The notes under the pieces: generated by a model
What the model was told of the DNA's origin: nothing
The model's input: the letters and a program-made list of their open reading frames with translations, nothing else
Database searches by the model: none
Position numbers and translations under genes: made by a program
Assembly (NCBI RefSeq): GCF_000337375.1
Contig: NZ_AOJG01000028.1
Coordinates: forward strand, 1 to 64,000
Origin: Halorubrum lipolyticum DSM 21995
Lineage (GTDB): Archaea > Halobacteriota > Halobacteria > Halobacteriales > Haloferacaceae
Direction: 5' to 3'
DNA: 64,000 nucleotides
Shown: positions 1-64,000 of the stretch, in pieces
Position numbering within the stretch: position 1 is the stretch's first letter
Layout: every line of letters begins with the position of its first letter

Positions 1-19
1 AGATGTGTATAAGAGACAG
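1..19 (+). other. Nextera transposase mosaic-end adapter (artefact)
   Basis: The first 19 bases read AGATGTGTATAAGAGACAG, an exact match to the Tn5/Nextera mosaic end used in sequencing libraries. It sits directly before in-frame pduC sequence, so it is an untrimmed adapter at a contig end and not genomic DNA. Any start codon called inside it is false. Confidence 0.96.
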
Positions 20-895
20 GAACTCAACATGGGTCAGGCCGAAGGGAAATCCATGTTCTATCTGGAGACGCGCTGTGTGCTAATTACGAAGGGTTGTGGT
101 GTGCAGGGCCTCCAGAACGGCGGTATCAGCTGTATCGCGATCCCGACGTCGGTCCCCGCCGGCGTCAAAGAGGTCGCCGCCGAGAACCTCGTCACGATGA
201 TGGCTGACCTCGAGGTGGCGTCCGGCAACGACCAGACGTTCACCCATTCGGACAAGCGCCGGACCGCCCGGATGATGCCCCAGTTCCTCGCCGGAACTGA
301 CTTCATTTTCTCTGGGTACAGCGCCGTCCCGAACTACGACAACATGTTCGCGGGGTCGACCTTCGACTCCAGTGATTTCGACGAGTACAACGTAATGCAG
401 CGCGACCTTCAGGTCGAAGGTGGCACGAACCCGGTCGACGAGGAAACGGTCCTCGAACACCGCGAGCGCGCGGTCAGAGCGCTCCAGACAGTGTTCGAGG
501 AGCTTGGCTTCCCGCCGATCACCGAAGAGGAAGTTGAAGCCGCTATCTACGCCGACGGGAGCAAGGACATGCCCGATCGCAGTACTGCAGACGACATCCA
601 GGCGGCCGAGGAGATGATGGATGAAGGCGTCACCGGAGCCGACGTCGTCGCAATCTTAGCGAAAAACGGCTTCGATGACGTCGCCGAGAACATGCTCGGA
701 ATGCTGAAAGGTCGCGTCGCTGGCGACTACATCCAGACATCCAGCATTTTCGAGGGTGACGGGGAGTTCGACGTCGTCAGCGCGGTCAACGATCCCAATG
801 AGTACAGGGGTCCCGGAACGGGACACCGACTCACGGGCGAGGAATGGGAGAAGAAGAAGGAACTTCGATTCGCTGTCGATCCGGAGGATATCTGA
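20..895 (+). CDS. pduC: Glycerol/propanediol dehydratase large subunit (PduC/DhaB type), 5'-truncated
   Basis: This is the C-terminal half of the catalytic alpha subunit of coenzyme B12-dependent diol/glycerol dehydratase, which converts 1,2-diols or glycerol to aldehydes by radical chemistry. The visible 292 codons carry family stretches such as GVQGLQNGG, SNDQTFTHSD-like GNDQTFTHSD, SGYSAVPNYDNMFAGS and YADGSKDMP. Bacterial PduC is about 550 residues, so roughly the first half is missing because the contig begins here, after adapter. The stop (893-895) is one base from the ATG of pduD, implying tight translational coupling in a pduCDE operon. The family is uncommon in archaea. Which substrate is used cannot be told from this part. 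Confidence 0.95.
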   Translation, partial: ELNMGQAEGKSMFYLETRCVLITKGCGVQGLQNGGISCIAIPTSVPAGVKEVAAENLVTMMADLEVASGNDQTFTHSDKRRTARMMPQFLAGTDFIFSGYSAVPNYDNMFAGSTFDSSDFDEYNVMQRDLQVEGGTNPVDEETVLEHRERAVRALQTVFEELGFPPITEEEVEAAIYADGSKDMPDRSTADDIQAAEEMMDEGVTGADVVAILAKNGFDDVAENMLGMLKGRVAGDYIQTSSIFEGDGEFDVVSAVNDPNEYRGPGTGHRLTGEEWEKKKELRFAVDPEDI

Positions 896-896
896 G

Positions 897-1469
897 ATGG
901 CACAAGCACAACAGAAAGAACGGACTCTCGTGCTCACCGAGGCCGGGATCGCAAAGGAGGGAACGGACACGGACGAGGTGGTCATCGCGATCAGCGTCGG
1001 GTTCAACGAGATGAAAGACGAGACGCTGGCGGGCGTGCGCCACGCGGAGATCATCCGCGAGATGATGGCCGGAATCGAAGAGGAAGGCGTCACGGGGCGC
1101 GTCGTCCGTTTCTACGACAACCTCGACCTCGGCGTCATCGGGCTCCGCGGCGCGAAACTCAGCGGCTCCGGAATCGGAATCGGTATCCAGACTCGCGGGA
1201 CGACACTGATCCACCAAGAGGACCTCGTCCCGCTCAGCAACCTGGAGCTGTTCCCCCAGGCGCCGTTGATCGATCTCGAGACCTTCCGTGCAATCGGGAA
1301 GAACGCGGCGCGATACGCCAAAGGCGAGACGCCGGAACCGGTTCCCGTCGCGAACGATCCGATGGCGCGTCCGACTTATCAGGCGCTCGCGGCGCTCTGG
1401 CACATAAAAGAGATGGGGTACAAGGACGAAAGCAAGGAACCGATGGAGATGGAGGTTTCATACGAGTAA
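897..1469 (+). CDS. pduD: Glycerol/propanediol dehydratase medium subunit (PduD)
   Basis: This 190-residue protein matches the medium (beta) subunit of B12-dependent diol dehydratase, which helps form the cobalamin-binding interface with the large subunit. It carries VVIAISVGFNEM near the N-terminus, then a GVIGLRGAKLSGSGIGIGIQ region and a DLVPLSNLELFPQAPL region typical of PduD/DhaC. It is shorter than enteric PduD (about 224) because it lacks the N-terminal extension that in bacteria carries the microcompartment-targeting peptide, so the enzyme is probably soluble. The ATG at 897 was chosen over upstream in-frame starts because those lie inside pduC. pduE starts two bases after its stop. 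Confidence 0.94.
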   Translation: MAQAQQKERTLVLTEAGIAKEGTDTDEVVIAISVGFNEMKDETLAGVRHAEIIREMMAGIEEEGVTGRVVRFYDNLDLGVIGLRGAKLSGSGIGIGIQTRGTTLIHQEDLVPLSNLELFPQAPLIDLETFRAIGKNAARYAKGETPEPVPVANDPMARPTYQALAALWHIKEMGYKDESKEPMEMEVSYE

Positions 1470-1471
1470 CC

Positions 1472-1870
1472 ATGGCTGACGACATTCACTACCCACTAGC
1501 GGACAATCCGGACCAGGTCGAAACGCCCGACGGAACGAAGCTGTCAGAGATCACGCTGGAGAAGGTGGTCGAAGGAGAGATCGACGGTGAAGAACTCGTC
1601 ATCGCCCCGGAGACCCTCGAAAAGCAGGCGCAAATCGCCGAAAACGAGGGGCGACGGCAGTTGGCCCAGAACTTCCGACGGGCCGCCGAGCTCACCGAGG
1701 TACCCGACGACCGCATTCTCGAGATCTACAACGCGCTCCGCCCCAGCGGGGCCGACAAAGAGAAGCTCCAAGATATTGCCGACGAACTCGAAGACGAGTA
1801 CGGTGCAGAACTCAACGCTGAACACGTCCGCGAAGCCGCCGAAGTGTACGAAGAGCGCGACCTCTACTGA
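1472..1870 (+). CDS. pduE: Glycerol/propanediol dehydratase small subunit (PduE)
   Basis: This 132-residue protein is the small (gamma) subunit of the diol/glycerol dehydratase. Family features are the early YPLADNPDQVETPDGTKLSEITLE stretch (quoted parts: YPLADN and GTKLSEITLE), the ETLEKQAQIAE-GRRQLAQNF helix, and a LRPSGADKEKLQDIADELE helix near the C-terminus. It is slightly shorter than enteric PduE (about 170), again lacking an N-terminal extension. It is the last gene of the pduCDE run; a T6 tract follows 15 bases after the stop and may end transcription. Confidence 0.94.
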   Translation: MADDIHYPLADNPDQVETPDGTKLSEITLEKVVEGEIDGEELVIAPETLEKQAQIAENEGRRQLAQNFRRAAELTEVPDDRILEIYNALRPSGADKEKLQDIADELEDEYGAELNAEHVREAAEVYEERDLY

Positions 1871-1885
1871 ACCGAACCGCGTCCG

Positions 1886-1891
1886 TTTTTT
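1886..1891 (+). terminator. Oligo-T terminator after pduE
   Basis: A run of six T residues lies 15 bases downstream of the pduE stop. Archaeal RNA polymerase commonly terminates at such U-tracts without a stable hairpin. No gene follows on the plus strand until 8537. Confidence 0.5.
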
Positions 1892-2096
1892 CAGTGGTCG
1901 CTTCAGCCACCTGAGAGTCGTACGACCGGTGTGGGCGTGGCCTGATGACTACCCGGACCGTTCCGACAGCGTCGACCCCTGATGACACGTGACCCACAGT
2001 CGAGGCACCGTCGCTTCCCAGTGGCGGCGCGGGTCGGTCCCGTCCCAGTCACAGAACGCACAAACGAACCCGAAAAAGGATGTCGTACCGGTCCGA

Positions 2097-2384
2097 TTAC
2101 AGCCGCGGGTGACTGTCGACCGCGCGCATGTGACGGCAGGAATCCCCACCGAGTGGACGCGTCGCGACGAAACAGTCACAGTCGATGGCACCGGTCTTGT
2201 CTAGTTCGACGACGTAGTCGCTCTCATTTTCCTCCTCGGACTGAGACACCTGTACCTTGCCGTCCGCGATCAGTTTGAACTCGTGTCCGCCGCGGTAATC
2301 CTCCCAGCCCAGGTCCAGATTGCGGTCGATGGTTTCTCGCAAGATCTGAATGTCCCGTCGAACTTCTTCCGTATCGTCGGTCAT
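2097..2384 (-). CDS. Small SWIM-type zinc-finger-like protein
   Basis: This 95-residue acidic protein begins at an ATG (2382-2384); a longer reading with Arg/Ser-rich N-terminus would run into the next gene and is unlikely. An N-terminal helix (about residues 5-25) is followed by a basic/acidic beta-rich stretch and ends with CDC...CRHMRAV (residues about 75-90), the CxC(n)CxH pattern of SWIM zinc fingers. SWIM domains bind nucleic acid or protein partners. It stands alone downstream of the mevalonate gene on the same strand (46-base gap). The specific function is unknown. Confidence 0.72.
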   Translation of the reverse strand: MTDDTEEVRRDIQILRETIDRNLDLGWEDYRGGHEFKLIADGKVQVSQSEEENESDYVVELDKTGAIDCDCFVATRPLGGDSCRHMRAVDSHPRL

Positions 2385-2430
2385 ACGCCTATTTACGAGG
2401 TATATTATCTTAGTTGTTACCCGTGCGAAC

Positions 2431-3390
2431 TCAGAACAGGTGGTCTTCGACTGGCGTCGCCGGGCCGCCGACGCGCCAGACGTGTGATTCGAGGCCGAGC
2501 GACTCGACTTCCTCGGCGACACGGTCGGCGTGGGCGGCGGTCGTATTCAGGTATGCCGTCGCCCCGGTGTCGGAGGAAAAATACACTGGCAACTCTTCGG
2601 ATCTGAGGCGAGTCGCGATGTCGCGAAGCCGAATCGTCTCCGGCCGCCAGTAAAACCAGTTTTCCGGACCAGTCATCGTGACCGCAAGGAGGCTGAGCGA
2701 GTCGCGCTCGGCGAGTAGGAAAGTCCCCTCGAAGTCGCCCTCGCGGATCGACCGCTGCATGTCCGCGAGCGCGTCATGGATATAGGCCAACCGACCGTCG
2801 AACAGATGGGAATCGGGGGCCTCTTCGTGGGCGTGGGACGTGTGTTTGAACTCCGGGACCATACCGACGACAGTCCGGATATCGGCCTCAAAGGGGGCGT
2901 CGATCCGCTCTGCGGCGCACTCCTCATCGGTCGTGCTCGTCCGGAGGTGAGAGAACCCGCCTGTGATGCTCCGCGCGGCCGAGGGCGAACCGTGGCGAGC
3001 GAGGACGGACAGCTGCCGGCGGTCCAGGTCGAGTCCGGCTGCCTCAGCCGCCGCGACCGCTAGGGCGGCGAACCCCGACGCCGACGCCCCCAGTCCCACG
3101 TTCGAGGCGAACGAGTTGCGGGACTCGACGCGAGCTCGCTGGTCGATACCCGCCCGGCGGCGCACGCGGTCGAGGACGGTCTCGACGCCCCGGTACCCCT
3201 CCCGATCGATTTCGTCGCCGTCGACGAGACAGGTGTCCTCGTCGTATCCGAACTCGACGGTCGTCTCCGTCTTCGAGGGGGCCGTACACATCGAGATGGA
3301 GTCGTGATACGGGATGTTGTGCGATTCGTCTCGCAGCCCGTGGTACTTGATGAGCCCCTGAATCGGGTGTGCGCGCGCGGTCGCTTTCAC
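2431..3390 (-). CDS. mvaD: Phosphomevalonate decarboxylase (MvaD-type)
   Basis: This 319-residue GHMP-fold protein matches mevalonate diphosphate decarboxylase homologues. It has HPIQGLIKYHG at residues 8-18, the glycine/serine ATP-binding segment SNVGLGASASGFAAL around 95-109, SARSITGGF with the conserved Arg, and FSSDTGATAYLNT near 270. In haloarchaea this family acts as phosphomevalonate decarboxylase in the modified mevalonate pathway, making isopentenyl phosphate for archaeal lipids; that assignment comes from knowledge of the family. Its start overlaps the stop of the upstream HTH gene by 4 bases (ATGA), so the two are co-translated. Confidence 0.93.
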   Translation of the reverse strand: MKATARAHPIQGLIKYHGLRDESHNIPYHDSISMCTAPSKTETTVEFGYDEDTCLVDGDEIDREGYRGVETVLDRVRRRAGIDQRARVESRNSFASNVGLGASASGFAALAVAAAEAAGLDLDRRQLSVLARHGSPSAARSITGGFSHLRTSTTDEECAAERIDAPFEADIRTVVGMVPEFKHTSHAHEEAPDSHLFDGRLAYIHDALADMQRSIREGDFEGTFLLAERDSLSLLAVTMTGPENWFYWRPETIRLRDIATRLRSEELPVYFSSDTGATAYLNTTAAHADRVAEEVESLGLESHVWRVGGPATPVEDHLF

Positions 3391-4202
3391 AGTTCGTTCC
3401 TGTCGACGAGTTCGTATTTGATGCTGTGCTGGCGCAGTTGCTCGACGAGCGGCGTGAGTTCGTCGGCTACCGCGAGCACCATCACGTCGAGCCCCTTCAT
3501 CGCGGCCTCCGGGACTCCCGAGGGGACGCCGAACTCCAGGTCCGTCTCGATGCCAGCGACCCGGGCGGCGGTGGCGGCTTCGGTCCCGAGAGCCGCAACC
3601 CGGTCGTACCTCGCAGCCCGGTCGGCGATCAGGTCCGGGTCGATCTCGTCGTACTCGCTGTCCGTGACACTCGGGACCGTTACGATCCAGACCGTCCCCG
3701 GCTCGTAGTCGAGGATACCCTCGACGTTTGTGACGCCCACCGTCCGCCCCGGTTCCGCGCTGGTGACCGCAACCGCAGTTACCCTCCCGGCTTCTCCGGG
3801 CGTCGCGTGAAGCCGGCTCTCCCGCATCGAGAGCGTGACGGACTCGCCCTCGCGGATCCGGTCGGTCGCGACCGCGCTCTCCCTCTCGGTTTCGCCGAGG
3901 ATCTCTCGGTCCACGTACTCCACCAGCTCTTGGAGTTCCTTGGTCTGTGCAATAAGCCAGTTGACCCCCTCTTTGGTGACCTCGTACCTGCCGCGACCGT
4001 GTTTCTCGACGTGGCCGAGCTCTTTGAGCCCCTGGAGGTACTCGCTGATCGACTGGGGTGTCAGCCCGACCGACTTCGCGATCTCCTTCTGGTTGATCGC
4101 CGGCTGGTGCTCGACGATCTGAACCAGGATCTGGAACCGTGTGGCACTCCGCTTGCTCTGGAGGACCCCAAATCCTCCCTGGGTATTTGATTGAGCTGCC
4201 AT
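3387..4202 (-). CDS. Haloarchaeal winged-HTH transcriptional regulator next to mvaD
   Basis: The 271-residue protein starts with a MarR/ArsR-like winged helix: ILVQIVEHQPAINQKEIAKSVGLTPQSISEYLQGLKELGHVEKHGRGRYEVTKEG covers roughly residues 24-80 and shows the recognition helix (TPQSISEYL) and wing. The C-terminal domain (about 95-271) looks like a ligand- or protein-binding module with a beta-rich part and a Rossmann-like end (LDVMVLAVADELTPLVEQL). It is widely paired with the mevalonate decarboxylase gene in haloarchaea, so it may regulate isoprenoid synthesis; this is inference. The gene overlaps mvaD by four bases. An AT-rich promoter region lies at 4203-4330. Confidence 0.85.
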   Translation of the reverse strand: MAAQSNTQGGFGVLQSKRSATRFQILVQIVEHQPAINQKEIAKSVGLTPQSISEYLQGLKELGHVEKHGRGRYEVTKEGVNWLIAQTKELQELVEYVDREILGETERESAVATDRIREGESVTLSMRESRLHATPGEAGRVTAVAVTSAEPGRTVGVTNVEGILDYEPGTVWIVTVPSVTDSEYDEIDPDLIADRAARYDRVAALGTEAATAARVAGIETDLEFGVPSGVPEAAMKGLDVMVLAVADELTPLVEQLRQHSIKYELVDRNEL

Positions 4203-4380
4203 TGCCGTTAGTTACCAGACCTAATACAAGTATTTTTTCCCAAGTTCGACGCCGTTTTATAAGATGAATACATCGAATAAAATCTAGACTGTCCTATGAC
4301 AATCTAATTTGTATTACGGCGTGTTATCTTCATATTGTCCGATGGTGCCGTAAAGTCACCTGACTCAGAGATCCGTTAGT

Positions 4381-4548
4381 TCACCGAAGTGAGTTGCGTT
4401 CCCCAGAGCCGCGTCGTTTTTTCCATAGTTTAAACGAGGCCGCAAAAAATAGTACTGCAAATATTGCTGATTCTAATAGGCCATCAACTACGAAGAACCA
4501 CACTGTACCGATCCCGGAAACGATCAACGTGAGCGTTACTCCCCGCAT
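4381..4548 (-). CDS. Small two-helix membrane protein (55 aa)
   Basis: Reverse-strand translation from the ATG at 4546-4548 gives 55 residues: a first hydrophobic segment (residues 4-21, TLTLIVSGIGTVWFFVV), a short acidic turn (DGLLE), a second segment (28-42, SAIFAVLFFAASF) and a basic tail (KLWKKRRGSGER). This positive-inside hairpin is typical of the many tiny haloarchaeal membrane proteins. No function can be assigned. It stands alone, with an AT-rich upstream region. Confidence 0.6.
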   Translation of the reverse strand: MRGVTLTLIVSGIGTVWFFVVDGLLESAIFAVLFFAASFKLWKKRRGSGERNSLR

Positions 4549-5082
4549 AGAATTATTCTGTTACCCCGATAGTAAACTCTTTCTCTGGTTGAACCTGCTT
4601 AGATGTTCCTGAAGCCGGCGATTAGGGCTATTCGGTAGATGAAACCAGTCCGTGAGTATTGGTAACTAGAAGACTAACTTCCACCAGTAACGACGACGGT
4701 CATAACTACTGAAAACACACTACCGGATGAGCCTGGAGACGGTCACCGAGCATCGGTTGGCATTCCAACGCAACTATCAAACGGCATTACAACACTAATA
4801 CTGTAACTAAAAGACAAAATTAAAAATATTATATTCATAATATTCGATAAGGCACGATGATAGTTCAGACGGGTCGACCGTTGCTCGAAAGTCGCGCACG
4901 CGGTGGTGAGACCGAACCCTGGCCGGTAATCGGGAAAACCTCCGCGACCGGGAGAGACTCTCCCAAGCCTGCGGCGCAATCCCGGCGACAGTCCCACTCG
5001 GGGACTCCCGGAGTTCGTCGGAACGGTACCGTGCTTCTGGTTCCCCTCCTTGAAAAACACGCGAATACGGACGCGAAGGCAG
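4549..5082. other. Intergenic region with a GC-rich, hairpin-rich island (4860-5045)
   Basis: Bases 4549-4855 are AT-rich and I see no gene there. Bases 4860-5045 switch to GC-rich sequence with several self-complementary stretches, including GGGAGAGACTCTCCC near 4955 and CTCGGGGACTCCCGGAG near 5015. The open frames across it have no protein-like composition. It could be a structured RNA or the decayed 3' part of a gene; I cannot decide. It lies directly 3' of the adenosyltransferase gene on the minus strand. Confidence 0.4.
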
Positions 5083-5619
5083 TCAGTACTCCGGACTTCG
5101 TTCGGAGACTCCCTCGCGCTGATTGACGAGCCGCGCGATCGTAAACAGCAGGTCGGACAACCTGTTGAGGTACGCGATGGCCTCCTTGTTGACATCGTCG
5201 TCCTCGGAGAGAAACACGACGGCCCTGCGCTCCGCACGCCGACACACCGACCGGGCCTGGTGAAGTCGCGAACCGATCTCGCTCCCGCCGGGGAGGATGA
5301 ACGATTCAAGCGACTCCAGGTCGTCGTTGGCCTCGTCGATCCAGTCTTCCAGCTGCGTGACGTGTCGCTCCTCGATCACCGGGTCGTCCTCGTCAGGGTC
5401 GGGGTTGGCGAAGTCCGCCTGTACGATGTGTAAGTGGTTCTGGATGGACCGGAGCATCTCGTCAATGTCGTCGTACCCGCTGGGCTGGGCGAGTCCGATG
5501 AGCGAGTTGACCTCGTCGACATTGCCGTATGCCTCGATCCGTGGGCTCCCCTTCGAGACGCGCGTCATGTCCCGGAGGTCGGTCTGTCCCTCGTCGCCGC
5601 GTTTAGTGTAGATCTTCAT
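5083..5619 (-). CDS. pduO: ATP:cob(I)alamin adenosyltransferase (PduO type)
   Basis: This 178-residue protein is a PduO-family adenosyltransferase, which attaches 5'-deoxyadenosine to cob(I)alamin to make the B12 coenzyme needed by the dehydratase of this window. It shows the ATP-binding N-terminus MKIYTKRGDEGQTDL, the GNVDEVNSLIG motif (about residues 32-42), and the trimer/active-site helix LPGGSEIGSRLHQARSVCRRAERRAV (parts quoted: LPGGS and RSVCRRAERR) and YLNRLSDLLFTIAR. Length is normal for the family. Placement between the dehydratase and its reactivase fits coenzyme supply and repair. Confidence 0.95.
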   Translation of the reverse strand: MKIYTKRGDEGQTDLRDMTRVSKGSPRIEAYGNVDEVNSLIGLAQPSGYDDIDEMLRSIQNHLHIVQADFANPDPDEDDPVIEERHVTQLEDWIDEANDDLESLESFILPGGSEIGSRLHQARSVCRRAERRAVVFLSEDDDVNKEAIAYLNRLSDLLFTIARLVNQREGVSERSPEY

Positions 5620-5692
5620 TGTGTATCCCCGTGTGGAAACCCTCCACTGCGTTGGCTACTGTCTTGTTTGTCATAATGTAATCGTTCATGGT

Positions 5693-5872
5693 TCACTCCC
5701 CGTCACCCCTGACGAACTCGCCCATCGGTCGTTTATGTCCGCAGTGTGGACACGACCACTCGGTTCCGGTGAGATCGTCTCTCGTGATGTCGCTGAGTCC
5801 CCAGTACTCGTCGCACTGTCCACAGTTCACGTGAGCCAACGTTTCGATATATGCCGTGTGGTCCGGTGGCAT
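5693..5872 (-). CDS. Small zinc-ribbon protein (59 aa)
   Basis: The reverse strand from the ATG at 5870-5872 encodes 59 residues with two cysteine pairs, CGQC at residues 16-19 and CPHC at 41-44, about 21 residues apart; this is a classic zinc ribbon. The rest is acidic and polar. Such short zinc-ribbon proteins are abundant in haloarchaea and mostly uncharacterised. It lies between the adenosyltransferase and the reactivase genes on the same strand (73 bases before the former, 101 after the latter), so it may be part of the B12/dehydratase transcription unit. Confidence 0.72.
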   Translation of the reverse strand: MPPDHTAYIETLAHVNCGQCDEYWGLSDITRDDLTGTEWSCPHCGHKRPMGEFVRGDGE

Positions 5873-5973
5873 GATATACAGTATTGGCTGATCTGTTATT
5901 AAACTTCGACTCTCGAATGAGGGGCGTTCAAGCGTCTCGCGGTGGCGAGACCAGGCGAACAGATCCGTGCAGG

Positions 5974-6342
5974 TCAGCCGATCGGTTTCAGTGGCGTCTT
6001 CTTCGCGAGGCGGGCGGAGTTCGAGCCGAGCTTTCGGGCCGTCTCCGGGGACGTCTGGTCGATGTCGAACAGCGGATCGTCGCTGGGGAGTTGCTTGTGA
6101 TGGATAACGACCCGCGAGTCGTGGACGCTGACACCGATTTTCAGTGATGAGTCGTATGACGCTTCGTGAGCGACGGCGACGCCGTCACCGTCGTATCCGT
6201 GCTGGACGACCCATGATACGCCCTCTTCCTCGATCCCGTGTTCGATGTACTGGACGAGTTCCGGAATATCGTCACTGAGACACCGGATAAAGATGCGCGG
6301 GATCTCGTCGTCGGCTTCGATCTCGCCTCGGCAACCACTCAT
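5974..6342 (-). CDS. pduH: Diol dehydratase reactivase small subunit (PduH/DdrB)
   Basis: This 122-residue protein matches the small subunit of diol dehydratase reactivase, a chaperone-like factor that releases damaged cobalamin from inactivated dehydratase. Diagnostic parts are VQYIEHGIEEEGVSW, AHEASYDSSLKIGVSVHDSRVVIHHKQLP and a C-terminal ARKLGSNSARLAKKTP (quoted here only in pieces such as SSLKIGVS and GSNSARL). The fold is related to the medium dehydratase subunit, which it displaces. It begins 32 bases after the stop of pduG on the same strand, so they are co-transcribed. Confidence 0.92.
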   Translation of the reverse strand: MSGCRGEIEADDEIPRIFIRCLSDDIPELVQYIEHGIEEEGVSWVVQHGYDGDGVAVAHEASYDSSLKIGVSVHDSRVVIHHKQLPSDDPLFDIDQTSPETARKLGSNSARLAKKTPLKPIG

Positions 6343-6374
6343 ACGGGAAACGATCTGTGGACAGATACAAAACT

Positions 6375-8276
6375 CTACTGTCCGTCCGTCCGGATCGATG
6401 TCCGTTGGATCGATGAGGATAGTTCCGTGGGTATCTCGAAGTCGAGGTGCGTACCGCCGTCGATGTGGGACAGGACCAGTCCGGTAGCGACGGCGTTGCG
6501 CGGTCCGGTCATGCCACGGACGTTCGCGCGACCACAGACGATGCCGTACTCGGCCATCGCGTCGGAAATCATTTCGGGAATCTCGAAGTCCAGGGCCGAA
6601 CGCCCGACCATGACGACGAACGGGAGGTGGCGGATGTTGTCGGTCGGCGTGATGATGTTGAGCGCTCGCTCGGCGTTTCGGACGAAGACGCGGCGTTTCG
6701 CTCGCTGTCGGACGCGGGAGATCTCCGTGGTGGACATATCGGCCGGGACTGGCCGCATCTCTCCGTCCCCTTTCAGCAGAACGGTCCGTCCGTAGAGTTC
6801 GGGCGCGACCGGTTCGTCCAAGAAGTTGACCGTCCCGTCCTCTTGCCGAATACTGAAGAGGCCCTCGACTTTCGCGGAGGGGTAGATCTTGATGTCCTCG
6901 GCGAGATCACGGTCGTCTAACCCGAGTTCCGATTCGATGAGCATGGTCACTAGATCACCAGCCCCCGAGAGGTGGATCGATTTGATGTGTTTGTCCTCGT
7001 CCATGTACGCGGCGTCGGTCGATCCACCGCCCATATCGAGGATCGCGACGGGGTGGTCGGTCCCGGGCGTGGTCAGCGAGCCGAGCACGGCCATCTTCGC
7101 TTCGACGCCCTGAATGATGACCTCCGTATCCAGTTGCGCTTCGATCCCATCGGCTATCTGTTGCATCGGGAGCTGTTGGGTCTTGACCATCGCGGCCAGC
7201 GCGACGGCGTTCTCCATCGAGTGTTCCCCCGCGACGGATCCCTCGACTTCCTGCGGGATCAGCGTGTCGACCGCCATGATGTCCCGTATCTCGATGGATT
7301 CGACGGGCTGGCCCGTCACCTCCGCCATGCTACCCCGAGCGCGGTTCAACATCCCGCCGATGTTCGAACCGCTTTCCCCCTGAACGTCCGAGACCGGCCA
7401 ACTGTTCATCACTGCGTCCATGATGACGTCGGCCCCCTCATCGACGGGAACCCCGATTGAGTTGCCTCGCTCATCGATGATTTGGAGATTTCCCGCTGGG
7501 ATCGTTCGCTCCTCTACGTCCCCTTCAGGGGTCTTGATCACGACAGCGGACTTGTTGCCGACCAGCGCCCGGGCGACGGGAATGATCTTCTGCGTCTCCT
7601 CTGAAGACAGATCGAACACCGTCGCGATACCGTACGGGTTCGAGAGTTCGTCGATCGTCTTGCCGCTGGCCTGCGGCGCAACCTCGATAGCAGCTGGTTG
7701 CCCGCGTGGAACGTCTTCGAGCATCGAGACCTCGTCGACGATCGGGATGTCGATGTCGATACGGTTGTTGATCAACACGGCGTCGTCGTTCTGGACGATA
7801 GCTCCTGTGATCTCGTAGCCCTCGTCGGTCCACTCGTTGATGATCTCGGCCGCGACCGCGAAATCGACCGATTCCGGAACGAGAAAAATGATCGACTCAT
7901 CGGTCGAGTACGTCGACATGTCTGCCGTGATCTCGACCGTCGTTCCAGTTCCAACTCCGACCCCGCCCGGCGTCGACGGATCGTGGCCGATCATCGTCGA
8001 CTCCGTGATGACCGTCTCGGTGATCGTGTCCATCGCCACGTCGCCGATGACGGGTGCGGCCTCGTTGAGGAGGATGCGATCGATCTCCGAAACGTCGATG
8101 TTCGCTTTTTTCGCCGCCTGCGTGAGCGCTTTGATCACACCGGGAACGTTCTTTTTCGTCCCCTTCAGTCCCGTCGTCCGGTAGAGTGCATCCGAGACGA
8201 ATTCTGAGTCTGACTGACGTAGAAGTGCAACCTCGGTACTGGAGTTACCGATATCAACTCCTGCGATGTAGCCCAT
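6375..8276 (-). CDS. pduG: Diol dehydratase reactivase large subunit, ATPase (PduG/DdrA)
   Basis: The 633-residue protein is the ATPase subunit of dehydratase reactivase, an Hsp70/actin-fold protein. It starts MGYIAGVDIGNSSTEVALL with the first phosphate motif, carries VGVGTGTTVEI, a second phosphate motif DMGGGSTDAAY (about residue 440), and VMVGRSALDFEIPEMI near the end; the length is close to bacterial PduG (about 610). I chose the ATG at 8276 because a TATA-like element sits 20-29 bases upstream (8296-8305) and the longer N-terminus would overlap it. With PduH it exchanges inactive cobalamin for adenosylcobalamin using ATP. Confidence 0.95.
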   Translation of the reverse strand: MGYIAGVDIGNSSTEVALLRQSDSEFVSDALYRTTGLKGTKKNVPGVIKALTQAAKKANIDVSEIDRILLNEAAPVIGDVAMDTITETVITESTMIGHDPSTPGGVGVGTGTTVEITADMSTYSTDESIIFLVPESVDFAVAAEIINEWTDEGYEITGAIVQNDDAVLINNRIDIDIPIVDEVSMLEDVPRGQPAAIEVAPQASGKTIDELSNPYGIATVFDLSSEETQKIIPVARALVGNKSAVVIKTPEGDVEERTIPAGNLQIIDERGNSIGVPVDEGADVIMDAVMNSWPVSDVQGESGSNIGGMLNRARGSMAEVTGQPVESIEIRDIMAVDTLIPQEVEGSVAGEHSMENAVALAAMVKTQQLPMQQIADGIEAQLDTEVIIQGVEAKMAVLGSLTTPGTDHPVAILDMGGGSTDAAYMDEDKHIKSIHLSGAGDLVTMLIESELGLDDRDLAEDIKIYPSAKVEGLFSIRQEDGTVNFLDEPVAPELYGRTVLLKGDGEMRPVPADMSTTEISRVRQRAKRRVFVRNAERALNIITPTDNIRHLPFVVMVGRSALDFEIPEMISDAMAEYGIVCGRANVRGMTGPRNAVATGLVLSHIDGGTHLDFEIPTELSSSIQRTSIRTDGQ

Positions 8277-8295
8277 AGAACTCCATTTGCGGGAG

Positions 8296-8305
8296 AAATA
8301 AAGTA
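8296..8305 (-). promoter_or_regulatory. TATA-like promoter of pduGH
   Basis: On the minus strand this reads TACTTTATTT, an AT-rich TATA-like element in an otherwise GC-rich stretch, 20-29 bases before the pduG ATG. The spacing fits a leaderless transcript, common in haloarchaea. GGGA and TCCC flank it, giving a weak dyad that could bind a regulator. Confidence 0.5.
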
Positions 8306-8536
8306 TTTTTCCCACAGAGAGGTAGTCTTCAGAGAAACAGGTTCCATGCGAAAGCGAACGATCTCAGCCACTCGTTAGTCGGACTCAAAACCGGCTGGGG
8401 ACGAGAGCAAAGTACAGTCACCGGGGTCCGGCCGATCGCAGACCCCAACATATATGATAACAGATACCACATATTACTGTAGACGATCTGAATTGCGGTA
8501 ACACAGAGATGATTGTCCGCGTCAGAGAAGCAAATC

Positions 8537-9325
8537 ATGATCGATGGAACGCTGATCGTACTCGGGAGAGAGACCGGAGAGGGAGACGGAACAATAGAGA
8601 CACACGCCGACCGACTGCGGGAGTGGGGCGTCGCGGACGCGGTCCTGGCCAAGCGGTACGGCGAAACCTGGACGCCGACCGTCGACGGTGACGGCAGATT
8701 CGACGACGGGCCGGTGTTCGTCGTCCCGACGTGTTTGGTAGAGACGACCGAAACGAGAAAAGCGGTTTCCAGCGTGGCGACCGAGATAGGTGACTCGGTC
8801 TGTTGCTGTGAGCCGGTCGGTCGAAGTCCCGCGATCACGGACGCTATCGCCGACCGCGCCGTCGAGCATCTCGACCCCGACCCCGACACGTCGCTCGTCT
8901 TGGTCGGGCTCGGCAGCAGTTCGATGCCCCAGTCGCGCCTGACACTCGAGTATCACGAACGACGTCTCCGCGATCAAACCGACTACGGCGAGGTCACGTC
9001 CGCGTATCTGGTGCAAGATCCCGCCGTCGAGTGCGCCCGCTACAACGCCGTTAACGACCGGATCGTGGCAGTCCCGGTCTTCATCACTCCCACCGCTGTG
9101 ACCGAAGAGGAGATCCCGGCGAAACTCGAAGTTGACCGCGGCGGCATCGAGTACGCCGACCCGATCGGAACCCACCCGCGAGTCACCGACGCGATTCACT
9201 CGGAAGTGGTGAAACAGCACGTGCTTCGGACCCATGTCGGCGACTCCGCATCGGCGGCCGTCGACCGCCTCGACGCTGATTTCGACAGTCCTGTCGCGAC
9301 CGATGGCATGGAATCGTCCCGCTAA
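8537..9325 (+). CDS. CbiX-like duplicated protein lacking the chelatase histidines
   Basis: The 262-residue protein has two tandem halves that line up with class II chelatases of the CbiX/SirB family (sirohydrochlorin cobaltochelatase): DGTLIVLG...HADRLREWGV...VFVVPTCL...PVGRSPAITDAI in the first half and SLVLVGLGSSS...YHERRLRD...IVAVPVFITPTAVTEEEIP...PIGTHPRVTDAI in the second. In active enzymes the first strand ends in GHG and the VPLF strand leads to a second His; here these are LGR, GLG, CLV and TAV, so the metal-binding histidines are gone in both halves. Divergent transcription from the reactivase and proximity to B12-dependent genes suggest a cobalamin-related role other than chelation. 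The ATG at 8537 was preferred over a TTG at 8513. Confidence 0.68.
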   Translation: MIDGTLIVLGRETGEGDGTIETHADRLREWGVADAVLAKRYGETWTPTVDGDGRFDDGPVFVVPTCLVETTETRKAVSSVATEIGDSVCCCEPVGRSPAITDAIADRAVEHLDPDPDTSLVLVGLGSSSMPQSRLTLEYHERRLRDQTDYGEVTSAYLVQDPAVECARYNAVNDRIVAVPVFITPTAVTEEEIPAKLEVDRGGIEYADPIGTHPRVTDAIHSEVVKQHVLRTHVGDSASAAVDRLDADFDSPVATDGMESSR

Positions 9326-10262
9326 CGCGTGGCCGATCCGACTGCCGAGCGACCCATCGATATCTCCCTCTCGAAGAGAGCGTGTTGGCGTCGTCAACGC
9401 CCTCGTCGAGCTCGTGTCGCGGCGGCCCGGTTTCAGGCGTGACAATAAGCGCGCCCTCGCCGTCGATGTCGACCACGTCGCCCGCGTCACGAGATGAGTG
9501 ACTCACCGGATCACCGGATATTGGTCGGGTTGAGTTCGGCGTGACTTGTGGTCGACGGCGACGGCTTCGAGCCAGTTTTGAACTGGCTCTAGCGCAACAT
9601 TGCAGAAACTATTCGCGAACGATGATGTTCGTCGTTTTACTTTTCAAGAGATACGTTCAACGCCATTCGATACCCACGCGTGACGTGTTGAAATCGGACC
9701 CCGTGACGACGGCGATCCACCCGCAGCCACGGAGCACCGTCGACGAGAGAGATCCCATTGGTCACCCGCTGTGGTCTCCGCATTTTCACGAGAAATATCG
9801 AGGGAATCGCCGTTTTTCTCGTCGAATAGCGCGAATGTGAAGCGGAGTTCGTGTCGGGGACGACGGAAGCGTACAGCCAGTATCACTCAGAAGTGAGCTA
9901 AATCACGGGTTTATCGACTGCAAAATAATTCGAGATGATACATCTATCGGCCGTAGATCGGCTTTTTGTACCCCCCGGTGGAGAGTGATTCGAGGGCGAT
10001 GAGAACCCGAACTATCAAAAACAAATACAATATATAAATACAACATAAATGCGGAATACAGTCAAACAGAGCCGGGTACCGAGCTTCATCGCCGACTCGG
10101 GAGTCGCCGCTCGCTCCAAAAGATCTCACTCGAGACAATCGCGATCGTCGCTGAGTGGGTAGTCCGAGAGCACGAACGACTCGGCCGTCTGACCGCCTCG
10201 TCCTTCGACCCTGGCTCGACACCGCCCAGTCAACTTCGATCACAGCTTGCGCTCTCGTGAAA
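9326..10262. other. Long intergenic region, no convincing gene
   Basis: I see no convincing gene in these 937 bases. A minus-strand frame ending near 9506 begins with protein-like sequence (RDAGDVVDIDGEGALIV) but soon turns Arg-rich, so it may be a gene remnant. The stretch also holds the hairpin at 9570-9590, a small GCCG-TAGAT-CGGC stem followed by T5 near 9949-9966, and an AT-rich stretch at 10010-10050. Confidence 0.4.
9570..9590. repeat. Perfect inverted repeat, 9-bp stem
   Basis: GAGCCAGTT and AACTGGCTC flank a 3-base TTG loop, a perfect 9-bp dyad in the intergenic region downstream of the CbiX-like gene. It could be an operator or an RNA hairpin; no T-tract follows directly. Confidence 0.55.
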
Positions 10263-11354
10263 CTACGGTAACAGCACGTCTGAAACGGTGATTTCGAAGT
10301 CAAAACCGACGGCCTCGGCGGTTCGCGTCGGCACGGTCCCCGTCTCGGAGACGACTTCGATACCGTCCTCGGTGACCAGTACCGTGTCTTCGGTTTTGAC
10401 ACCGACCGCGGTGGGATTCCACGCGTAGGCCATCGGCAGTGAGACGGGATCGCTCCCGCGCGGCGTACCGATCCACTCCCGGCCCAGCGTCCCGAGCGCA
10501 CCGCCCTGATGGTGGTTCTGCCACTCGTCGGCGTATCCCAACGCCTCGTAGGCTCGTTTGATGCTCGCGAACACGTCCCCTGACGTCCCGCCCGAGCGGC
10601 CGACCGCTCGGGTGGCGGCGTACGCCGTCGCGGCGACCCGACACAGATCGTCGTATCGCCGTTCGAACGCGGCCGGGATATCCTCGAACCAAACGGTGCG
10701 GGTCACCGCGGCATTGAGGCCATCGCGGACACCGACGACGGTGAGGATCGCGTAGGAACCCACCGCGACGGGTTGCGGAGTGAAATGCCGGTACCGCTCG
10801 ACTCGGTCCGCTCCGCCGACGAGGACGACGGTCGACTCGATACCACGCGAATGAAGCGTGCCGTGGAGCGAGCCGGCCAGAGAGCGCTCGGTGTCGCTGG
10901 GTGAGGCGCTCCGAGCGACCGACTCCACGGCGGCGGCAACGTCTCGACTCAGCTCTCGGTACCGATCGATATCGATCTCGGTCAACGGCTGTGTCAGTTC
11001 GACCCTGTCGACGGCATCGAATTCGGGTCGCGAAAAATCGGCCGCCGCCGGACGCGTCGCCCGATCGGCAACGGCGGATTCGATATCCGTGTCGTGCCAG
11101 GGACCGGACTCGAGCGTGACGTCGTCGTCGAGTTCTTCATCGAGTAACCGCTGCGCCTCGATATTGGTCGTAAGCACGGTCGTGTCGACGCCGTCGTACC
11201 CGACCGCGGCGACCCCGGTCTCGCCGGCGCGTTCGACGAGGTTGGACCCGCCCGTGAGCCACGAGAACAGGTGTGGCGTCGCCAGCCAGATCGATTCGAG
11301 ATCGTGCGTGCGCAGATAGGCGTCTACTCGGTCGAGTTTGGACTGATGAGGCAT
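10263..11354 (-). CDS. M24-family (creatinase/aminopeptidase fold) protein with lost metal ligands
   Basis: The 363-residue protein has the two-domain layout of M24B proline peptidases: an N-terminal creatinase-type domain (about 1-130) and a C-terminal pita-bread domain (about 130-363). The usual five metal ligands are mostly absent: where the D...D motif should be it reads VGVRDGLNAAVTRTVW, the His region is NHHQGGALG, the first Glu site is WNPTAVG, and only the last Glu (VKTEDTVL) is kept. It may therefore be a non-peptidase homologue acting on another small molecule. It is the last gene of the carbohydrate run, 93 bases after the SDR gene. Confidence 0.78.
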   Translation of the reverse strand: MPHQSKLDRVDAYLRTHDLESIWLATPHLFSWLTGGSNLVERAGETGVAAVGYDGVDTTVLTTNIEAQRLLDEELDDDVTLESGPWHDTDIESAVADRATRPAAADFSRPEFDAVDRVELTQPLTEIDIDRYRELSRDVAAAVESVARSASPSDTERSLAGSLHGTLHSRGIESTVVLVGGADRVERYRHFTPQPVAVGSYAILTVVGVRDGLNAAVTRTVWFEDIPAAFERRYDDLCRVAATAYAATRAVGRSGGTSGDVFASIKRAYEALGYADEWQNHHQGGALGTLGREWIGTPRGSDPVSLPMAYAWNPTAVGVKTEDTVLVTEDGIEVVSETGTVPTRTAEAVGFDFEITVSDVLLP

Positions 11355-11447
11355 GGGTTCCGTTGTCGCCGTGGTTTCTCTCGCGTGGTAATAAAACGAC
11401 CCGGGACGGCTGGTTCGATCGCGCCGCCGATCGGACTCACCGAGCGG

Positions 11448-12245
11448 TCAGCGGCTTCGCGCGTACTCGAGGAAGCTGTGGTCCTGCATGACCGCGGTCC
11501 GGCCGCCGTCGACGAGGAGGCTCGTTCCGGTGATGAACGAGGCCTCGTCGCTCGTCAGGAACGCGACGGTCGCCGCGACGTCGTCCGGCGTTCCGATCCG
11601 TCCCAGCGGATGCATCGCCTCGACCCGCTCGCGGTCGTCGTCGCTCAGCTCCTCCCGGGTGCGCTCGACGTCGACCCACCCGGGATTGATCGTGTTCACC
11701 CGTATCCCGAGCGGCCCGAGCTCGAGCGCGAGCGCCCGGGTCATCCCGTTGATACCCGACTTCACCGCGTTGTACGGGAACAGCCCGGGCATCGTCAGAA
11801 ACGCGTGGTTCGAGGACATGTTGAGGACGGCTCCGCCGTCGGGCATGTGCTCGACGACGTGTTTGACGCAGAGCCAGAACGACCGGAAGTCGGTCTCGAC
11901 GACGAACTCCCAGTCGTCCATCGTCGCCTCGGTCGCCGTCGTCTCGGTCTGTACGCCGGCGTTGTTCACGAGGATATCGACGCGACCGTAGCGCTCGGCG
12001 GTCGCGTCGACGAGCGACGCTATCGCGTCCGGGTCGCGCATGTCGGCCGCGATGAAAACCGCCTCGCCGCCGTCGGCGCGGATCGCGTCGACGACTCGCC
12101 GGCCGTCGGCTTCCGACCGACCGTTGACGACGACGCGCGCGCCCTCGGCGGCGAGCCGCTCGGCGACGCCCGCACCGATTCCCTTGGTCGACCCGGTCAC
12201 GATGGCGACGTCGTCGGCGTGCCGTCCCGGCCGAGGGTCACTCAT
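11448..12245 (-). CDS. SDR-family NAD(P)-dependent oxidoreductase
   Basis: This 265-residue classical short-chain dehydrogenase carries the cofactor motif TGSTKGIG (about residues 17-24), NNAGVQ (93-98), catalytic Ser in NMSSNHAF and the YNAVK active-site Tyr/Lys (about 158-162), and INPGWVDVER after it. N-terminal DDVAIVTGS and the R in VVNGRS suggest NADP preference, though this is uncertain. Its start overlaps the stop of the GH5-like gene by 8 bases, so it is translated in the same operon. In context it may be a sugar dehydrogenase oxidising the aldose released by the glycosidases to a lactone. Confidence 0.88.
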   Translation of the reverse strand: MSDPRPGRHADDVAIVTGSTKGIGAGVAERLAAEGARVVVNGRSEADGRRVVDAIRADGGEAVFIAADMRDPDAIASLVDATAERYGRVDILVNNAGVQTETTATEATMDDWEFVVETDFRSFWLCVKHVVEHMPDGGAVLNMSSNHAFLTMPGLFPYNAVKSGINGMTRALALELGPLGIRVNTINPGWVDVERTREELSDDDRERVEAMHPLGRIGTPDDVAATVAFLTSDEASFITGTSLLVDGGRTAVMQDHSFLEYARSR

Positions 12246-13296
12246 CGGCCGGCTCCGGCAGCGCGCTCAGATCGCCGCGGCCGGTGTACTCGGCGAACAG
12301 TTCGACTTCCGCCCGACGGTACGGCGTCCCGTCCCCGTGAACCACGTCGTGGAACCAGGTGTCGGTGTCCTCGTCCTCGACCGCCTCGGCGATCGAGGTT
12401 TGTGCGGTGCTCCACGGCAGGTTGGTCTGGATCTTGCCGTTGACGAAGCCCCAGGTGTAACAGCCGATATTCCGTTCTTTATAAAGGGGCAGATGCGTCC
12501 GGACGTGGTTATCGCGCGTCCGGGCGAGCCACTCCGTACAGAGCAACGGCCGGTCGTAGTCCTCGAGGTCCGCGAGCCGCTCCGTCGTGAACTCCAGGTC
12601 GCTGTAGTCGTGGAACGAGATGACATCGGCGTGTTCGCTCCCGATCCGGTTCTGTTCGGTCCGGTTCGGGTCCCAGTTGACGCCGGCGGTGACCGGCTGG
12701 GTCGGGTCGGCCTCTCGGACCCAATCGAACGACTCTCGAAGCAGCGGCAGCGTCCGTTTGTCCATCTCGCTGTTGCCGGGCTCGTTGTACACGTCCCAGA
12801 TGAGGACGCGCTCGTCCGCGCGAAACGCGCTGACGACGTCGCGGACGTACTCGGCCAGCTTCGGCCAGGTCGATCGGTCGACGGCCCGCTCGTGGCCCGG
12901 GCTTGGCGTCCACTGGCTGTTGTGCGTGTTGGGAATGGGATCTTTCTGCGGCCCGAGATACGGTTCGTCGCCCGAGAACGCGACGTCGTCGAAGAAGACG
13001 AACATCGTCGAGAGCCCGTGTTTATCGGCGATCGAGAGGAACTCCTCCATGCGCCGTTTGAATCCCTCGGGGTCGTCCTCCCAGACGACGTACTGCAGGA
13101 ACACCCGGACGGTGTTCATCCCGACCGCGCTCGCCCACCCGAGTTCCCGATCGATCGTCTCGGGGTCGAACGAGTCGGCGAGCCACATCTCCGTGGGGTT
13201 AACCGCCGTGCTCGGCAGGTAATTGCAGCCGACGAGCCACTCCTGCTCGTCGTACCAGTTCCACGCTTCTTCCGTGCTCCAACGTTCGGTTGTCAT
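12238..13296 (-). CDS. GH5-like (clan A) glycoside hydrolase, cytoplasmic
   Basis: The 352-residue protein is a (beta/alpha)8 glycosidase of the GH5/GH-A type. It has WASAVGMNTVRVFLQYVVW near residues 54-72, the acid/base motif IWDVYNEPGNS (Glu about 170) and the nucleophile motif PLLCTEWLAR (Glu about 254), plus CYTWGFVNGK. No signal peptide is visible, so it acts on imported oligosaccharides. Similar proteins are often annotated as 1,4-beta-xylanase; the true substrate is unclear. It lies 81 bases downstream of the dehydratase gene and overlaps the SDR gene, within the ABC-transport/GH2 operon. Confidence 0.82.
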   Translation of the reverse strand: MTTERWSTEEAWNWYDEQEWLVGCNYLPSTAVNPTEMWLADSFDPETIDRELGWASAVGMNTVRVFLQYVVWEDDPEGFKRRMEEFLSIADKHGLSTMFVFFDDVAFSGDEPYLGPQKDPIPNTHNSQWTPSPGHERAVDRSTWPKLAEYVRDVVSAFRADERVLIWDVYNEPGNSEMDKRTLPLLRESFDWVREADPTQPVTAGVNWDPNRTEQNRIGSEHADVISFHDYSDLEFTTERLADLEDYDRPLLCTEWLARTRDNHVRTHLPLYKERNIGCYTWGFVNGKIQTNLPWSTAQTSIAEAVEDEDTDTWFHDVVHGDGTPYRRAEVELFAEYTGRGDLSALPEPADE

Positions 13297-13377
13297 GTAT
13301 CGAGTTCTCCGTGTCGTCTGTCGCGTCTTCGTGTCAATTCGTCTGAGACGGTGCTGCGAGGGCCTCCGTCCCGGTCC

Positions 13378-14532
13378 TCACCACTCGGCGACGCTCCCGT
13401 CGTCGTGTCGCCAGACGGGATTGTGCCAGTCGACCTCCAGTTCGGCGCGTTCGCGGACGTAGTCGGCGTCGATCTCGACCCCGAGTCCCGGGTCGTCGGG
13501 GAGATCCACGAACCCCTCGTCGTAGTCGAAGACCGAGGGGTCGACGAGGTAGTCGAGCACGTCGTTGCCCTCGTTGTAGTGGATGTCCAGGCTCTGTTCC
13601 TGGATGAGCGCGTTCGGGGCGACGGCGTCGACCTGCAGACAGGACGCCAGCGCGATCGGCCCGAGCGGACAGTGAGGCGCCATCGCCACGTCGTACGCCT
13701 CGGCCATCGCGGCGATCTTCGTCACTTCGGTGATGCCGCCGGCGTGCGAGAGGTCCGGCTGGATGACGTCGACCGACCCGTTCTCGAAGACCTGCTTGAA
13801 GTCCCACCGCGAGTACATCCGCTCGCCCGTCGCGATCGGCGTCGACGTCTGCGCGGCGATCTGGGGCAGCGCGTCGTTGTGTTCCGGTAACACCGGCTCC
13901 TCGATGAAGAACGGCTCGTGGACCTCGAGCTCGTCGGCGAGGCGTTTGGCCATCGGCTTGGTGACGCGACCGTGGAAGTCGACGCCGATGTCGACCTCGG
14001 GGCCGACCCGGTCGCGGACTTCGCCGAGGCGGTCGACCGCGGCGGCGACACTACTCGGGGTATCGACGCGGCGGAGCTCCGGCGTCGCGTTCATCTTGAG
14101 CGCGGTGAACCCGGCGTCGACTTTCGCCGCCGCCGCCTCGCCGACGTCGGCCGGCCGATCGCCGCCGACCCACTGGTAGACGCGGACGCGATCGCGGACC
14201 GGCCCGCCGAGCAGCTCGTACACCGGGGCACCGAACCGCTTGCCCTTGATGTCCCAGAGCGCCTGGTCGATACCGGCGATCGCGGACATGAGGACCGGTC
14301 CCCCTCGATAGAAGCCGCCGCGATACATCGCCTGCCAGTGGTCCTCGATGCGGTTCGGGTCCTCGCCGAGCAGATACGTCTCGAGGAGCTCTTCGACCGC
14401 TCCGCGGACGGTACGGGATCGCCCCTCGACGACCGGCTCGCCCCAGCCCACGGTGCCGTCGCTGGTCTCGATGCGGAGGAACAGCCACCGCGGCGGGACC
14501 TCGAACAGTTCGTAGTCGGTGATGGTTGTCAT
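13378..14532 (-). CDS. dgoD: Enolase-superfamily sugar-acid dehydratase (galactonate dehydratase-like)
   Basis: This 384-residue protein belongs to the mandelate racemase branch of the enolase superfamily. It shows the N-terminal capping domain (MTTITDYELFEVPPRW), GALWDIKGK-like QALWDIKGKRFG, the metal-ligand strands VDFHG (about 187), EEPV (Glu about 213) and TGERMYSRWDF (Glu about 240), and the PHCPLGP motif (His about 290) that marks galactonate/gluconate dehydratases. The start at 14532 begins just after a 20-base gap from the GH2 gene. With the SDR dehydrogenase it would fit a De Ley-Doudoroff-type route from galactose (or a similar sugar) via the aldonate to 2-keto-3-deoxy acid. Confidence 0.85.
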   Translation of the reverse strand: MTTITDYELFEVPPRWLFLRIETSDGTVGWGEPVVEGRSRTVRGAVEELLETYLLGEDPNRIEDHWQAMYRGGFYRGGPVLMSAIAGIDQALWDIKGKRFGAPVYELLGGPVRDRVRVYQWVGGDRPADVGEAAAAKVDAGFTALKMNATPELRRVDTPSSVAAAVDRLGEVRDRVGPEVDIGVDFHGRVTKPMAKRLADELEVHEPFFIEEPVLPEHNDALPQIAAQTSTPIATGERMYSRWDFKQVFENGSVDVIQPDLSHAGGITEVTKIAAMAEAYDVAMAPHCPLGPIALASCLQVDAVAPNALIQEQSLDIHYNEGNDVLDYLVDPSVFDYDEGFVDLPDDPGLGVEIDADYVRERAELEVDWHNPVWRHDDGSVAEW

Positions 14533-14552
14533 GGTGTGGTCGCTTCGCGTGG

Positions 14553-17339
14553 TTAGTTGCGGGCCCGTTCGTCGATGAGTCGATCGAGGAGAGCCGTCCC
14601 CACTGGCTGTTCGCCGTAGGCCTGTCCGAGCGGGAAGGTCGTCACGCACACCCGCCCGTCGCCGACCGACCGCGTGAGCAGCGGACTGCCCCAGTTCGCG
14701 ATCCAGCCCTCGACGTACTCCACGTGGATGTCGTCGCGGTCCGTGTCGAGCCCCGTCACCAGCGCGTTCGGATAGATCCCCTCGAAGGCCCAATCCAGCC
14801 GTTTGCTTCCGGTCAGATCCGAGATGAGGGGACTGTCGTGGGCGAACAGGGACGAACAGAGGTTCCAGTTCTCTCCCCGGGGGAGCTCTCGGTACTCGAA
14901 GAGGTCGTCCGCGGGCGTCGGCTCGCGGAGTCGGGGGAGCAACAAGACGTCGCCGCCCGCTTCCGCGAACGCCTCGACGCCTGCGTCGAGCGTCGACACG
15001 ACCGCCAGGTCGACCTCGTCGGTCAGTTCGCGGGTCACGTCGTGCCGGGACCCGATGAGGCGGTCCGCGACGTAGTTGTCCTCGACGAACACCGTCCCCT
15101 CGCGGTTGGGCACCCGCGCGGGCTCGACGACCGTCACCGGCTCTTCGTTCCTCGCCGTCGCCGGGTCGCCGTCGCCCGACGCGTCGCTCGTGAACGTGAC
15201 CTCGAGCGTGTAGACCCCGGACGTCTCGACCCGCGGCGTCGAGGCGGTGACCGCTCGCGACCGGGACCGCGCGTGGGCGTCGGCCGCCACCTCGAAGCTC
15301 CCCTCGTCGACCGTGTCGCCCGTCGCGTCCGCGGAGAGCGACCACTCGACGGTCCCGCGGTGAACGTCGCGACCGTCGTTGACCACGGTGACCGAGGCGG
15401 TGACCTCGTCGCCGCCCCAGACGACGTGACTGTCGGGCTCGGCGGCGACGAACAGCTCGCCGTTGATCGCGGCGAACTCCTCGTGGAACGCCTTCTCCTC
15501 GCGCCGGTAGTCGAGGATCCCGTTGAACTCCCATTCGATGTCGCTGAACTCGGTGATGACGTATCCAGAGATGCCGTCGTGAACCCGCATCTGCTCGATG
15601 AGGTCCTTGACCGAGTGGTACTCCCGCCACTGCCAGACGTCGGCGAGCTCCGAAATCCCGTCGAACGTGGTCGGGAGCGCCGTCTCCTCGAAGCGCTTGT
15701 CGAACCCGGCGGGCGACCGCAAGTTCGATTCGAGGTGGACCTGTCGCTCGTTGACCGAGCCGTCAGAGGCGGTCAGGAACGGGTGGTTGTACCAGTCGGG
15801 TTCGCCGCCGTAGAACGCCTCGAGCGCGTCGATGTCCGACAGTCCCCACGTACCGAACTCGGAGACGAGGACGGGCGCCGACTCGGGGTCGGTGTACGTC
15901 GCGGCGTAGTTGTCCTCGGGGTGAGACACCATCGAATCGAGGTCCTTCCCCCACCCGGCCGTCCGGTCGGGACTGGCGAAGTAGCGGTGGTAGTCGTTGA
16001 GGTCGGTCGCGACGTGTGCCCACCCGGAGTTGTCGCAGACGAGGCGCGTCGGGTCCCAGCGCTTCGCCGTCTCGTAGAACTCCCCGAGGTACGCCTGCTT
16101 CTCCTCGTCCTCCCAGACGAACGGCTCGTCGTCGGCGTGACCGATCCCCCACTCCTCGTTGTAGAGGCTCCAGGCGACGACGCTCGGGCGGTTGAAGTCC
16201 CGGTCGATGAGGTCTCGGAGCTGTTGGCGGACCTCCGCTTTCGACCGGTCGGTGTACCGGGTCGGGTTCGCGGGCTCCTCCCAGACGAGGATGCCCAGCT
16301 CGTCGGCGAGTTCGATAAAGTCGGGATGGGCGGGTTTGATGTGTTTGCGGAGCAGGTTGAACCCGAGTTCCTTGGCCGTCCGGATCTCCCGTTCGAAGAG
16401 GTCGTCGTCGAAGGGGCGGTACAGGGTTTCCGGGTAATACCCCTGGTCGAGTGCGCCGCGCACGTAGAGCGGCTCGCCGTTGAGGTAGAGCTCACCGTCC
16501 GCAGTGCTAACACTCCGCATTCCGAAGTAGTCGGCGTAGGTGTCGACGGTCCCGTCGTCGGTCGAGAGCGTCACCTCGACGTCGTAGAGCGCGGGCCGGT
16601 CGGGCGTCCAATAGACGGCGTCCGGAACCGGGACCGTGACCGCGGTCGCGTCGTCGGGGTCGACGTGACAGTCCCGCTCGGCGACGAGGTCGCCGTCCCG
16701 CTCCAGCCGGACGGTCGCTTCGAGCCCCTCCGGCGTGCGGCCGTCCACGGCCGTCGCGAACTCCACGCGAGCGGCGTCGTCGTCGAGATCCGGTGTCACC
16801 GTGATATCGGAGACGCGGACCGAGGGCCGGCGTTCGAGGGTCACGTCCTGCCAGATGCCGCTGACGCGGGTGTACCACGGGTCGCCCTGTTTCCCGTGGG
16901 GGATCTCGCTGATGTCCGCCGGGTCGTCGACGCGAACGGTCACGACGTTCTCGCCGGCCTCCAGTTCGTCCGTGACGTCGACCTCGAACGGGAGGTAGCC
17001 ACCGCGGTGATCGCCGCACTCGATCCCGTTGACGTAGACCGTGGCGTGGTAGTCGACCGCGCCGAACCGAAGGAAGGCCCGCTGTCCGTCCGGAACCGAA
17101 TCGAAGTCGACCGAGGTCCGGTACCACGCGACCCCGGTGTAATCGGTGAGTTCGTCGGTCTCTTGCCACGCCGAGGGTACCGACACCGAGAACCGGTCGC
17201 CGTCGTCGGGCCATTCGTCGTCGTCGTACCACTCGTCGTCGATCCCGGTGTCTCCGGCGTCTCGGCGAAGCTGCCAGCGTCCGTTTAACGATCGGATAGA
17301 GCGGCCTTCGACGGGTTTCAGTGAGTCGTTGAGGTTCAT
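14553..17339 (-). CDS. GH2 family glycoside hydrolase (beta-galactosidase/glucuronidase-like)
   Basis: The 928-residue protein has a GH2 architecture: sugar-binding jelly roll (about 15-180, with LNGRWQLRRD and DYTGVAWYRTSV), immunoglobulin-like domain (about 185-285), a TIM barrel starting at FGMRSVST (about 280-610), and C-terminal beta domains ending in an accessory region with GRVCVTTFPLGQAYGEQP. The acid/base Glu lies in SLYNEEWG (about 395) and the nucleophile Glu in VLVSEFGTWG (about 485). There is no signal peptide, so it hydrolyses imported oligosaccharides in the cytoplasm. It is co-directional with the ABC importer genes; beta-galactoside or beta-uronide substrates are both possible. 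Confidence 0.9.
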   Translation of the reverse strand: MNLNDSLKPVEGRSIRSLNGRWQLRRDAGDTGIDDEWYDDDEWPDDGDRFSVSVPSAWQETDELTDYTGVAWYRTSVDFDSVPDGQRAFLRFGAVDYHATVYVNGIECGDHRGGYLPFEVDVTDELEAGENVVTVRVDDPADISEIPHGKQGDPWYTRVSGIWQDVTLERRPSVRVSDITVTPDLDDDAARVEFATAVDGRTPEGLEATVRLERDGDLVAERDCHVDPDDATAVTVPVPDAVYWTPDRPALYDVEVTLSTDDGTVDTYADYFGMRSVSTADGELYLNGEPLYVRGALDQGYYPETLYRPFDDDLFEREIRTAKELGFNLLRKHIKPAHPDFIELADELGILVWEEPANPTRYTDRSKAEVRQQLRDLIDRDFNRPSVVAWSLYNEEWGIGHADDEPFVWEDEEKQAYLGEFYETAKRWDPTRLVCDNSGWAHVATDLNDYHRYFASPDRTAGWGKDLDSMVSHPEDNYAATYTDPESAPVLVSEFGTWGLSDIDALEAFYGGEPDWYNHPFLTASDGSVNERQVHLESNLRSPAGFDKRFEETALPTTFDGISELADVWQWREYHSVKDLIEQMRVHDGISGYVITEFSDIEWEFNGILDYRREEKAFHEEFAAINGELFVAAEPDSHVVWGGDEVTASVTVVNDGRDVHRGTVEWSLSADATGDTVDEGSFEVAADAHARSRSRAVTASTPRVETSGVYTLEVTFTSDASGDGDPATARNEEPVTVVEPARVPNREGTVFVEDNYVADRLIGSRHDVTRELTDEVDLAVVSTLDAGVEAFAEAGGDVLLLPRLREPTPADDLFEYRELPRGENWNLCSSLFAHDSPLISDLTGSKRLDWAFEGIYPNALVTGLDTDRDDIHVEYVEGWIANWGSPLLTRSVGDGRVCVTTFPLGQAYGEQPVGTALLDRLIDERARN

Positions 17340-17425
17340 ATGTGTGTTAGCGTACTGCGGTCGGTGGGTGCTGATTCATTGGGGTTCGGCCGTTGATATC
17401 TGTTTTTATACGTCGATACGCGGAC

Positions 17426-18088
17426 TCAGGCGGGGGTACTCGAGACCGCGGTCGATCCGTCGGTCACGGCGGGCACGTCGAGGTCATCGGCGAGGTACTC
17501 GACGTGGTAGGAGAACGCCGCTGCCGCGAACAGCAGGACGAACCCGATTGTCAGCAACGCCGTTACCGCGAAGACGATCGCGGTGACGAGCGCGAGCGAC
17601 AGCGCCGCCGCCGGATCGGTGGCCGTCCACACGTACGCCCGCTTGAGCGCGGCAACGGGCGACTCGCCGTCCGCCATGGCGACGAACGTCGGGATTAGGG
17701 CGACCGCGAGGTAGCCGGCGACGTAGAGGCCGACGACGGCGACGATCGGCGTGGGGCCGGTGAACGTCGATCCCCCGCGGAGCGAGAGCGCGGCGGGAGC
17801 GGCGAACACGACCGGGAGGACGCTCAACAACAGCGCGTGGACGCCGTTCGTGCGAACCGCGCTGACGACGTAGCCGCGGTCGAGGCGACCGGTCTGCCGA
17901 AGCGACCGGACGGCGGCGTACGCGCCGAGCGTCGCCGGGCCGATCGTGACCAGCGGAAGCGAGGCGAGGAACCACGCGACGCTCACCGCGATGAGGGCCG
18001 CGCCGTGCCGGTAGACGAACCGGAGGGTTCGCTTGTGCGTGGGGCGGTCCCCGAGCCCGGTTTCGCCCGCGGAGTCGTGAGTCGACAT
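17426..18088 (-). CDS. YesL/DUF624-like membrane protein of the sugar ABC operon
   Basis: This 220-residue protein has about five or six hydrophobic segments (for example HGAALIAVSVAWFLASLPLV, HALLLSVLPVVFAAPAAL, VAVVGLYVAGYLAVALI and ALVTAIVFAVTALLTIGFVLL, quoted in parts) and resembles YesL-type DUF624 proteins, which in bacteria often accompany carbohydrate ABC importers. Its ATG shares one base with the TAA of the upstream permease (TAATG), implying translational coupling. A Ser/Thr-rich tail follows the last helix. Its exact role is unknown; it may assist the transporter or polysaccharide-derived oligomer uptake. Confidence 0.72.
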   Translation of the reverse strand: MSTHDSAGETGLGDRPTHKRTLRFVYRHGAALIAVSVAWFLASLPLVTIGPATLGAYAAVRSLRQTGRLDRGYVVSAVRTNGVHALLLSVLPVVFAAPAALSLRGGSTFTGPTPIVAVVGLYVAGYLAVALIPTFVAMADGESPVAALKRAYVWTATDPAAALSLALVTAIVFAVTALLTIGFVLLFAAAAFSYHVEYLADDLDVPAVTDGSTAVSSTPA

Positions 18089-18936
18089 TATCCCGTGGTC
18101 CCCTGCATCTGGACCGCGTTCACGAGATGCTCCTGCAGAATGAGGAACACGATGAACAGCGGCGCGGCCGCGATGAGCGTCACGGCCATCTCGGCGCCCG
18201 GCTGGAACACCTGCGTCGGCTGCGTCGTCACGATACCGACCGGCAGCGTGAACGACGTCTCTCCCTGCAACACGATGAGCGGCCAGAGGAACTGGTTCCA
18301 CGTGTAGACGAAGGTGTACAGCGACAGCGCGGCGATCGCCGGCTTCATCAGCGGGAGCACGATTCGCAGGTAGATCTGGAACGTGCTAAACCCGTCGAGT
18401 TTCGCCGCCTCGATCACCGAATCGGGGAGATCCTTGAAGAACTGCGTGAACAGGAACACCCCGATCGGAATGGCGCTGAACGGCAGGATGACTGCCAGCG
18501 GGCTGTTGAGCAGCCCGAAGTCCGAGATGATGGTGTACAGCGGCACCATGTTCGCGTAGATCGGCACCATGAAGCTCGCGATGATCACCGTGAACACGAT
18601 GCGTTTCCCCGGCCAGTCGAGTTTGGTGAGCGAGAAGGCGATCATCGAGTCGATGATGACGACGATGATCGTCGTCGCCCCGGCGATAACCAGCGTGTTA
18701 ATCAGCCACTGTAGTATCGGCGCGCCCTGCAGGACGGCCTGGTACCACTGGAAGGTGATCTCCGGTGGAATCCAGTACGGCTGCTGGGAGAACGCGAAGT
18801 CTTCGGTCTTCAGTGAGGTCGACACCATGTACAGGTACGGAACGATGAACAGGAACGCCGCTCCGTACAGCGTCACGTACAGGCCGACCGTCTTGGGCTT
18901 GGGAATTGTGAATCGCGTTTTGCTATCCGTCGACAT
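18088..18936 (-). CDS. Carbohydrate ABC transporter permease (MalG type)
   Basis: This 282-residue permease has six predicted membrane helices and the cytoplasmic EAA loop EAAKLDGFSTFQIYLRIVLPLMKPA (key residues EAAKLDG...LPLMKP at about 195-218) that docks on the ATPase. N-terminal basic residues (KTRFTIPKPK) precede the first helix. The start shares one base with the stop of the partner permease. It works with the MalF-type permease, the binding protein and the divergent MalK-type ATPase to import sugars or oligosaccharides. Confidence 0.93.
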   Translation of the reverse strand: MSTDSKTRFTIPKPKTVGLYVTLYGAAFLFIVPYLYMVSTSLKTEDFAFSQQPYWIPPEITFQWYQAVLQGAPILQWLINTLVIAGATTIIVVIIDSMIAFSLTKLDWPGKRIVFTVIIASFMVPIYANMVPLYTIISDFGLLNSPLAVILPFSAIPIGVFLFTQFFKDLPDSVIEAAKLDGFSTFQIYLRIVLPLMKPAIAALSLYTFVYTWNQFLWPLIVLQGETSFTLPVGIVTTQPTQVFQPGAEMAVTLIAAAPLFIVFLILQEHLVNAVQMQGTTG

Positions 18937-19853
18937 TAGTCGTCACCTCCGACGAACTTGTAGTTGACAAGCGAGACGGCCACGAGCACGACGAACAGGA
19001 AGTAGCCGATAGCGGCCGCGTAGCCGAACTCCTGTTGTCGGAAGGCGACCCTGTACAGATACATGACGAGCGTCTGTGTCGTGTCGTTGGGTCCGCCGTT
19101 GGTCATGATGAATACCTGCCCGAAGACCTGGAACGAGGCGATGAGTTGGACCGTCGTCACGAACACGATCGCCGACCGCATCTGCGGGAGCGTGATGTCC
19201 TTGAACGCACGCCAGGTGCTCGCCCCGTCGATGCGTGCGGCCTCGTACAGCCGCTCTGAAACGCCCTGTCTGGCCGCCAGCAGGATCACGAAGTTGAACC
19301 CGACGGTCCACCAGATCGTCGCCAGTGCGACCGCTGGCATGGCGAACGTGAAGCTGTTGAGCCACGCCGGCGGGTTGCTCATGACGAGCCCGAGATAGTA
19401 GTTGATCGGCCCGTATTGGGGTGCGTACATCTCGGCCCAGATGAGCGAGACCACCGAGACGGTCAGCACGTACGGGCTGAAAAACACCGTTCGGAGGAAC
19501 CGCTTGCCCTTGATGTCCTGGCTGACTCCGAGTGCGAGGACGAGGCCGAGACCGACGAGCGTCGGGACGGTCAAGATTACGAACAACGCCGTCGCGCGGA
19601 CGGCCGCCCAGAACGTCGGATCCTGAACCATCCGGACGTAGTTCTCGGCCAAGACGAACTCCGACTGCGAGGGATTGAACGCGTTCCAGTCGAAGAGACT
19701 CATGTAGAGCCCCTTCAACAACGGGTAGAGCAGGAACACGCCGAAGACCAGCAGGTACGGAAGTGCGAACAGCACGCCGTCCCGCGTCTCCGAGTCCAGG
19801 GCGTCGACCCCGGGGAGTCGACTCAGGATCGAGCCTGTATCTTTGGTTGCCAT
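18936..19853 (-). CDS. Carbohydrate ABC transporter permease (MalF type)
   Basis: The 305-residue permease has a first helix at LFALPYLLVFGVFLLYPLLKG (about 27-47, quoted parts: ALPYLLVFGVFLLYP), further helices and the EAA loop YEAARIDGASTWRAFKDITLPQM (key residues EAARIDGAS...ITLP). Length and layout are typical for CUT1-family UgpA/MalF proteins. It starts 19 bases after the solute-binding protein stop and overlaps the MalG-type gene by one base, forming one transcription unit. Confidence 0.93.
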   Translation of the reverse strand: MATKDTGSILSRLPGVDALDSETRDGVLFALPYLLVFGVFLLYPLLKGLYMSLFDWNAFNPSQSEFVLAENYVRMVQDPTFWAAVRATALFVILTVPTLVGLGLVLALGVSQDIKGKRFLRTVFFSPYVLTVSVVSLIWAEMYAPQYGPINYYLGLVMSNPPAWLNSFTFAMPAVALATIWWTVGFNFVILLAARQGVSERLYEAARIDGASTWRAFKDITLPQMRSAIVFVTTVQLIASFQVFGQVFIMTNGGPNDTTQTLVMYLYRVAFRQQEFGYAAAIGYFLFVVLVAVSLVNYKFVGGDD

Positions 19854-19872
19854 TGGGTACTCCTCTCGGTCG

Positions 19873-21168
19873 TCATCCCTGCAGGTTGTCCGTGACGTCG
19901 CTGGCGGCCTGCTGGATTCCCTCTTCGGGGTCCAACTGGCCCGAGTAGATCTGTGAGATCGCGTTGTTCACCGGTCGCGTGTAGTTCTCGTTGTTCTCGG
20001 TGCTCGGCATGTACGAGAGTTCGTCGTTCTGCGCCATGTCCGAGAACGTCGAGAGCGTCTTCTCCCAGACGTTCGAACTCCGGAGATCGTCCGAGTCGAG
20101 CACGCTCTGGGCCGCGGGGAGGTGACCCGCTTCGGTCCCCCACTCGAGGCTGTTCTGCGTGATCCACTCGGCGGCCTCGACAGCGGCCTCCTGGTTGGAG
20201 CCGCTGTTCGGGACACCGAGGGTGTGGCTGTTGGCCCACGTCTGGGGGGCCGACTGGTCGGGTGCGACGAACGGCTTTGCCATCCCCCAGTCGAAGTCCT
20301 GCTCCGCGAGCACGCCGTAGTACCACGTCCCGTTGATCGTCATGGCGAGATCGCCCGACCGGAACGCCTTCGTCCCGCGGTCGTCGGTCGTGTCGGCCCG
20401 GTCCCAGTTCCACTCGTTGGCGATGTCGTGGTAGAACTGCGCGAGCGCCACGCCGTTGTCGTCGCCGAAGGCGGCCTCCGTGTTGTCCTCGTTGAGGAAC
20501 TCGCCGCCGCTCCCGTGCTGCCACGCGATGAACTGCCGGACGAAAAACCGGAGATACGGGTCGGGGCTGAACGCCTGTTTGTCGGTTTCGGCGGTGATCG
20601 TATCGGCGGCCGACTGGAGTTCCTCGAAGTTCGTCGGCGGGCTCTCGGGGTCGAGACCCGCCTCCTCGAAGATGTCCTTGTTGTAGTACAGCCCGTTGGG
20701 GTGGGTATCCAGCGGGAGCGCCACCTGATCGCCGTCGAACTCGGTTTCCTGCCAGATGGAGTCGACGTACGCGTCGGCGGCCCCGTCACTGAGCATCCCA
20801 CCGAGCGGCGTGAGCGCATCGGTGAACCGCTGAATCTGCGGTGCGTGGAACACCGCGAGGTCGGGGGCGTCGCCGCCGGTCATCGAGGTGAATAGCTTGT
20901 CGTAGTACTCGTCGAACGGCTGTCGCTGCCGTTCGATCTGAATACTGTCGTGCTCTTCGTTGAACCGGTCGACGAGCGTCTTCATCGCCTCGCCGTCCCC
21001 GCCCGCGAACAGGGTCCAGTACTGGATCGTGGTCGTTCCACCGGAGCCCCCAGTCTCGGCCCCACTGTCCCCGGCACAGCCTGCGAGGCCAGCGACCCCG
21101 GCCGCTCCTGCTACTTTGATAAACGTACGCCTACTCGACGGTGTTACCCCTTGCCTCTTGCGAGCCAT
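19873..21168 (-). CDS. Extracellular sugar-binding lipoprotein of ABC importer
   Basis: This 431-residue protein is a CUT1-type solute-binding protein. The N-terminus has a twin-arginine motif and lipobox, SRRTFIKVAGAAGVAGLAGC, with Cys at about residue 31, so it is exported folded by Tat and lipid-anchored outside the membrane. The mature part has the family signature TIQYWTLFAGGDGEAMKTLVDRFNEEH (quoted parts: TIQYWTLFAGG and LVDRFNEEH) and an Asp/Glu-rich surface typical of haloarchaea. I chose the ATG at 21168 because a TATA-like element at 21191-21200 would overlap the longer alternative starting at 21192. It heads the carbohydrate operon. Confidence 0.93.
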   Translation of the reverse strand: MARKRQGVTPSSRRTFIKVAGAAGVAGLAGCAGDSGAETGGSGGTTTIQYWTLFAGGDGEAMKTLVDRFNEEHDSIQIERQRQPFDEYYDKLFTSMTGGDAPDLAVFHAPQIQRFTDALTPLGGMLSDGAADAYVDSIWQETEFDGDQVALPLDTHPNGLYYNKDIFEEAGLDPESPPTNFEELQSAADTITAETDKQAFSPDPYLRFFVRQFIAWQHGSGGEFLNEDNTEAAFGDDNGVALAQFYHDIANEWNWDRADTTDDRGTKAFRSGDLAMTINGTWYYGVLAEQDFDWGMAKPFVAPDQSAPQTWANSHTLGVPNSGSNQEAAVEAAEWITQNSLEWGTEAGHLPAAQSVLDSDDLRSSNVWEKTLSTFSDMAQNDELSYMPSTENNENYTRPVNNAISQIYSGQLDPEEGIQQAASDVTDNLQG

Positions 21169-21190
21169 CAACATAACGTCTATAGAGCGC

Positions 21191-21200
21191 ATATATAATT
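21191..21200 (-). promoter_or_regulatory. TATA-like promoter of the sugar ABC operon
   Basis: The minus strand reads AATTATATAT, 23-32 bases before the chosen ATG of the binding-protein gene. This supports a leaderless transcript starting near 21168 and decides that start. Confidence 0.6.
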
Positions 21201-21300
21201 GTTTTTGTTGTGGGTTATAGTGACACAGTGAACAGTCACCTCCAGATGCCGATCCGACGAGCGGCCCGTGCTCCGAGGCTGTTATCGATCGCCCCGAGTG

Positions 21301-21315
21301 CGTGAGACCCTCACG
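21301..21315. promoter_or_regulatory. Palindrome upstream of malK-type gene, candidate operator
   Basis: CGTGAG-ACC-CTCACG is a perfect 6-bp dyad lying 12 bases upstream of the TATA-like element of the divergent ATPase gene and about 100 bases from the ABC operon promoter. It is a candidate binding site for a regulator such as the nearby IclR protein; this is inference. Confidence 0.4.
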
Positions 21316-21327
21316 AAAGATGCAAAC

Positions 21328-21336
21328 TTATATATA
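21328..21336 (+). promoter_or_regulatory. TATA-like promoter of the ABC ATPase gene
   Basis: TTATATATA lies 31-39 bases before the ATG at 21367, standing out in GC-rich surroundings. It drives the ATPase gene divergently from the permease operon. Confidence 0.55.
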
Positions 21337-21366
21337 CGACATAGTGAAACGTTCTCACGGTAGTCC

Positions 21367-22494
21367 ATGAGTAGAGTAAGCTTCACCGATGTAAAGAAAA
21401 CGTACGGCGACGTGCTCGCCGTCGAGCAAGTGAATTTGGAAATCGAGGACGGCGAGTTCGTCGCGTTGCTCGGGCCGTCCGGCTCCGGGAAATCGACCGT
21501 CCTGCGAATGATCGCCGGACTCGAGGACATCTCCAGCGGTGAGATCCGGATCGGCGATCGAGTCATCAACGACATCCATCCCCGGGACCGCGGGATCGCG
21601 ATGGTGTTCCAGAACTACGCGCTGTATCCGCACATGACGGTTCGGGATAACCTGTCGTACGGGCTCAAGCTGACTTCGGATCTCTCAGCGGAGGCAATCA
21701 GGGAGCGGGTCGAAAACGCGGCCGAGATGCTCGGGATCGAAGATCACCTCGAAAAGAAACCGGCGGGCCTCTCCGGCGGCCAACAGCAGCGCGTCGCAAC
21801 GGGCCGCGCCATCGTCCGGGAGCCGGAGGTGTTCCTCATGGACGAGCCGCTGTCGAATCTCGACGCGAAGCTGAAGATGCACATGCGGACCGAGCTCCAA
21901 CGGATCCACGACGAACTCGAGACGACGACCGTCTACGTCACCCACGACCAGGAGGAGGCGATGACGATGTCCGACCGGATCGTCATCCTCGCCGAGGGAC
22001 ACATCCAGCAGGTCGGAACGCCGGACGAGATCTACAATCGACCCGCGAACCGCTTTGTCGCGGACTTCATCGGCAGTCCGGCAATGAACTTCTTCGACGT
22101 TCGACTCGACGGGGGGACCCTCGTGGGAGAGGGCTTCGAGTACCCGCTCTCGAAGGCGACTGCGGAGACGGCCCGAGGCGCGACGACGACGTCGGATCTG
22201 ACGCTCGGCATCCGGCCAGAGGACCTCGAAATCGTCGAGTCGCCGACCGATCGGACCGTTCAAGCGACGGTTGACGTGGTCGAACCGGTCGGCAGTGACA
22301 ATTACATCTACGCGGAGATCGCCGGACAGGAGATAACGATCCGGGTCTCGGCAGCCGTGAAACCGACTGTTGGCGATACGGTGTACGTCCGGTTCGACGA
22401 GGAGAACGTTCACTTGTTTGATACGGAAACAGAGCTGAATCTATTCGCGTTAGCGGAACAGTCGACGAACCAATCGGTCGAGTCAGTCTCGTAG
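21367..22494 (+). CDS. Carbohydrate ABC transporter ATP-binding protein (MalK/UgpC type)
   Basis: The 375-residue ATPase has Walker A GPSGSGKST (about residues 38-46), Q-loop NYALYPHMTV, signature LSGGQQQRV (about 135), Walker B VFLMDEPLSNLDAK and the switch His in VYVTHDQEEAMTMSDR. A C-terminal TOBE/MalK regulatory domain follows (about 240-375, with GIRPEDLEI). These are hallmarks of CUT1-family ATPases that energise sugar importers. It is transcribed divergently from the binding protein and permeases, leaving a shared 198-base control region. Confidence 0.94.
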   Translation: MSRVSFTDVKKTYGDVLAVEQVNLEIEDGEFVALLGPSGSGKSTVLRMIAGLEDISSGEIRIGDRVINDIHPRDRGIAMVFQNYALYPHMTVRDNLSYGLKLTSDLSAEAIRERVENAAEMLGIEDHLEKKPAGLSGGQQQRVATGRAIVREPEVFLMDEPLSNLDAKLKMHMRTELQRIHDELETTTVYVTHDQEEAMTMSDRIVILAEGHIQQVGTPDEIYNRPANRFVADFIGSPAMNFFDVRLDGGTLVGEGFEYPLSKATAETARGATTTSDLTLGIRPEDLEIVESPTDRTVQATVDVVEPVGSDNYIYAEIAGQEITIRVSAAVKPTVGDTVYVRFDEENVHLFDTETELNLFALAEQSTNQSVESVS

Positions 22495-22517
22495 ATCCGT
22501 TCTCACTATCGAACCGG

Positions 22518-23486
22518 TTACTCGACGTAGATCGAATTCAGTTCGATGACGTTCGCCGCGCCCTGCACCAGTTCCGGAATCGCCGATTCGAGCTGCTCGC
22601 CCTGCATTCTGCTTTTCGGCGCCGCGATACTGACTGCACCGTGGAGGGAGCTGTTCTCGCTGGTGACCGACGCTGCGACACATCGCATCCCCGGCTTCGC
22701 TTCCTCCATGTCCAACGCGTATCCGCGTTCTCGAATCTCTCGAAGTGATTCGAGCAGCGTGTCCACGTCGGTGATCGTGTTCTCCGTGAACGCGGACAGT
22801 CCGTGTTCGTCGACGATACTGCGGACGCGATCGTCGGGGAGCTCGGCGAGGATCGCCTTTCCGAGACCGCTACAGTGTAACGGCTCGCGAAGTCCGATCT
22901 CGTGTGTCGTCTGGATCGCTTCCTCCCCGTGCGCCTTGTAGAGCAGGACGTTCTGTCCGTGCTCGATCACGCTGAACAACGCGAGTTCGCCGCTTTCGGC
23001 CGCTAGCTTGTCAACTTCCTCGGCGACGATATCGAAGATACCCGTGTTGTATTTGACCCGTTCTCCGATGTCGAGGAACTTGAGGCCGTTCTGATACGCT
23101 CCGTTCCGCTCGACGACGTAGGCCGACTCCTCGAGTCGGTCGAGAGACGCGGTTATCGTGGATTCGTGTCGGTCCGTCGCTTCGGCGATCTCCTGCGGCG
23201 TAGCGCTGTCTGTCTCCTTGAGTACCTCGATTATCTCGAAGACGGGATCGACGCCACAGACGTCTCGTACCGACGGCCGATAGACGCCGTCGACGTTCAT
23301 CACGCGGTCGGCGGAAACGAGTGTCGCGAGGTGGCGATGCACGGCACTTTTCGAGATGTCGAGCGATTTGGAAAGCTCCGTGACCCCGGCTTGACCGTGC
23401 GAGTCGAGGTATTCCATGATCTCGAAGGCGGTCTCGACGGCTTGTACCGTTCGGGGAGCGTCGCCGTTCGCCTCGTCTGATTCCAT
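22518..23486 (-). CDS. IclR-family regulator with two tandem HTH units
   Basis: The 322-residue protein is longer than ordinary IclR proteins (about 250). A first winged helix (about residues 11-70: TVQAVETAFEIMEYL, GVTELSKSLDISKSAVHRHL) is followed by a second winged-helix unit (about 78-140: VFEIIEVLKE, TPQEIAEATDRHESTITASLDRL) and then the usual effector domain (about 145-322) with LHCSGLGKAILAELP and KPGMRCVAASV. The stop lies 23 bases from the convergent ATPase gene end. A TATA-like element lies 22-31 bases upstream of the ATG. It likely controls the sugar island or the glycerol dehydrogenase, by position. Confidence 0.9.
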   Translation of the reverse strand: MESDEANGDAPRTVQAVETAFEIMEYLDSHGQAGVTELSKSLDISKSAVHRHLATLVSADRVMNVDGVYRPSVRDVCGVDPVFEIIEVLKETDSATPQEIAEATDRHESTITASLDRLEESAYVVERNGAYQNGLKFLDIGERVKYNTGIFDIVAEEVDKLAAESGELALFSVIEHGQNVLLYKAHGEEAIQTTHEIGLREPLHCSGLGKAILAELPDDRVRSIVDEHGLSAFTENTITDVDTLLESLREIRERGYALDMEEAKPGMRCVAASVTSENSSLHGAVSIAAPKSRMQGEQLESAIPELVQGAANVIELNSIYVE

Positions 23487-23507
23487 GTATGTACCTCATT
23501 ATCGAAC

Positions 23508-23517
23508 AATATATACT
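23508..23517 (-). promoter_or_regulatory. TATA-like promoter of the IclR gene
   Basis: The minus strand reads AAGTATATAT, 22-31 bases before the IclR ATG, fitting a leaderless transcript. Confidence 0.5.
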
Positions 23518-23659
23518 TTTCCCAAGAGAGAACAACCAGACAGTTTGTTCACGTTAACAGAATATCGACAGCGACTGTTCTCTCAGATCGGATCCAGAGG
23601 TACTGCTAATTGAATCCGCCATCATTACAAAAGTACACGTGTAATTCCAAAGGCTGTTG

Positions 23660-24745
23660 TTAGCTCGGATCGAAGGTGTCGATGACTTGGAGGGCGTCGG
23701 CGACCTGTTCTCGCGAAACGTCGACCGGTTCGTTCCGGATCGGTCCCGAAGGGTCGGTTGCGACGCGTCCGACCGCTTCGAGCTCCGCGTCCGACGGGTC
23801 CGTCACGCCGAGGCCCGACAGGTCGGTCGGTAATCCGACCGAGACCGCGAACGCCCTGATGTCCGCGAACTCCTCGTCGGTCGCACCCTCGAGAATGAGC
23901 TGCGCTAACAGTCCGATCGTCACTTTCTCTCCGTGCGTCGCCGATTCCGCCCCGGGCAGCGTTGTCAGCCCGTCGTGGATCGCGTGTGCAGCCGCGAGCC
24001 CGCCGTTCTCGAAGCCGAGCCCACTCAGCAGGACGATCGCCTCCGTAACGGCTTCGACGTTTTCGGTCACTGAATCCGACTCGACCGCTCGAACCGCCCC
24101 CTTGCCGCGATCACGGAGCAATCGGTAACACGTCTGTGCAAGCGCGCGACCGGCGTACGCGGGACGGTCTTCGAACACCGTCGTCCCGCCGCTCTCCCAC
24201 GTCGCCGTCGCTTCGTAGCACGTTGCCAGCGCGTCGCCGATCCCAGACACGAACCAGCGGGTCGGCGCCTGTGCGATGACGGCCGTGTCGACGAGAACGA
24301 ACTCCGGATGACGGCGGTGTTTTTCGGCCTCGACGACCGACCCGTCTTCTCCGTACACGATCGAGATACTGCTCGTCGGCGAATCGGTCGCCGCAATCGT
24401 CGGAACCGATCCGACGGGCAACTCACGCCGAGCGGCGACCGATTTCGCCGTATCGAGTGATTTGCCTCCGCCAATACCGACCGCCAGATCGGCATCCGTT
24501 TCCACGGCAGCACGGGTCAGGCGATCGATCTCCTCAACGGTGCAGTCACCGCTGAAACGAACGCGTTCGAACGTTCCGGCCGCGGATTCGAAACTCCGTT
24601 CGACGGTTTCAGCCGTTAGCTCCCAGACCGTGTCGTCGGCGATGACGAGCGCGGTTTGCCCGTGTCGTTCGGCCAGTTTCCCGAGTCGATCCAACACGCC
24701 CGCAGATTGGGTGTATCGGCCGGGACCGGCAAATGTTCGCGTCAT
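23660..24745 (-). CDS. gldA: Glycerol dehydrogenase-like iron/zinc alcohol dehydrogenase
   Basis: This 361-residue protein matches GldA, which oxidises glycerol to dihydroxyacetone with NAD. It has VGIGGGKSLDTAKSVA (about 90-105) for NAD binding, SIVYGEDG, and the metal ligands in SGIGDALATCYEA (Asp), GLAAAHAIHDGL (His) and ATHGEKVTIGLL (His). I chose the ATG at 24743-24745 (MTRTFAGPGRY) because the family begins about ten residues before the first strand. Together with the glycerol/diol dehydratase it points to glycerol or diol catabolism. Glycerol is plentiful in hypersaline water; the pairing is inference. Confidence 0.88.
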   Translation of the reverse strand: MTRTFAGPGRYTQSAGVLDRLGKLAERHGQTALVIADDTVWELTAETVERSFESAAGTFERVRFSGDCTVEEIDRLTRAAVETDADLAVGIGGGKSLDTAKSVAARRELPVGSVPTIAATDSPTSSISIVYGEDGSVVEAEKHRRHPEFVLVDTAVIAQAPTRWFVSGIGDALATCYEATATWESGGTTVFEDRPAYAGRALAQTCYRLLRDRGKGAVRAVESDSVTENVEAVTEAIVLLSGLGFENGGLAAAHAIHDGLTTLPGAESATHGEKVTIGLLAQLILEGATDEEFADIRAFAVSVGLPTDLSGLGVTDPSDAELEAVGRVATDPSGPIRNEPVDVSREQVADALQVIDTFDPS

Positions 24746-25477
24746 ACGTGTCTGTTGAATTCGGATTGTGATTAGTGTATGGTCTCGGCTCGGCGATGTC
24801 AACTCAGTGGCGTGCTGACGAGCGGACTCCGCGCGAGAGGAAGATCGACGCTCTCGGTAGCGGTTCCCCGATTCGATACCACAAATAGTTTGTAATCCGA
24901 TAATAAGTTATTATCAGTTTATAACTGACATAAGTGCCTCCGTTCCGATCGCCGTGTCGTTCGTAGCCGAAGTTGAGATCATGTTTCGGAGAGCCCCGGT
25001 GAAGTGAACTCGTGTTATCGACGAGGAGCTCCGCGTGATTCACGTCATATTCTTCAGAGACATCCGTAGAAATAGATTTAAATATCATATTCTTCAGAGA
25101 CATCCGTAGAAATAGATTTAAATATCATATTCTTCAGAGACATCCGTAGAAATAGATTTAAATATCATATTCTGTTTCTCATATGCGTATTATCTGTCTA
25201 TTTGTTCGATACATGACGAAAGAGGCATACAACTATTAGTGCGTGTCGTCGAGCAGACACACGGCTTCACCGACCGCAACGCGTTTGCGATACCGACCGG
25301 TGTCCGGCTGTAGTTCGGCTTGTGATCTACTCGTACACCGCGGATCAGACCCGATCAACGCCACATATCAATAATAGAGATGGTATTTAAAATATATAAT
25401 TTAGTGTCCTCGGGGGGTTTTCCCGGGTGCGAGCAGTCACCGCCACGAGACGGTCCTCGCTCCACCGAGACCGGCGG
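24746..25477. other. Intergenic region with tandem repeats
   Basis: No gene is recognisable across these 732 bases. They contain the 40-bp tandem repeats (25045-25173) and AT-rich, promoter-like stretches around 24890-24920 and 25365-25405, the latter about 75 bases after the 3' end side of the methyltransferase gene. Confidence 0.45.
25045..25173. repeat. Three tandem 40-bp repeats plus partial fourth
   Basis: A 40-bp unit beginning TCATATTCTTCAGAGACATC and ending GATTTAAATA starts at 25045, 25085 and 25125, with nine more bases of a fourth copy at 25165. The copies are identical, so the expansion is recent. Each unit contains the palindromic ATTTAAAT, which looks like a TATA element. The 40-base period is not a multiple of three, so this is not a protein repeat. 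Confidence 0.95.
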
Positions 25478-26113
25478 TTAGTCGGACACGCGAAAGGTCC
25501 GAACGGTGTCTCGCTCACCGCTGACGACGTCGATCTCGACGAGATCGAGCGCGGTGAAGATGCGGCTCCAGTCTCGGTAGTACAGGGGAGTGTCGTCGTC
25601 GACGTAGTTCACGTCTGGGTCGGACGACGTGTCGCGTATCGGTCCCTCGATCTCCGCCGTGACGAGGATGTCGCCGGTGATTCTGGCCACCTCCTCGAAG
25701 ACCCACTCGACGTCGGGATGGAGGTGTTGGAGCGTCTCGACCGAGTAAACCGCGTCGAACCGTCCGTCGTCGAACTCCTCGATGACCTCCTCTATCGGGC
25801 CGCAGTGAAACGTGCCGTCGGCGGCGAGTTCGGGGTACGTCTCCCGCATCGTGTCGAAGGCCTCGGCGTTGATGTCGACGCCCGAGAGGTCCTCGAAGCC
25901 GTGGTCGGCGAGGTGCTTCAGGTGACGGCCCGAACCGCACCCGAGTTCGAGGACAGCCGCGTCGCGAGGGAGGTGCCCGCCGAGGATGTCGCGGATCACC
26001 GTACTCGTCTCGTTCGGACCGTAATGGGCGTAGTACGCCGGTGAGTATTCGCCCGCCCGGTCTGTCCACGTGTTTCGGACGGAGTTGAGATCCACGTGTA
26101 TCGACTCTGGCAA
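25478..26113 (-). CDS. Class I SAM-dependent methyltransferase
   Basis: The 211-residue protein has the Rossmann methyltransferase motifs: motif I VLELGCGSGRHLKHL (about residues 54-68), the acidic residue closing motif II in LSGVDINAEAF, and FDAVYSVETLQHLHPD as motif IV with a following helix. No substrate-specific insert is visible and the neighbours give no clue. Similar proteins methylate small molecules or act in surface glycan or lipid modification. It is monocistronic, with its own upstream region of 160 bases. Confidence 0.85.
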   Translation of the reverse strand: MPESIHVDLNSVRNTWTDRAGEYSPAYYAHYGPNETSTVIRDILGGHLPRDAAVLELGCGSGRHLKHLADHGFEDLSGVDINAEAFDTMRETYPELAADGTFHCGPIEEVIEEFDDGRFDAVYSVETLQHLHPDVEWVFEEVARITGDILVTAEIEGPIRDTSSDPDVNYVDDDTPLYYRDWSRIFTALDLVEIDVVSGERDTVRTFRVSD

Positions 26114-26257
26114 AGACGTATAACGCCGTCGGCCGGCGTCTGATCGCAGAATCGACGGCGCTGCGTGAATCGTTGATAAGTGACGTATCCCGTTTAAATG
26201 CGATCAAAATAGAATCGACCGGACTGACGTCGAACACCGGTATCGCGTGCAGCGTGG

Positions 26258-26291
26258 TTACGAATCTGCATCCAACTTACGAATCTGCATC
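26258..26291. repeat. Two direct 15-bp copies at the 3' end of the PAS gene
   Basis: TTACGAATCTGCATC occurs at 26258-26272 and 26277-26291, a 19-base period. The second copy contains the stop codon of the PAS-protein gene and the first repeats the same reading just beyond it. Such a duplication at the terminus marks slippage or an old deletion end. Confidence 0.8.
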
Positions 26292-28592
26292 GAACTGCCG
26301 TTCGTTCTGTTTTAGCTCGGTGATATCGACGAGGACGCCGGAGAATCGGAGGGGGTCTCCATCCGCGTCGCTTACCACCTGACCGCGAGCGAGCACCCAC
26401 CGCAACTCGCCGTCGGCGTTCCAGACACGGTATTCCGTCTCGTAGTCACTACACGCGGCGACCGCGGCCTCGATCCGTTCTTCGACCCGCTCGCGATCCG
26501 CTTCGTGGATCTTCGCGACGAACCGGCTGAGTCCGACACCCTGCTGGACCACCTCCGGATCCACACCAAATATGTTCGCCGACCCTTTGCCCGCGACGAG
26601 CCGATCCTCCGGAATGTGCCACTCCCACGTTCCGACAGCCCCTGCTTCGATAGCGTTCTCCAACTGGGTGTGGGCAGTCCGGAGCTCTCGCTCGCGCTCT
26701 TTTTGTTCGGTGATGTCTTGCATGAAGCCGCGAACAGTTCGCCGCTCGTCGTCGGCGATCGCTTTGCTCCGTGTCCGAACCCACCGCTGGTCGCCCTGGG
26801 CGGTGATCAGGCGGAGCTCCTCCTCGTATGATTCCCCGTTCTCGAGCGCCGCTTCGACCGCCTGTTCGATCGTGGACCGATCCTCGGGATGGAAGAACTC
26901 GAGCGCTTTCTCCATTGTTGGGTCGAACTCGTCGTCGACTCCGTGAATCCGCCGAGTCCCGGCCGTCCACACGAGCGATCCGTCCGCATCAAACTCCCAC
27001 GCTCCCAGGTTTCCCAGCTGTTCGGCTTCCGTGAAGAAGTCACGTATTCGTTCGAGCTCCCGTTCGCGTGCAACCTGCTCAGAGACGTCTCGACCGACAC
27101 CAACGACCGCGATTCCCTCCTGATTAGGGACCGTTAAGCGGGCCTTCCGGAATTCGTACGGAACCCGTTCGCCGTCCGCCGTAATGACGTTCGCCCGAAC
27201 TGAGCTCGACCCCGTTTCCACCGCTTCTTCGATGGTTTCCCTGATCCGGTCGCCGTCTTCGGCACCGAAGAACTCGGTGACATCGATTCCGTCGAGTTCC
27301 TCCGCAGCGTAGCCGCTTACGTCCGGAATGCGGTCGTTCCACCGACGCAGCTCGCCGTCCTCGGTGACCCCGTAGTAGACGTCCTGTAGTGCACCGAGAC
27401 TTTCGTCGATAAACTCCTGTTGGCTCTCGAGTTCCTGTTTGTCCTTGACGTGCTCTGACACGTCAGTTATGAACCCGTCAATGGCCTTCTCTCCGGTGAC
27501 AGGGTCTTCGATCAACTGCCCCTGATCGCGAATCCACCGCGTATCGCCGTCTTTGGTGATGATGCGATACGTCGAATCGAACCGGCCCATCGATTCAATC
27601 CCCTCGAGATGGTCGGCCCAGAGGTCCCCGCGATCCTCTGGATGGATGATCTCCTCTGCGAGAACGACGTCGTCTTCCAACTCGCTCGTCGTGTAGCCAG
27701 TGATCGACTCGGCGTCGCCTTTGACGAATTGGAGCGGATACTCCGGGTCGTACGCGTGACGGTACACGTATCCCGGGAGGTTCCCGATGATCGTCTCGAG
27801 GTGGAGCGTCCGTTCCTTCTCGCTCGTAATGTCGCGGACTTGGCCCACGATTCGAACCACGTCTCCATCGTCGCTCAGAATGGGCTGGGTGTCACCGCGG
27901 ACCCACCGCTGCTCGCCGTCAGGTCGAACGACGCGGTACTCGATCTGAGAGGGGTCTCCGTTCGTGAGCCGCTCCAGTGATGCGCGGGCCCGCTCCCGGT
28001 CGTCGAGATGGACGTACTCGATGAATGCCGCCGGGTCCGCTTCTAACTCCTCGATCGAGCCGCCCCAGACCGTTTCATAGGCTGAGTTGACGAAGAGCAG
28101 TTCGCTCCAGTCCCCGCTGACCATGAAGAGAATGTCATCTGTCCGTTCGGCGACTTCCGAGAGCTTCCGTTCGGTTTCTTGTACCGCTTGCCGAGAGCGG
28201 TGTTGTTCGACGGCATTGCTGATCCGATTGGCTAAGACCGTATACTGACTCGTGCCGGCTTCCTTCTGCAGATAGTCAGTGACGCCCATCGAGATGGCTT
28301 CGCTAGCGATCTCTTCCGAGCCTTTGCCGGTATAGAGAATGAAGGGGAGATCGGGATACCGTTCGCGGACGGCCTCGAGAAATTCGATCCCGTTCCGCTC
28401 GGCCATGTCGTAATCCGAGACGACGCAGTCGATATCGTGAGCCCCAATGAGATCCAATCCGTCGGGGGGAGTGGTCGCTGTTCGGACGGTCATTCGATCG
28501 TCCTCGCGGCCGAGGTACGTTCCGACGAGCTCGCCGAACGCCGGATCATCATCCACGTGGAGGACCTGGATCGACGCGGTGGATTTACTCAT
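26277..28592 (-). CDS. Response-regulator receiver plus multi-PAS sensor, no kinase domain
   Basis: The 771-residue protein begins with a receiver domain (about 5-125: VLHVDDDPAFGELV, phospho-acceptor Asp in CVVSDYDM, FILYTGKGSEE, and the conserved Lys in YLQKEAG). About five PAS/PAC modules follow (each ending in motifs such as VGQVRDITSEKE, GFITDVSEHV, VGVGRDVSEQ, GFMQDITEQK and GVLVDITELK). Haloarchaeal proteins of this design normally continue into HisKA and HATPase_c domains; here the protein stops right after the last PAC. It may be a kinase-less signalling scaffold or a truncated gene. I chose ATG 28592 (MSKSTASIQVL), which starts just before the receiver fold. Confidence 0.88.
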   Translation of the reverse strand: MSKSTASIQVLHVDDDPAFGELVGTYLGREDDRMTVRTATTPPDGLDLIGAHDIDCVVSDYDMAERNGIEFLEAVRERYPDLPFILYTGKGSEEIASEAISMGVTDYLQKEAGTSQYTVLANRISNAVEQHRSRQAVQETERKLSEVAERTDDILFMVSGDWSELLFVNSAYETVWGGSIEELEADPAAFIEYVHLDDRERARASLERLTNGDPSQIEYRVVRPDGEQRWVRGDTQPILSDDGDVVRIVGQVRDITSEKERTLHLETIIGNLPGYVYRHAYDPEYPLQFVKGDAESITGYTTSELEDDVVLAEEIIHPEDRGDLWADHLEGIESMGRFDSTYRIITKDGDTRWIRDQGQLIEDPVTGEKAIDGFITDVSEHVKDKQELESQQEFIDESLGALQDVYYGVTEDGELRRWNDRIPDVSGYAAEELDGIDVTEFFGAEDGDRIRETIEEAVETGSSSVRANVITADGERVPYEFRKARLTVPNQEGIAVVGVGRDVSEQVARERELERIRDFFTEAEQLGNLGAWEFDADGSLVWTAGTRRIHGVDDEFDPTMEKALEFFHPEDRSTIEQAVEAALENGESYEEELRLITAQGDQRWVRTRSKAIADDERRTVRGFMQDITEQKERERELRTAHTQLENAIEAGAVGTWEWHIPEDRLVAGKGSANIFGVDPEVVQQGVGLSRFVAKIHEADRERVEERIEAAVAACSDYETEYRVWNADGELRWVLARGQVVSDADGDPLRFSGVLVDITELKQNERQFDADS

Positions 28593-28800
28593 AGATATCC
28601 AATGTCGAAACGTCCGAGGGTTAAGTAGGTAAGCAAGGGGTCGCCCGTGTGCGAGCGTCGCCGGCCGCACCGCTGAGCAGTTGAGTATCTCAGGAGCTCG
28701 AGAATCTCCGCTTTTAAATTGGGGATGATATCAACGGTGAACTCCCCGGGAAGGCATCGACGGATCCGCGACTCACCGACTCGACCGATCGGCGTCGTAC

Positions 28801-28809
28801 GTTTATGTA
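28801..28809 (+). promoter_or_regulatory. TATA-like promoter of the FAD oxidoreductase gene
   Basis: GTTTATGTA lies 21-29 bases before the ATG at 28830. It supports that start and a leaderless message. Confidence 0.5.
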
Positions 28810-28829
28810 CTGGAGCGCGATCGAGGGGT

Positions 28830-29996
28830 ATGGACGCACTCGTCGTCGGCGGGGGAGTCGTCGGGCTCTCGGCCGCGTACTCGTTGGCCGACCGGGGCGC
28901 GAACGTGACCCTCGTCGAGAAGGGATCGCTCGGAAACGGGAGCACCGCCCGCTCGGCCGGCGGGATCCGGTCGCAGTTCTCCTCGCGCGTGAACGTCGAG
29001 CTCTCGCTCGCCAGCAAGGACGTGTGGAACGCCTTCGAGGACCGGTTCGGCGTGGACATCGGGCTTCGGAAGACCGGCTACCTGTTTCTCGCCCGGACGG
29101 AGGAGGCGGCCGAGCGGTTCCGCGAGAACGTCGACATGCAACGGGAGCTCGGCGCGGCGAGCGAACTGCTCACGCCCGCGGAGGCGGCCGAACGCTGTCC
29201 GGGTCTCGACCCGGAGCCGTTCGTCGCGGCGACGTACAACCCCGACGACGGGATCGCCGACCCGAACCTCGCCGTCCAAGGGTACGCCGAGGCCGCCCGC
29301 GAGCTGGGCGTCGACGTCCGGACGAAGACGGCCGTCACCGGCCTCCACCGCGAGGGCGACCGCGTCGTCGGCGCTGACGTGCGAGGGGTCGGCGGGGAGG
29401 GACCCGAGCGTCACGAGGTCGACTGCGTCGTCAACGCGGCCGGCGCCTGGGCCGCAAACATCGGCGAGATGGCCGGCGTCGACCTCCCGATCGCGCCCCG
29501 GCGGAGACAGATCGCCGTGGTCGACCCGACGCCGCCGGTCCCGGAGTCGGTCCCGCTGACGATCGACCTCGAGTGCGGGTCGTACTTCCGGCCCGAGCGG
29601 GACGGGGCGGCGCTCGTCGGCGGCCACTTCGGTGGGGACGACCCCGACCGAGACCCCGACGCCTACGACGAGGGAATGGACCTCGAGTGGGCGGCGCGAG
29701 CGGTCGAGAACGCTGCCGACTACGCCGAATACTTCGGGCTAGACACCCGGATCAAACGCGGTTGGGCCGGGCTGTACGCGGTCACGCCCGACCGCCACCC
29801 GATCGTCGAGGAGACGGTCCCCGGCCTCGTGACCGTCGCCGGGTTCTCCGGACACGGGTTCCAGCACGCGCCCGCCGCCGGAGGGATCGCCGCCGATCTC
29901 GTCGTCGACGGGGAGACGGACCGCCTCGACGTCTCGCCGCTCTCGGGCGACCGGTTCGAGCGCGGCGAGACGCTCACCGAGCGAAGCGTCGCCTGA
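28830..29996 (+). CDS. FAD-dependent amine/amino-acid oxidoreductase (DadA/sarcosine oxidase-like)
   Basis: This 388-residue flavoprotein starts with the dinucleotide-binding motif VVGGGVVGLSAAYSLADRG followed by the acidic VEKG strand end, then GNGSTARSAGGIRSQFSS, a typical FAD-pyrophosphate contact. CVVNAAGAWAANIGEMAG sits mid-protein and the C-terminal FAD motif VTVAGFSGHGFQHAPAAGG lies near 335-355. The family oxidises glycine, sarcosine, D-amino acids or related amines. The start at 28830 is supported by the TATA-like element just upstream. No partner genes are adjacent, so the substrate is open. Confidence 0.9.
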   Translation: MDALVVGGGVVGLSAAYSLADRGANVTLVEKGSLGNGSTARSAGGIRSQFSSRVNVELSLASKDVWNAFEDRFGVDIGLRKTGYLFLARTEEAAERFRENVDMQRELGAASELLTPAEAAERCPGLDPEPFVAATYNPDDGIADPNLAVQGYAEAARELGVDVRTKTAVTGLHREGDRVVGADVRGVGGEGPERHEVDCVVNAAGAWAANIGEMAGVDLPIAPRRRQIAVVDPTPPVPESVPLTIDLECGSYFRPERDGAALVGGHFGGDDPDRDPDAYDEGMDLEWAARAVENAADYAEYFGLDTRIKRGWAGLYAVTPDRHPIVEETVPGLVTVAGFSGHGFQHAPAAGGIAADLVVDGETDRLDVSPLSGDRFERGETLTERSVA

Positions 29997-30114
29997 ACGG
30001 CGGTCTGACGGCCGTGTGAGGAACCCTGCCGGAACCGTCGCACACGTCCCGACGACGTGCGTTCACTCAGTATCGTACGTCGGATCGCAACGCCGAGTGA
30101 ACCGTCTGTATCGC

Positions 30115-30363
30115 TCAGTCGACGCTCATCAAGACGACAGTTTTCAGAGAAGTAACAAGGTAGGTGACGGCTGTCGCTGCAACCAGTGTCACGAGCAGGC
30201 CAATCTGCTGAAATTCGTCAGCAAGTGAAAATTCGAGGAGACTACCGATGAGAACGAAACTAATAGCCCATATGAGTATATCTCCTACCGTTTTGATCCA
30301 GTTTCGGACCTCATGAAAGGCAAATTCTTTCAGACCTGCTGTGAGTTCCCTCAGCGGCCACAT
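30115..30363 (-). CDS. Small two-helix membrane protein (82 aa)
   Basis: The 82-residue protein has an amphipathic N-terminal third (LTAGLKEFAFHEVRNWIKTV) and two membrane segments, DILIWAISFVLIGSLLEF and IGLLVTLVAATAVTYLVT. It is less GC-rich than its neighbours, suggesting acquisition. No function can be assigned; it is not in an evident operon and lies next to an insertion-element remnant. Confidence 0.6.
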   Translation of the reverse strand: MWPLRELTAGLKEFAFHEVRNWIKTVGDILIWAISFVLIGSLLEFSLADEFQQIGLLVTLVAATAVTYLVTSLKTVVLMSVD

Positions 30364-30420
30364 ATGAATTCATTAGCAGAATATCGATATGACTGTTCTT
30401 TATCAGAACGATTATTTCAA

Positions 30421-30536
30421 CAGAGGAGAACGTCCAAACAGGTGAGCACGAACCCGCAAGTCGTCCCCGTGGGGCGGTAGCCGAACCCCCACGGAGGAAT
30501 CCTCGCGCTTGAGTGCGAGGAGGATGTCAACTGCTG
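30421..30536 (+). mobile_element. IS200/IS605-family right-end remnant
   Basis: The stretch ends in the hairpin CCTCGCGCTTGAGTGCGAGG followed by AGGATGTCAAC, the typical right end of haloarchaeal IS200/IS605/IS1341 elements. Just before it a frame reads EHEPASRPRGAVAEPP, the usual tail of their TnpB proteins. Nothing of the rest of TnpB is left, so this is a relic that cannot move by itself. Confidence 0.75.
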
Positions 30537-30627
30537 GATCACGCTCCCGCTCGTCTGACGGGTGACATCCGGCGATCCTACCGACTGTACCGTGAGGAAC
30601 TTCCGTCGGTGACCCCAACTACCCGCT

Positions 30628-31332
30628 ATGGTCGTTCCGTTGGAGATGGGCTGGCGCCACCTGTTGTTCGAGAACTGGCCGGTCGAGCCGGAGCTGATGG
30701 ACGCCCGTCTCCCCGCGTCGCTGAGTGCGGACACTCACGACGGGACCGCGTGGCTCTCGGTGATCCCGTTCACGAACGTCGCCGTCCGGCCGAAAGGGCT
30801 TCCGCGACGGCTCGGCGTGCGGCTCCCGGAGATCAACGTCCGGACGTACGTCACTCGTGACGGCGTGCCCAGCGTCTACTTCTTCAGCCTCGATGCACAG
30901 GGACTCGCCAGCGTCACCGGAGCCCGCCTGTTCCATCACCTGCCGTACTACTACGCCCGGATCGCGCTGGAGATGAGCGACGGTCGCGCCCGGTTCGAGA
31001 GCCGGCGCCGCCATCCCGGTTCCCGCCCCGGCCGCTACGAGGCTACCTACTGGCCGACCGGCGAACCGTTCGACGCACCGACGGATCCACTCGGGGAGTT
31101 CCTCGTCGAGCGTTATCGCTTCTACACCGAAGCGCCCGACGGCTCGATCCGCTACACCGACGTCGATCACGACACGTGGACGTTGTACCCGGCCGCCGCG
31201 TCCGTCGAAACCGATACCCTGTTGCGGGCCGATGGCTTCGCCCGACCGGACACAGAACCGGTGTACTACTACAGCCCAGGGCTGGACGTGGTCGCGTCTC
31301 GGAGCAAACGGCTACGGGAGGGTGCAGAATGA
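30628..31332 (+). CDS. DUF2071 (YqjF-like) family protein
   Basis: The 234-residue protein matches the DUF2071/YqjF family: LEMGWRHLLFENWPVEPELMDARLP at the start (quoted parts: WRHLLFENWPV), VIPFTNVAVRPKGLP, FPEINVRTYV-like LPEINVRTYVTRDGVPSVYFFSLDA (parts), and LYSPGLDVVASRSKR-like YYSPGLDVVASRSK at the end. The family has an acetoacetate-decarboxylase-like fold but no established activity. Its stop overlaps the ATG of the DCC protein (ATGA), so the two are translated together. Confidence 0.85.
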   Translation: MVVPLEMGWRHLLFENWPVEPELMDARLPASLSADTHDGTAWLSVIPFTNVAVRPKGLPRRLGVRLPEINVRTYVTRDGVPSVYFFSLDAQGLASVTGARLFHHLPYYYARIALEMSDGRARFESRRRHPGSRPGRYEATYWPTGEPFDAPTDPLGEFLVERYRFYTEAPDGSIRYTDVDHDTWTLYPAAASVETDTLLRADGFARPDTEPVYYYSPGLDVVASRSKRLREGAE

Positions 31333-31760
31333 CCGCTGAGACAGATGCCGATGCGGGTGTCGCGTCGGGCGAGGCAGTTGTGTTGTTCGACGGCGTCTGT
31401 AATCTCTGTAACGGGCTCGTGTCCGTTCTGATCCCTCGAGACCCCGACGGGCGACTCCAGTTCGCCGCGCTACAGTCCGACGCGGGACAGGACCTACTGA
31501 CTCGGCACGGCCTTCCGACGGAGGGATTCGACTCGTTCGTTCTCGTTGAGGGGGAGCAATTGTATACGAAATCAGACGCCGCAATCCGCGTTGCGGAACT
31601 GCTCGGCTGGCCGTATCGCGCGGCACGCGTCGGGCGGCTTATTCCAAGCGGTCTCCGCGATCCCCTGTATGACGTCGTCGCCGACAACCGCTACGACTGG
31701 TTCGGCCGGAAAGACCAGTGTATGATCCCCGACGAGGACGTCAGCGATCGGTTTCTCTAA
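31329..31760 (+). CDS. DCC-family thiol-disulfide oxidoreductase-like protein
   Basis: This 143-residue protein carries the family-defining FDGVCNLCNGLV motif (about residues 18-29), a thioredoxin-like CxxC preceded by Asp, followed by FAALQSDAG and a C-terminal YDWFGRKDQCMIP, all typical of DUF393/DCC proteins. They are thought to be redox proteins, but no substrate is known. It overlaps the DUF2071 gene by four bases, a pairing that recurs in other prokaryotes. Its stop overlaps that of the convergent membrane-protein gene. Confidence 0.88.
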   Translation: MTAETDADAGVASGEAVVLFDGVCNLCNGLVSVLIPRDPDGRLQFAALQSDAGQDLLTRHGLPTEGFDSFVLVEGEQLYTKSDAAIRVAELLGWPYRAARVGRLIPSGLRDPLYDVVADNRYDWFGRKDQCMIPDEDVSDRFL

Positions 31761-32245
31761 CTCACAGCGACCGCGAGGTGAAACACGCCGATGAGCGTGA
31801 AGCCGGCTGCGACCAGCCGATCGCCAGGTCGAGACCCCATGTGACGCTGTGTCGCCGCGCGGAGAAACCACCAGCCAGCGATCCACGCGAGCAGGTACGG
31901 CGCGAACCACGCCGCAAGCCAGCGCGACGCCAGTAGATCGACGATTCCGATCGAAACGAGGGTGTAGCTGACGGCGTGATTCATAATCTGCGCGATCCCG
32001 CGGATATCCGACCGCTTCGTCTGGTATGTGACGATGAACAGAGTAAGCGGACGCAACGAGTCTCCATCGAGCGGTATCGCGCCGTCGAAGTCCAGTAGCC
32101 ACGGCATGGCAAAGTGAACGGTTCCCAGAACGACGGTGAACGTGCCGCAGATGAGGAATCCGGCTTCGAGAACTGGGTGGAGGACCATCAGTAGACGGTA
32201 TTCGACCGGAGGGGTATTGGAAGTGGGGATACTCTCAGCCGACAC
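31757..32245 (-). CDS. Four-helix membrane protein (162 aa), unknown
   Basis: The 162-residue protein has four hydrophobic segments: HPVLEAGFLICGTFTVVLGTVHF, ISYTLVSIGIVDLLASRW-like VSYTLVSIGIVDLLA, WFAPYLLAWIAGWWFL and AAGFTLIGVFHLAVAVS (parts quoted). Conserved-looking polar residues occur inside (THF, NHAV). The layout resembles small DoxX-like or DUF-type membrane proteins but I cannot name a family. It converges on the DCC gene with a 4-base overlap. Confidence 0.65.
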   Translation of the reverse strand: MSAESIPTSNTPPVEYRLLMVLHPVLEAGFLICGTFTVVLGTVHFAMPWLLDFDGAIPLDGDSLRPLTLFIVTYQTKRSDIRGIAQIMNHAVSYTLVSIGIVDLLASRWLAAWFAPYLLAWIAGWWFLRAATQRHMGSRPGDRLVAAGFTLIGVFHLAVAVS

Positions 32246-32286
32246 CGTAGGACGGGGGAGGGTGGACGTGACTGGTACAGGCTATC

Positions 32287-32924
32287 ACAGCTCTATTGAA
32301 ACCCTATTTATTAGATACGTTCTCGTCTGAAACAGCTGATCACTGAAAGCTGCGTATCTCGCACAGGTGTGCTGTCAAAGCCAGCTGATCGGATCGGCCA
32401 ATACAGGAGGCTGATGCTCCGATTGGTACGGTTCCTACTCTCAGACCTGTATAATACTTGATCTGATTTTTTCCACGGTCTCGTCGTCCAGTTCAAGTTC
32501 GGGGTGTGAACTTTTCGCGTGTTCTTCCGCTTGAGCCATGACCTCTTCTTCAGTCTCAGCTTCAATGGTGGCGCTACATCCGTCTACGAGGCACTCGAGT
32601 CTCTGCATAGTCCAACTGTAGGATGTGTGTTACCGCATTATTGGTATTAACCCACTAATGGCAGATACGCATGTGCTACCCGGCCGACTTCACGACCCCA
32701 AGGAGAACGGGCGTGTTCGCCATAGGTCGGCACGTTCAACGAACGGATGGTTCATCCGATTCGGCGGGAAGTAAGCGAAGTCGTCGTGCTGACTTCAGCC
32801 GCTGTATCTCGCACGACGGTCTTGGGATAAGACGGGCAGATCGTTGTTCTCCGTCAGTGCGTGAGTCCCCTGTATTGACCGCAACCGGATCAGAATATTT
32901 CACTGCCGAGGATCTCAACAAACC
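32287..32924. mobile_element. Segment bracketed by inverted IS-like ends
   Basis: The left edge reads CTCTATTGAAACCC and, inward, CTCGTCTGAAACAGC; the right edge, read inverted, is TTGTTGAGATCCTCGG followed by GCGGTCAATACAGGGGACTC. The same end types occur at 46330-46392 and 49494-49545. I take this as a decayed insertion sequence or a segment between two ends. The transposase is absent. The only gene I see inside is the DUF1059 protein; the rest (32609-32924) is non-coding. Confidence 0.45.
32441..32608 (-). CDS. DUF1059-like small protein (55 aa)
   Basis: Reverse translation from the ATG at 32606-32608 gives 55 residues matching the DUF1059 pattern: an N-terminal strand LECLVDGCSATIEAETEEEV with two cysteines (residues 6 and 11), then AQAEEHAKSSHPELELDDE (parts quoted) and a final helix. 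DUF1059 proteins are widespread in haloarchaea and have no known function; the Cys pair and His residues suggest metal binding. Confidence 0.7.
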   Translation of the reverse strand: MQRLECLVDGCSATIEAETEEEVMAQAEEHAKSSHPELELDDETVEKIRSSIIQV

Positions 32925-32942
32925 AGAGAGTACGGAACAGCA

Positions 32943-33800
32943 ATGGAATTCACAGAGCAGTTCGATGCTGCAGCACCGACACATAGACTCGTCTCGCGGA
33001 GTCTACCCGGTGTGAAGGACTGGGACGAGCTCGGCGGAGTGACGGTCGAGAACCGGGCGATCAGTGTTCTAATGGACCACGGAACCGTTGTCCACCTAGG
33101 GCTTGATCCGAAACACGGTCAATTTGACACAGTACGACGGGAGTTAGTGCAGGTTCCCGATTCGAAATGTGTCTTTGTCGGCTCGGATCATGAATTTCGA
33201 GCGTCGCTTCCCGAGGACCGGGCGTTGGTCGAGTCACTACTCGAGATCCCGGACGGTGATCCTGCTGCGTGGACGGACCGCCTGTTCTACTTCGTCGAGT
33301 TTGCAGTTCTGACCGACCAGTCGTGGCTGTATCGCTCGGTGCCGCATGAGGCACACATCCGAGAGATCAACGCGGAGGGACACAAGGGCGTGATTGAGAA
33401 ATTGAACGAGACGTTTGCTCAGGTGCGAGGGTCGGCTATCGTTCCGCGTGGTGGGCTTGCCTCGTGGACAACTGACGGTACCGCGTATGAGTTGCAATGG
33501 AACTCTCTGTATCGCTCCGATAGAGACAAGAGTGCGTCATACGATTTAGAACGGATGAGGCAAGTGACCGCACTGTTTTCTGAGAACCTCTTGCGTCTCG
33601 ATTGGCAGCCGGCGTCCGAGGAGTCATTACTCGATCGAACGGTTGGGCGGGTTCTGGGTCCGGAGAGTGCACCTCCGCCAGCACGAGTCGAGATTCCCGC
33701 TGGTGAAGACGGAGAACGGATATTGGACGCGTTCCGTCGGCTACGTGAGAAGCTTGGATATGAATATGACGTTGAGACTTCTTCGGATTCGCACCTCTGA
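32943..33800 (+). CDS. Haloarchaeal protein of unknown function (285 aa)
   Basis: The 285-residue acidic protein contains an N-terminal beta-rich half (VENRAISVLMDHGTVVHLGLDP, parts) and a helical middle (LFYFVEFAVLTDQSWLYRSV), ending with a helix DAFRRLREKLGYEYDV. I do not recognise a family and no catalytic motif stands out. No membrane segment or signal is visible. It starts just beyond the IS-like end at 32924 and is monocistronic. Codon use is haloarchaeal. Confidence 0.65.
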   Translation: MEFTEQFDAAAPTHRLVSRSLPGVKDWDELGGVTVENRAISVLMDHGTVVHLGLDPKHGQFDTVRRELVQVPDSKCVFVGSDHEFRASLPEDRALVESLLEIPDGDPAAWTDRLFYFVEFAVLTDQSWLYRSVPHEAHIREINAEGHKGVIEKLNETFAQVRGSAIVPRGGLASWTTDGTAYELQWNSLYRSDRDKSASYDLERMRQVTALFSENLLRLDWQPASEESLLDRTVGRVLGPESAPPPARVEIPAGEDGERILDAFRRLREKLGYEYDVETSSDSHL

Positions 33801-33851
33801 TCAGCGTAGAGTCACTACCTCGATCAGACGGACACGTCCGGGCGAGGCGAT

Positions 33852-34322
33852 TCAGTTGACCTCGATGATCTCGACGTCGAACGTCAGCGTTTCGCCGGCG
33901 AGGCGCGGGTTGAAATCCACTCGAACGACCTCCTCGTCGACGTGGACCACTTCGCCTTGGCTGCCGTTCTGCGCCTCGAGGAAGGACCCCTCTTCGGGCG
34001 TCTGCCCGCCGAGCATCTCTCGGAGTTCGTCGGTTTCGAACTCCTGAATGTGGTCGTCGCTGGGCTCGCCGTAGGCCTTCTCCGGCGGGATCGTCAGCGT
34101 TTCGGTCTCCCCGACCTCGAGGCCGATCAGCCCCTCCTCCATCCCCTCGATGACCTGTTCGTCACCGATTTCGACCGTCAGAGGCGCGTACTCTCGGTCG
34201 GGCTGAGCCTCCGCGAGGCCCGCCTCCTCGGCGACGGATTTCCGGGAGGTGTCGAACACGGTTTCGTCGTCGAGTCGGCCGGTGTACTCGAGCGTCACGG
34301 AGTCGCCGGTAGCTATCGTCAT
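33852..34322 (-). CDS. FKBP-type peptidyl-prolyl isomerase (SlyD-like)
   Basis: The 156-residue protein has the SlyD-like FKBP layout: VTLEYTGRLDDETVFDTS at the start, IGDEQVIEGMEEGLIGLEVGE-TLTIPPEKAYGE in the middle (parts quoted), the inserted flap (IF) domain about residues 85-130, and a return to the FKBP strand LTFDVEIIEVN at the end. It catalyses proline isomerisation and acts as a folding chaperone in the cytoplasm. Unlike bacterial SlyD it has no His-rich tail. Single gene. Confidence 0.93.
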   Translation of the reverse strand: MTIATGDSVTLEYTGRLDDETVFDTSRKSVAEEAGLAEAQPDREYAPLTVEIGDEQVIEGMEEGLIGLEVGETETLTIPPEKAYGEPSDDHIQEFETDELREMLGGQTPEEGSFLEAQNGSQGEVVHVDEEVVRVDFNPRLAGETLTFDVEIIEVN

Positions 34323-34578
34323 ACGAGCACGAGACGTGCCACACGGAAAGTCTGTTGCATCGAGCGCCGACAGGCGGCCTCCGTCCGAGCGGCGTCCGCT
34401 CTCCTGCGGGGCGCGACATCTCCTGCGAAGCGCGACGTCTCCTGATCGGTACGAGATCGACGGAGCGCTCTGTCGGAAGGCGCATACTCGGTTTGAAACA
34501 ACCTGAGCGAACGCTCAGTCGGAGCGGAACCCCCATACACCGAAGTTACTTTGCTGATTCAACATAGTGATACGCCTA

Positions 34579-35130
34579 ATGGTCACCTATGAAGCGTTTG
34601 ACCAAGACGTAGAGGTGAACGGTCAAACGGTACTGACGATCGTTGAAGAGGCGATGGGGCGTTTCTCTGAACCGTATCAGGAACGAGCGCGACGGGCGCT
34701 TGCTGCGGAAGGCATCGCTGATCCGGCTCCCGACGAGTGGTATTCTCAACAGACGTGGCTAAACGCCTTCGAGACGATCGCCGAGGAGTTACAGCCGCAC
34801 GTCCTCGATCGGCTCGGGGAACAGCTCCCGACGGTCGCGGCGTGGCCGAACGACTTCGATACCGTGTCCGCGGGCCTTCGGTCGATCGACGACGCCTATC
34901 GGCAGAACCACCGTGGCGGCGACATCGGCTCCTACGAGTTCGAGCGGACGGGAGATCGAAGCGGCGAACTCACCTGTCACACGCCGTATCCGTGTCCGTT
35001 CGACCGAGGGCTCATCCGCGGCGTCGCCAGGCAGTACGCGTCCGTCGACGCGTTCGTCTTTCTCGAGGAAACCGGAGAGACCTGTCGTCGTAACGGGGAC
35101 GACACCTGTCAGTACACCGTACACTGGTGA
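34579..35130 (+). CDS. Haloarchaeal sensor-like protein with conserved C-terminal cysteines
   Basis: This 183-residue protein has a helical N-terminal half (VLTIVEEAMGRFSEPYQERARRALA) and a C-terminal part with RSIDDAYRQNHRGGDIGSYEFE, CHTPYPCPFDRGLIRG and ETCRRNGDDTCQYTVHW. The Cys-rich end (CHTPYPC, then C and C) recalls the end of 4-vinyl-reductase/V4R or heme-NO-binding-like sensor domains common in haloarchaea. The ATG at 34579 was preferred over a GTG at 34567. It is convergent with the regulator at 35131, which starts one base after its stop, so they may be functionally linked. Confidence 0.6.
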   Translation: MVTYEAFDQDVEVNGQTVLTIVEEAMGRFSEPYQERARRALAAEGIADPAPDEWYSQQTWLNAFETIAEELQPHVLDRLGEQLPTVAAWPNDFDTVSAGLRSIDDAYRQNHRGGDIGSYEFERTGDRSGELTCHTPYPCPFDRGLIRGVARQYASVDAFVFLEETGETCRRNGDDTCQYTVHW

Positions 35131-35637
35131 CTAGCGGTCGTAGGATTCGAGAGCGTCTCGGAGTTCCGCGGCGGTGAAGTCTGACGCGAGCGTGACTATC
35201 TCTTGGAAATGTTCATACGTCTCTTGAAGCTCTTCGATCCGTTCGGACTCGGTCCCGCTATCGGCCGGTAGTTGCGCCTGCGCGCGTCGAATCGTCCGCA
35301 GCGTCGTCTGTATCTCCCGTAGGACGTACTGTTGGAACACGTCTTGGAGGCTGAACCAAATTTCCCGCTCGGCGGTATAGTGAACGCGTCGTCCGCCGCC
35401 CGCCGACGATCGGCGATGGATGAGTCCGATCCGCGTCAGTGTCCGGGTGACGTTGCTGATCGTCGATTTCGCGTAGCCGGTCTCGTCGACGAGCTCCGGG
35501 ATCGAGAGCGGTTCTTCGGAGAAGTATAACACACCGTAGATTCTGCCTGCGCTTCGACTGAGACCGTAGACTTCCGCCGACTGCTCCATCGACTCGATGA
35601 CTCGTTCGCGGGCGATGGCACGATCTTCGTCACTCAT
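35131..35637 (-). CDS. GbsR/MarR-family transcriptional regulator
   Basis: The 168-residue protein has a winged helix at about residues 22-95: AGRIYGVLYFSEEPLSIPELVDETGYAKSTISNVTRTLTRIGLIHRRSS shows the recognition helix (AKSTISNVTRTL) and GGGRRVHYTAE as the wing. A C-terminal coiled helix (about 100-165) gives dimerisation. This matches the GbsR/MarR type used for osmolyte and drug-resistance genes. I chose ATG 35637 (MSDEDRAIARER). It is divergent from the small HTH gene at 35780. Confidence 0.85.
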   Translation of the reverse strand: MSDEDRAIARERVIESMEQSAEVYGLSRSAGRIYGVLYFSEEPLSIPELVDETGYAKSTISNVTRTLTRIGLIHRRSSAGGGRRVHYTAEREIWFSLQDVFQQYVLREIQTTLRTIRRAQAQLPADSGTESERIEELQETYEHFQEIVTLASDFTAAELRDALESYDR

Positions 35638-35779
35638 GGATGTCCGTTGTCGACACAACGTGATGGGCAGTCTGTTGAGTCATACCTTCGCATTGGATTC
35701 CGTAAGTATTAAATTGTTTGATTCGTTTGTTCGGATAGAGCCGAATAAACTGAACAACTTGTCCCCGAAATCCCAAACC

Positions 35780-36124
35780 ATGGCCAGCGCCTTTCCACAC
35801 CAGCCTCCAGTCGCCCACGCTCCCCGTAAAGAAACGAACATTATCGTCGACCGAGAGGAGCCGACTGACGTGCTTCAGGTCCTGTCCTCCGAGTCGGCAC
35901 AGAAGATACTGGGTACGCTCAAGTCGGAGCCGAAAACGGCATCCGATATCGCCAAGTCTGTTGACCAATCGGTACAGAACGTCTCGTATCACCTCGAGCG
36001 GCTTTGCGAAGCGGACCTGATCACGCCGGTCGAGACGTGGTACTCCGAGAAGGGCCGCGAGATGACGGTGTATGCCCTGACCACCGAACAGCTCGTCGTC
36101 AGATTCCACGATAGCACTGACTGA
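35780..36124 (+). CDS. ArsR-like winged-HTH protein (114 aa)
   Basis: After a short disordered N-terminus, the protein has one winged helix (about residues 30-110): VLQVLSSESAQKILGTLKSEPKTASDIAKSVDQSVQNVSYHLERLCEADLITPVETWYSEKGREMTVYAL. The recognition helix is QNVSYHLERL and the wing is SEKGREMTVYAL. It has the common haloarchaeal one-domain form without an effector module. It is divergent from the GbsR-like gene, with a 142-base shared upstream region. Confidence 0.82.
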   Translation: MASAFPHQPPVAHAPRKETNIIVDREEPTDVLQVLSSESAQKILGTLKSEPKTASDIAKSVDQSVQNVSYHLERLCEADLITPVETWYSEKGREMTVYALTTEQLVVRFHDSTD

Positions 36125-36265
36125 CCGGCCCTGTCGATCCGAAATACGGACCATAACGCGTCTGTCACGTGTACTGTTTATTTGCCGAGAGGTCACTCTC
36201 GATGTCCGCTCGGCGTCTCGTCCGAAGCGTGCGCCAGTGTAGAGTTATACAGGTGGAATGACATC

Positions 36266-36312
36266 TTGACATCCTCCCCGCGCTGAAGCGCGAGGCTTTC
36301 TCCTCGATTCTC
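36266..36312 (-). mobile_element. IS200/IS605-family end remnant (inverted)
   Basis: TTGACATCCTCCCCGCGCTG and the following AAGCGCGAGG-CTTTCTCC form the inverted version of the haloarchaeal IS200/IS605 right end, with stem CGCGCT/AGCGCG. No TnpB code is left. It points the opposite way to the remnant at 30421-30536; between them lie 5.7 kb. Confidence 0.7.
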
Positions 36313-36351
36313 CGTAAATATAAAGCTGAACCAGCATCGGTCGCTGGACAT

Positions 36352-36873
36352 GTGAGTGGAAAGCGCGACTCACAACACGATTGGAGTCAGCTGGGATACG
36401 CCGGATCATCCGCGTATAAGCGAAAAATCTCCACTACAAGTCAGAATCTACGATCAGAAGCATCTCTACTCCATATTTCAGACGCTCATTTGGTCGGTCA
36501 CGGGTTGGCCCTCTATGGTCGTGATTTCACACCAGCCACCGAATGGGAGTCTACAAGGTGGTCACCAACTCCCCCACCCAGCGATCGGTTCGGTATCGTT
36601 GCTATCCACCAATCAGTCAATCCGATTAACAACAGCGACTGGCCCGAGTGTTCTGTCGATGATGTTCTCACCATGGTTGGACCTCATACTCATGTGGTTG
36701 CTTCTGGGCATCTCCATCGCACAGGTATCGATTGGAATGAGCAACTCCCATTCGTCCTCGGCGGGACAACAGAGCCCCAGCGAGCTCGCCAAGCTTCGAT
36801 TAAGCCCGTAGTCGGACTCTTCACCCGAGACGGGAATTCACTCGGGTATCGGCGGATTCAACTAACGACCTAA
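36352..36873 (+). pseudogene. Truncated metallophosphoesterase
   Basis: The frame (173 aa, GTG start) shows the first metal motif of calcineurin-like phosphoesterases, LLHISDAHL (about residue 41), and the late motifs VAIHQSVNP and VVASGHLHRTGID (about 117-125), ending LGYRRIQL. The middle motifs GDxxD and GNH(D/E) are missing, and the N-terminus abuts the IS remnant, so this is probably a deletion derivative of an intact enzyme. It overlaps the end of the convergent AddA-like gene by 4 bases. An intact relative would resemble DNA-repair nucleases of the Mre11/SbcD group; that is inference. Confidence 0.55.
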
Positions 36874-39800
36874 TGGTTAAGCGATTCAAATTCCGTCCAG
36901 ATTTCCTCGCGAATCTCTTTTTGTATCGACGCAACCGCAGCAGGTGACCACTCGACTGTCCATGCGTCATCGAGCGAGGTGAACACGAGTGAAACCCGGA
37001 CACTACGGCCAGTCTCCTGTTGGTTCAGCGCAATCGCATAGGCCTTCATCTGATTTTCGTAATACGCCGCGTCAGCTTCCAGTTCACCAGGGGTGACGTC
37101 GCCGGTCTTGTAGTCGATAATATGGTACGCGTCGGGGGTGATGATCAGGTGGTCGATCAATCCCGAGATCTCGCCGCGCTCGAACTCCGCTGTCACGTAC
37201 AACTCGTCGTACTGGTGCTCAACGTCGACGTCGGTGATTTGCTCGTCAACGTAGTCAATCCCGCGCTGGGCATGGGTGCTCACGCGGTTCTGGAGTTCGG
37301 GTGAGAGTGAGACCGTGGCACCCTCGTCAACAAGCGTCTGTTCCATAAGATGTGGCCAGTGGGTTTCAGGCGGCCGCAGTTCGCAGAGCCGATGCACCAT
37401 CTCGCCGAATACGCTCGCGTCGACGCCGTCCGGTTCGGCACTCGCTTCCTCTGTTGAGCGGCCATCTGTTTCACCCTCTTCGGTTGTTGATTCCTCTTCA
37501 CCGTCTCGACTCTCCGGACTCCTCTCGCTATCGTCGGTCTCTTCGACGTAGATGGTCCCCGTGTCTTCGTCGAACTGGAGTTCGCCATACTCCCCGAAGA
37601 GTGATGCGAGGTCAGTCGCCGAAAGCCGAAAGCTGACGTCTGGCTTGGGCGGACGCGGTGACAGTTCGACGTCAGGGTCGATATCGGGGTCAGGTTGCAC
37701 CTGTTCGGCTGGCGGTGTCGGGAGCGACACGGTGTACGCGCCGTCACCGTACGTACGCCGGACGTGGGTGTCGGAATCGAGGGCAGTACACACGTCTTCA
37801 GTGAGGAGTTCTGGTTGTACCCAGTCGCGCCAACTTGACGCAGACTCCGGGTCCGGCTCTTTGAGATCCGTCATCGTCGGCTCGTCGGCCTCTCCAGCCG
37901 ACTCGTGGAGGCCGCTCAAGAGGAGATGGTCTCGCGCTCGGGTACAGGCCACGTAGAGCACGCGTTTCTCTTCGGCACGTTCTTCGGCGCGCCGGCGCTC
38001 ACGAATCGCGTCACGCGCGATCGTATCCACCATCTCGAACGGGTCGTCTGGACTTGGTGCTTTCAGGCCGACTGCGTGCCGATCGCTAACCTGTTCGAAC
38101 TCGACTTGCCCGCTGCCCAGGGCTGCTTTGTCGTTGAACTCGCGGCCAATCCCCGGAACGACGACGAACGGGAACTCCATTCCCTTCGCGTCGTGGATCG
38201 TGAGGATTTGGACGCCCTCGCCGGTCGTGTCAGCCTCACTCTCCCGGCCGCCCAGCTCGATACGGCGTTCGATCCGATTCACGAGCGTCGTCAGACTGCG
38301 AACGCCATCGTCGCTCCAGCCGCGAAGCTGTTCGCGGAACTTCTCTACGTTCGCCATCGCCTGCTGTGGGCGTTCGTCGGCACTTACACTCACCAGATAG
38401 CCCGTCTCCTCCAGAATTCGCGTGAGATACGCAGCCCACGACCCGTCGAATCCGGCGGGGTCCTCGTCGCCAAGCCCTGCCATGTGACGCCACTCTCGGA
38501 GAGACTCATAGGTCGCTTGGAGCTCCTGATGCTCACTCGCCGCGAGTGCGGTCCATATCGAGTCGTCATGGAGTTTCAACCGGGCGAGGGTGTCGTCGGT
38601 GAGGCCGAACAGCGGCGACCGAAGCGCTGCGTAGAGTGCGCGTTCGTCACTCGGGTCGGCGAGCGCACGGAAGAGGTTCAACAGCGCGGTGATCTCCGTT
38701 GATTCGTAAAAGCCGATCCCGGACGCGACCGAATACGGGACCTCCGCCTCCTCTAACGCTCGCTCGTACTTTTTGAGGTGGGTGCGGCTACGGATGAGGA
38801 TGGCAATGTCGCTCGGTTCGATATCCCGCGGCGCCGCCGATTCGTCACTCTCCGTCTCTTCGCGACCACTCGGTCCGGTTTCGGTCGTTGGCTCACTTTC
38901 GCTGCTGTCGTCGTCCGGTTCGTCCGTCTCGGGATAGACCTGAACCGGTTCGGCGAGTATCTGGGAGAGCCGGGCGGCGAGCGCCATCGCCTCCAGTTCT
39001 GTGTCGTGCTCCGGCTCGGCTGTCGCAAACTCCGGGTAGTGACCGCAGTGGTGCTGTCTGAGGTCGGCATGGGTTGGCACCGTGAGATACTCCACAGTCC
39101 CGAGATCTGCCGGATCGTCGCGAGCGGCTGTCAGCGATTGGGGGGCCGCCTCGTAGGGCTCTCCGTCTTCGTCAAAGATGGCTTCGAAGAGTTCGTTGAT
39201 CGACTCTAACACCGCCGGTAGCGTTCGGAAGTTCGTCGAGAGTTGGTCGGAATCTTCGTGCCCTGTCCCCGTGCTTCGGGCATCTTGAGACACCTGCTCG
39301 AGCGTCGTGGCTGTTTCACGGAACTGCGTAACGTCGGCGTTCCGGAAGCGATAGATGCTCTGTTTGACGTCGCCGACGACAAACACGTTCTGGGCATCGA
39401 ACGTTTCGCCGTCGCTGGCCGTCAGGAGCTTGATGAGGTCCCACTGACGTGGATCCGTATCCTGAAACTCGTCGACCATCACGTACTCGAACTGCTCTCG
39501 TAACTCCTCGCGAATACCGGCGTTTTCAGGTGCTCGGAGGAAGTCGACGGTATAGGAGATCTGGTCCGTGAAGTCGACGGCGTTTTGCCGATCTTTCCGG
39601 TCCTCGTACTCAGAAGCCGCGATCTGAGTCAGCTCTGCGAGCGCTTGGACGAACGGGAAGCTGTTCAATTCGATCTCCAGATCCACGTTGACGGCGTACT
39701 CCTCGGGCCGGAGCGTCTCGACCAGTGTCTCGAATGCGCTGTCGAACTCCGTTTTTCGAGGATGGTCTCCCCACCGTGTGTTAGCCCCCGTATAGCCCGC

Positions 39801-40700
39801 GTAGCGTTCCCCACCCCCTGTGGTGAGGGCCATGCTGAGCTCTGCGATTGTCGACTGCTTGGTGCGGGATGGAACTCCATCGTCGTATCCTGATTCGAGT
39901 CGATCCACGACGTCTTCGGCACGCTGCCAGGTCCGTCCCCCAATCTTGATATCAGGAGGGTTCTCAACGAACTCGCGCAGGGTCGTGGCGGCGGCGACGA
40001 AGTCGGGATGGGCAAGCCGCTCGGCGGCGTCACTCGGATCGATCGGATGTAAGGCTGACTCAACGAACGAGATGTACTCCTCTTCCGTGGCATCTGCCCA
40101 GCGGTTAGCCCACTCGAGACTCTCGGGTCGCTCGCTTAGTACGTCGGTCAGGACATCTCGGAGCTGGCTCCGTGAGAACTGTCGGGCCAGCGTTTGCGTT
40201 GCCTCGTGCTCTTCGTATTCTTCGAGGACGGCCCCAACCGTGTTGTGGATTAGTGCGGTCGTCTCGTTTTCATCCAGCGTATCAAAGCCAGGGTCGACGG
40301 CGTCGATTGTCAACGCGTGTTCGCGGAGGAGCCGCGAACAGAACCCGTGGAGCGTGTGGATGTATCCTTGCTCGAGTTCGTCCGCAACCGTCCGCCAGGC
40401 ATCGAACTCCTCGACGTCGAGTGACTCAATGCGGTCCGTGATTTCCGTTCGGACGCTCTCCTCGAGATCGTTTGCCGCCCGCTCCGTGAACGTCGTCGTC
40501 AGGATATGCTCCGGTCCCAGCTGATCCTCACTGGGACCGTCATCGGGTTGGTCGGCGAGCGACTGTTCGATCATCGCCACGTATCGGGCGGTCAACGTGG
40601 TGGTCTTACCCGTTCCTGCCCCAGCCGTAAGCGTCACATTCCGATCAAGCGCATCGACGGCCCGTTGCTGCTCGTCGGTTAACTCCTCGTACGAGACCAT
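36870..40700 (-). CDS. AddA/RexA-like UvrD-type helicase with C-terminal PD-(D/E)XK nuclease
   Basis: The 1276-residue protein has the SF1 helicase core: Q-motif LTDEQQRAVDAL, Walker A TAGAGTGKTTTL (about 25-36), Walker B VMVDEFQDTDPRQWDL, motif III GDVKQSIYRFRNAD, then motifs IV-VI in the second half (ILTIHDAKGMEFPFVVVPG; VLYVACTRARDHLLLSG). A long acidic linker (about 1040-1100) leads to a RecB-type nuclease with GLIDHLIITP and YHIIDYKTGD (Asp...DYK) near 1200. This is the AddA/RexA layout: end-resecting helicase-nuclease for double-strand-break repair. Its start lies one base after the stop of the AddB-like gene, so both are one operon. The Ser/Thr/Glu-rich linker is haloarchaeal. Confidence 0.9.
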   Translation of the reverse strand: MVSYEELTDEQQRAVDALDRNVTLTAGAGTGKTTTLTARYVAMIEQSLADQPDDGPSEDQLGPEHILTTTFTERAANDLEESVRTEITDRIESLDVEEFDAWRTVADELEQGYIHTLHGFCSRLLREHALTIDAVDPGFDTLDENETTALIHNTVGAVLEEYEEHEATQTLARQFSRSQLRDVLTDVLSERPESLEWANRWADATEEEYISFVESALHPIDPSDAAERLAHPDFVAAATTLREFVENPPDIKIGGRTWQRAEDVVDRLESGYDDGVPSRTKQSTIAELSMALTTGGGERYAGYTGANTRWGDHPRKTEFDSAFETLVETLRPEEYAVNVDLEIELNSFPFVQALAELTQIAASEYEDRKDRQNAVDFTDQISYTVDFLRAPENAGIREELREQFEYVMVDEFQDTDPRQWDLIKLLTASDGETFDAQNVFVVGDVKQSIYRFRNADVTQFRETATTLEQVSQDARSTGTGHEDSDQLSTNFRTLPAVLESINELFEAIFDEDGEPYEAAPQSLTAARDDPADLGTVEYLTVPTHADLRQHHCGHYPEFATAEPEHDTELEAMALAARLSQILAEPVQVYPETDEPDDDSSESEPTTETGPSGREETESDESAAPRDIEPSDIAILIRSRTHLKKYERALEEAEVPYSVASGIGFYESTEITALLNLFRALADPSDERALYAALRSPLFGLTDDTLARLKLHDDSIWTALAASEHQELQATYESLREWRHMAGLGDEDPAGFDGSWAAYLTRILEETGYLVSVSADERPQQAMANVEKFREQLRGWSDDGVRSLTTLVNRIERRIELGGRESEADTTGEGVQILTIHDAKGMEFPFVVVPGIGREFNDKAALGSGQVEFEQVSDRHAVGLKAPSPDDPFEMVDTIARDAIRERRRAEERAEEKRVLYVACTRARDHLLLSGLHESAGEADEPTMTDLKEPDPESASSWRDWVQPELLTEDVCTALDSDTHVRRTYGDGAYTVSLPTPPAEQVQPDPDIDPDVELSPRPPKPDVSFRLSATDLASLFGEYGELQFDEDTGTIYVEETDDSERSPESRDGEEESTTEEGETDGRSTEEASAEPDGVDASVFGEMVHRLCELRPPETHWPHLMEQTLVDEGATVSLSPELQNRVSTHAQRGIDYVDEQITDVDVEHQYDELYVTAEFERGEISGLIDHLIITPDAYHIIDYKTGDVTPGELEADAAYYENQMKAYAIALNQQETGRSVRVSLVFTSLDDAWTVEWSPAAVASIQKEIREEIWTEFESLNH

Positions 40701-40701
40701 G

Positions 40702-43700
40702 TTACTCCGCCTCCACGACGTCTTCGAGATCGTGACTCCGAGCTTGTAGCGGCACGTACGCTGACGCGCCTGTGCCGTCGATTACATCGATAACCTCCTT
40801 CCGCTGGTGCGGGCGGACGTCACAGACGTGGGCGTAGTCACAGTAGCGACAGCCGGCGTCCGCCGGGTCGAGGACCGTCGGCTGGAATTGCCCCGCTTCG
40901 ATACCGGAGACGAGCTCCCCGAGGCGCCGTGGCGTCGTCTCCTCGATGAACTGGCGGAACGCCTCATGGGTCTCGAAGTATGGGTGGGAGTACCGGAGCA
41001 GCGGCGTGTCGACATCGTCGTCGCTTCCATAATAGACTGCCATCTCCTGTGAGGTGAGAAGTCCGCTACGAGAACTGACGGCACCCGGAGGCGCGACCTG
41101 GTAGTACGCGCCACCGACCACTTCGATATCGTCGAGTGCTGCTTCAGCCATCAACGCGTACAGTTGGAGTTGGAACTTCTGCCCGCTCAGCGCATCCGTT
41201 TCGCTGGGAATTGCGCTTCCGGTTTTGTAATCCCGGACGACCACCTGTGTCGGGTCTGTGCCCGGGACCGTCTCAACGCGGTCGATGAGCCCGTGTATTG
41301 GGACAGTGCCGTGTGGTGTCTCGATTGCTGCGGGGTCGTCGCTGAGTGGCGTGCCCGCGTCGTAGGGACTGCCGATCCGACCTTCGAACCACGTCGGTCG
41401 AGCGGTCGTTTTTCCGGGTTCTTCTGCCTCGTGATCGAGGAACCGATAGAACAGCCCTCGCGCAATTGGCCGACCGTTCCGTGTCTCACGGGGCCCGTAG
41501 TATGGATTCGTGTCTGGCGTTCCGAGTCCGGCGAGAACGGTCGTCAGCCATTCTCTTTGAAACGCTGTCTGAGCGTTATCGTCAAACGCATTGTCAAGCC
41601 GCTCGAGTCCGGTGTCGAGAAGTTGCTGTTGCCGTGTTTCGAAATCACCGCGTGGGTGAACTGGCTCGCCGTCGCTCGTCTGTAACGACCGGTAGTAGTG
41701 TTCGAGTACGTCGTGGATGTACGAGCCGCGGTCGCTCGCGTCGGGTTCCCGGGTTACGCGATCCGACGCTTCGATGCCGAGCACACGACGCATGTAGTAT
41801 TTGAACCCACAGGCGGCATACGTCTCCAAGCGACTCGGACTGTACGGCTCGCGGTCGAGCGTGTCGTGAATTTCAGAGACGGTCTCTGCTGTGAGCTGGC
41901 CGTCGTAGGACGTTAGTTCGGGACCTGCTCGTGCCGCGGCGCACGCAATCCCCGCTTGAATACGGGCCTGTTGTGCGGTGCTAACTGACCCGGCTTCGAC
42001 TGCTTCAGTGAGTAGGTCGTGAACTCGCGCTTCGGATGTCTCAGGGAGAGCGTCGCCGATCGCCCGGTGGATGTCTTCTGGGCATCCCGGTTCGCTGTCG
42101 GTTGGCGCAAGAGTCACCGCTGCGAGATCGACAAGCCGCCGCAGTTCAGTCAGGATGTCCGCTTCGGCGTGGGGGTCACCGCTCGCGCTCTGCTGGGGGA
42201 CGGAGAGCTGAACTGTTGGTGTCCGCCCGAGGAGGACACTCAGGTGATATCGCGCCTCTGTCGAGACATCGGTCTGTTCGAAGTCGGGATGTGCCTCGTA
42301 GATGGGCCGTGTAAAGGCCGTTTGCTCTGTCGCTGACGGGAAATGAGTCGCCGTGACGCCGAGAACGTACACGTGTTCGAACTCTCGGAGCGCACTCTCG
42401 GCGAGATTACAGACAACAACGCTCTCATCGGGCGGCCGGCTGCTCTGTTGGATCGAGACGCCATGGAGGGCGCGTTCGAGCCGGTCAACGCTGTCACCGA
42501 CCTCGAGATCTGCCAGCGGGGCTGTAAGCGTGAGTGTCTCGAGCACCCGGCCGAGACGCTCACGAGCGCGCAACTCACGCGCTCGAAGCGGCGATGCGAG
42601 GTCCTGTTCACCTTCCAGGGCGGCCGATACACCGAGACGCTCAAGCAGGGCGTCAAGTTGGGCGGGGAGATCCTCAAGTGGGGTCTCCGATAGGGTGCCA
42701 ATTTCCTGCGTTAGGCCGGTGATCGTTGCCGCAAGCTCGTCATCAACGTGTTCGAGCGTCGATTCAAGCTGATTCGTCTCAACCCTCGCTGTCACCCGGG
42801 CGAGTTCGTGGTAATCGAGCCCCTCCCCGGCTTCCGTCATAGTGACCAGTGGGTTCGTGAGGAGGTCGAGGAGCGTGTCGATGCGACGCGGTTCCTGTGT
42901 TAGTTGACAGACCGTCTGGACAACACCCCCGAGGGCCGTTTCGGTGAGTGGACTCTCGGTTTGGAGCGTGAACGGGAGCTCATACATCTCGAACGCTTCC
43001 CGCACCTGGTCAGCGTACTGGACCGGACTCGTGAGAACGACACCGATATCCTCGGCCGCCGTTCCCGTCGAGATTTGACTCCGGATATCGCGAGCCACGG
43101 CACGGATCTCATCGGGGACCGTTTCGGATTCGGTGAGCGTCAGATTCAGCGCCGCCGCGTTGATGTCACTGGTTGACGGCGATTGATCGGGGTGCCGGTA
43201 GAGACTGCGAGTGATGCGCCGTCGCATTTCGATCGTCGACGAGTCGGGCTCAGTGTGGTGTCGTCGAACGAAGTCCCGGTCGGCATACGTCTCGAGTGCC
43301 CGCGCGGCTCCCGCATCAACACCCGGAGCGGAGTCGTCGTCGATCTGCTTGGGGAGGAGCGCGATCGTTGGCCACGCGTCGACGAGTCGTTCGAGGAAGT
43401 CGGCTTCGAGCGCGTCAAATCGCGTGAACCCACCGAGCACGACGGCCTCAACAGAGGGAAACGCGTCTGTGAGCGATGTTTCCGCCGTCGTGGCGTGAGA
43501 CATCCGCTCGGTCCGGTACGTCTCTGGGAGTTCATCAGCAAGGATCGCGTGGCGGGCAGATTCGATCGCTTCGGCCAGCTCGGCGACGGCGTCCGCGCGG
43601 TCGCTCACGCCCTCTTGTTCGAGGCGCTGCCGCATTGCGTCCGGTGAGAGCAGTCCGGCGAACTCCAGTTCGGTGAACAGCGTCTCAGCCTCCTGTACGA

Positions 43701-44055
43701 GCCCTGATCGGGGGAACTCACCGCCAGTGTTGAGCGGATTCGTCGGCGACGAGATCCCTTCGACACCGAGTTCGACGAGTCGGAGGAGGAGTGGCCGGTC
43801 GACGTGGGTCACCCGACCCTTGTACTGGTCCAGTTCATAGTACCGTGAAACGAGATTGTCCAGCGTGTCGACACGGAGTCCTGCTGAGGGGCCGAACGCC
43901 GTCCAGCGGTCTTCCGTTGCGTCTTGTGGATGGTCCTGTTGGCCAATGTAGAGAATGCTGTCGGGCTGTGTCCCCACGCGATCAGAAAGAATGTCGAACG
44001 CTCGAGACTCGAGTTCAGGTAAATCAGGCCCAGTAAGTAACAGCCGGAGAGACAT
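40702..44055 (-). CDS. AddB/RexB-like nuclease-helicase subunit with predicted Fe-S cluster
   Basis: The 1117-residue protein matches AddB/RexB partners of AddA. It begins MSLRLLLTGPDLPELESRAF without a Walker A motif, like RexB, so it has no ATPase activity of its own. The C-terminus is a PD-(D/E)XK nuclease (VVVRDYKTGSAIPSE). Four cysteines, one in SRLETYAACGFKYYMRRVLGIE (near residue 755) and three in DAGCRYCDYAHVC (near 1075-1085), match the iron-sulfur staple of AddB nucleases. It would pair with the AddA-like protein. Archaea normally rely on HerA-NurA-Rad50-Mre11, so this pair is notable; a few haloarchaea carry it. Confidence 0.88.
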   Translation of the reverse strand: MSLRLLLTGPDLPELESRAFDILSDRVGTQPDSILYIGQQDHPQDATEDRWTAFGPSAGLRVDTLDNLVSRYYELDQYKGRVTHVDRPLLLRLVELGVEGISSPTNPLNTGGEFPRSGLVQEAETLFTELEFAGLLSPDAMRQRLEQEGVSDRADAVAELAEAIESARHAILADELPETYRTERMSHATTAETSLTDAFPSVEAVVLGGFTRFDALEADFLERLVDAWPTIALLPKQIDDDSAPGVDAGAARALETYADRDFVRRHHTEPDSSTIEMRRRITRSLYRHPDQSPSTSDINAAALNLTLTESETVPDEIRAVARDIRSQISTGTAAEDIGVVLTSPVQYADQVREAFEMYELPFTLQTESPLTETALGGVVQTVCQLTQEPRRIDTLLDLLTNPLVTMTEAGEGLDYHELARVTARVETNQLESTLEHVDDELAATITGLTQEIGTLSETPLEDLPAQLDALLERLGVSAALEGEQDLASPLRARELRARERLGRVLETLTLTAPLADLEVGDSVDRLERALHGVSIQQSSRPPDESVVVCNLAESALREFEHVYVLGVTATHFPSATEQTAFTRPIYEAHPDFEQTDVSTEARYHLSVLLGRTPTVQLSVPQQSASGDPHAEADILTELRRLVDLAAVTLAPTDSEPGCPEDIHRAIGDALPETSEARVHDLLTEAVEAGSVSTAQQARIQAGIACAAARAGPELTSYDGQLTAETVSEIHDTLDREPYSPSRLETYAACGFKYYMRRVLGIEASDRVTREPDASDRGSYIHDVLEHYYRSLQTSDGEPVHPRGDFETRQQQLLDTGLERLDNAFDDNAQTAFQREWLTTVLAGLGTPDTNPYYGPRETRNGRPIARGLFYRFLDHEAEEPGKTTARPTWFEGRIGSPYDAGTPLSDDPAAIETPHGTVPIHGLIDRVETVPGTDPTQVVVRDYKTGSAIPSETDALSGQKFQLQLYALMAEAALDDIEVVGGAYYQVAPPGAVSSRSGLLTSQEMAVYYGSDDDVDTPLLRYSHPYFETHEAFRQFIEETTPRRLGELVSGIEAGQFQPTVLDPADAGCRYCDYAHVCDVRPHQRKEVIDVIDGTGASAYVPLQARSHDLEDVVEAE

Positions 44056-44274
44056 ACTCTATCCGTTATCCGAGCAGGATATTAGTACCTCAAACGGTAG
44101 GATGATTGGAGCCTCTGGGGCCGTTGTAGAAAGGAAATCTCCCGCTGAATAACCAGAGATCAACCGCTTGTACTGGTCTATCTAACTATTCTGAGAGGAA
44201 GACGATAAAAATGATGGTGAACCGCGAGCGCCGCGGCTCGTGATCGGGGCGGACGCGGCGGCAGAACGGGGTGG

Positions 44275-46293
44275 CTAGCCGAACTCGATGTCGGGGAAGA
44301 CCTCGTTATACATGTCGATGATGAATATCTTCTTGCGCCAGATGATCTCCTCGTTGTCTCGGTGGTCCATCTCGTCCGCGACGATGAGGTTCAGCAGCAC
44401 CCAGCAGTTGTAGAGCAGCAGGCACAGCGTGAAGAAGAACCGCCGGACGCCGAGGCACCGACTCCGTGGGTTCGCCAAGAAGTTCTGCTTGATGTCGCGG
44501 AACGCCGTCTCGATGCTCCACCGCTTCCGGTAGAGCTGGCCGACGCCGAACGCAGTCGTTTCAGCGCGTCGCGGCCCGGTGCCGCTCGGATGGAGCCCAC
44601 GAGCCTCTACGTCCAAGCTCGTGATGAACGCCGCGTACTCCACTTCAGTCCCGTCGTCTTCATCCTCGTCGTCCTCTTCGTTGGGTGCGTTCATCCCCGG
44701 CAACGTGGTCTGTGATGACCCGTCGTTCGTCTCGCCCTGCTTCCGCTTCTCGCCCTTCTTCGTGACCGAGCGCGTGATCTTCTCCAAGGCGAGCAGCGTC
44801 GTCTTGTGCATCGTGTGGTCGGCACCCTCTATCTCGTAGTCTGTCCAATCGGCGCGGCCTTCGGCTCCCTCGGCGAGAAACTCCTTGACTGCGCCGCGGG
44901 TCTTCCGCTTCTTGATGACGTAGTCAAGGCCGCAGTGCGTGATGTACGAGCATATCTTTTGCGTTCCGTATTCGCTGTCTGCGTACACGTTGTTCACGTT
45001 CACGAGGCTGCGAGCGCGGTCGATGAGGTAGCGCACGCACTGGTACTGCTCGTCGTCCTTCACCTTCGAGACTGACGCCAGGACGATGGCGCGACCGCGG
45101 TAGATGGCGGTGAGCGTGATGTCCTCGTACGCGTAGCCAGTCTCGTACTTCGGGTAGCGGTGGAGGACGCCGTCGGGCTCCTCGACGTTGGTGTCGTTGC
45201 GGTTGTGGTACTCGCGGGCTGTCCCGTCGATACAGATGTCAACAGGCCGGTCCAGCATCCCGCGCTCTCTCAGCATCTCCACCTGCTTGTCGATCCCGTG
45301 CTCCGTGCGCTTGTGCCACGACTCACCTTCGCCGAAGTCGCGGTCCTCGGGGTTGACCGACCAGTCGTAGGAGGTCTCGCCCGGAACCAGTGCGTTGTTG
45401 CGTGCGTAGTTGAGTTCGGCGAGCTTTCGAGAGTAGTTTCGGAGCGGCTTCGCCAGTGCCTCTGAGCACATGTAATCGTCGTCGGTGACGCGGTGCTCGG
45501 ACACGTACACGTCTCTGCCGCCGGTCACCGATTCGTTGCGCCGGCTCGTGAATGTCGCCTGCTCGGTCAGCTTGTCGGCGTCGATTCTCTTGTTCGGCCC
45601 GCGCCCGTAGTCGATAACGTCGTTGAAGAGCTCGCGGTACTCCTTGAACACGCGGTCGCGCGTCTGTTGCTCGATCCGGTGCTCGTCCGGAATTTCTGTG
45701 TCTTCCTCGGGTTCCGTCGGCAGGAACTCGTGTATCTGTTCGTCGATGTCCTCGACGAGGTTGAAGTCGTGGCCCTTCAGCTTCGCAGCGATGCGAGCAG
45801 CTGCGAATCGGACATGCTCACGGAAGGTCGATCGGTATCGCTCCCACCATTGCGTGGAGAACGTCGTGCGGTTGGGTACTTTGCCGTCCTCGAACCCGAA
45901 TCCGGAAGCAATCTCGGGGTTCTGTTCAAGATACCACTGAAGGGAGTCGAATCCGCTGATGTCGTCCGAGATCATCTTGAGAATGTATGCCCGTATCATC
46001 GCCATCCCGTTGAACGAGGAGTTGATAAGATCGTCTTGCGGGACAACGTCAACGACCTCGTACTGAAGCTGGTCGGCGATTGAATCCCGATTCGCGTAGG
46101 ACTCCGCACGCGCTTGCTCGATGGCTTCTATTAGCTCCGCGGACTTCCCAGAGTAGTCATCTGGTTCGGAGAGCGCAGCGGAAAGCTGGTTTTGACGGGT
46201 ATTTGAGACGTGCTCAGAGATATCCGCAGTCGTGTACGGCCCACCCGAATCCTCCAAGACAGGAAGGGCGTCGTCGGGTAGGTGATCGGTCAT
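44275..46293 (-). CDS. IS4-like DDE transposase (672 aa)
   Basis: The protein is a long haloarchaeal DDE transposase. The catalytic residues are visible: first Asp in DICIDGTAREYH (about 350), second Asp in NVYADSEYGTQ (about 434), and Glu in KRWSIETAFRDIKQNF (about 598) with the Tyr/Arg-type context of IS4 elements. An N-terminal helical region (1-260) binds DNA; an acidic stretch EEDDEDEDDG lies before the C-terminal part. No frameshift is seen, so the gene looks intact. I could not find matching terminal repeats near 44200 and 46320, so the element borders are not set. Confidence 0.88.
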   Translation of the reverse strand: MTDHLPDDALPVLEDSGGPYTTADISEHVSNTRQNQLSAALSEPDDYSGKSAELIEAIEQARAESYANRDSIADQLQYEVVDVVPQDDLINSSFNGMAMIRAYILKMISDDISGFDSLQWYLEQNPEIASGFGFEDGKVPNRTTFSTQWWERYRSTFREHVRFAAARIAAKLKGHDFNLVEDIDEQIHEFLPTEPEEDTEIPDEHRIEQQTRDRVFKEYRELFNDVIDYGRGPNKRIDADKLTEQATFTSRRNESVTGGRDVYVSEHRVTDDDYMCSEALAKPLRNYSRKLAELNYARNNALVPGETSYDWSVNPEDRDFGEGESWHKRTEHGIDKQVEMLRERGMLDRPVDICIDGTAREYHNRNDTNVEEPDGVLHRYPKYETGYAYEDITLTAIYRGRAIVLASVSKVKDDEQYQCVRYLIDRARSLVNVNNVYADSEYGTQKICSYITHCGLDYVIKKRKTRGAVKEFLAEGAEGRADWTDYEIEGADHTMHKTTLLALEKITRSVTKKGEKRKQGETNDGSSQTTLPGMNAPNEEDDEDEDDGTEVEYAAFITSLDVEARGLHPSGTGPRRAETTAFGVGQLYRKRWSIETAFRDIKQNFLANPRSRCLGVRRFFFTLCLLLYNCWVLLNLIVADEMDHRDNEEIIWRKKIFIIDMYNEVFPDIEFG

Positions 46294-46325
46294 ACATCAG
46301 ATCAGCGCTTCTTAACTTATAAAAT

Positions 46326-46392
46326 AACGGCTCTGTTGAAATCCTCGGTAGGTGATATATTCTGACCCGGTTGCGGTCAATACAGGGGACTC
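46326..46392. mobile_element. IS-like end next to the transposase
   Basis: CGGCTCTGTTGAAATCCTCGG followed by GCGGTCAATACAGGGGACTC (quoted in parts of 20 bases or fewer) repeats, inverted, the end at 32862-32924. It is a relic of an insertion element, about 30 bases beyond the start of the IS4-like transposase, which may have inserted beside or into it. Confidence 0.5.
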
Positions 46393-46428
46393 ATACACCA
46401 GATTAGACGAAGTATTTTGTTATCAGAG

Positions 46429-46608
46429 CTATTGTTTGATGGGTGAGATGATGAAGAACGCGAACCCCAGTCCGATACCACTCCCAATCGTGCGATGAAA
46501 TTCAACTGGGCCAGAAAAGAATAATACTTGAACGAAGAGTGAGGCTAAAGCTTCAACAAAGAATCCAAAAAGAGCATTCTGGCGAGAAGACAACTGGTAG
46601 TTATTCAT
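46429..46608 (-). CDS. Tiny two-helix membrane protein (59 aa), possible immunity protein
   Basis: Reverse translation from the ATG at 46606-46608 gives 59 residues: a Ser/Arg-rich start (NNYQLSSRQN), a hydrophobic segment ALFGFFVEALASLFVQVLFF (residues 12-31), a polar turn with PVEFHRTIGS, and a second hydrophobic segment GIGLGFAFFIISPIK. It is AT-richer than the chromosome average and sits in the same orientation as the next small membrane protein and the Tat-exported protein. By analogy with bacteriocin loci it could be an immunity protein; the sequence gives only the membrane prediction. Confidence 0.5.
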   Translation of the reverse strand: MNNYQLSSRQNALFGFFVEALASLFVQVLFFSGPVEFHRTIGSGIGLGFAFFIISPIKQ

Positions 46609-46791
46609 ATTTGAATTTAAATAGTATCAAGTGGTAAACATTTACCTCCGGTTTTAATTTTTAATCCGCCCCTCAATACGCAGCCTTCAGCGACTGGATG
46701 TTCTAGGTGAAAATATGTCTGAAAATAGGATTTCAACAGGGCACTTTGTAAAATTCGGAGTGCTTGATCGATGTCTATCAACGCTCTCTCG

Positions 46792-47034
46792 TTACAGCCC
46801 AACCTTTCGGAGCGGATACCACATTATAAACGGGAGTGACACGCCGACAATGATGATCAAGAGAAACATTACCGAGTCAGAGACCCCAAGAGCATCTTGA
46901 CCGAGTGTCACAACTACCGCATTCACAGCAAGGATAGCGAGTCCGATCAGGCCGTATCCTATGATACGGTTGTCAAAATCACCACCTGACTCCCGATACT
47001 CTCTCTTGTAGTCTTCGACTAATCGTCCAATCAT
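46792..47034 (-). CDS. Small two-helix membrane protein (80 aa)
   Basis: The 80-residue protein has a charged N-terminus (GRLVEDYKREYRESGGDFDNR) and two membrane segments, IIGYGLIGLAILAVNAVVVTL and VMFLLIIIVGVSLPFIMWYPL, separated by GQDALGVSDS, with a basic end (RKVGL). It starts 44 bases after the stop of the Tat-exported protein, in the same direction, so co-transcription is likely. No family recognised. It could protect the membrane from the exported protein, or be an unrelated membrane protein. Confidence 0.6.
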   Translation of the reverse strand: MIGRLVEDYKREYRESGGDFDNRIIGYGLIGLAILAVNAVVVTLGQDALGVSDSVMFLLIIIVGVSLPFIMWYPLRKVGL

Positions 47035-47078
47035 TGGATCAATTTTCTCACAAAATATAATAAGTTTTCTGGCCCGCT

Positions 47079-48059
47079 CTACGAGCTGATCGTTACAACC
47101 TCTTCATATCCGACCGGTGGTGGGGACGCATCTTCAAGATGGAGAAGCGGCGGGTCCGAACCGTAGGTGAGCATGTCTGTATCTTCATCCATCCAGATAC
47201 CACTCACTAGTGGTTGGATCGCAGCCTCACAGACCCCAAAGGCACATTTGTCGATATCACGGTAAGCCGATGTAATGTTTGTCGTGTCTTTGAGCTCATC
47301 AATTGCGAACCCCACGAGTCCTCCAAGGACTGAGCCGAGTGCGGCACCCGGAATAGAAGCAGCCAGTCCTCCGAGAATAGCTCCTAAAGCGGACGTAATA
47401 ACCTCAGTTGTTAGGTCACCGAGAACCTTCTCGTAATCAATTGAAGCGCCAAGTTGGCGGTGGGGGTTTTGGTCAGTGACTGTGGTGTCACACGCTGTTC
47501 CATCTGGGCTGTCAATAAAGTACGCGCCAACTCTGTTGATCGAATCTTTTGCCCCTGCCGCAATTTCTTCAAGAATGTCTCGTAGTAGAGACTTCTGCTG
47601 TGTAGAGATGCCCGACGGATCCGTTGCTTCTCGGATGGGACCCCAGATATCTGTATATTCGTTTTCATCTGACTTTACATTCACGCCCTGAGTACTCGCT
47701 TCCTGTTCGTTCTGATCGTCGAAAATAGAGGCTTCCACCTGACTGACTATGTCCTTAGAGACGGCAAGAACGTCACCACTATCCGACTGATGTGAATGGG
47801 AATCGATCGAATCTGCTGATTGAATTGACCGAACGAACGCCGTAGCGTCGGTTTCTCCCGTTTCCGTGTTGCGAGCGACCGCAATGGAGTATACCTTGTC
47901 ATCCTCAACCGTGCGATCAACACGAACTTCGACGTCAGCTTGGGACTGATCTTGGCTTGCTTTCTGCTTAGACGCAGCAGTAGTTCCTGACAGAGCGGAG
48001 AACCCTGCGGTAGCACCAACGATTCGACCGAATCTTCTGCGATTGATCGGATTAACCAC
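47079..48059 (-). CDS. Tat-exported protein with glycine-rich hydrophobic segment, halocin-like
   Basis: The 326-residue protein (GTG start) has a twin-arginine signal, NRRRFGRIVGATAGFSAL (residues 6-23), with a cleavage-like TTAASK. A variable acidic part (35-200) follows, then a 40-residue glycine/alanine-rich hydrophobic hairpin (about 214-253: ALGAILGGLAASIPGAALGS plus VLGGLVGFAI), three cysteines (190, 272, 277; CAFGVC) and an acidic tail. GxxxG hairpins of this type occur in pore-forming bacteriocins and toxins. Together with the adjacent small membrane proteins this suggests a halocin-type secreted toxin; no sequence match to halocin C8 or H4 was recognised by eye. Confidence 0.5.
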   Translation of the reverse strand: MVNPINRRRFGRIVGATAGFSALSGTTAASKQKASQDQSQADVEVRVDRTVEDDKVYSIAVARNTETGETDATAFVRSIQSADSIDSHSHQSDSGDVLAVSKDIVSQVEASIFDDQNEQEASTQGVNVKSDENEYTDIWGPIREATDPSGISTQQKSLLRDILEEIAAGAKDSINRVGAYFIDSPDGTACDTTVTDQNPHRQLGASIDYEKVLGDLTTEVITSALGAILGGLAASIPGAALGSVLGGLVGFAIDELKDTTNITSAYRDIDKCAFGVCEAAIQPLVSGIWMDEDTDMLTYGSDPPLLHLEDASPPPVGYEEVVTISS

Positions 48060-48261
48060 AGATTAAATCTATCGCCATTTGTATTCATGCCATTGGTTCG
48101 GAAAAATACGAAGTAATCGACTTTTAACGAGAAGTAACTACCCCCTACTACACTCTCGCGTTTTATCCAAATTTCATTTCGGCTCAAAGTAGTTGTAATC
48201 AAGAATACAGTGACCCGCCTCAGCATACCTTACGTCTCTAGTAGTTTGTAGGAAAGTCTTA

Positions 48262-48280
48262 AGTTAAATAACACTTAACT
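48262..48280. promoter_or_regulatory. Inverted repeat around the regulator promoter
   Basis: AGTTAA and TTAACT flank ATAACAC; the dyad lies 12-31 bases before the ATG of the divergent regulator and overlaps its AT-rich TATA region (GTTAAATAA). It is a good candidate operator for autoregulation or for control of the exported-protein gene. Confidence 0.5.
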
Positions 48281-48292
48281 GTAAATGAAGCC

Positions 48293-49111
48293 ATGTCGAG
48301 CCCCGCCACCGATGAACTCGCCACTATCCTCCTCAAGCGCTATGAGTGTCTCAACGCACTCGTCAACCATCCCCAAGCCAAACCCGAACTCGTTGACACA
48401 CTCAATATGCCTCGTTCAACTCTTGATGATGTCGTTCGTGAACTTGAACGGGCTGATCTCGTTGAATACGGAGATGGAGACTGGTATCCAACACAGTCAG
48501 GCCGGTTAGCCTGCTGCGCACACCGCGACTACCTCGACCGACTCAACAGCCTCAAAAATATTTCATCAATGATTGATTCCGTGGGCACTGGTGAGAAGGT
48601 CAGTTGGGCGTTCATCAACGGTGCGGACACCTACGAAAACCACTCAAGTGTTCAGGACGCCGTGATGACTGAGCTCCTAGACTTTGCCGAAGTAGCCACT
48701 GAGATTCGTGTTGTAACACCGAATATTGTTTCTGGGTATGCTGACAATTTCTACCAAAGCGGGATTTCAGGGCAAGATACCACGTTCGAGATAATCATTC
48801 CTCCAGAGATCCATACCTGGTTTCAATCAACGCATCCGTCAGCAGCGAAGAATATACTTAACGATCCGAATATAGACATTTTACAGACTTCCATCCCATT
48901 CTCATTCGGGCTTTCAATATTTGACCACGACCACGCAGGAATCACAATCTTCACTGAACATGGGATAGCTGGTCTGCTTGTCAACGATACCGACGACGCA
49001 CTCGCCTGGGCGGAGGAACAGTACAAGCGTGTGAAACGGGATGCAGAGCCCCTCTTTCTGCGCGGAGCGTCTACCAACACCCAATTAGATAGCTCAACAA
49101 GTCAGTTCTGA
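48293..49111 (+). CDS. HTH regulator with FilR1-like domain
   Basis: The 272-residue protein opens with a winged helix (residues 8-75: ILLKRYECLNALVNHPQAKPELVDTLNMPRSTLDDVVRELERADLVEYGDGDWYPTQSG; recognition helix RSTLDDVVREL). The C-terminal domain (about 100-255) resembles the FilR1/DUF1724-type domain: VTPNIVSGYADNFYQ, IIIPPEIHTWF, FSFGLSIFDHDHAGITIFTEHGIAGLLVNDTDDALAWAEEQY (parts). It is divergent from the Tat-exported protein gene with a 233-base shared region and likely controls it. Confidence 0.8.
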   Translation: MSSPATDELATILLKRYECLNALVNHPQAKPELVDTLNMPRSTLDDVVRELERADLVEYGDGDWYPTQSGRLACCAHRDYLDRLNSLKNISSMIDSVGTGEKVSWAFINGADTYENHSSVQDAVMTELLDFAEVATEIRVVTPNIVSGYADNFYQSGISGQDTTFEIIIPPEIHTWFQSTHPSAAKNILNDPNIDILQTSIPFSFGLSIFDHDHAGITIFTEHGIAGLLVNDTDDALAWAEEQYKRVKRDAEPLFLRGASTNTQLDSSTSQF

Positions 49112-49141
49112 TCTGAATATTGTAGGAAATATACTCTTTAC

Positions 49142-49417
49142 TCATATCGCAACGGGCGCAGATCGTCCACACCCCGTACAAGCACGGTGGATTATTGAGC
49201 TATCCCAGTGTTCATAGAGTGTCAAGAAGATCAGTTCGTCAAGTACGCCACGGAAGGTTATGTCCTTCCGCACTGTGGGACAGATCAGAACAACGTGCTG
49301 GGGAAGTGTATAGCGATGTTTGGAGATCTTTGAGGAGTATCGAGAAACGGATCGGCGGGCCAAATGGCTCGCCTTCTCAGTAAACCGGAGAATCTGCGAT
49401 TTCGGGAGGGCCTTCAT
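49142..49417 (-). pseudogene. N-terminal fragment of an IS5-like transposase
   Basis: The fragment (91 aa) reads LPKSQILRFTEKASHLARRSVSRYSSKISKHRYTLPQHVVLI (pieces: LPKSQILRFTEKA, HRYTLPQHVVL, GVLDELI), the N-terminal pattern of haloarchaeal IS5-type transposases, and then goes out of frame. Ends are visible upstream at 49494-49545 (CTGTTGAATCC, TCTCATCTGAAACAGC). It is a dead remnant. Confidence 0.65.
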
Positions 49418-49493
49418 TTCGTGGAATTACAGGTCGAATATGTAACTCTCTGAGGATATTGATCATCTAGAGTCAGTAGTCACGAAAATTTGA

Positions 49494-49545
49494 CCCTGTT
49501 GAATCCTCTTTTTTGGACAGATTCTCATCTGAAACAGCCGTTCGA
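49494..49545. mobile_element. IS end of the truncated IS5-like element
   Basis: CTGTTGAATCCTC, a T-rich run and TTCTCATCTGAAACAGC repeat the end type at 32287-32335 with several mismatches. It marks the upstream end of the remnant transposase on the minus strand. Confidence 0.5.
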
Positions 49546-49724
49546 TGAGAGATGCTAATTCAGTACTGGGAATCATCATTTCACCGTGTCATTTCCGCCG
49601 AATCCAATATTAATATCAATTTCCCCGTCTATCTGCTGTTCATCGCGGCCAACACAGTCCATAGTCGCCGTGAGCGTCTGTACCTCGGTTCTATCGAGAA
49701 ACAGGGAAACACACCTCCAAGCCT

Positions 49725-49953
49725 TGGTTCAGGTAGACGTCCTCAAATTGCTGCTCGTTGAGTCCCCGCTGCTCGGCCATCGCGTCGAAGAGGTCTATCA
49801 ACGCCTCGCGGGCTTCGTCTTCGAGCTCGGCCAGTTTGTCGTCCTCGATTTATTCCCGACGATACACAGATTCGTGTGCACATCGTTCACGAGCCTGAAC
49901 GCGTGTCTCGTCGGGTACTCCGTCGGGTGAAGTTGCTGAATACCTTCTGCCAT
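49725..49953 (-). pseudogene. Frameshifted gene remnant of unknown type
   Basis: From the ATG at 49951-49953 the frame reads MAEGIQQLHPTEYPTRHAF then RLVNDVHTNLCIVGN, after which the natural continuation lies in another frame (IEDDKLAELEDEAREAL, LFDAMAEQRGLNEQQFEDVYL). A single-base shift near 49848 explains this. The acidic helical protein is not recognised. Confidence 0.5.
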
Positions 49954-49996
49954 CACATTCTTACCCACATGATCAAGAACTGTGGTTCTTCGCCGC

Positions 49997-50246
49997 ATGG
50001 ACAACGATAAGATGGCCGAGACAGCAATTATCGAACGTGCTGCGCCCCCGAGACCCACCCGAACCAGACGAAGCCCTCGATGGGATGGTCGTCAACCGCT
50101 GCTAGGTCGTCGCCGATCTCGTTGTGGAGTTCGAGGACGACTACGACCCGTCGCGCGGGACCGTGCGGAATCTGTTAGAATGCCTCGTTGAAGAGCAGTC
50201 GGTCGAACGCGTGAAGCACGCGAACGGTACAGTGACGTATCGGTGA
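49997..50246 (+). pseudogene. Broken winged-HTH protein
   Basis: The sequence reads MDNDKMAETAIIERA, then shifts frame near 50040 (PPRDPPEPDEALDGMVVNR), hits a TAG at 50113-50115, and continues VVADLVVEFEDDYDPSRGTVRNLLECLVEE up to HANGTVTYR. The later part has a helix-turn-helix with YDPSRGTVRNLLE as recognition helix. One frameshift and one stop mark it as a pseudogene. It faces away from the remnant at 49725-49953. Confidence 0.6.
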
Positions 50247-50439
50247 GTAGAGTAGTTCTCTCGATCACCAGCTCGTCCGAGGTCGCAGTAACACCGTATT
50301 AATTCCGCTACTGCGAGTCACCAAGAATCATCGTTTGAGGTACTAGATATTAACCTTCGGGAGAAACCGGAGGTCGCGTTAAGTTAGAGGATGAGGCGGA
50401 CGAGTTTTGAGTGTCTATGGCAGAATTCGACCGTCTCAA

Positions 50440-50724
50440 CAACAGACGACGCGATGGTTTCTGACTGAGCTACACCGGCGCTACCAGCTCAATGATGTGG
50501 ATTCCTCGTCGATGACGCAGACTATCTCGGATCAGTTCTCGCTGAAGACGGCTATCGATTTCAAGTCATTCAACATGGAAATCGGAATGCCATTGAACGT
50601 GTCTTTTGAGAAATAGAACGACGAACATCATCGTTTACAGATGCTTTTAGCCATGTTGCGCTAGAGACAGCTCAAAATTGGCTTGAAGCCGTCGCAGTCT
50701 ACCACAATTCACGTCAAACTTAAC
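50440..50724 (+). pseudogene. C-terminal remnant of an IS6-type transposase
   Basis: Reading first in one frame (WFLTELHRRYQLNDVD), then after a lost base near 50503 in another (FLVDDADYLGSVLAEDGYRF, HGNRNAIERVF), then through TGA in place of Trp, and on to EIERRTSSFTDAFSHVALE and AVAVYHNSRQT before TAA at 50722-50724. The DDADYL Asp and the RNAIERVFWEIERRT pattern with its Glu are hallmarks of IS6 DDE transposases. One frameshift and one stop show it is dead. Confidence 0.72.
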
Positions 50725-50867
50725 ACGACCAACATGAGCAGGGACGCCAGCCCTGCTACCACCGGCCCCGCGAACTCCTTGATGACCACGACGATGATGA
50801 AGACGCCGACCGGCCTCCACGATATTCAGTGGAGGAGCCTGGGGGCCTACTCGTGTGACTCCTCCAG

Positions 50868-52097
50868 CTACTCGTAGGCCTCGGAGATGATCCCAACGAG
50901 GTCATACCGACAAACGAAGTCGGTTGCCTCAGTCGCGTGGATCCAATTCCAGTCGAGGAACTGATCGTGGATATCCTCGACAAACCACCGGTACTGTTTC
51001 TCTTTCGGGAACAACTCCAAGAGCGTCTCCGGCGGCAGGCCGTTGAGTACGGGCCACGTCAACAGTAGGACAGCCTCAGAGTCACCAACCTGGGTGTTGT
51101 TCGTCTTCGGGGCCGTAGTCGAGTAGGTGAAACAGCAGATGATCACCGCTCGAGTTCCTGCCCGTCCTGAAGGTGATTCCGTGGACGACGGCGAGTAGGG
51201 TACCAGATCGACCCCCAGCGGGTCGACGTCGCTGAGCTCTTCCAACAGATCGGAGTTCGAGTTGTTGGGGAACGGTGACGGATCTTCCTTACTCGCACGT
51301 GCCGAGGGCACTATTTGCAGCTCATGGGTACCCCGGCTGGGCCTCCACCGAACAGCGTTCGTCTTGGGGTACTTCCGGATATCGAGTCCGGCCTGCTTGG
51401 CGTTTTGATAGAACTCCTTTTGCGTGGACAGCCAGACAATCCGGTCACTCCCATCGTCGACTGTGACGGCGACGTCTCCGTCGAGCTCGGGCAGGTCGCT
51501 TGTCGCGAGATCTCCGAAGTAAATCTCGTCACCCTCACCCAGCTTCGTGAGCGGGACGCCCGTGGAGGTCCCCGGAACTGGCCTGTCTTCGTCTTCCTCA
51601 CTGGAGGCCTCGACGAGCGGCTCCGGTAGCGGAAGATGCGTGTCGGAGCCGTTGTCACGGAGGGTGGCGACGCCCACGAACCCGGTCAGGCCCTCGTCGT
51701 CATCGGGGCCACCGCCTTCGGAGTCAAAGTCGGAGGCGATCTCCTGGTAGGAACGGTCATCCCCCACTTCATCTGACTCCTCCAGGCCACGTTGGATCTC
51801 AGCACTTAATTCGTCCTCGGCAGATGTGCTCTCGGACCCCTCATCCTCTTGGGCCACCACAGCCGCCGCTCGTTCGATGTTCTGTTGGAACGACTCCTTC
51901 GCTTTGGGGCGCGATCCTTCCTTTTCGGCCGGTTTGCCTGTCGTTGTGAATGCCTTACTACTGTCGGCGTCGCTCCTCTTCGCCTGTCGGTGCCCATCCG
52001 AGGAACCGGCACCTCTCGGTGTCTCACCTCCCTCTTGGTCGGTCCCCCGACCGCGATGGTTGTCACTACTGTCTGAGTCTCGCTCCTCGCCGGACAT
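50868..52097 (-). CDS. Large acidic, partly disordered protein divergent from the ESCRT-like cluster
   Basis: The 409-residue protein (ATG at 52095-52097) begins with about 190 low-complexity acidic and Ser-rich residues (MSGEERDSDSSDNHRGRG..., SYQEIASDFDSEGGG), followed by a folded middle (KLGEGDEIYFGDLATSDLPELDGDVAVTVDDGSDRIVW; parts) and a C-terminal part rich in Trp/Tyr/Phe (YRWFVEDIHDQFLDWNWIHATEATDFVC). I recognise no family. It is transcribed divergently from the ESCRT-III-like gene across 107 bases, so it could belong to the same system. No membrane segment is seen. Confidence 0.6.
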   Translation of the reverse strand: MSGEERDSDSSDNHRGRGTDQEGGETPRGAGSSDGHRQAKRSDADSSKAFTTTGKPAEKEGSRPKAKESFQQNIERAAAVVAQEDEGSESTSAEDELSAEIQRGLEESDEVGDDRSYQEIASDFDSEGGGPDDDEGLTGFVGVATLRDNGSDTHLPLPEPLVEASSEEDEDRPVPGTSTGVPLTKLGEGDEIYFGDLATSDLPELDGDVAVTVDDGSDRIVWLSTQKEFYQNAKQAGLDIRKYPKTNAVRWRPSRGTHELQIVPSARASKEDPSPFPNNSNSDLLEELSDVDPLGVDLVPYSPSSTESPSGRAGTRAVIICCFTYSTTAPKTNNTQVGDSEAVLLLTWPVLNGLPPETLLELFPKEKQYRWFVEDIHDQFLDWNWIHATEATDFVCRYDLVGIISEAYE

Positions 52098-52204
52098 GTT
52101 CGCAAATAATAATGTTGTCAGACAATACTTAATTCTTTGGTAGGTCTTGCCGAGTCCCAAGGTGACCGATGAGGAGAGAGGGTGGGGTATGTTTTGGGTC
52201 GTAT

Positions 52205-53053
52205 ATGGGCTGGTCAGAGTGGAGGGATCGCGTCGCCCAAGCCATCGCTTCGGGCGATGTGACGACAGATACAGCCGATTCAGACGACGGTGGGAGCGGT
52301 TCCAGCAGCGCCAGCACCACCGTCGTCTCCGAACTGGCTGGGACGCGAGATTCCCATCACAACGATCCGACTTCCCCTGGGGAATGCTCGCTTCGGGAGA
52401 TTAAGAAACAGATTATCATCTTCGATCAGAAAATCGACAGGATATCCAACAAACTCGGCGAACACGAGCAAGCGTATCGGCGAGAACTCGCGCAGGGGGC
52501 CGAGGCGGATGATGCGACACAGCAGGTGCACGTCGTCAAGGCCGTCGTCCAGCGAAATCGGTATCAGCTCGCCCACCTCCGTCGACTGCAGTTGCTGAAG
52601 AATCGAATGCTCTGGGAGACGGCGAAGGCCCAGCGCGAGCTGTCCGAGGACTTCAGCAAACACGGGTTCGAAGCCCCCATCTCGGCGTCGGGGAACATCG
52701 AGTTCGACATCGAAGAGTTCCAGCAGAAGATCGACGAGGTCAACGCGGAACTCCGGTACCAACTCGAGGAGATCGAGACTGCGGTACAGTCGAGCGGCCG
52801 TGGTGTCGACTCAGTCGTCGATTCCAACACGCCGGAGTACAGGTTGATGAACGAGATCGCCACCGGCGAACGGAATCCCGAGAGTGTCACCATCGACGTG
52901 GAGGGGGCGGCCGATGCGGGGACGGCGTCGCAGGATATTCCGGGTGGTACCGGCGGAATGAACGACTTTCAGGAGGAAGTTGGGATGTTTGAATCGCTCG
53001 AAAAACTGCACAGTCGCGTCGATCAACAAACCCCAGTCACCGATGACCACTGA
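52205..53053 (+). CDS. ESCRT-III/PspA-like coiled-coil protein 1
   Basis: The 282-residue protein starts with a short amphipathic stretch (MGWSEWRDRVAQAIASG) and a disordered Ser/Asp linker (20-62). A long helical hairpin (about 64-155) follows: IKKQIIIFDQKIDRISNKLG, then QQVHVVKAVVQRNRYQLAHL, RLQLLKNRMLWETAKAQREL; basic residues line it as in the alpha1-alpha2 hairpin of ESCRT-III. A second acidic helix is at 168-195 (DIEEFQQKIDEVNAELRYQL) and the motif EYRLMNEIATGE at 211-222. The paralogue at 58312 aligns along this whole length. The gene's last bases overlap the AAA ATPase start. By topology it would polymerise on membranes and be remodelled by the ATPase. The ATG at 52205 fits the amphipathic start. 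Confidence 0.6.
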   Translation: MGWSEWRDRVAQAIASGDVTTDTADSDDGGSGSSSASTTVVSELAGTRDSHHNDPTSPGECSLREIKKQIIIFDQKIDRISNKLGEHEQAYRRELAQGAEADDATQQVHVVKAVVQRNRYQLAHLRRLQLLKNRMLWETAKAQRELSEDFSKHGFEAPISASGNIEFDIEEFQQKIDEVNAELRYQLEEIETAVQSSGRGVDSVVDSNTPEYRLMNEIATGERNPESVTIDVEGAADAGTASQDIPGGTGGMNDFQEEVGMFESLEKLHSRVDQQTPVTDDH

Positions 53054-54455
53054 CGACATGACCACCAGCGGAGGAACCGTCGGAGGACTCGACGACCTGA
53101 CCCGCGAGATCCTCTATGAAAACACAAAATCGGACCTCGACAGCCACATCGAGACGGCCAACCGGAAAGTCAACGCGTACGAGCCTGCTGCGGCAGCCGA
53201 AGCGTTTCGCAAGGCCGCCTCGGCTGCGAGTGAGCTCGCGGAGATGGCGCAGTTGCCGGCGCGTGTTGAGGGGTTCGAATCGGCCGCAGAGGAGTACCGG
53301 TCGTATGCGGCCACGTTGGAGGACCGGGGGATGGACGCGATCACCGATTCGGGAGCCGATCCCAACACGCCTGCCGAAACGGCCGATTCCGGACAGGCAT
53401 CGGAGGCGTCCCCACCGACGGGAGGCGCCCCGGCGTCCGGTGGCCGAGACGGCCGGGAAGCCTCCGAGCGGGGCGGCTCCGCAGGTGAAGACACGGACGG
53501 CCTCCGCCAGGACGCGCTATCCGTCTCGCTCGAATCGCCCGACATCGACATGGACGACGTCGGGGGGATGTACGATCTCAAACAGCGGCTCATGGACGAC
53601 GTCGCCGAGCCCATCCAACGAAAGGACCTCCACCAGTACTACGGCGTCGAAACCGTCGGAGGGGTCGTGCTGCAAGGGCCGCCCGGAACTGGCAAGACCC
53701 ACGTTACGCGTGCGTTCGCAGGTGAACTCGGGTGGAACTTCATCGAGCTGTCCCCCGCGGAGGTGGTGAGTGCGCTCGTGGGCGAGGGGGCACGGAACAT
53801 CCGGGAGGTGTTCGAGATCGCGAAGGACAACCAGCCGTGTCTGATCTTCTTCGACGAGATCGACAACATCGCGAAAGACCGCAGCAGTACGACTCAGCGG
53901 TCGCAAAACGAGGAGGCAATGCTGACGCAGCTACTGACCGAGATGACGGCGCTCGACGATCACGACGTCGTCGTGTTCGCAGCGACGAACCAGCCGGCAG
54001 AGGTCGACGAGGCGGTGTTCAACGCCGAACGGTTCTCGGAAGTCATCGAGGTCCCGCGCCCCGACGCCCAGGCCCGTCCGGACATCCTCCGTGTCCACCT
54101 GCGGAAGCGGCGCGTGCCCGTCGAGACGATCGACTTCGACGAGGTCGCCGAGCGCACTGCCGGGTTTTCCGCGGCCGATATGAAGCAGATCGCCCGCGGT
54201 GCCGCACAGGCGGCGCTCCGGAAGGCCAAATCGAGCGGTGACCTGGTCCCGATCCGCCACGAGCACGTCCTCGAAGGGATCGAGAAGCGGCGCGAAAGCG
54301 TCGCTGACCGTGACGGGAAGGACTACCTCGAACGGCCCAACGGTGGCGGCGGGGGTGGCGTGGGGAACCGCTCCGGGCGAGCCGACGCCGGCACGAGCAC
54401 GGGCGGGGACGCGGACAGCCTGCTAAACGACGACTTCGACATGGAGGGGATGTAA
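53043..54455 (+). CDS. Vps4-like AAA+ ATPase with MIT-like N-terminal helical domain
   Basis: The 470-residue protein has a three-helix N-terminal domain (about 28-95: LDSHIETANRKVNA / AAAAEAFRKAASAASELAEM / ARVEGFESAAEEYRSYAATL), similar in helix spacing to MIT domains of Vps4/CdvC. A disordered linker (96-160) leads to one AAA+ module: DDVGGMYDLKQRL, Walker A GPPGTGKT (212-219), pore-loop VVSALVGEGARNIREVF, Walker B LIFFDEID (267-274), sensor-1 ATNQP (314-318), Arg in AERF (330), and GFSAADMKQIARGAA (374-388). A single AAA domain after MIT is the Vps4 plan. It overlaps the preceding ESCRT-III-like gene by 11 bases; a second ATG at 53058 is possible. The G-rich tail ends DDFDMEGM. Confidence 0.78.
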   Translation: MTTDDMTTSGGTVGGLDDLTREILYENTKSDLDSHIETANRKVNAYEPAAAAEAFRKAASAASELAEMAQLPARVEGFESAAEEYRSYAATLEDRGMDAITDSGADPNTPAETADSGQASEASPPTGGAPASGGRDGREASERGGSAGEDTDGLRQDALSVSLESPDIDMDDVGGMYDLKQRLMDDVAEPIQRKDLHQYYGVETVGGVVLQGPPGTGKTHVTRAFAGELGWNFIELSPAEVVSALVGEGARNIREVFEIAKDNQPCLIFFDEIDNIAKDRSSTTQRSQNEEAMLTQLLTEMTALDDHDVVVFAATNQPAEVDEAVFNAERFSEVIEVPRPDAQARPDILRVHLRKRRVPVETIDFDEVAERTAGFSAADMKQIARGAAQAALRKAKSSGDLVPIRHEHVLEGIEKRRESVADRDGKDYLERPNGGGGGGVGNRSGRADAGTSTGGDADSLLNDDFDMEGM

Positions 54456-56020
54456 TGGGACTCAACATCAACAAGGAGGCCGTTGAGGTGGCCGGCAAGA
54501 CGATCGCGATGCTCGTGTTCGGGATCCTCGCCGGGTGGATGGTCGTTCGAGCGTGGGCGGTGGACGACACGCTCCTGCGTGAACTGGTCGGGATCGCGAT
54601 CGAGGCCGTCGAACCGTTCCCCGCGGGTGCCCCGCTCGAGTTGCTCCTGTGTTTCTTCCTCGGCGCGCTGGGAGCGACATGGCTGTTCTTCACCCTCGAC
54701 TGGCGCAAGCACGTGTCGGGGATCATCCTCGGCGTGTTCACCGCCGTCATGCTGTGGGCGGTGTGGTACCTGGGATGGGGCCTCGCGAACGTCCCGCTGT
54801 CGCCATGGAATGTCCTCGCGGGCGTGGTGGGGTTCATCGTGGGAGCGTACCCTCACAAGCGGGCGCTGTTCGACCAGATCGGGCGTGACGCCTCCGAGGA
54901 CGGCTTCGAGTTCCCGCTCGCGATCGTGTTGCTTCCGATGGTGCTTGGAGGGATCGTCCTCATCTCGTTCGGACAGTCGCTGCTGGCGGGCACCAGCATC
55001 ATCGCCGCCGACGCATTCGTCACCGTCGGATTCCTCTACAGCATGCTCGGGTTGGTGACGTACAGTCAGACGGTCCGTGTGATGCCCTGGGGGATCAAGC
55101 AGACCGGGAAGTCGGTGGGCTGGTACGGGATCTACCGCGCCAATGCCGTCCTCCACGATATCGGACTACGCCCCTCGGAGAAACTGCAGACGTTCGACCG
55201 AAACATGCAGAACCTCCCGGCCGGTGCTCACCTCAAAGAGGCGATCCCGTCGACGACGTTCACCGACGACCTGAAGTTCTCCGTCCCGATCGGGAACCTG
55301 TTGCCGCTACGGGCGGAACTCGCATTGCCCGACCTGGAGGGGGAGATCGCCCGCGACGTCGCTAAGAAACTCCAAGACTGGGGGATCCCCAAGGAGGTTC
55401 TCTCGCGGCTGCTCGTCATCCCGTACCTGCTCGGTGACACGCGGCTCCCGGTCATCGGAGAGTGGGAACTCACTGAGAGCCAGGAGGCGCTGCTTTTGGC
55501 GCGGTGGCTGCGCGACTCCGAGATCGTCCCGTTGTTCATCGACGTGTCGCGCTTCTACGACTCGAACGACGACACGGGGCTCGACGCGATGCGAGCGGTC
55601 GCTGAGGTCCTCTCCGATGAGGGCGTCCACCTGATCCCGGTCGCCGCGAAGGCCGACACCGCTCTGGATCGGGCGACCATCCGGGAGGAGTGGCTCTTCG
55701 GTAACGAAGTCGACGACGAGATCCTCAGAGCAGATGGTGGGGCGGTGATGGGTGGAGAGATCACCAGCGGAAACGAGCAAGACGGCATCAACTCGCTCGG
55801 AGAGATGATCACCAGGGATCTCGCCGCCCACAAGATCGGGAGCCAGGTGCTCAACCTGTGTGACGAAGACCAGGTCTTCCCGACCGGGATGAAGATGCGG
55901 GAGAACGACAAGGGCGAGATGGTCCCGGTGTGGGACGAGCACGGAAACGAGCAGACGTTCGGGTTCGAGCTGCTCGCCGAGCACGTCACCGAGGTGGTGG
56001 AGGACCGTGTCTACCTGTAG
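54455..56020 (+). CDS. Polytopic membrane protein with large cytoplasmic domain, unknown
   Basis: The 521-residue protein has about six membrane helices in the first 215 residues (AMLVFGILAGWMVV, LLLCFFLGALGATWLFF, IILGVFTAVMLWAVWYLGWG, VLAGVVGFIVGAY, IVLLPMVLGGIVLISFG, AFVTVGFLYSMLGLVTYS), then a soluble alpha/beta domain (about 240-521) with IVPLFIDVSRFYDSNDD and HLIPVAAKADTALD; the latter resembles a GTPase G4 TKAD-type strand, but I see no P-loop. The ATG shares one base with the ATPase stop (TAATG), so translation is coupled. It is likely the membrane anchor or receptor of the system. No homologue recognised. Confidence 0.65.
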   Translation: MGLNINKEAVEVAGKTIAMLVFGILAGWMVVRAWAVDDTLLRELVGIAIEAVEPFPAGAPLELLLCFFLGALGATWLFFTLDWRKHVSGIILGVFTAVMLWAVWYLGWGLANVPLSPWNVLAGVVGFIVGAYPHKRALFDQIGRDASEDGFEFPLAIVLLPMVLGGIVLISFGQSLLAGTSIIAADAFVTVGFLYSMLGLVTYSQTVRVMPWGIKQTGKSVGWYGIYRANAVLHDIGLRPSEKLQTFDRNMQNLPAGAHLKEAIPSTTFTDDLKFSVPIGNLLPLRAELALPDLEGEIARDVAKKLQDWGIPKEVLSRLLVIPYLLGDTRLPVIGEWELTESQEALLLARWLRDSEIVPLFIDVSRFYDSNDDTGLDAMRAVAEVLSDEGVHLIPVAAKADTALDRATIREEWLFGNEVDDEILRADGGAVMGGEITSGNEQDGINSLGEMITRDLAAHKIGSQVLNLCDEDQVFPTGMKMRENDKGEMVPVWDEHGNEQTFGFELLAEHVTEVVEDRVYL

Positions 56021-57743
56021 ACTCTACGACCTCAACCGGGTCGTCAAGGCACCGCAGGGCGAGAGCGCGCCAGCGGATGAAAAAGACCTGATCGACCGAC
56101 TCAGGCAGGCCGGTCACGCCGACCTGTACGTCGACGTGGCAACGGGGGTGATCGCCGCACGGGTGACCGCACTGCAGACGGTCGGCGCGGGGGCGCGGAT
56201 CGACGAGAAGTACGTCGTCTTCACCGACGAGGACGCGGCCGATTCGGAGAGTCTCTTCGCGGCGTTCGGAACCGCCGTGAGCGACCTGTTCGATGACGAT
56301 GACCTCGTCGTGCCGGGAGACGAGGACTGGGAAACCGTAGAGGGCCTTCGAGAGTGCCTCGACATCGATCCCGGCGCACAGGCCGACGCGACGATCCATC
56401 CCGCCATCCCCGCTGGCGTGTTGGATCCCGAGACGCTCGAATGGCCTTCGGCTGACAGCGGTGCAGCTGAGGCGAAGAACTCGTCACAAGAACCTACGAC
56501 CGCCGACACCGGCAGAGGTTCGGCCGAGCATGACGGGACAACTCCGTCTCGACGAGATGACCCCCAAGTCGGGGACGGGAGAAATTCCCGGGTTGGACAG
56601 CCCAGATCCGGGGCGTCTCCCGCTGAGGAGCCGAACGGACGGCGTGGTACCCAGTGGACGACGACCGGCGAACGGCGGGGCCGGACGAGTGATGATTCGG
56701 CGAATGAACACCCAGCCACCTCAGCCGGAGGTGAGCCGGGTCAGGAAACGACTCCGGTAAAGGATGTCGACTGGTCGGCGCTTGCAACCGCTGACACCGA
56801 GTTCGTATCGCACCTGCGAACTGCGCTGCAGGCGCACGGGTCCGGTGTCGATTTCGATCGGCGTCGCGCCCGAGTCAAACACGTGGCCGGCGACGTTCAG
56901 AGCACGATACTGCGCGAGCCAGACTGCCTTCGCGTCGCGGTGGCCGACTACCTGACAGCCATGGACGTGGCACGCCAGTGTGCCGATGTCGGATCCCCCC
57001 TGCTGGTCGGTGCGAGTACCGATCCGTCAGTGTTCGAAGACCTCCGGCTGACCATCGACTACGCGGGCTTGGAGACGAACGATGCTGTGACGACCCGGAC
57101 GGAGCGATACCTCGGGTACGCCGAGCGGATCGCCGAGTGCAGCGCAGTCTCGAATGCCGCTGCTCCCGTTACAGACGCCGTCGAGGCGGTCGTCTCGGCC
57201 GACACCAACGTCTATCAGACTGCCCGCGACCTCAAGGAGATCAAGGAAGCGACTATCGACAGTCCGCATCGCAGGGGGCTCTACGACGAGGACGCTGCCA
57301 GCTCCGCCGCTGCCCGAGCTGTGGACACGTACTGGGACCAGTGGGACTCGTTGGACCGGTCGGAGCGCGACGCCTTCGAGACTCAAGTTGGGACTGCACT
57401 CGCCGAGCGGAAGGACGCCGTCGACGAACGCGCACACCACGACGCCAAATCGATGGTCGATGAGGCTATCCAGACGGCTGGGGACCGCGTCGCGTTCGCA
57501 CAAACGGGGGTCGATGACGTCCGGGGCGAGTTGATCGACCCGCCGTGGGCGGACACCTCGTGGTACAAGCGTCCACGGGTGATCGGCGCGGCGCTTGGCC
57601 TCGGTGGCGCCTTCGTCGTCGGACTGCTCGCCTTCGTTGGACTGTCCGTCGCCTCGGCGTTCGGTCCGCTTCCCTGTCGAACCGACGTCACCGTCTTCGG
57701 GTGGCGGGTCACGGCTGACCTCTGCCTGCTCACAGTTGGCTGA
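56007..57743 (+). CDS. Tail-anchored multidomain protein, unknown
   Basis: The 578-residue protein (GTG start overlapping the preceding gene by 14 bases) has an alpha/beta N-terminal domain (1-130, ADLYVDVATGVIAARV), a long disordered Ser/Gly/Arg linker (about 140-250), a helical domain (about 255-520) and a single C-terminal membrane segment (ALGLGGAFVVGLLAFVGLSV, near 535-560) with little after it, so it is tail-anchored with most of it in the cytoplasm. I recognise no family. Overlapping frames tie it tightly to the membrane protein and AAA ATPase genes, suggesting a complex at the membrane. Confidence 0.62.
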   Translation: MSTCRLYDLNRVVKAPQGESAPADEKDLIDRLRQAGHADLYVDVATGVIAARVTALQTVGAGARIDEKYVVFTDEDAADSESLFAAFGTAVSDLFDDDDLVVPGDEDWETVEGLRECLDIDPGAQADATIHPAIPAGVLDPETLEWPSADSGAAEAKNSSQEPTTADTGRGSAEHDGTTPSRRDDPQVGDGRNSRVGQPRSGASPAEEPNGRRGTQWTTTGERRGRTSDDSANEHPATSAGGEPGQETTPVKDVDWSALATADTEFVSHLRTALQAHGSGVDFDRRRARVKHVAGDVQSTILREPDCLRVAVADYLTAMDVARQCADVGSPLLVGASTDPSVFEDLRLTIDYAGLETNDAVTTRTERYLGYAERIAECSAVSNAAAPVTDAVEAVVSADTNVYQTARDLKEIKEATIDSPHRRGLYDEDAASSAAARAVDTYWDQWDSLDRSERDAFETQVGTALAERKDAVDERAHHDAKSMVDEAIQTAGDRVAFAQTGVDDVRGELIDPPWADTSWYKRPRVIGAALGLGGAFVVGLLAFVGLSVASAFGPLPCRTDVTVFGWRVTADLCLLTVG

Positions 57744-57803
57744 ACACACGGTCAACCAACACCACGCAGCAATGCTCGTCGAACTCTTCCCCCGTTTGCA
57801 CGT

Positions 57804-58106
57804 ATGCCACTCCAGACACGCTGGTACACGTTCCGGCCCCATCGGCCACCGGAGGTGGTCGGTGTGTACGAACTCGGGCGCGGTGCTCCGACCGAGTCGG
57901 GAACCGCGATCCTCTATATCGGACAAGGAAAGATACGCGACCGGCTGCTCGCGCACGCACGGGACGATGAAAAACCCGCGTGGCAGCGTTACCGTGCGGT
58001 CCGAGTCTGTGACCGCCGGCGAGCGCGGCAGATCGAGCGCCGGGAGCTCAGACGGTTCCGGGAGCGCCACAGTCGCCTCCCTCTGTATAACCACCAACTC
58101 GGGTGA
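57804..58106 (+). CDS. GIY-YIG-like endonuclease-fold protein (100 aa)
   Basis: The 100-residue protein shows the GIY-YIG signature: GVYELGRG (about 20) and LYIGQGKIRDRLLAHAR (about 37-52), the Arg in IRDRLL, the Glu in RRQIERRELRRF-like QIERRELRRF, and Asn in LPLYNHQLG at the end. All five residues usually needed for catalysis are present. It is smaller than UvrC or homing endonucleases and basic. It lies 60 bases after the tail-anchored protein gene in the same direction, so it may be co-transcribed, although a nuclease has no evident link to membrane remodelling. It could also be a non-catalytic nucleic-acid binder. Confidence 0.68.
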   Translation: MPLQTRWYTFRPHRPPEVVGVYELGRGAPTESGTAILYIGQGKIRDRLLAHARDDEKPAWQRYRAVRVCDRRRARQIERRELRRFRERHSRLPLYNHQLG

Positions 58107-58280
58107 GGTTGCTCCCGATCTCGCACCGTCGTGGAGTGGCGACGCGCGACTGATCTCTCAACTAAACTGTTTCCCCCGCATTGCCGCCGGCAATCGCGGC
58201 ACCATATGAAAGGGCAAATTGGCAATTACAGGGGATATAAGGCTTGTTTCTGGGTTGTGCGCCACAAGACAGCGAGACGG

Positions 58281-58290
58281 CATATACAAG
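58281..58290 (+). promoter_or_regulatory. TATA-like promoter of ESCRT-III-like gene 2
   Basis: CATATACAAG lies 22-31 bases before the ATG at 58312 in the gap after the GIY-YIG-like gene. It indicates separate, leaderless transcription of the second coiled-coil gene. Confidence 0.5.
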
Positions 58291-58311
58291 AGCGGGCCGT
58301 TACTGTGAGTG

Positions 58312-59127
58312 ATGCCTGGCATTGAGATGCTGTTGGCAGGAGTCGGGGTTGGAATGACTGCACCCGTGGCCGGATACGCTGCGGGCGTGTGGCCGTTCAA
58401 CCGCGGCACGGAACAGGAGCAGACAACCACTGAGGAGGCGACCGAGGACGAGACGGCGGAAGCGACGAGCGAGCGCGACGAGGAACTGAACGTCCGGATC
58501 CAGAGCCGGCAGGCCGCTCGGTCACTCGATCAGGCCGAGGCGCAGCTTCAGAGCTTCCGTGAGGCGTACAAGAAGCTCATGCAGCAGGGCGCCGCCACCA
58601 CCTCCGAGAGCGCTCGGAAGGTGTTCGCCATCAAGGCTCGCGCGGTCAAGTTCAAGGCTCAGGTCCAGAACCTCCAGCGGATGAAGGCGCTCAAGGAACT
58701 GTGCGCGTGGACCGTCGCCGGTGCCCAAAGCGAGATCGAGGGCATGATCGAGGAGATGGACCTCGAGTCCAACGCACTGGAGATGATCGACTCCGACCCG
58801 CAGGAGATCCAGTCGGAGATCGACCGCCTCCAGGCCAGCATCGAGCGCGACATGGAGGAACTGGACGACGTGTTCGCCGCGGGCAACGGCGTGGACGTCG
58901 GGCAGAGCAGCATGCCCACCGTGGAGGAGCAGCAGCTGATGAACGAGATCGCGGACGGCGACATGGACATCGAGGATGTCGACCTGGATGTCGATGAGGA
59001 CCACTCTGAGGTGTCCCAGGCGGCGCTGGCCGCCACCGAGGCCGCGACCGTCGAAACGCCGGAGCTGGACATCGACCTCGATATGGGGTCCGACGACTTT
59101 GCCGCCGGCGCCGTTCAGTCGGACTGA
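58312..59127 (+). CDS. ESCRT-III/PspA-like coiled-coil protein 2
   Basis: The 271-residue protein begins with a hydrophobic, Gly-rich segment (MLLAGVGVGMTAPVAGYAAG) that may insert in or lie on the membrane, then a Glu-rich linker. A helical hairpin (about 58-150: RQAARSLDQAEAQLQSFREA; ARKVFAIKARAVKFKAQVQN; LQRMKALKELCAWTVAGAQS) aligns with protein 1 (shared pattern V..VKA, L.R...LK, W..A.AQ). A further helix (164-187: PQEIQSEIDRLQASIERDME) precedes EEQQLMNEIADGD, the same terminal motif as protein 1, and a long acidic tail. This is the ESCRT-III order: basic helical hairpin, acidic helix, C-terminal ligand for the ATPase. GTG at 58309 is an alternative start. Confidence 0.6.
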   Translation: MPGIEMLLAGVGVGMTAPVAGYAAGVWPFNRGTEQEQTTTEEATEDETAEATSERDEELNVRIQSRQAARSLDQAEAQLQSFREAYKKLMQQGAATTSESARKVFAIKARAVKFKAQVQNLQRMKALKELCAWTVAGAQSEIEGMIEEMDLESNALEMIDSDPQEIQSEIDRLQASIERDMEELDDVFAAGNGVDVGQSSMPTVEEQQLMNEIADGDMDIEDVDLDVDEDHSEVSQAALAATEAATVETPELDIDLDMGSDDFAAGAVQSD

Positions 59128-59706
59128 CTTCCGACTCGTCCCGGCTGCGGCCCTCCAGCATCTGCGGCCTTTTGATGACTGTGACCTGCCGGTCCCCGCT
59201 GCTCATATGGAGGTACTGCTTGTGCAGTGTATTCAGACAATGTGACTATACAGTGTAAGCACGGTGGCGTTCGAGCGACCCAGTTCCCTTGATGCGGAAG
59301 AACGCGGCCGCCGTGTAGGGCTTGCTCTGTGTTTCGACCTGCGGCTCGACGGATGCGGGGAGCGCAATCTGGGCGTTTCCGTGTCGATACTCGCAGCGAA
59401 CTCCTTTGCCTCCTCGACTGTCGCTCGCGCATGCGCTGGTGTCCCGCCGGTGAGTACGTTCACCGCGGTTTCGGTGGCGTCGGTGAACAGGGCGTTCTCG
59501 CACGTGTGCATCCCGAGAATCTTCTCGGGAGCCAACTCGCAATCGTGGAATGGATCGTCGTCTGGTTTCTCGGGCATCCAATCACGAGCCGACGGTGGGG
59601 CTCACCGATTGTGCCCCGGAAAAGCAGACTCGTCAGTAGTCGCTAGATGTAGACGTAGCAGATTGAATGCTCGTCCCAGAGATACTGATCTTCCTACCGG
59701 GCAGGC
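59128..59706. other. Region without clear genes; one doubtful short ORF
   Basis: A minus-strand frame (59233-59577) starts with protein-like sequence (MPEKPDDDPFHDCELAPEKI, HTCENALFTDATETAVNVL, GTPAHARATVEEAKEFAAS) but from about residue 70 becomes Arg/Ser-rich, as if shifted out of frame. It may be a decayed gene. Nothing else is recognisable. Confidence 0.4.
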
Positions 59707-60534
59707 TCAGAACAATCCGGTGATGAATCCGAGGCCCATAATAATGAGCACGGCCGCAGAGAACGCCGGCAGATACGGGGAGTACCGTTCGACCTTCTCT
59801 TCGTAGTGCTGATAGCCGGCGATCAGCAGCATCGTCAGCCCGACGATGCCGATGACGACGGTGATAGCGTAGGCGCTCATCAGTTCGAGACAGTAGTTCG
59901 ATCCGGCACACAGCGCGATGATCTCGAACTCTTCCTCGTGGGCGAACCCAAGTACGAACGCGAACCATGCGATGCCGAAGAGGCCACGTTCTGCAGCCGG
60001 ATCAACGTCGTCGTGTGAATGGGAGTGACCGCCCACGAACGGAACCACGCTCTTCACCCGCGCGAGAGATCCATCTGCTCCGTGGTTGTGTGAACGATCG
60101 TGGTCGTGCCCGTGCGAGTGGTCGTGACCGTGGTCGTCGTCGTGGTTATGTCCGTGATCCTCATCGTGGGTGCCGTGTGAGTGGCCGTGGACGTATTCGC
60201 GGATTCCGAGCGCGATCAGCAACGCGCCAGCGACGAGGCTAACCGGCCCGCCGATGAAGATCGTCGTCGAGAACAGATCGACTGGGACCGGTTCGTTGAC
60301 CTGTGTGAGATTGAAGTATCCCTTCGCGTAGAAGAACACCGCAACCATCGCGAGACTACTGATGAGATGACCCAGGCCGAGTATGAAACTCGCAGCAAAC
60401 CCGTAGACCCATTTGTTCGTCTGATCGAGGGCGTACGATGCGGCCACGGGCCAGCCATGGCCCGGCTCGATCCCGTGGACCGCACCGAGGAGAACGGCCC
60501 CGACCAGGAGCCCGAGCGCTTCACCGTGTAACAT
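59707..60534 (-). CDS. NicO/RcnA-like nickel-cobalt transporter
   Basis: The 275-residue protein has six or so membrane helices and the NicO-type motif AVHGIEPGHGWPVAASYAL in the first helix pair, a long His/Asp-rich cytoplasmic loop (HGHSHGTHDEDHGHNHDDDH and onward, about 115-175), and a repeated half with FVLGFAHEEEFEIIALCAG. The HGxxPGHG motif and His-rich loop fit the RcnA-like branch, which in bacteria exports Ni/Co, while NicO relatives are also importers; direction cannot be told. It is divergent from the nikR-type gene (108-base gap), so metal-regulated control is likely. Cobalt supply would matter for the B12-dependent enzymes of this genome. Confidence 0.82.
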   Translation of the reverse strand: MLHGEALGLLVGAVLLGAVHGIEPGHGWPVAASYALDQTNKWVYGFAASFILGLGHLISSLAMVAVFFYAKGYFNLTQVNEPVPVDLFSTTIFIGGPVSLVAGALLIALGIREYVHGHSHGTHDEDHGHNHDDDHGHDHSHGHDHDRSHNHGADGSLARVKSVVPFVGGHSHSHDDVDPAAERGLFGIAWFAFVLGFAHEEEFEIIALCAGSNYCLELMSAYAITVVIGIVGLTMLLIAGYQHYEEKVERYSPYLPAFSAAVLIIMGLGFITGLF

Positions 60535-60642
60535 CGTAGGAGAGACTCGGCTAACGAGGTGAATAACGGTTGTTAATACCGAACCGGGGGGTTCGTCATA
60601 CGGGACGGGGGACTATTGTGGACTGGCAGCGAGGGAGAACAT

Positions 60643-61038
60643 ATGCGAACGAGTTTCAACATCCCGGACGAGGTCGTCGCAGAGTTCGATCGCGTCTGGC
60701 AGGACGAGGGTCTCGAGAATCGCTCCCGAGCCGTTCGGGAGGCGATGCTCGAATATATCGAAGCCCACTCTCGGCTTGAGGACACGTCCGGCGAGATCGT
60801 CGCACTCGTCGGATTCGATTATCGACACCACGACGTTATCCAGGAACTCCACGCCGTCCAACACGACTACCAGGACGTGATTCTCAACACGAGTCACACG
60901 CACCAAGGGGAGTGGTGCCTCGAGTCGCTCTTCTGTCGCGGGTCAGCTGAGCGGGTTCGTGACCTCACTTACCGACTCCGGGATTTCGACGGCGTTCGGC
61001 GTGTGAAGGTGATGGTCATTCGAGACGAAACGGCGTAG
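60643..61038 (+). CDS. nikR: NikR-family nickel-responsive regulator
   Basis: The 131-residue protein starts with a ribbon-helix-helix DNA-binding domain (MRTSFNIPDEVVAEFDRVW...NRSRAVREAMLEYIE) and continues with the ACT-like metal-sensing domain. High-affinity nickel ligands are seen: His in AVQHDYQDV, HTH in NTSHTHQGE and Cys in WCLESL, in the order expected for NikR (His, His-x-His, Cys). Length is typical (about 130). I chose the ATG at 60643; the longer reading is not supported. It is divergent from the NicO-type transporter and probably represses or activates it according to nickel or cobalt. Confidence 0.9.
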   Translation: MRTSFNIPDEVVAEFDRVWQDEGLENRSRAVREAMLEYIEAHSRLEDTSGEIVALVGFDYRHHDVIQELHAVQHDYQDVILNTSHTHQGEWCLESLFCRGSAERVRDLTYRLRDFDGVRRVKVMVIRDETA

Positions 61039-61352
61039 CAGTCGGCACACGCTTCTCACGACCGTATCGCTACGTCCGCTTGCCGAGCAGTACCGCCGAC
61101 ACGCCGCTCGGGATGCGCAACTCTTGGCGCTTCCCGACCCACTCGCCGAGCTTCCGTTTCGGGTACTGTCTCGCCGTCGACGGCGTGAAGACGCCCTCAG
61201 ATTATCGGTCGTCCATCGGTTGGCTCACAGCTGCTGTGGGTATCGAATTTCAACGTCCGGACGCCTTCGCTCGCAACGTACTCTCGATTATGCGAGAGAG
61301 TACAAACAGATATGCGAGTAACGCGCCAACATTATCGCAAGAGGCGCCAAGC

Positions 61353-62087
61353 ATGTCCGAATCGTCGCGAGATGGAGTCCAGTCGTGGACCGAGTCGATG
61401 AGTGCCCGCGACCGCATTCGGGCGGTCGCCGAGACGCTTCGCGAACCGCGGTCGGTAAACTGGATCAGCGAGCAGGCCGACGCCGCCTGGAGCACGACCA
61501 GCGAGGAACTCCAGGATCTCGTCGACCAGGGCCAGCTGCGTCGCGTCGAGACCGGCGAGACCACGCGCTATCAGCCGGACTACACGCGCTCGCTCTTCGA
61601 GGAAATCCGGACGCTCATCGAGGAGAACACCCGCGAGGAGCTTCGCAACGAATTGGCCGCGATCACCGAGGAGATCGAGGAATGGCAGGCGACCTACGAC
61701 GTCGAGACGTGGGAGGAGCTCGAACAGTCGCTCGCCGACGGCGACCTCGCAAGTGACGAACTCCGCGAGCGCCGCGACGTCATCGCGTTCTGGCGTGAGA
61801 ACGAGGCGGATCGCCGCCTCATCAAGCACGCACTGGAGCTCTACTCCGACGTCGAAGCCGCCCGCGAACAGCTGACCGACGTGGCCGACCGCGCCACGAG
61901 CGAATTTTCTTTCACACAGAATGATCTTTCTCGCCGGGCGCGACCGCTATACACAGCGGACCCTTCTCCAAGACGTTCACGACCGATTGACGAATCAAGC
62001 TGGCTGTGTGGATGTACGCTATCACCCGTCTCGACGCCGCCCACGGTACGTCATCGCGGATGTCGAACCGGCAATCTTCCTGAGTGA
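61353..62087 (+). CDS. HTH-containing haloarchaeal protein, C-terminus probably shifted
   Basis: The N-terminal 60 residues (MSESSRDGVQSWTESMSARD, RIRAVAETLREPRSVNWISE, QADAAWSTTSEELQDLVDQG) form a winged-helix-like unit; helices with RSLFEEIRTLIEENTREELRNEL and LIKHALELYSDVEAAREQL follow. After about residue 185 (...DRATSEFS) the sequence becomes Arg/Ser/Pro-rich (RRARPLYTADPSPRRSRP), and the next gene starts inside it. The native end is likely near the start of the following gene and a frameshift or lost stop has extended it. Function unknown; pairs of this type occur repeatedly in haloarchaea. Confidence 0.6.
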   Translation: MSESSRDGVQSWTESMSARDRIRAVAETLREPRSVNWISEQADAAWSTTSEELQDLVDQGQLRRVETGETTRYQPDYTRSLFEEIRTLIEENTREELRNELAAITEEIEEWQATYDVETWEELEQSLADGDLASDELRERRDVIAFWRENEADRRLIKHALELYSDVEAAREQLTDVADRATSEFSFTQNDLSRRARPLYTADPSPRRSRPIDESSWLCGCTLSPVSTPPTVRHRGCRTGNLPE

Positions 62088-62321
62088 CGCCTCCGACGCG
62101 GCGACCGCACGACTGGAGATTCGCTTCTGGTACCCAGCCGGCGTCGACCACGAATACTACCGCATCAACTGGGTCGAGCCGGACCGGAACCTGATGCTCG
62201 GCGTTCATCAGGACGCCGAGCATCCGGACCTTGGGCCCTGCCACGTCCAACTCAATCACGAAGAAACGCCGGTTGATCGGTACGAGGCGGCGTTTCTCGA
62301 TGCGCACCGTTCAGCGAGTGG
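61921..62321 (+). pseudogene. Partner haloarchaeal protein, 3'-truncated
   Basis: The reading from ATG 61921 (MIFLAGRDRYTQRTLLQDVH, RLTNQAGCVDVRYHPSRRRP, YVIADVEPAIFLSD, LEIRFWYPAGVDHEYYRINW, LMLGVHQDAEHPDLGPCHVQ, EAAFLDAHRS) is protein-like to about residue 131, then becomes nonsense (SGYSRNPSNRRPF) and carries on antisense to the metal ATPase. The stop and C-terminus of the native gene were lost where the ATPase gene now ends (62322), so a deletion or rearrangement fused them. Confidence 0.55.
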
Positions 62322-64000
62322 TTATTCTCGGAATCCGAGTAACCGAAGACCGTTCAGGGAAACGAGTACTGTCGATCCCTCGTGGCCGATCACAGCCAGC
62401 GGCAAGGGAATGCCTCGCAGCAGAATCGTTCCGACCATCAGCGCGATCGCGCCAAACGCGATCGCGAGGTTGACTTTCAGCGTCCGACGCGTCCGGCGAC
62501 CGAGGCCAAGCACGTACGGTATCTTTCCGAGATCGTCGCCCATCAACACGACGTCAGCCGAATCCAGGGCAACGTCGGTCCCAGCACCACCCATCGCGAT
62601 ACCGAGCGTCGCGGTCGCCAGCGCCGGAGCGTCGTTGACGCCGTCGCCGACCATCGCCACGTTCTCGTGCTCGTCGACCAGGTCTTCGATGGTCGCCACT
62701 TTCTCCTCCGGCAGCAGTTCCGCCTGTACCTCGTCGATGCCGACTTCGTCGGCGATCCGTTGTGCAACTCGCTCGTTATCACCCGTCAGCATCACGATGT
62801 GCTCCACGCCGAGCGAGCGGAGGTCCGTAATCATCTCGGCAGCACCGGGTCGGAGCGTGTCGGTGAACGCGAGCCACCCCAGTACGGAGACACCGTCGCC
62901 GTCCTCACGAGCGACGACGACGCTCGTTTTCCCCTCCGCTTCCAGCGACTGGAGCTGATCGAGGCCCGGTTCGAGCCCCTCGATTGCCGCGTCTCCGAGG
63001 ACCGTCTCGAAGTAGCTCCGGTTCCCGATGTGGATGGTCCCGTCTTCGACATCGGCGCGGACTCCCTTCCCGGCGACTGACTGAAACCGCCGTGCATCGG
63101 GAACGTTGAGTGACCGGTCTTCGGCTGCCGTCACCGTCGCACGAGCGAGATGGTGCTCCGATCGGGCCTGTACGGCGGCCACCAGCGCGAGCAGTCCGTC
63201 GTCGGTCAGCGATTCGTCTGCCGCCTCACTGACGAGGACATCGGTCAACTGCGTATCGCCCTGGGTGAGCGTGCCCGTCTTGTCGAACGCGACCGCGTCG
63301 ATAGTCGCTGCCGCCTCGACGTGTTCGCCGCCCTTGAAGAGGACACCCTGCCTGCCGCCGGAGGCGATCGCCGACAGCACCGCCGCGGGCGTCGAGATGA
63401 TGACCGCACACGGCGAGGCCGCGACCATGAGCGTCATCGCTCGGTAGAACGTACCGGTGAACGCGCTTCCGAGCGCGAGCGGAATCGCGATAGCTGCGAT
63501 CGTGAGGCCGAACACGCCGAGGACGTACGGCTGTTCGAGGCGGTCGATGAGCCGCTGTGTCGGCGCCTTCTCGCTTTGCGCGTTTTCGACCATATCGATG
63601 AGACGGCTGATCGCCGATTCGTGGGCCTGCCGCGTGACCTCGATCTCGAGGCTCCCGCTCTCGTTGATCGTCCCGCCGAACACCTCGTCACCGGACTCTT
63701 TCGGCACCGGGACGGACTCGCCGGTGAGCGAGGCCTGATCGACCGTTCCCTCACCCGACGTGACGATGCCATCGAGCGGGACGCGGTCGCCGGGGCGGAC
63801 GACGAACACGTCGCCGACGTCGACGTCGTCGATGGGAACGGTGATTTCCTCTCCGTTGCGGAGCACCTGCGCTTCGTCCGGCCGCATCTCGATGAGGGAC
63901 TTGATCGCCCGGCGCGAGCGCCCGATCGCGTAGTGTTGGAGCGTGTTCGACAGCGAGAACAGGAAGAGAAGCATCGCGCCCTCGAACGGCGCACCGATCG
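62322..64000 (-). CDS. Heavy-metal P-type ATPase, P1B-4-like (5'-truncated by window end)
   Basis: The visible 559 codons show a metal-transport ATPase: EGAMLLFLFSLSNTLQHYA (helix 4 side), actuator motif TGES, ion-binding TM motif ASPCAVIISTP (SPC), phosphorylation motif DKTGTLT, nucleotide-binding SEHHLARAT (HP-like), GVRADVE, MLTGDN, and hinge VGDGVNDAPAL; the end has HEGSTVLVSLNGLRLL. SPC with HEG(S/G)T is the pattern of P1B-4 ATPases that export Co, Zn or Fe. It runs beyond base 64000, where the first helices and any N-terminal metal-binding domain would lie. Near the NikR and NicO genes it suggests cobalt/nickel balance. Confidence 0.9.
   Translation of the reverse strand, partial: IGAPFEGAMLLFLFSLSNTLQHYAIGRSRRAIKSLIEMRPDEAQVLRNGEEITVPIDDVDVGDVFVVRPGDRVPLDGIVTSGEGTVDQASLTGESVPVPKESGDEVFGGTINESGSLEIEVTRQAHESAISRLIDMVENAQSEKAPTQRLIDRLEQPYVLGVFGLTIAAIAIPLALGSAFTGTFYRAMTLMVAASPCAVIISTPAAVLSAIASGGRQGVLFKGGEHVEAAATIDAVAFDKTGTLTQGDTQLTDVLVSEAADESLTDDGLLALVAAVQARSEHHLARATVTAAEDRSLNVPDARRFQSVAGKGVRADVEDGTIHIGNRSYFETVLGDAAIEGLEPGLDQLQSLEAEGKTSVVVAREDGDGVSVLGWLAFTDTLRPGAAEMITDLRSLGVEHIVMLTGDNERVAQRIADEVGIDEVQAELLPEEKVATIEDLVDEHENVAMVGDGVNDAPALATATLGIAMGGAGTDVALDSADVVLMGDDLGKIPYVLGLGRRTRRTLKVNLAIAFGAIALMVGTILLRGIPLPLAVIGHEGSTVLVSLNGLRLLGFRE

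Follow-up and report, generated by a model that had tools for sequence, protein, structure and literature searches.

ESCRT systems of euryarchaea, including those of Halobacteriales, were published in 2024 (PMC10936438). An earlier, sequence-only reading of the DNA studied here had held that Halobacteria are generally thought to lack ESCRT, which is out of date, and that the locus would be an unrecognised ESCRT type in haloarchaea, a claim of first recognition that is wrong because the Halobacteriales systems were already in print. In a separate line of work, the association of FtsZl1 with a membrane GTPase has been described (PMC2875224), and the DO-GTPase GAP1-N2 systems, with tubulin, HSP70 and kinase as published themes, have been proposed to be conflict systems (PMC7159879). 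ESCRT and the GTPase-driven formation of vesicles tend to be regarded as distinct ways of remodelling membranes (PMC10927574). What is newly seen in the locus described here is an ESCRT module joined to a membrane GTPase module whose usual associate is a tubulin-like protein.

The stretch analysed, hereafter the window, comprises 64,000 nucleotides of Halorubrum lipolyticum DSM 21995 (positions 1 to 64,000 of contig NZ_AOJG01000028.1). The operon lies at 52205-59127, with all genes on the + strand. It starts with CC1, a predicted ESCRT-III-family protein of 282 aa (52205..53053), followed by a Vps4-like AAA ATPase of 470 aa (53043..54455), a membrane-anchored GTPase of 521 aa with six TM helices (54455..56020), a tail-anchored partner of 578 aa (56007..57743) and CC2, the second predicted ESCRT-III-family protein, of 271 aa (58312..59127). 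The overlapping start and stop codons noted earlier in the operon core were confirmed, the overlaps being about 11 bp between CC1 and the ATPase gene, 1 bp between the ATPase and membrane-protein genes (ATGTAATGG) and 14 bp between the membrane-protein and tail-anchored genes. The gap that precedes CC2 contains a small ORF (57804..58106, +) which matches Pfam DUF7508 just under the cut-off (3.5e-5), has no counterpart in the Halorubrum vacuolatum cluster and is probably a passenger. The window copy of the operon is flanked by nickel-transport genes, and its divergent upstream gene, P0007, is unrelated to the upstream gene of the H. vacuolatum cluster. Just 5' of the operon, the region from 46000 to 50000 is AT-rich (48% GC vs about 60-65%) and includes a FilR1-type regulator. 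At the other end of the window (2-8276), a gene cluster that looks to encode a diol/glycerol dehydratase and its reactivase was noted, judged by the first residues only.

A complete and co-linear copy of the operon (coiled coil, AAA, six-TM protein, tail-anchored protein, coiled coil) is present in Halorubrum vacuolatum DSM 8800, on contig NZ_FZNQ01000034 (L008/L051). As the encoded proteins are only about 22-48% identical to those of the window, the gene order has been kept across a long divergence, and since the flanks of the two copies are unrelated, the set of genes has long been conserved as a unit and is not a product of chance. These are the only 2 of 52 Halorubrum genomes with the ESCRT and membrane GTPase operon, and the combination was not found outside them in 391 Halobacteria, 170 family and 52 genus genomes or in a pattern-based scan of a larger set. 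When contigs were scanned genome-wide with the pair of AAA sequences, the H. vacuolatum cluster was returned, the other matches being AAAs that have no coiled-coil or GTPase gene nearby.

The two coiled-coil proteins are paralogues that bracket the operon, as the sequence-only reading had stated: in a genome-wide search, CC2 matched only itself and CC1 (E=2.3e-15, 31% identity). Neither of them matched a curated family. Searched with a profile built from the four ESCRT-variant proteins, 19 of the 391 Halobacteria genomes proved to contain relatives, and at the loci read most relatives sit immediately 5' of a single-AAA ATPase of the MIT-AAA, Vps4 type. These loci also carry PP2C, SPFH, Zn-ribbon, roughly 174-aa and 660-aa genes, whose arCOG identity was judged by gene size, gene order and the first residues, and this gene composition is that of the published euryarchaeal ESCRT systems (PMC10936438). 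Methanogen relatives of the family show the same gene plan. A profile assembled without the variant, from 15 homologues at other loci that are counted as ESCRT-III by the match of those loci to PMC10936438, gave E=1.1e-15 for CC1 (0.11 for the best of 1000 block-shuffled sequences) and E=2e-13 for CC2. Among the loci read, one from a methanogen (L193:157-6397) has two adjacent ESCRT-III-like genes flanked by two MIT-AAA ATPases, and another (L194:6913-13649) has a pair each of Vps4-like AAA and ESCRT-III-like genes, together with genes resembling the arCOG08177 and arCOG09748 neighbours.

Alignment of the enlarged coiled-coil family to a reference alignment of six eukaryotic ESCRT-III sequences by hhalign gave a score of 43.1 over 122 columns, in register (P=2.8e-5), compared with a mean of 17.3 (sd 3.3, maximum 31) for 120 block-shuffled controls and 13.9 for the reversed control; the variant-only alignment gave P=0.001. 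The test used four human CHMP rows and the E. coli PspA; the sequence checked against the PDB was yeast Snf7, whose row differs from it by 1 residue. That PspA might be closer to the family than Snf7 was considered and rejected, the single-sequence test being negative. The AF2 model of CC2, made from a 19-row alignment, has low pLDDT (64) and places helices at residues 49-96, 100-149, 164-192 and 205-215, in the order expected of ESCRT-III. The best PDB match of this modelled hairpin in Foldseek is the CdvB2 filament 9s98 (E=0.15, prob 0.84), which is not significant alone; PspA, Vipp1, CHMP1B and Asgard ESCRT-IIIB are included in the top 50, none significantly, and BAR domains score alike. 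In a viral structure library a Megaviridae Snf7 protein came at rank 8, with nothing significant, and a direct hmmsearch of the PDB with the coiled-coil profile gave no ESCRT match up to E=10. Pfam Snf7 (PF03357) matched neither CC1 nor CC2; it also stayed below its cut-off throughout 295 phylum genomes and in Sulfolobus acidocaldarius, so that it is insensitive in archaea and not a fair defining test. Both paralogues share a conserved C-terminal helix, 'EEQQLMNEIA'. On the profile evidence, we assign CC1 and CC2 to the ESCRT-III family.

The ATPase has one AAA module, matched by Pfam AAA in a single stretch (1.6e-34) and preceded by a helical, MIT-like N-domain (about 53085-53360), the architecture that had been read from the sequence at the outset; it is 48% identical to its H. 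vacuolatum partner. The family profile of the N-domain (A6, window included) matched the MIT domains of CdvC in the PDB (2w2u, 7e-4; 4lcb, 1.6e-3; 2v6y, 8e-3), and Pfam MIT was matched in 8 of the 14 family members. With a profile made without the window and H. vacuolatum sequences, the H. vacuolatum N-domain was clear (34.2 bits) and the window N-domain alone was marginal (14.5 bits vs 14.0 for the best shuffle). In the AAA tree, whose branches are long, the two proteins form a pair (support 100/99) inside the haloarchaeal MIT-AAA set; the grouping with these proteins, apart from the Cdc48/PAN of the same genome, has support of 95/93, and the haloarchaeal group does not join yeast Vps4. By its domain plan, the operon ATPase is classed as an MIT-AAA protein of the Vps4 type. 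The ESCRT-III/Vps4 assignment proposed from the sequence thus holds, on the linkage of the coiled-coil family to MIT-AAA genes, the MIT match to CdvC and the hhalign score above all shuffled controls. Neither the lack of a helical hairpin, nor an N-domain unrelated to MIT, nor an evident relationship with a phage or secretion apparatus, the findings that had been named as counting against it, was encountered.

The third gene had been described as encoding a six-helix membrane protein; the six TM helices were found, within aa 7-201, but the C-terminal GTPase domain that follows them had been overlooked. This domain contains the P-loop GIKQTGKS (about aa 213-220) and the motifs DLEG and AKAD, its AF2 model shows an alternating strand/helix order, and its Foldseek list consists mostly of GTPases (septin, Rab28, Ras, RagA, YcjX), with no match below E 0.02. 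The H. vacuolatum homologue passes the cut-off of Pfam DO-GTPase2 (PF19993) at 5e-8; the window GTPase itself is below detection by this model, though it has the motifs and belongs to the same family. No Pfam match to GAP1 was found in the operon. The tail-anchored partner has one TM near its C-terminus and an 'RLYD' N-terminus.

Relatives of the membrane GTPase were found by a family profile in 17/52 Halorubrum genomes. In the main group of loci read in other Halorubrum, the gene order is Tubulin_2 (FtsZl1, about 1050 aa), then the six-TM GTPase, then a single-pass partner, which has outer CarboxypepD_reg domains and an 'RIYD' motif. These loci correspond to the FtsZl1 and membrane GTPase association of PMC2875224 and are similar to the DO-GTPase GAP1-N2 systems of PMC7159879. 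The H. vacuolatum tail-anchored protein is homologous to this partner (9e-6), and the window protein, which has no significant sequence match, resembles it by position and short N-terminal motif only. In the window and in H. vacuolatum, ESCRT-III and Vps4 occupy the position held by Tubulin_2/FtsZl1 in the related loci. H. vacuolatum carries both kinds of locus, FtsZl1-type and ESCRT-type, and no Tubulin_2 was found in the window genome. The GTPase tree leaves the grouping of the ESCRT-linked GTPases as one clade unsupported either way. At a further locus (L011:6129-14850), a GTPase homologue with a degenerate P-loop lies between Tubulin_2 and genes for a J-domain protein and HSP70, which fits the published DO-GTPase themes. 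Another ESCRT/tubulin-like association is found in family f3 genomes (L039:8873-13226 and L040), where a 402-aa ESCRT-III-family protein adjoins two Tubulin_2 proteins and no MIT-AAA was seen nearby.

It is probable that the operon encodes an ESCRT-III/Vps4-type membrane-remodelling machine and that a membrane GTPase governs its assembly, a control that we infer from the operon structure only. The six-TM GTPase and the tail-anchored protein would mark and switch a membrane site, at which the two ESCRT-III paralogues would co-polymerise. The MIT domain of the ATPase may bind their C-terminal 'EEQQLMNEIA' helix, and the ATPase would then remodel or dismantle the polymer. The output would likely be envelope deformation or scission (vesicles, repair, virus or plasmid handling) and not normal division. 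As the ESCRT pair stands in the FtsZl1 position, this GTPase module appears able to work with either of two polymers that are not related to each other, which suggests a membrane GTPase switch open to filament systems of two unrelated kinds. We give even odds to the reading that a membrane-GTPase switch conserved in haloarchaea acts on interchangeable polymers, namely FtsZl1 at most Halorubrum loci and ESCRT-III/Vps4 at this one.

GTPase-gated envelope remodelling is the favoured reading, and its main rival is a conflict role, in which the membrane GTPase would sense infection and trigger an ESCRT polymer to seal, kill or vesiculate the membrane. This antiviral role is a possibility of some weight, though less probable than not: the GTPase falls among the DO-GTPase systems, for which conflict functions were proposed (PMC7159879) and whose Pfam model the H. 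vacuolatum copy passes, the operon is patchily distributed, and the H. vacuolatum copy adjoins an Mrr-type nuclease and part of a transposase, but PADLOC gave no system match and the neighbours of the window copy are nickel-transport and not defence genes. Matches of the AAA to IetA/TRIP13 reflect generic AAA similarity and the IetS partner is absent, so that a defence identity of this kind was rejected. The patchy distribution would also suit a module for egress, linked to a virus, a plasmid or vesicles, as opposed to a host envelope machine, as would the AT-rich 46-50 kb stretch upstream and the role of ESCRT in Sulfolobus vesicle budding (cited in PMC10936438). However, viral contigs contained no relatives of the coiled-coil proteins or GTPase, no relatives of P0003 were found in plasmids nor of P0006 in phages, one further search gave only distant AAA, and no capsid or replication genes were recognised nearby by eye, which makes egress improbable.

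Two further explanations concern the identity of the ATPase and the cellular role of the operon. One is that the ATPase is an unfoldase of the Cdc48/PAN type, whose coiled-coil adaptors are unrelated to ESCRT, as NCBIfam might suggest, since its PAN and CDC48 models outscore that of CdvC on the AAA; yet relatives of the ATPase from published-type ESCRT loci score alike, the AAA tree groups it with them, and both the MIT and the coiled-coil profiles point to ESCRT, so this identity is very unlikely. A second, Cdv-like cell-division machine is suggested by the CdvB/CdvC division ESCRTs of TACK archaea (PMC10936438), but it is the least likely of the readings weighed here, since six FtsZ/tubulin-superfamily genes are kept in the same genome and the operon is rare in the genus; furthermore, no CdvA-like gene was recognised in the operon.

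If the interchangeable-polymer reading is true, GTPase-gated ESCRT would be a further class, in addition to the Main, FHA and adaptin types already described. The operon would offer a tractable archaeal case in which the GTPase and ESCRT routes are coupled, and would allow a direct test of one switch with two unrelated filament types; working genetics exist for Halorubrum (cited in PMC10927574). The searched texts of PMC2875224 and PMC7159879 describe no ESCRT version of their systems, and a literature search, with preprints outside its scope, found no paper joining 'double-GTPase' and 'ESCRT', nor the combination of ESCRT with a membrane GTPase.

Among the described systems, the operon resembles the Main and Halo_FHA types of euryarchaeal ESCRT (PMC10936438) in having a homologous ESCRT-III-family protein immediately 5' of an MIT-AAA ATPase. 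Unlike them, it has two ESCRT-III paralogues, one at either end, and a membrane GTPase with a tail-anchored partner, and it is without arCOG09748/08177-like, kinase or phosphatase genes. An arCOG09748-like gene was also absent from the whole genome and from H. vacuolatum, and was found in the positive controls. The FtsZl1 (PMC2875224) and DO-GTPase GAP1-N2 (PMC7159879) systems have, like the operon, a six-TM GTPase and, after it, a partner that spans the membrane once, whereas the operon has ESCRT-III and Vps4 in place of the tubulin-like gene of the FtsZl1 systems and its partner is without their outer CarboxypepD_reg domains. With TACK CdvB/CdvC the operon shares the plan of ESCRT-III plus MIT-AAA, the CdvB2 filament being the best structural match, but no CdvA was recognised, the sequence similarity is at profile level only and FtsZ-family genes are kept. 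Finally, ArvA, the GTPase of haloarchaeal vesicles (PMC10927574), is implicated in haloarchaeal membrane remodelling, as the operon GTPase would be; ArvA is a small GTPase, whereas P0003 of the operon is a six-TM membrane GTPase.
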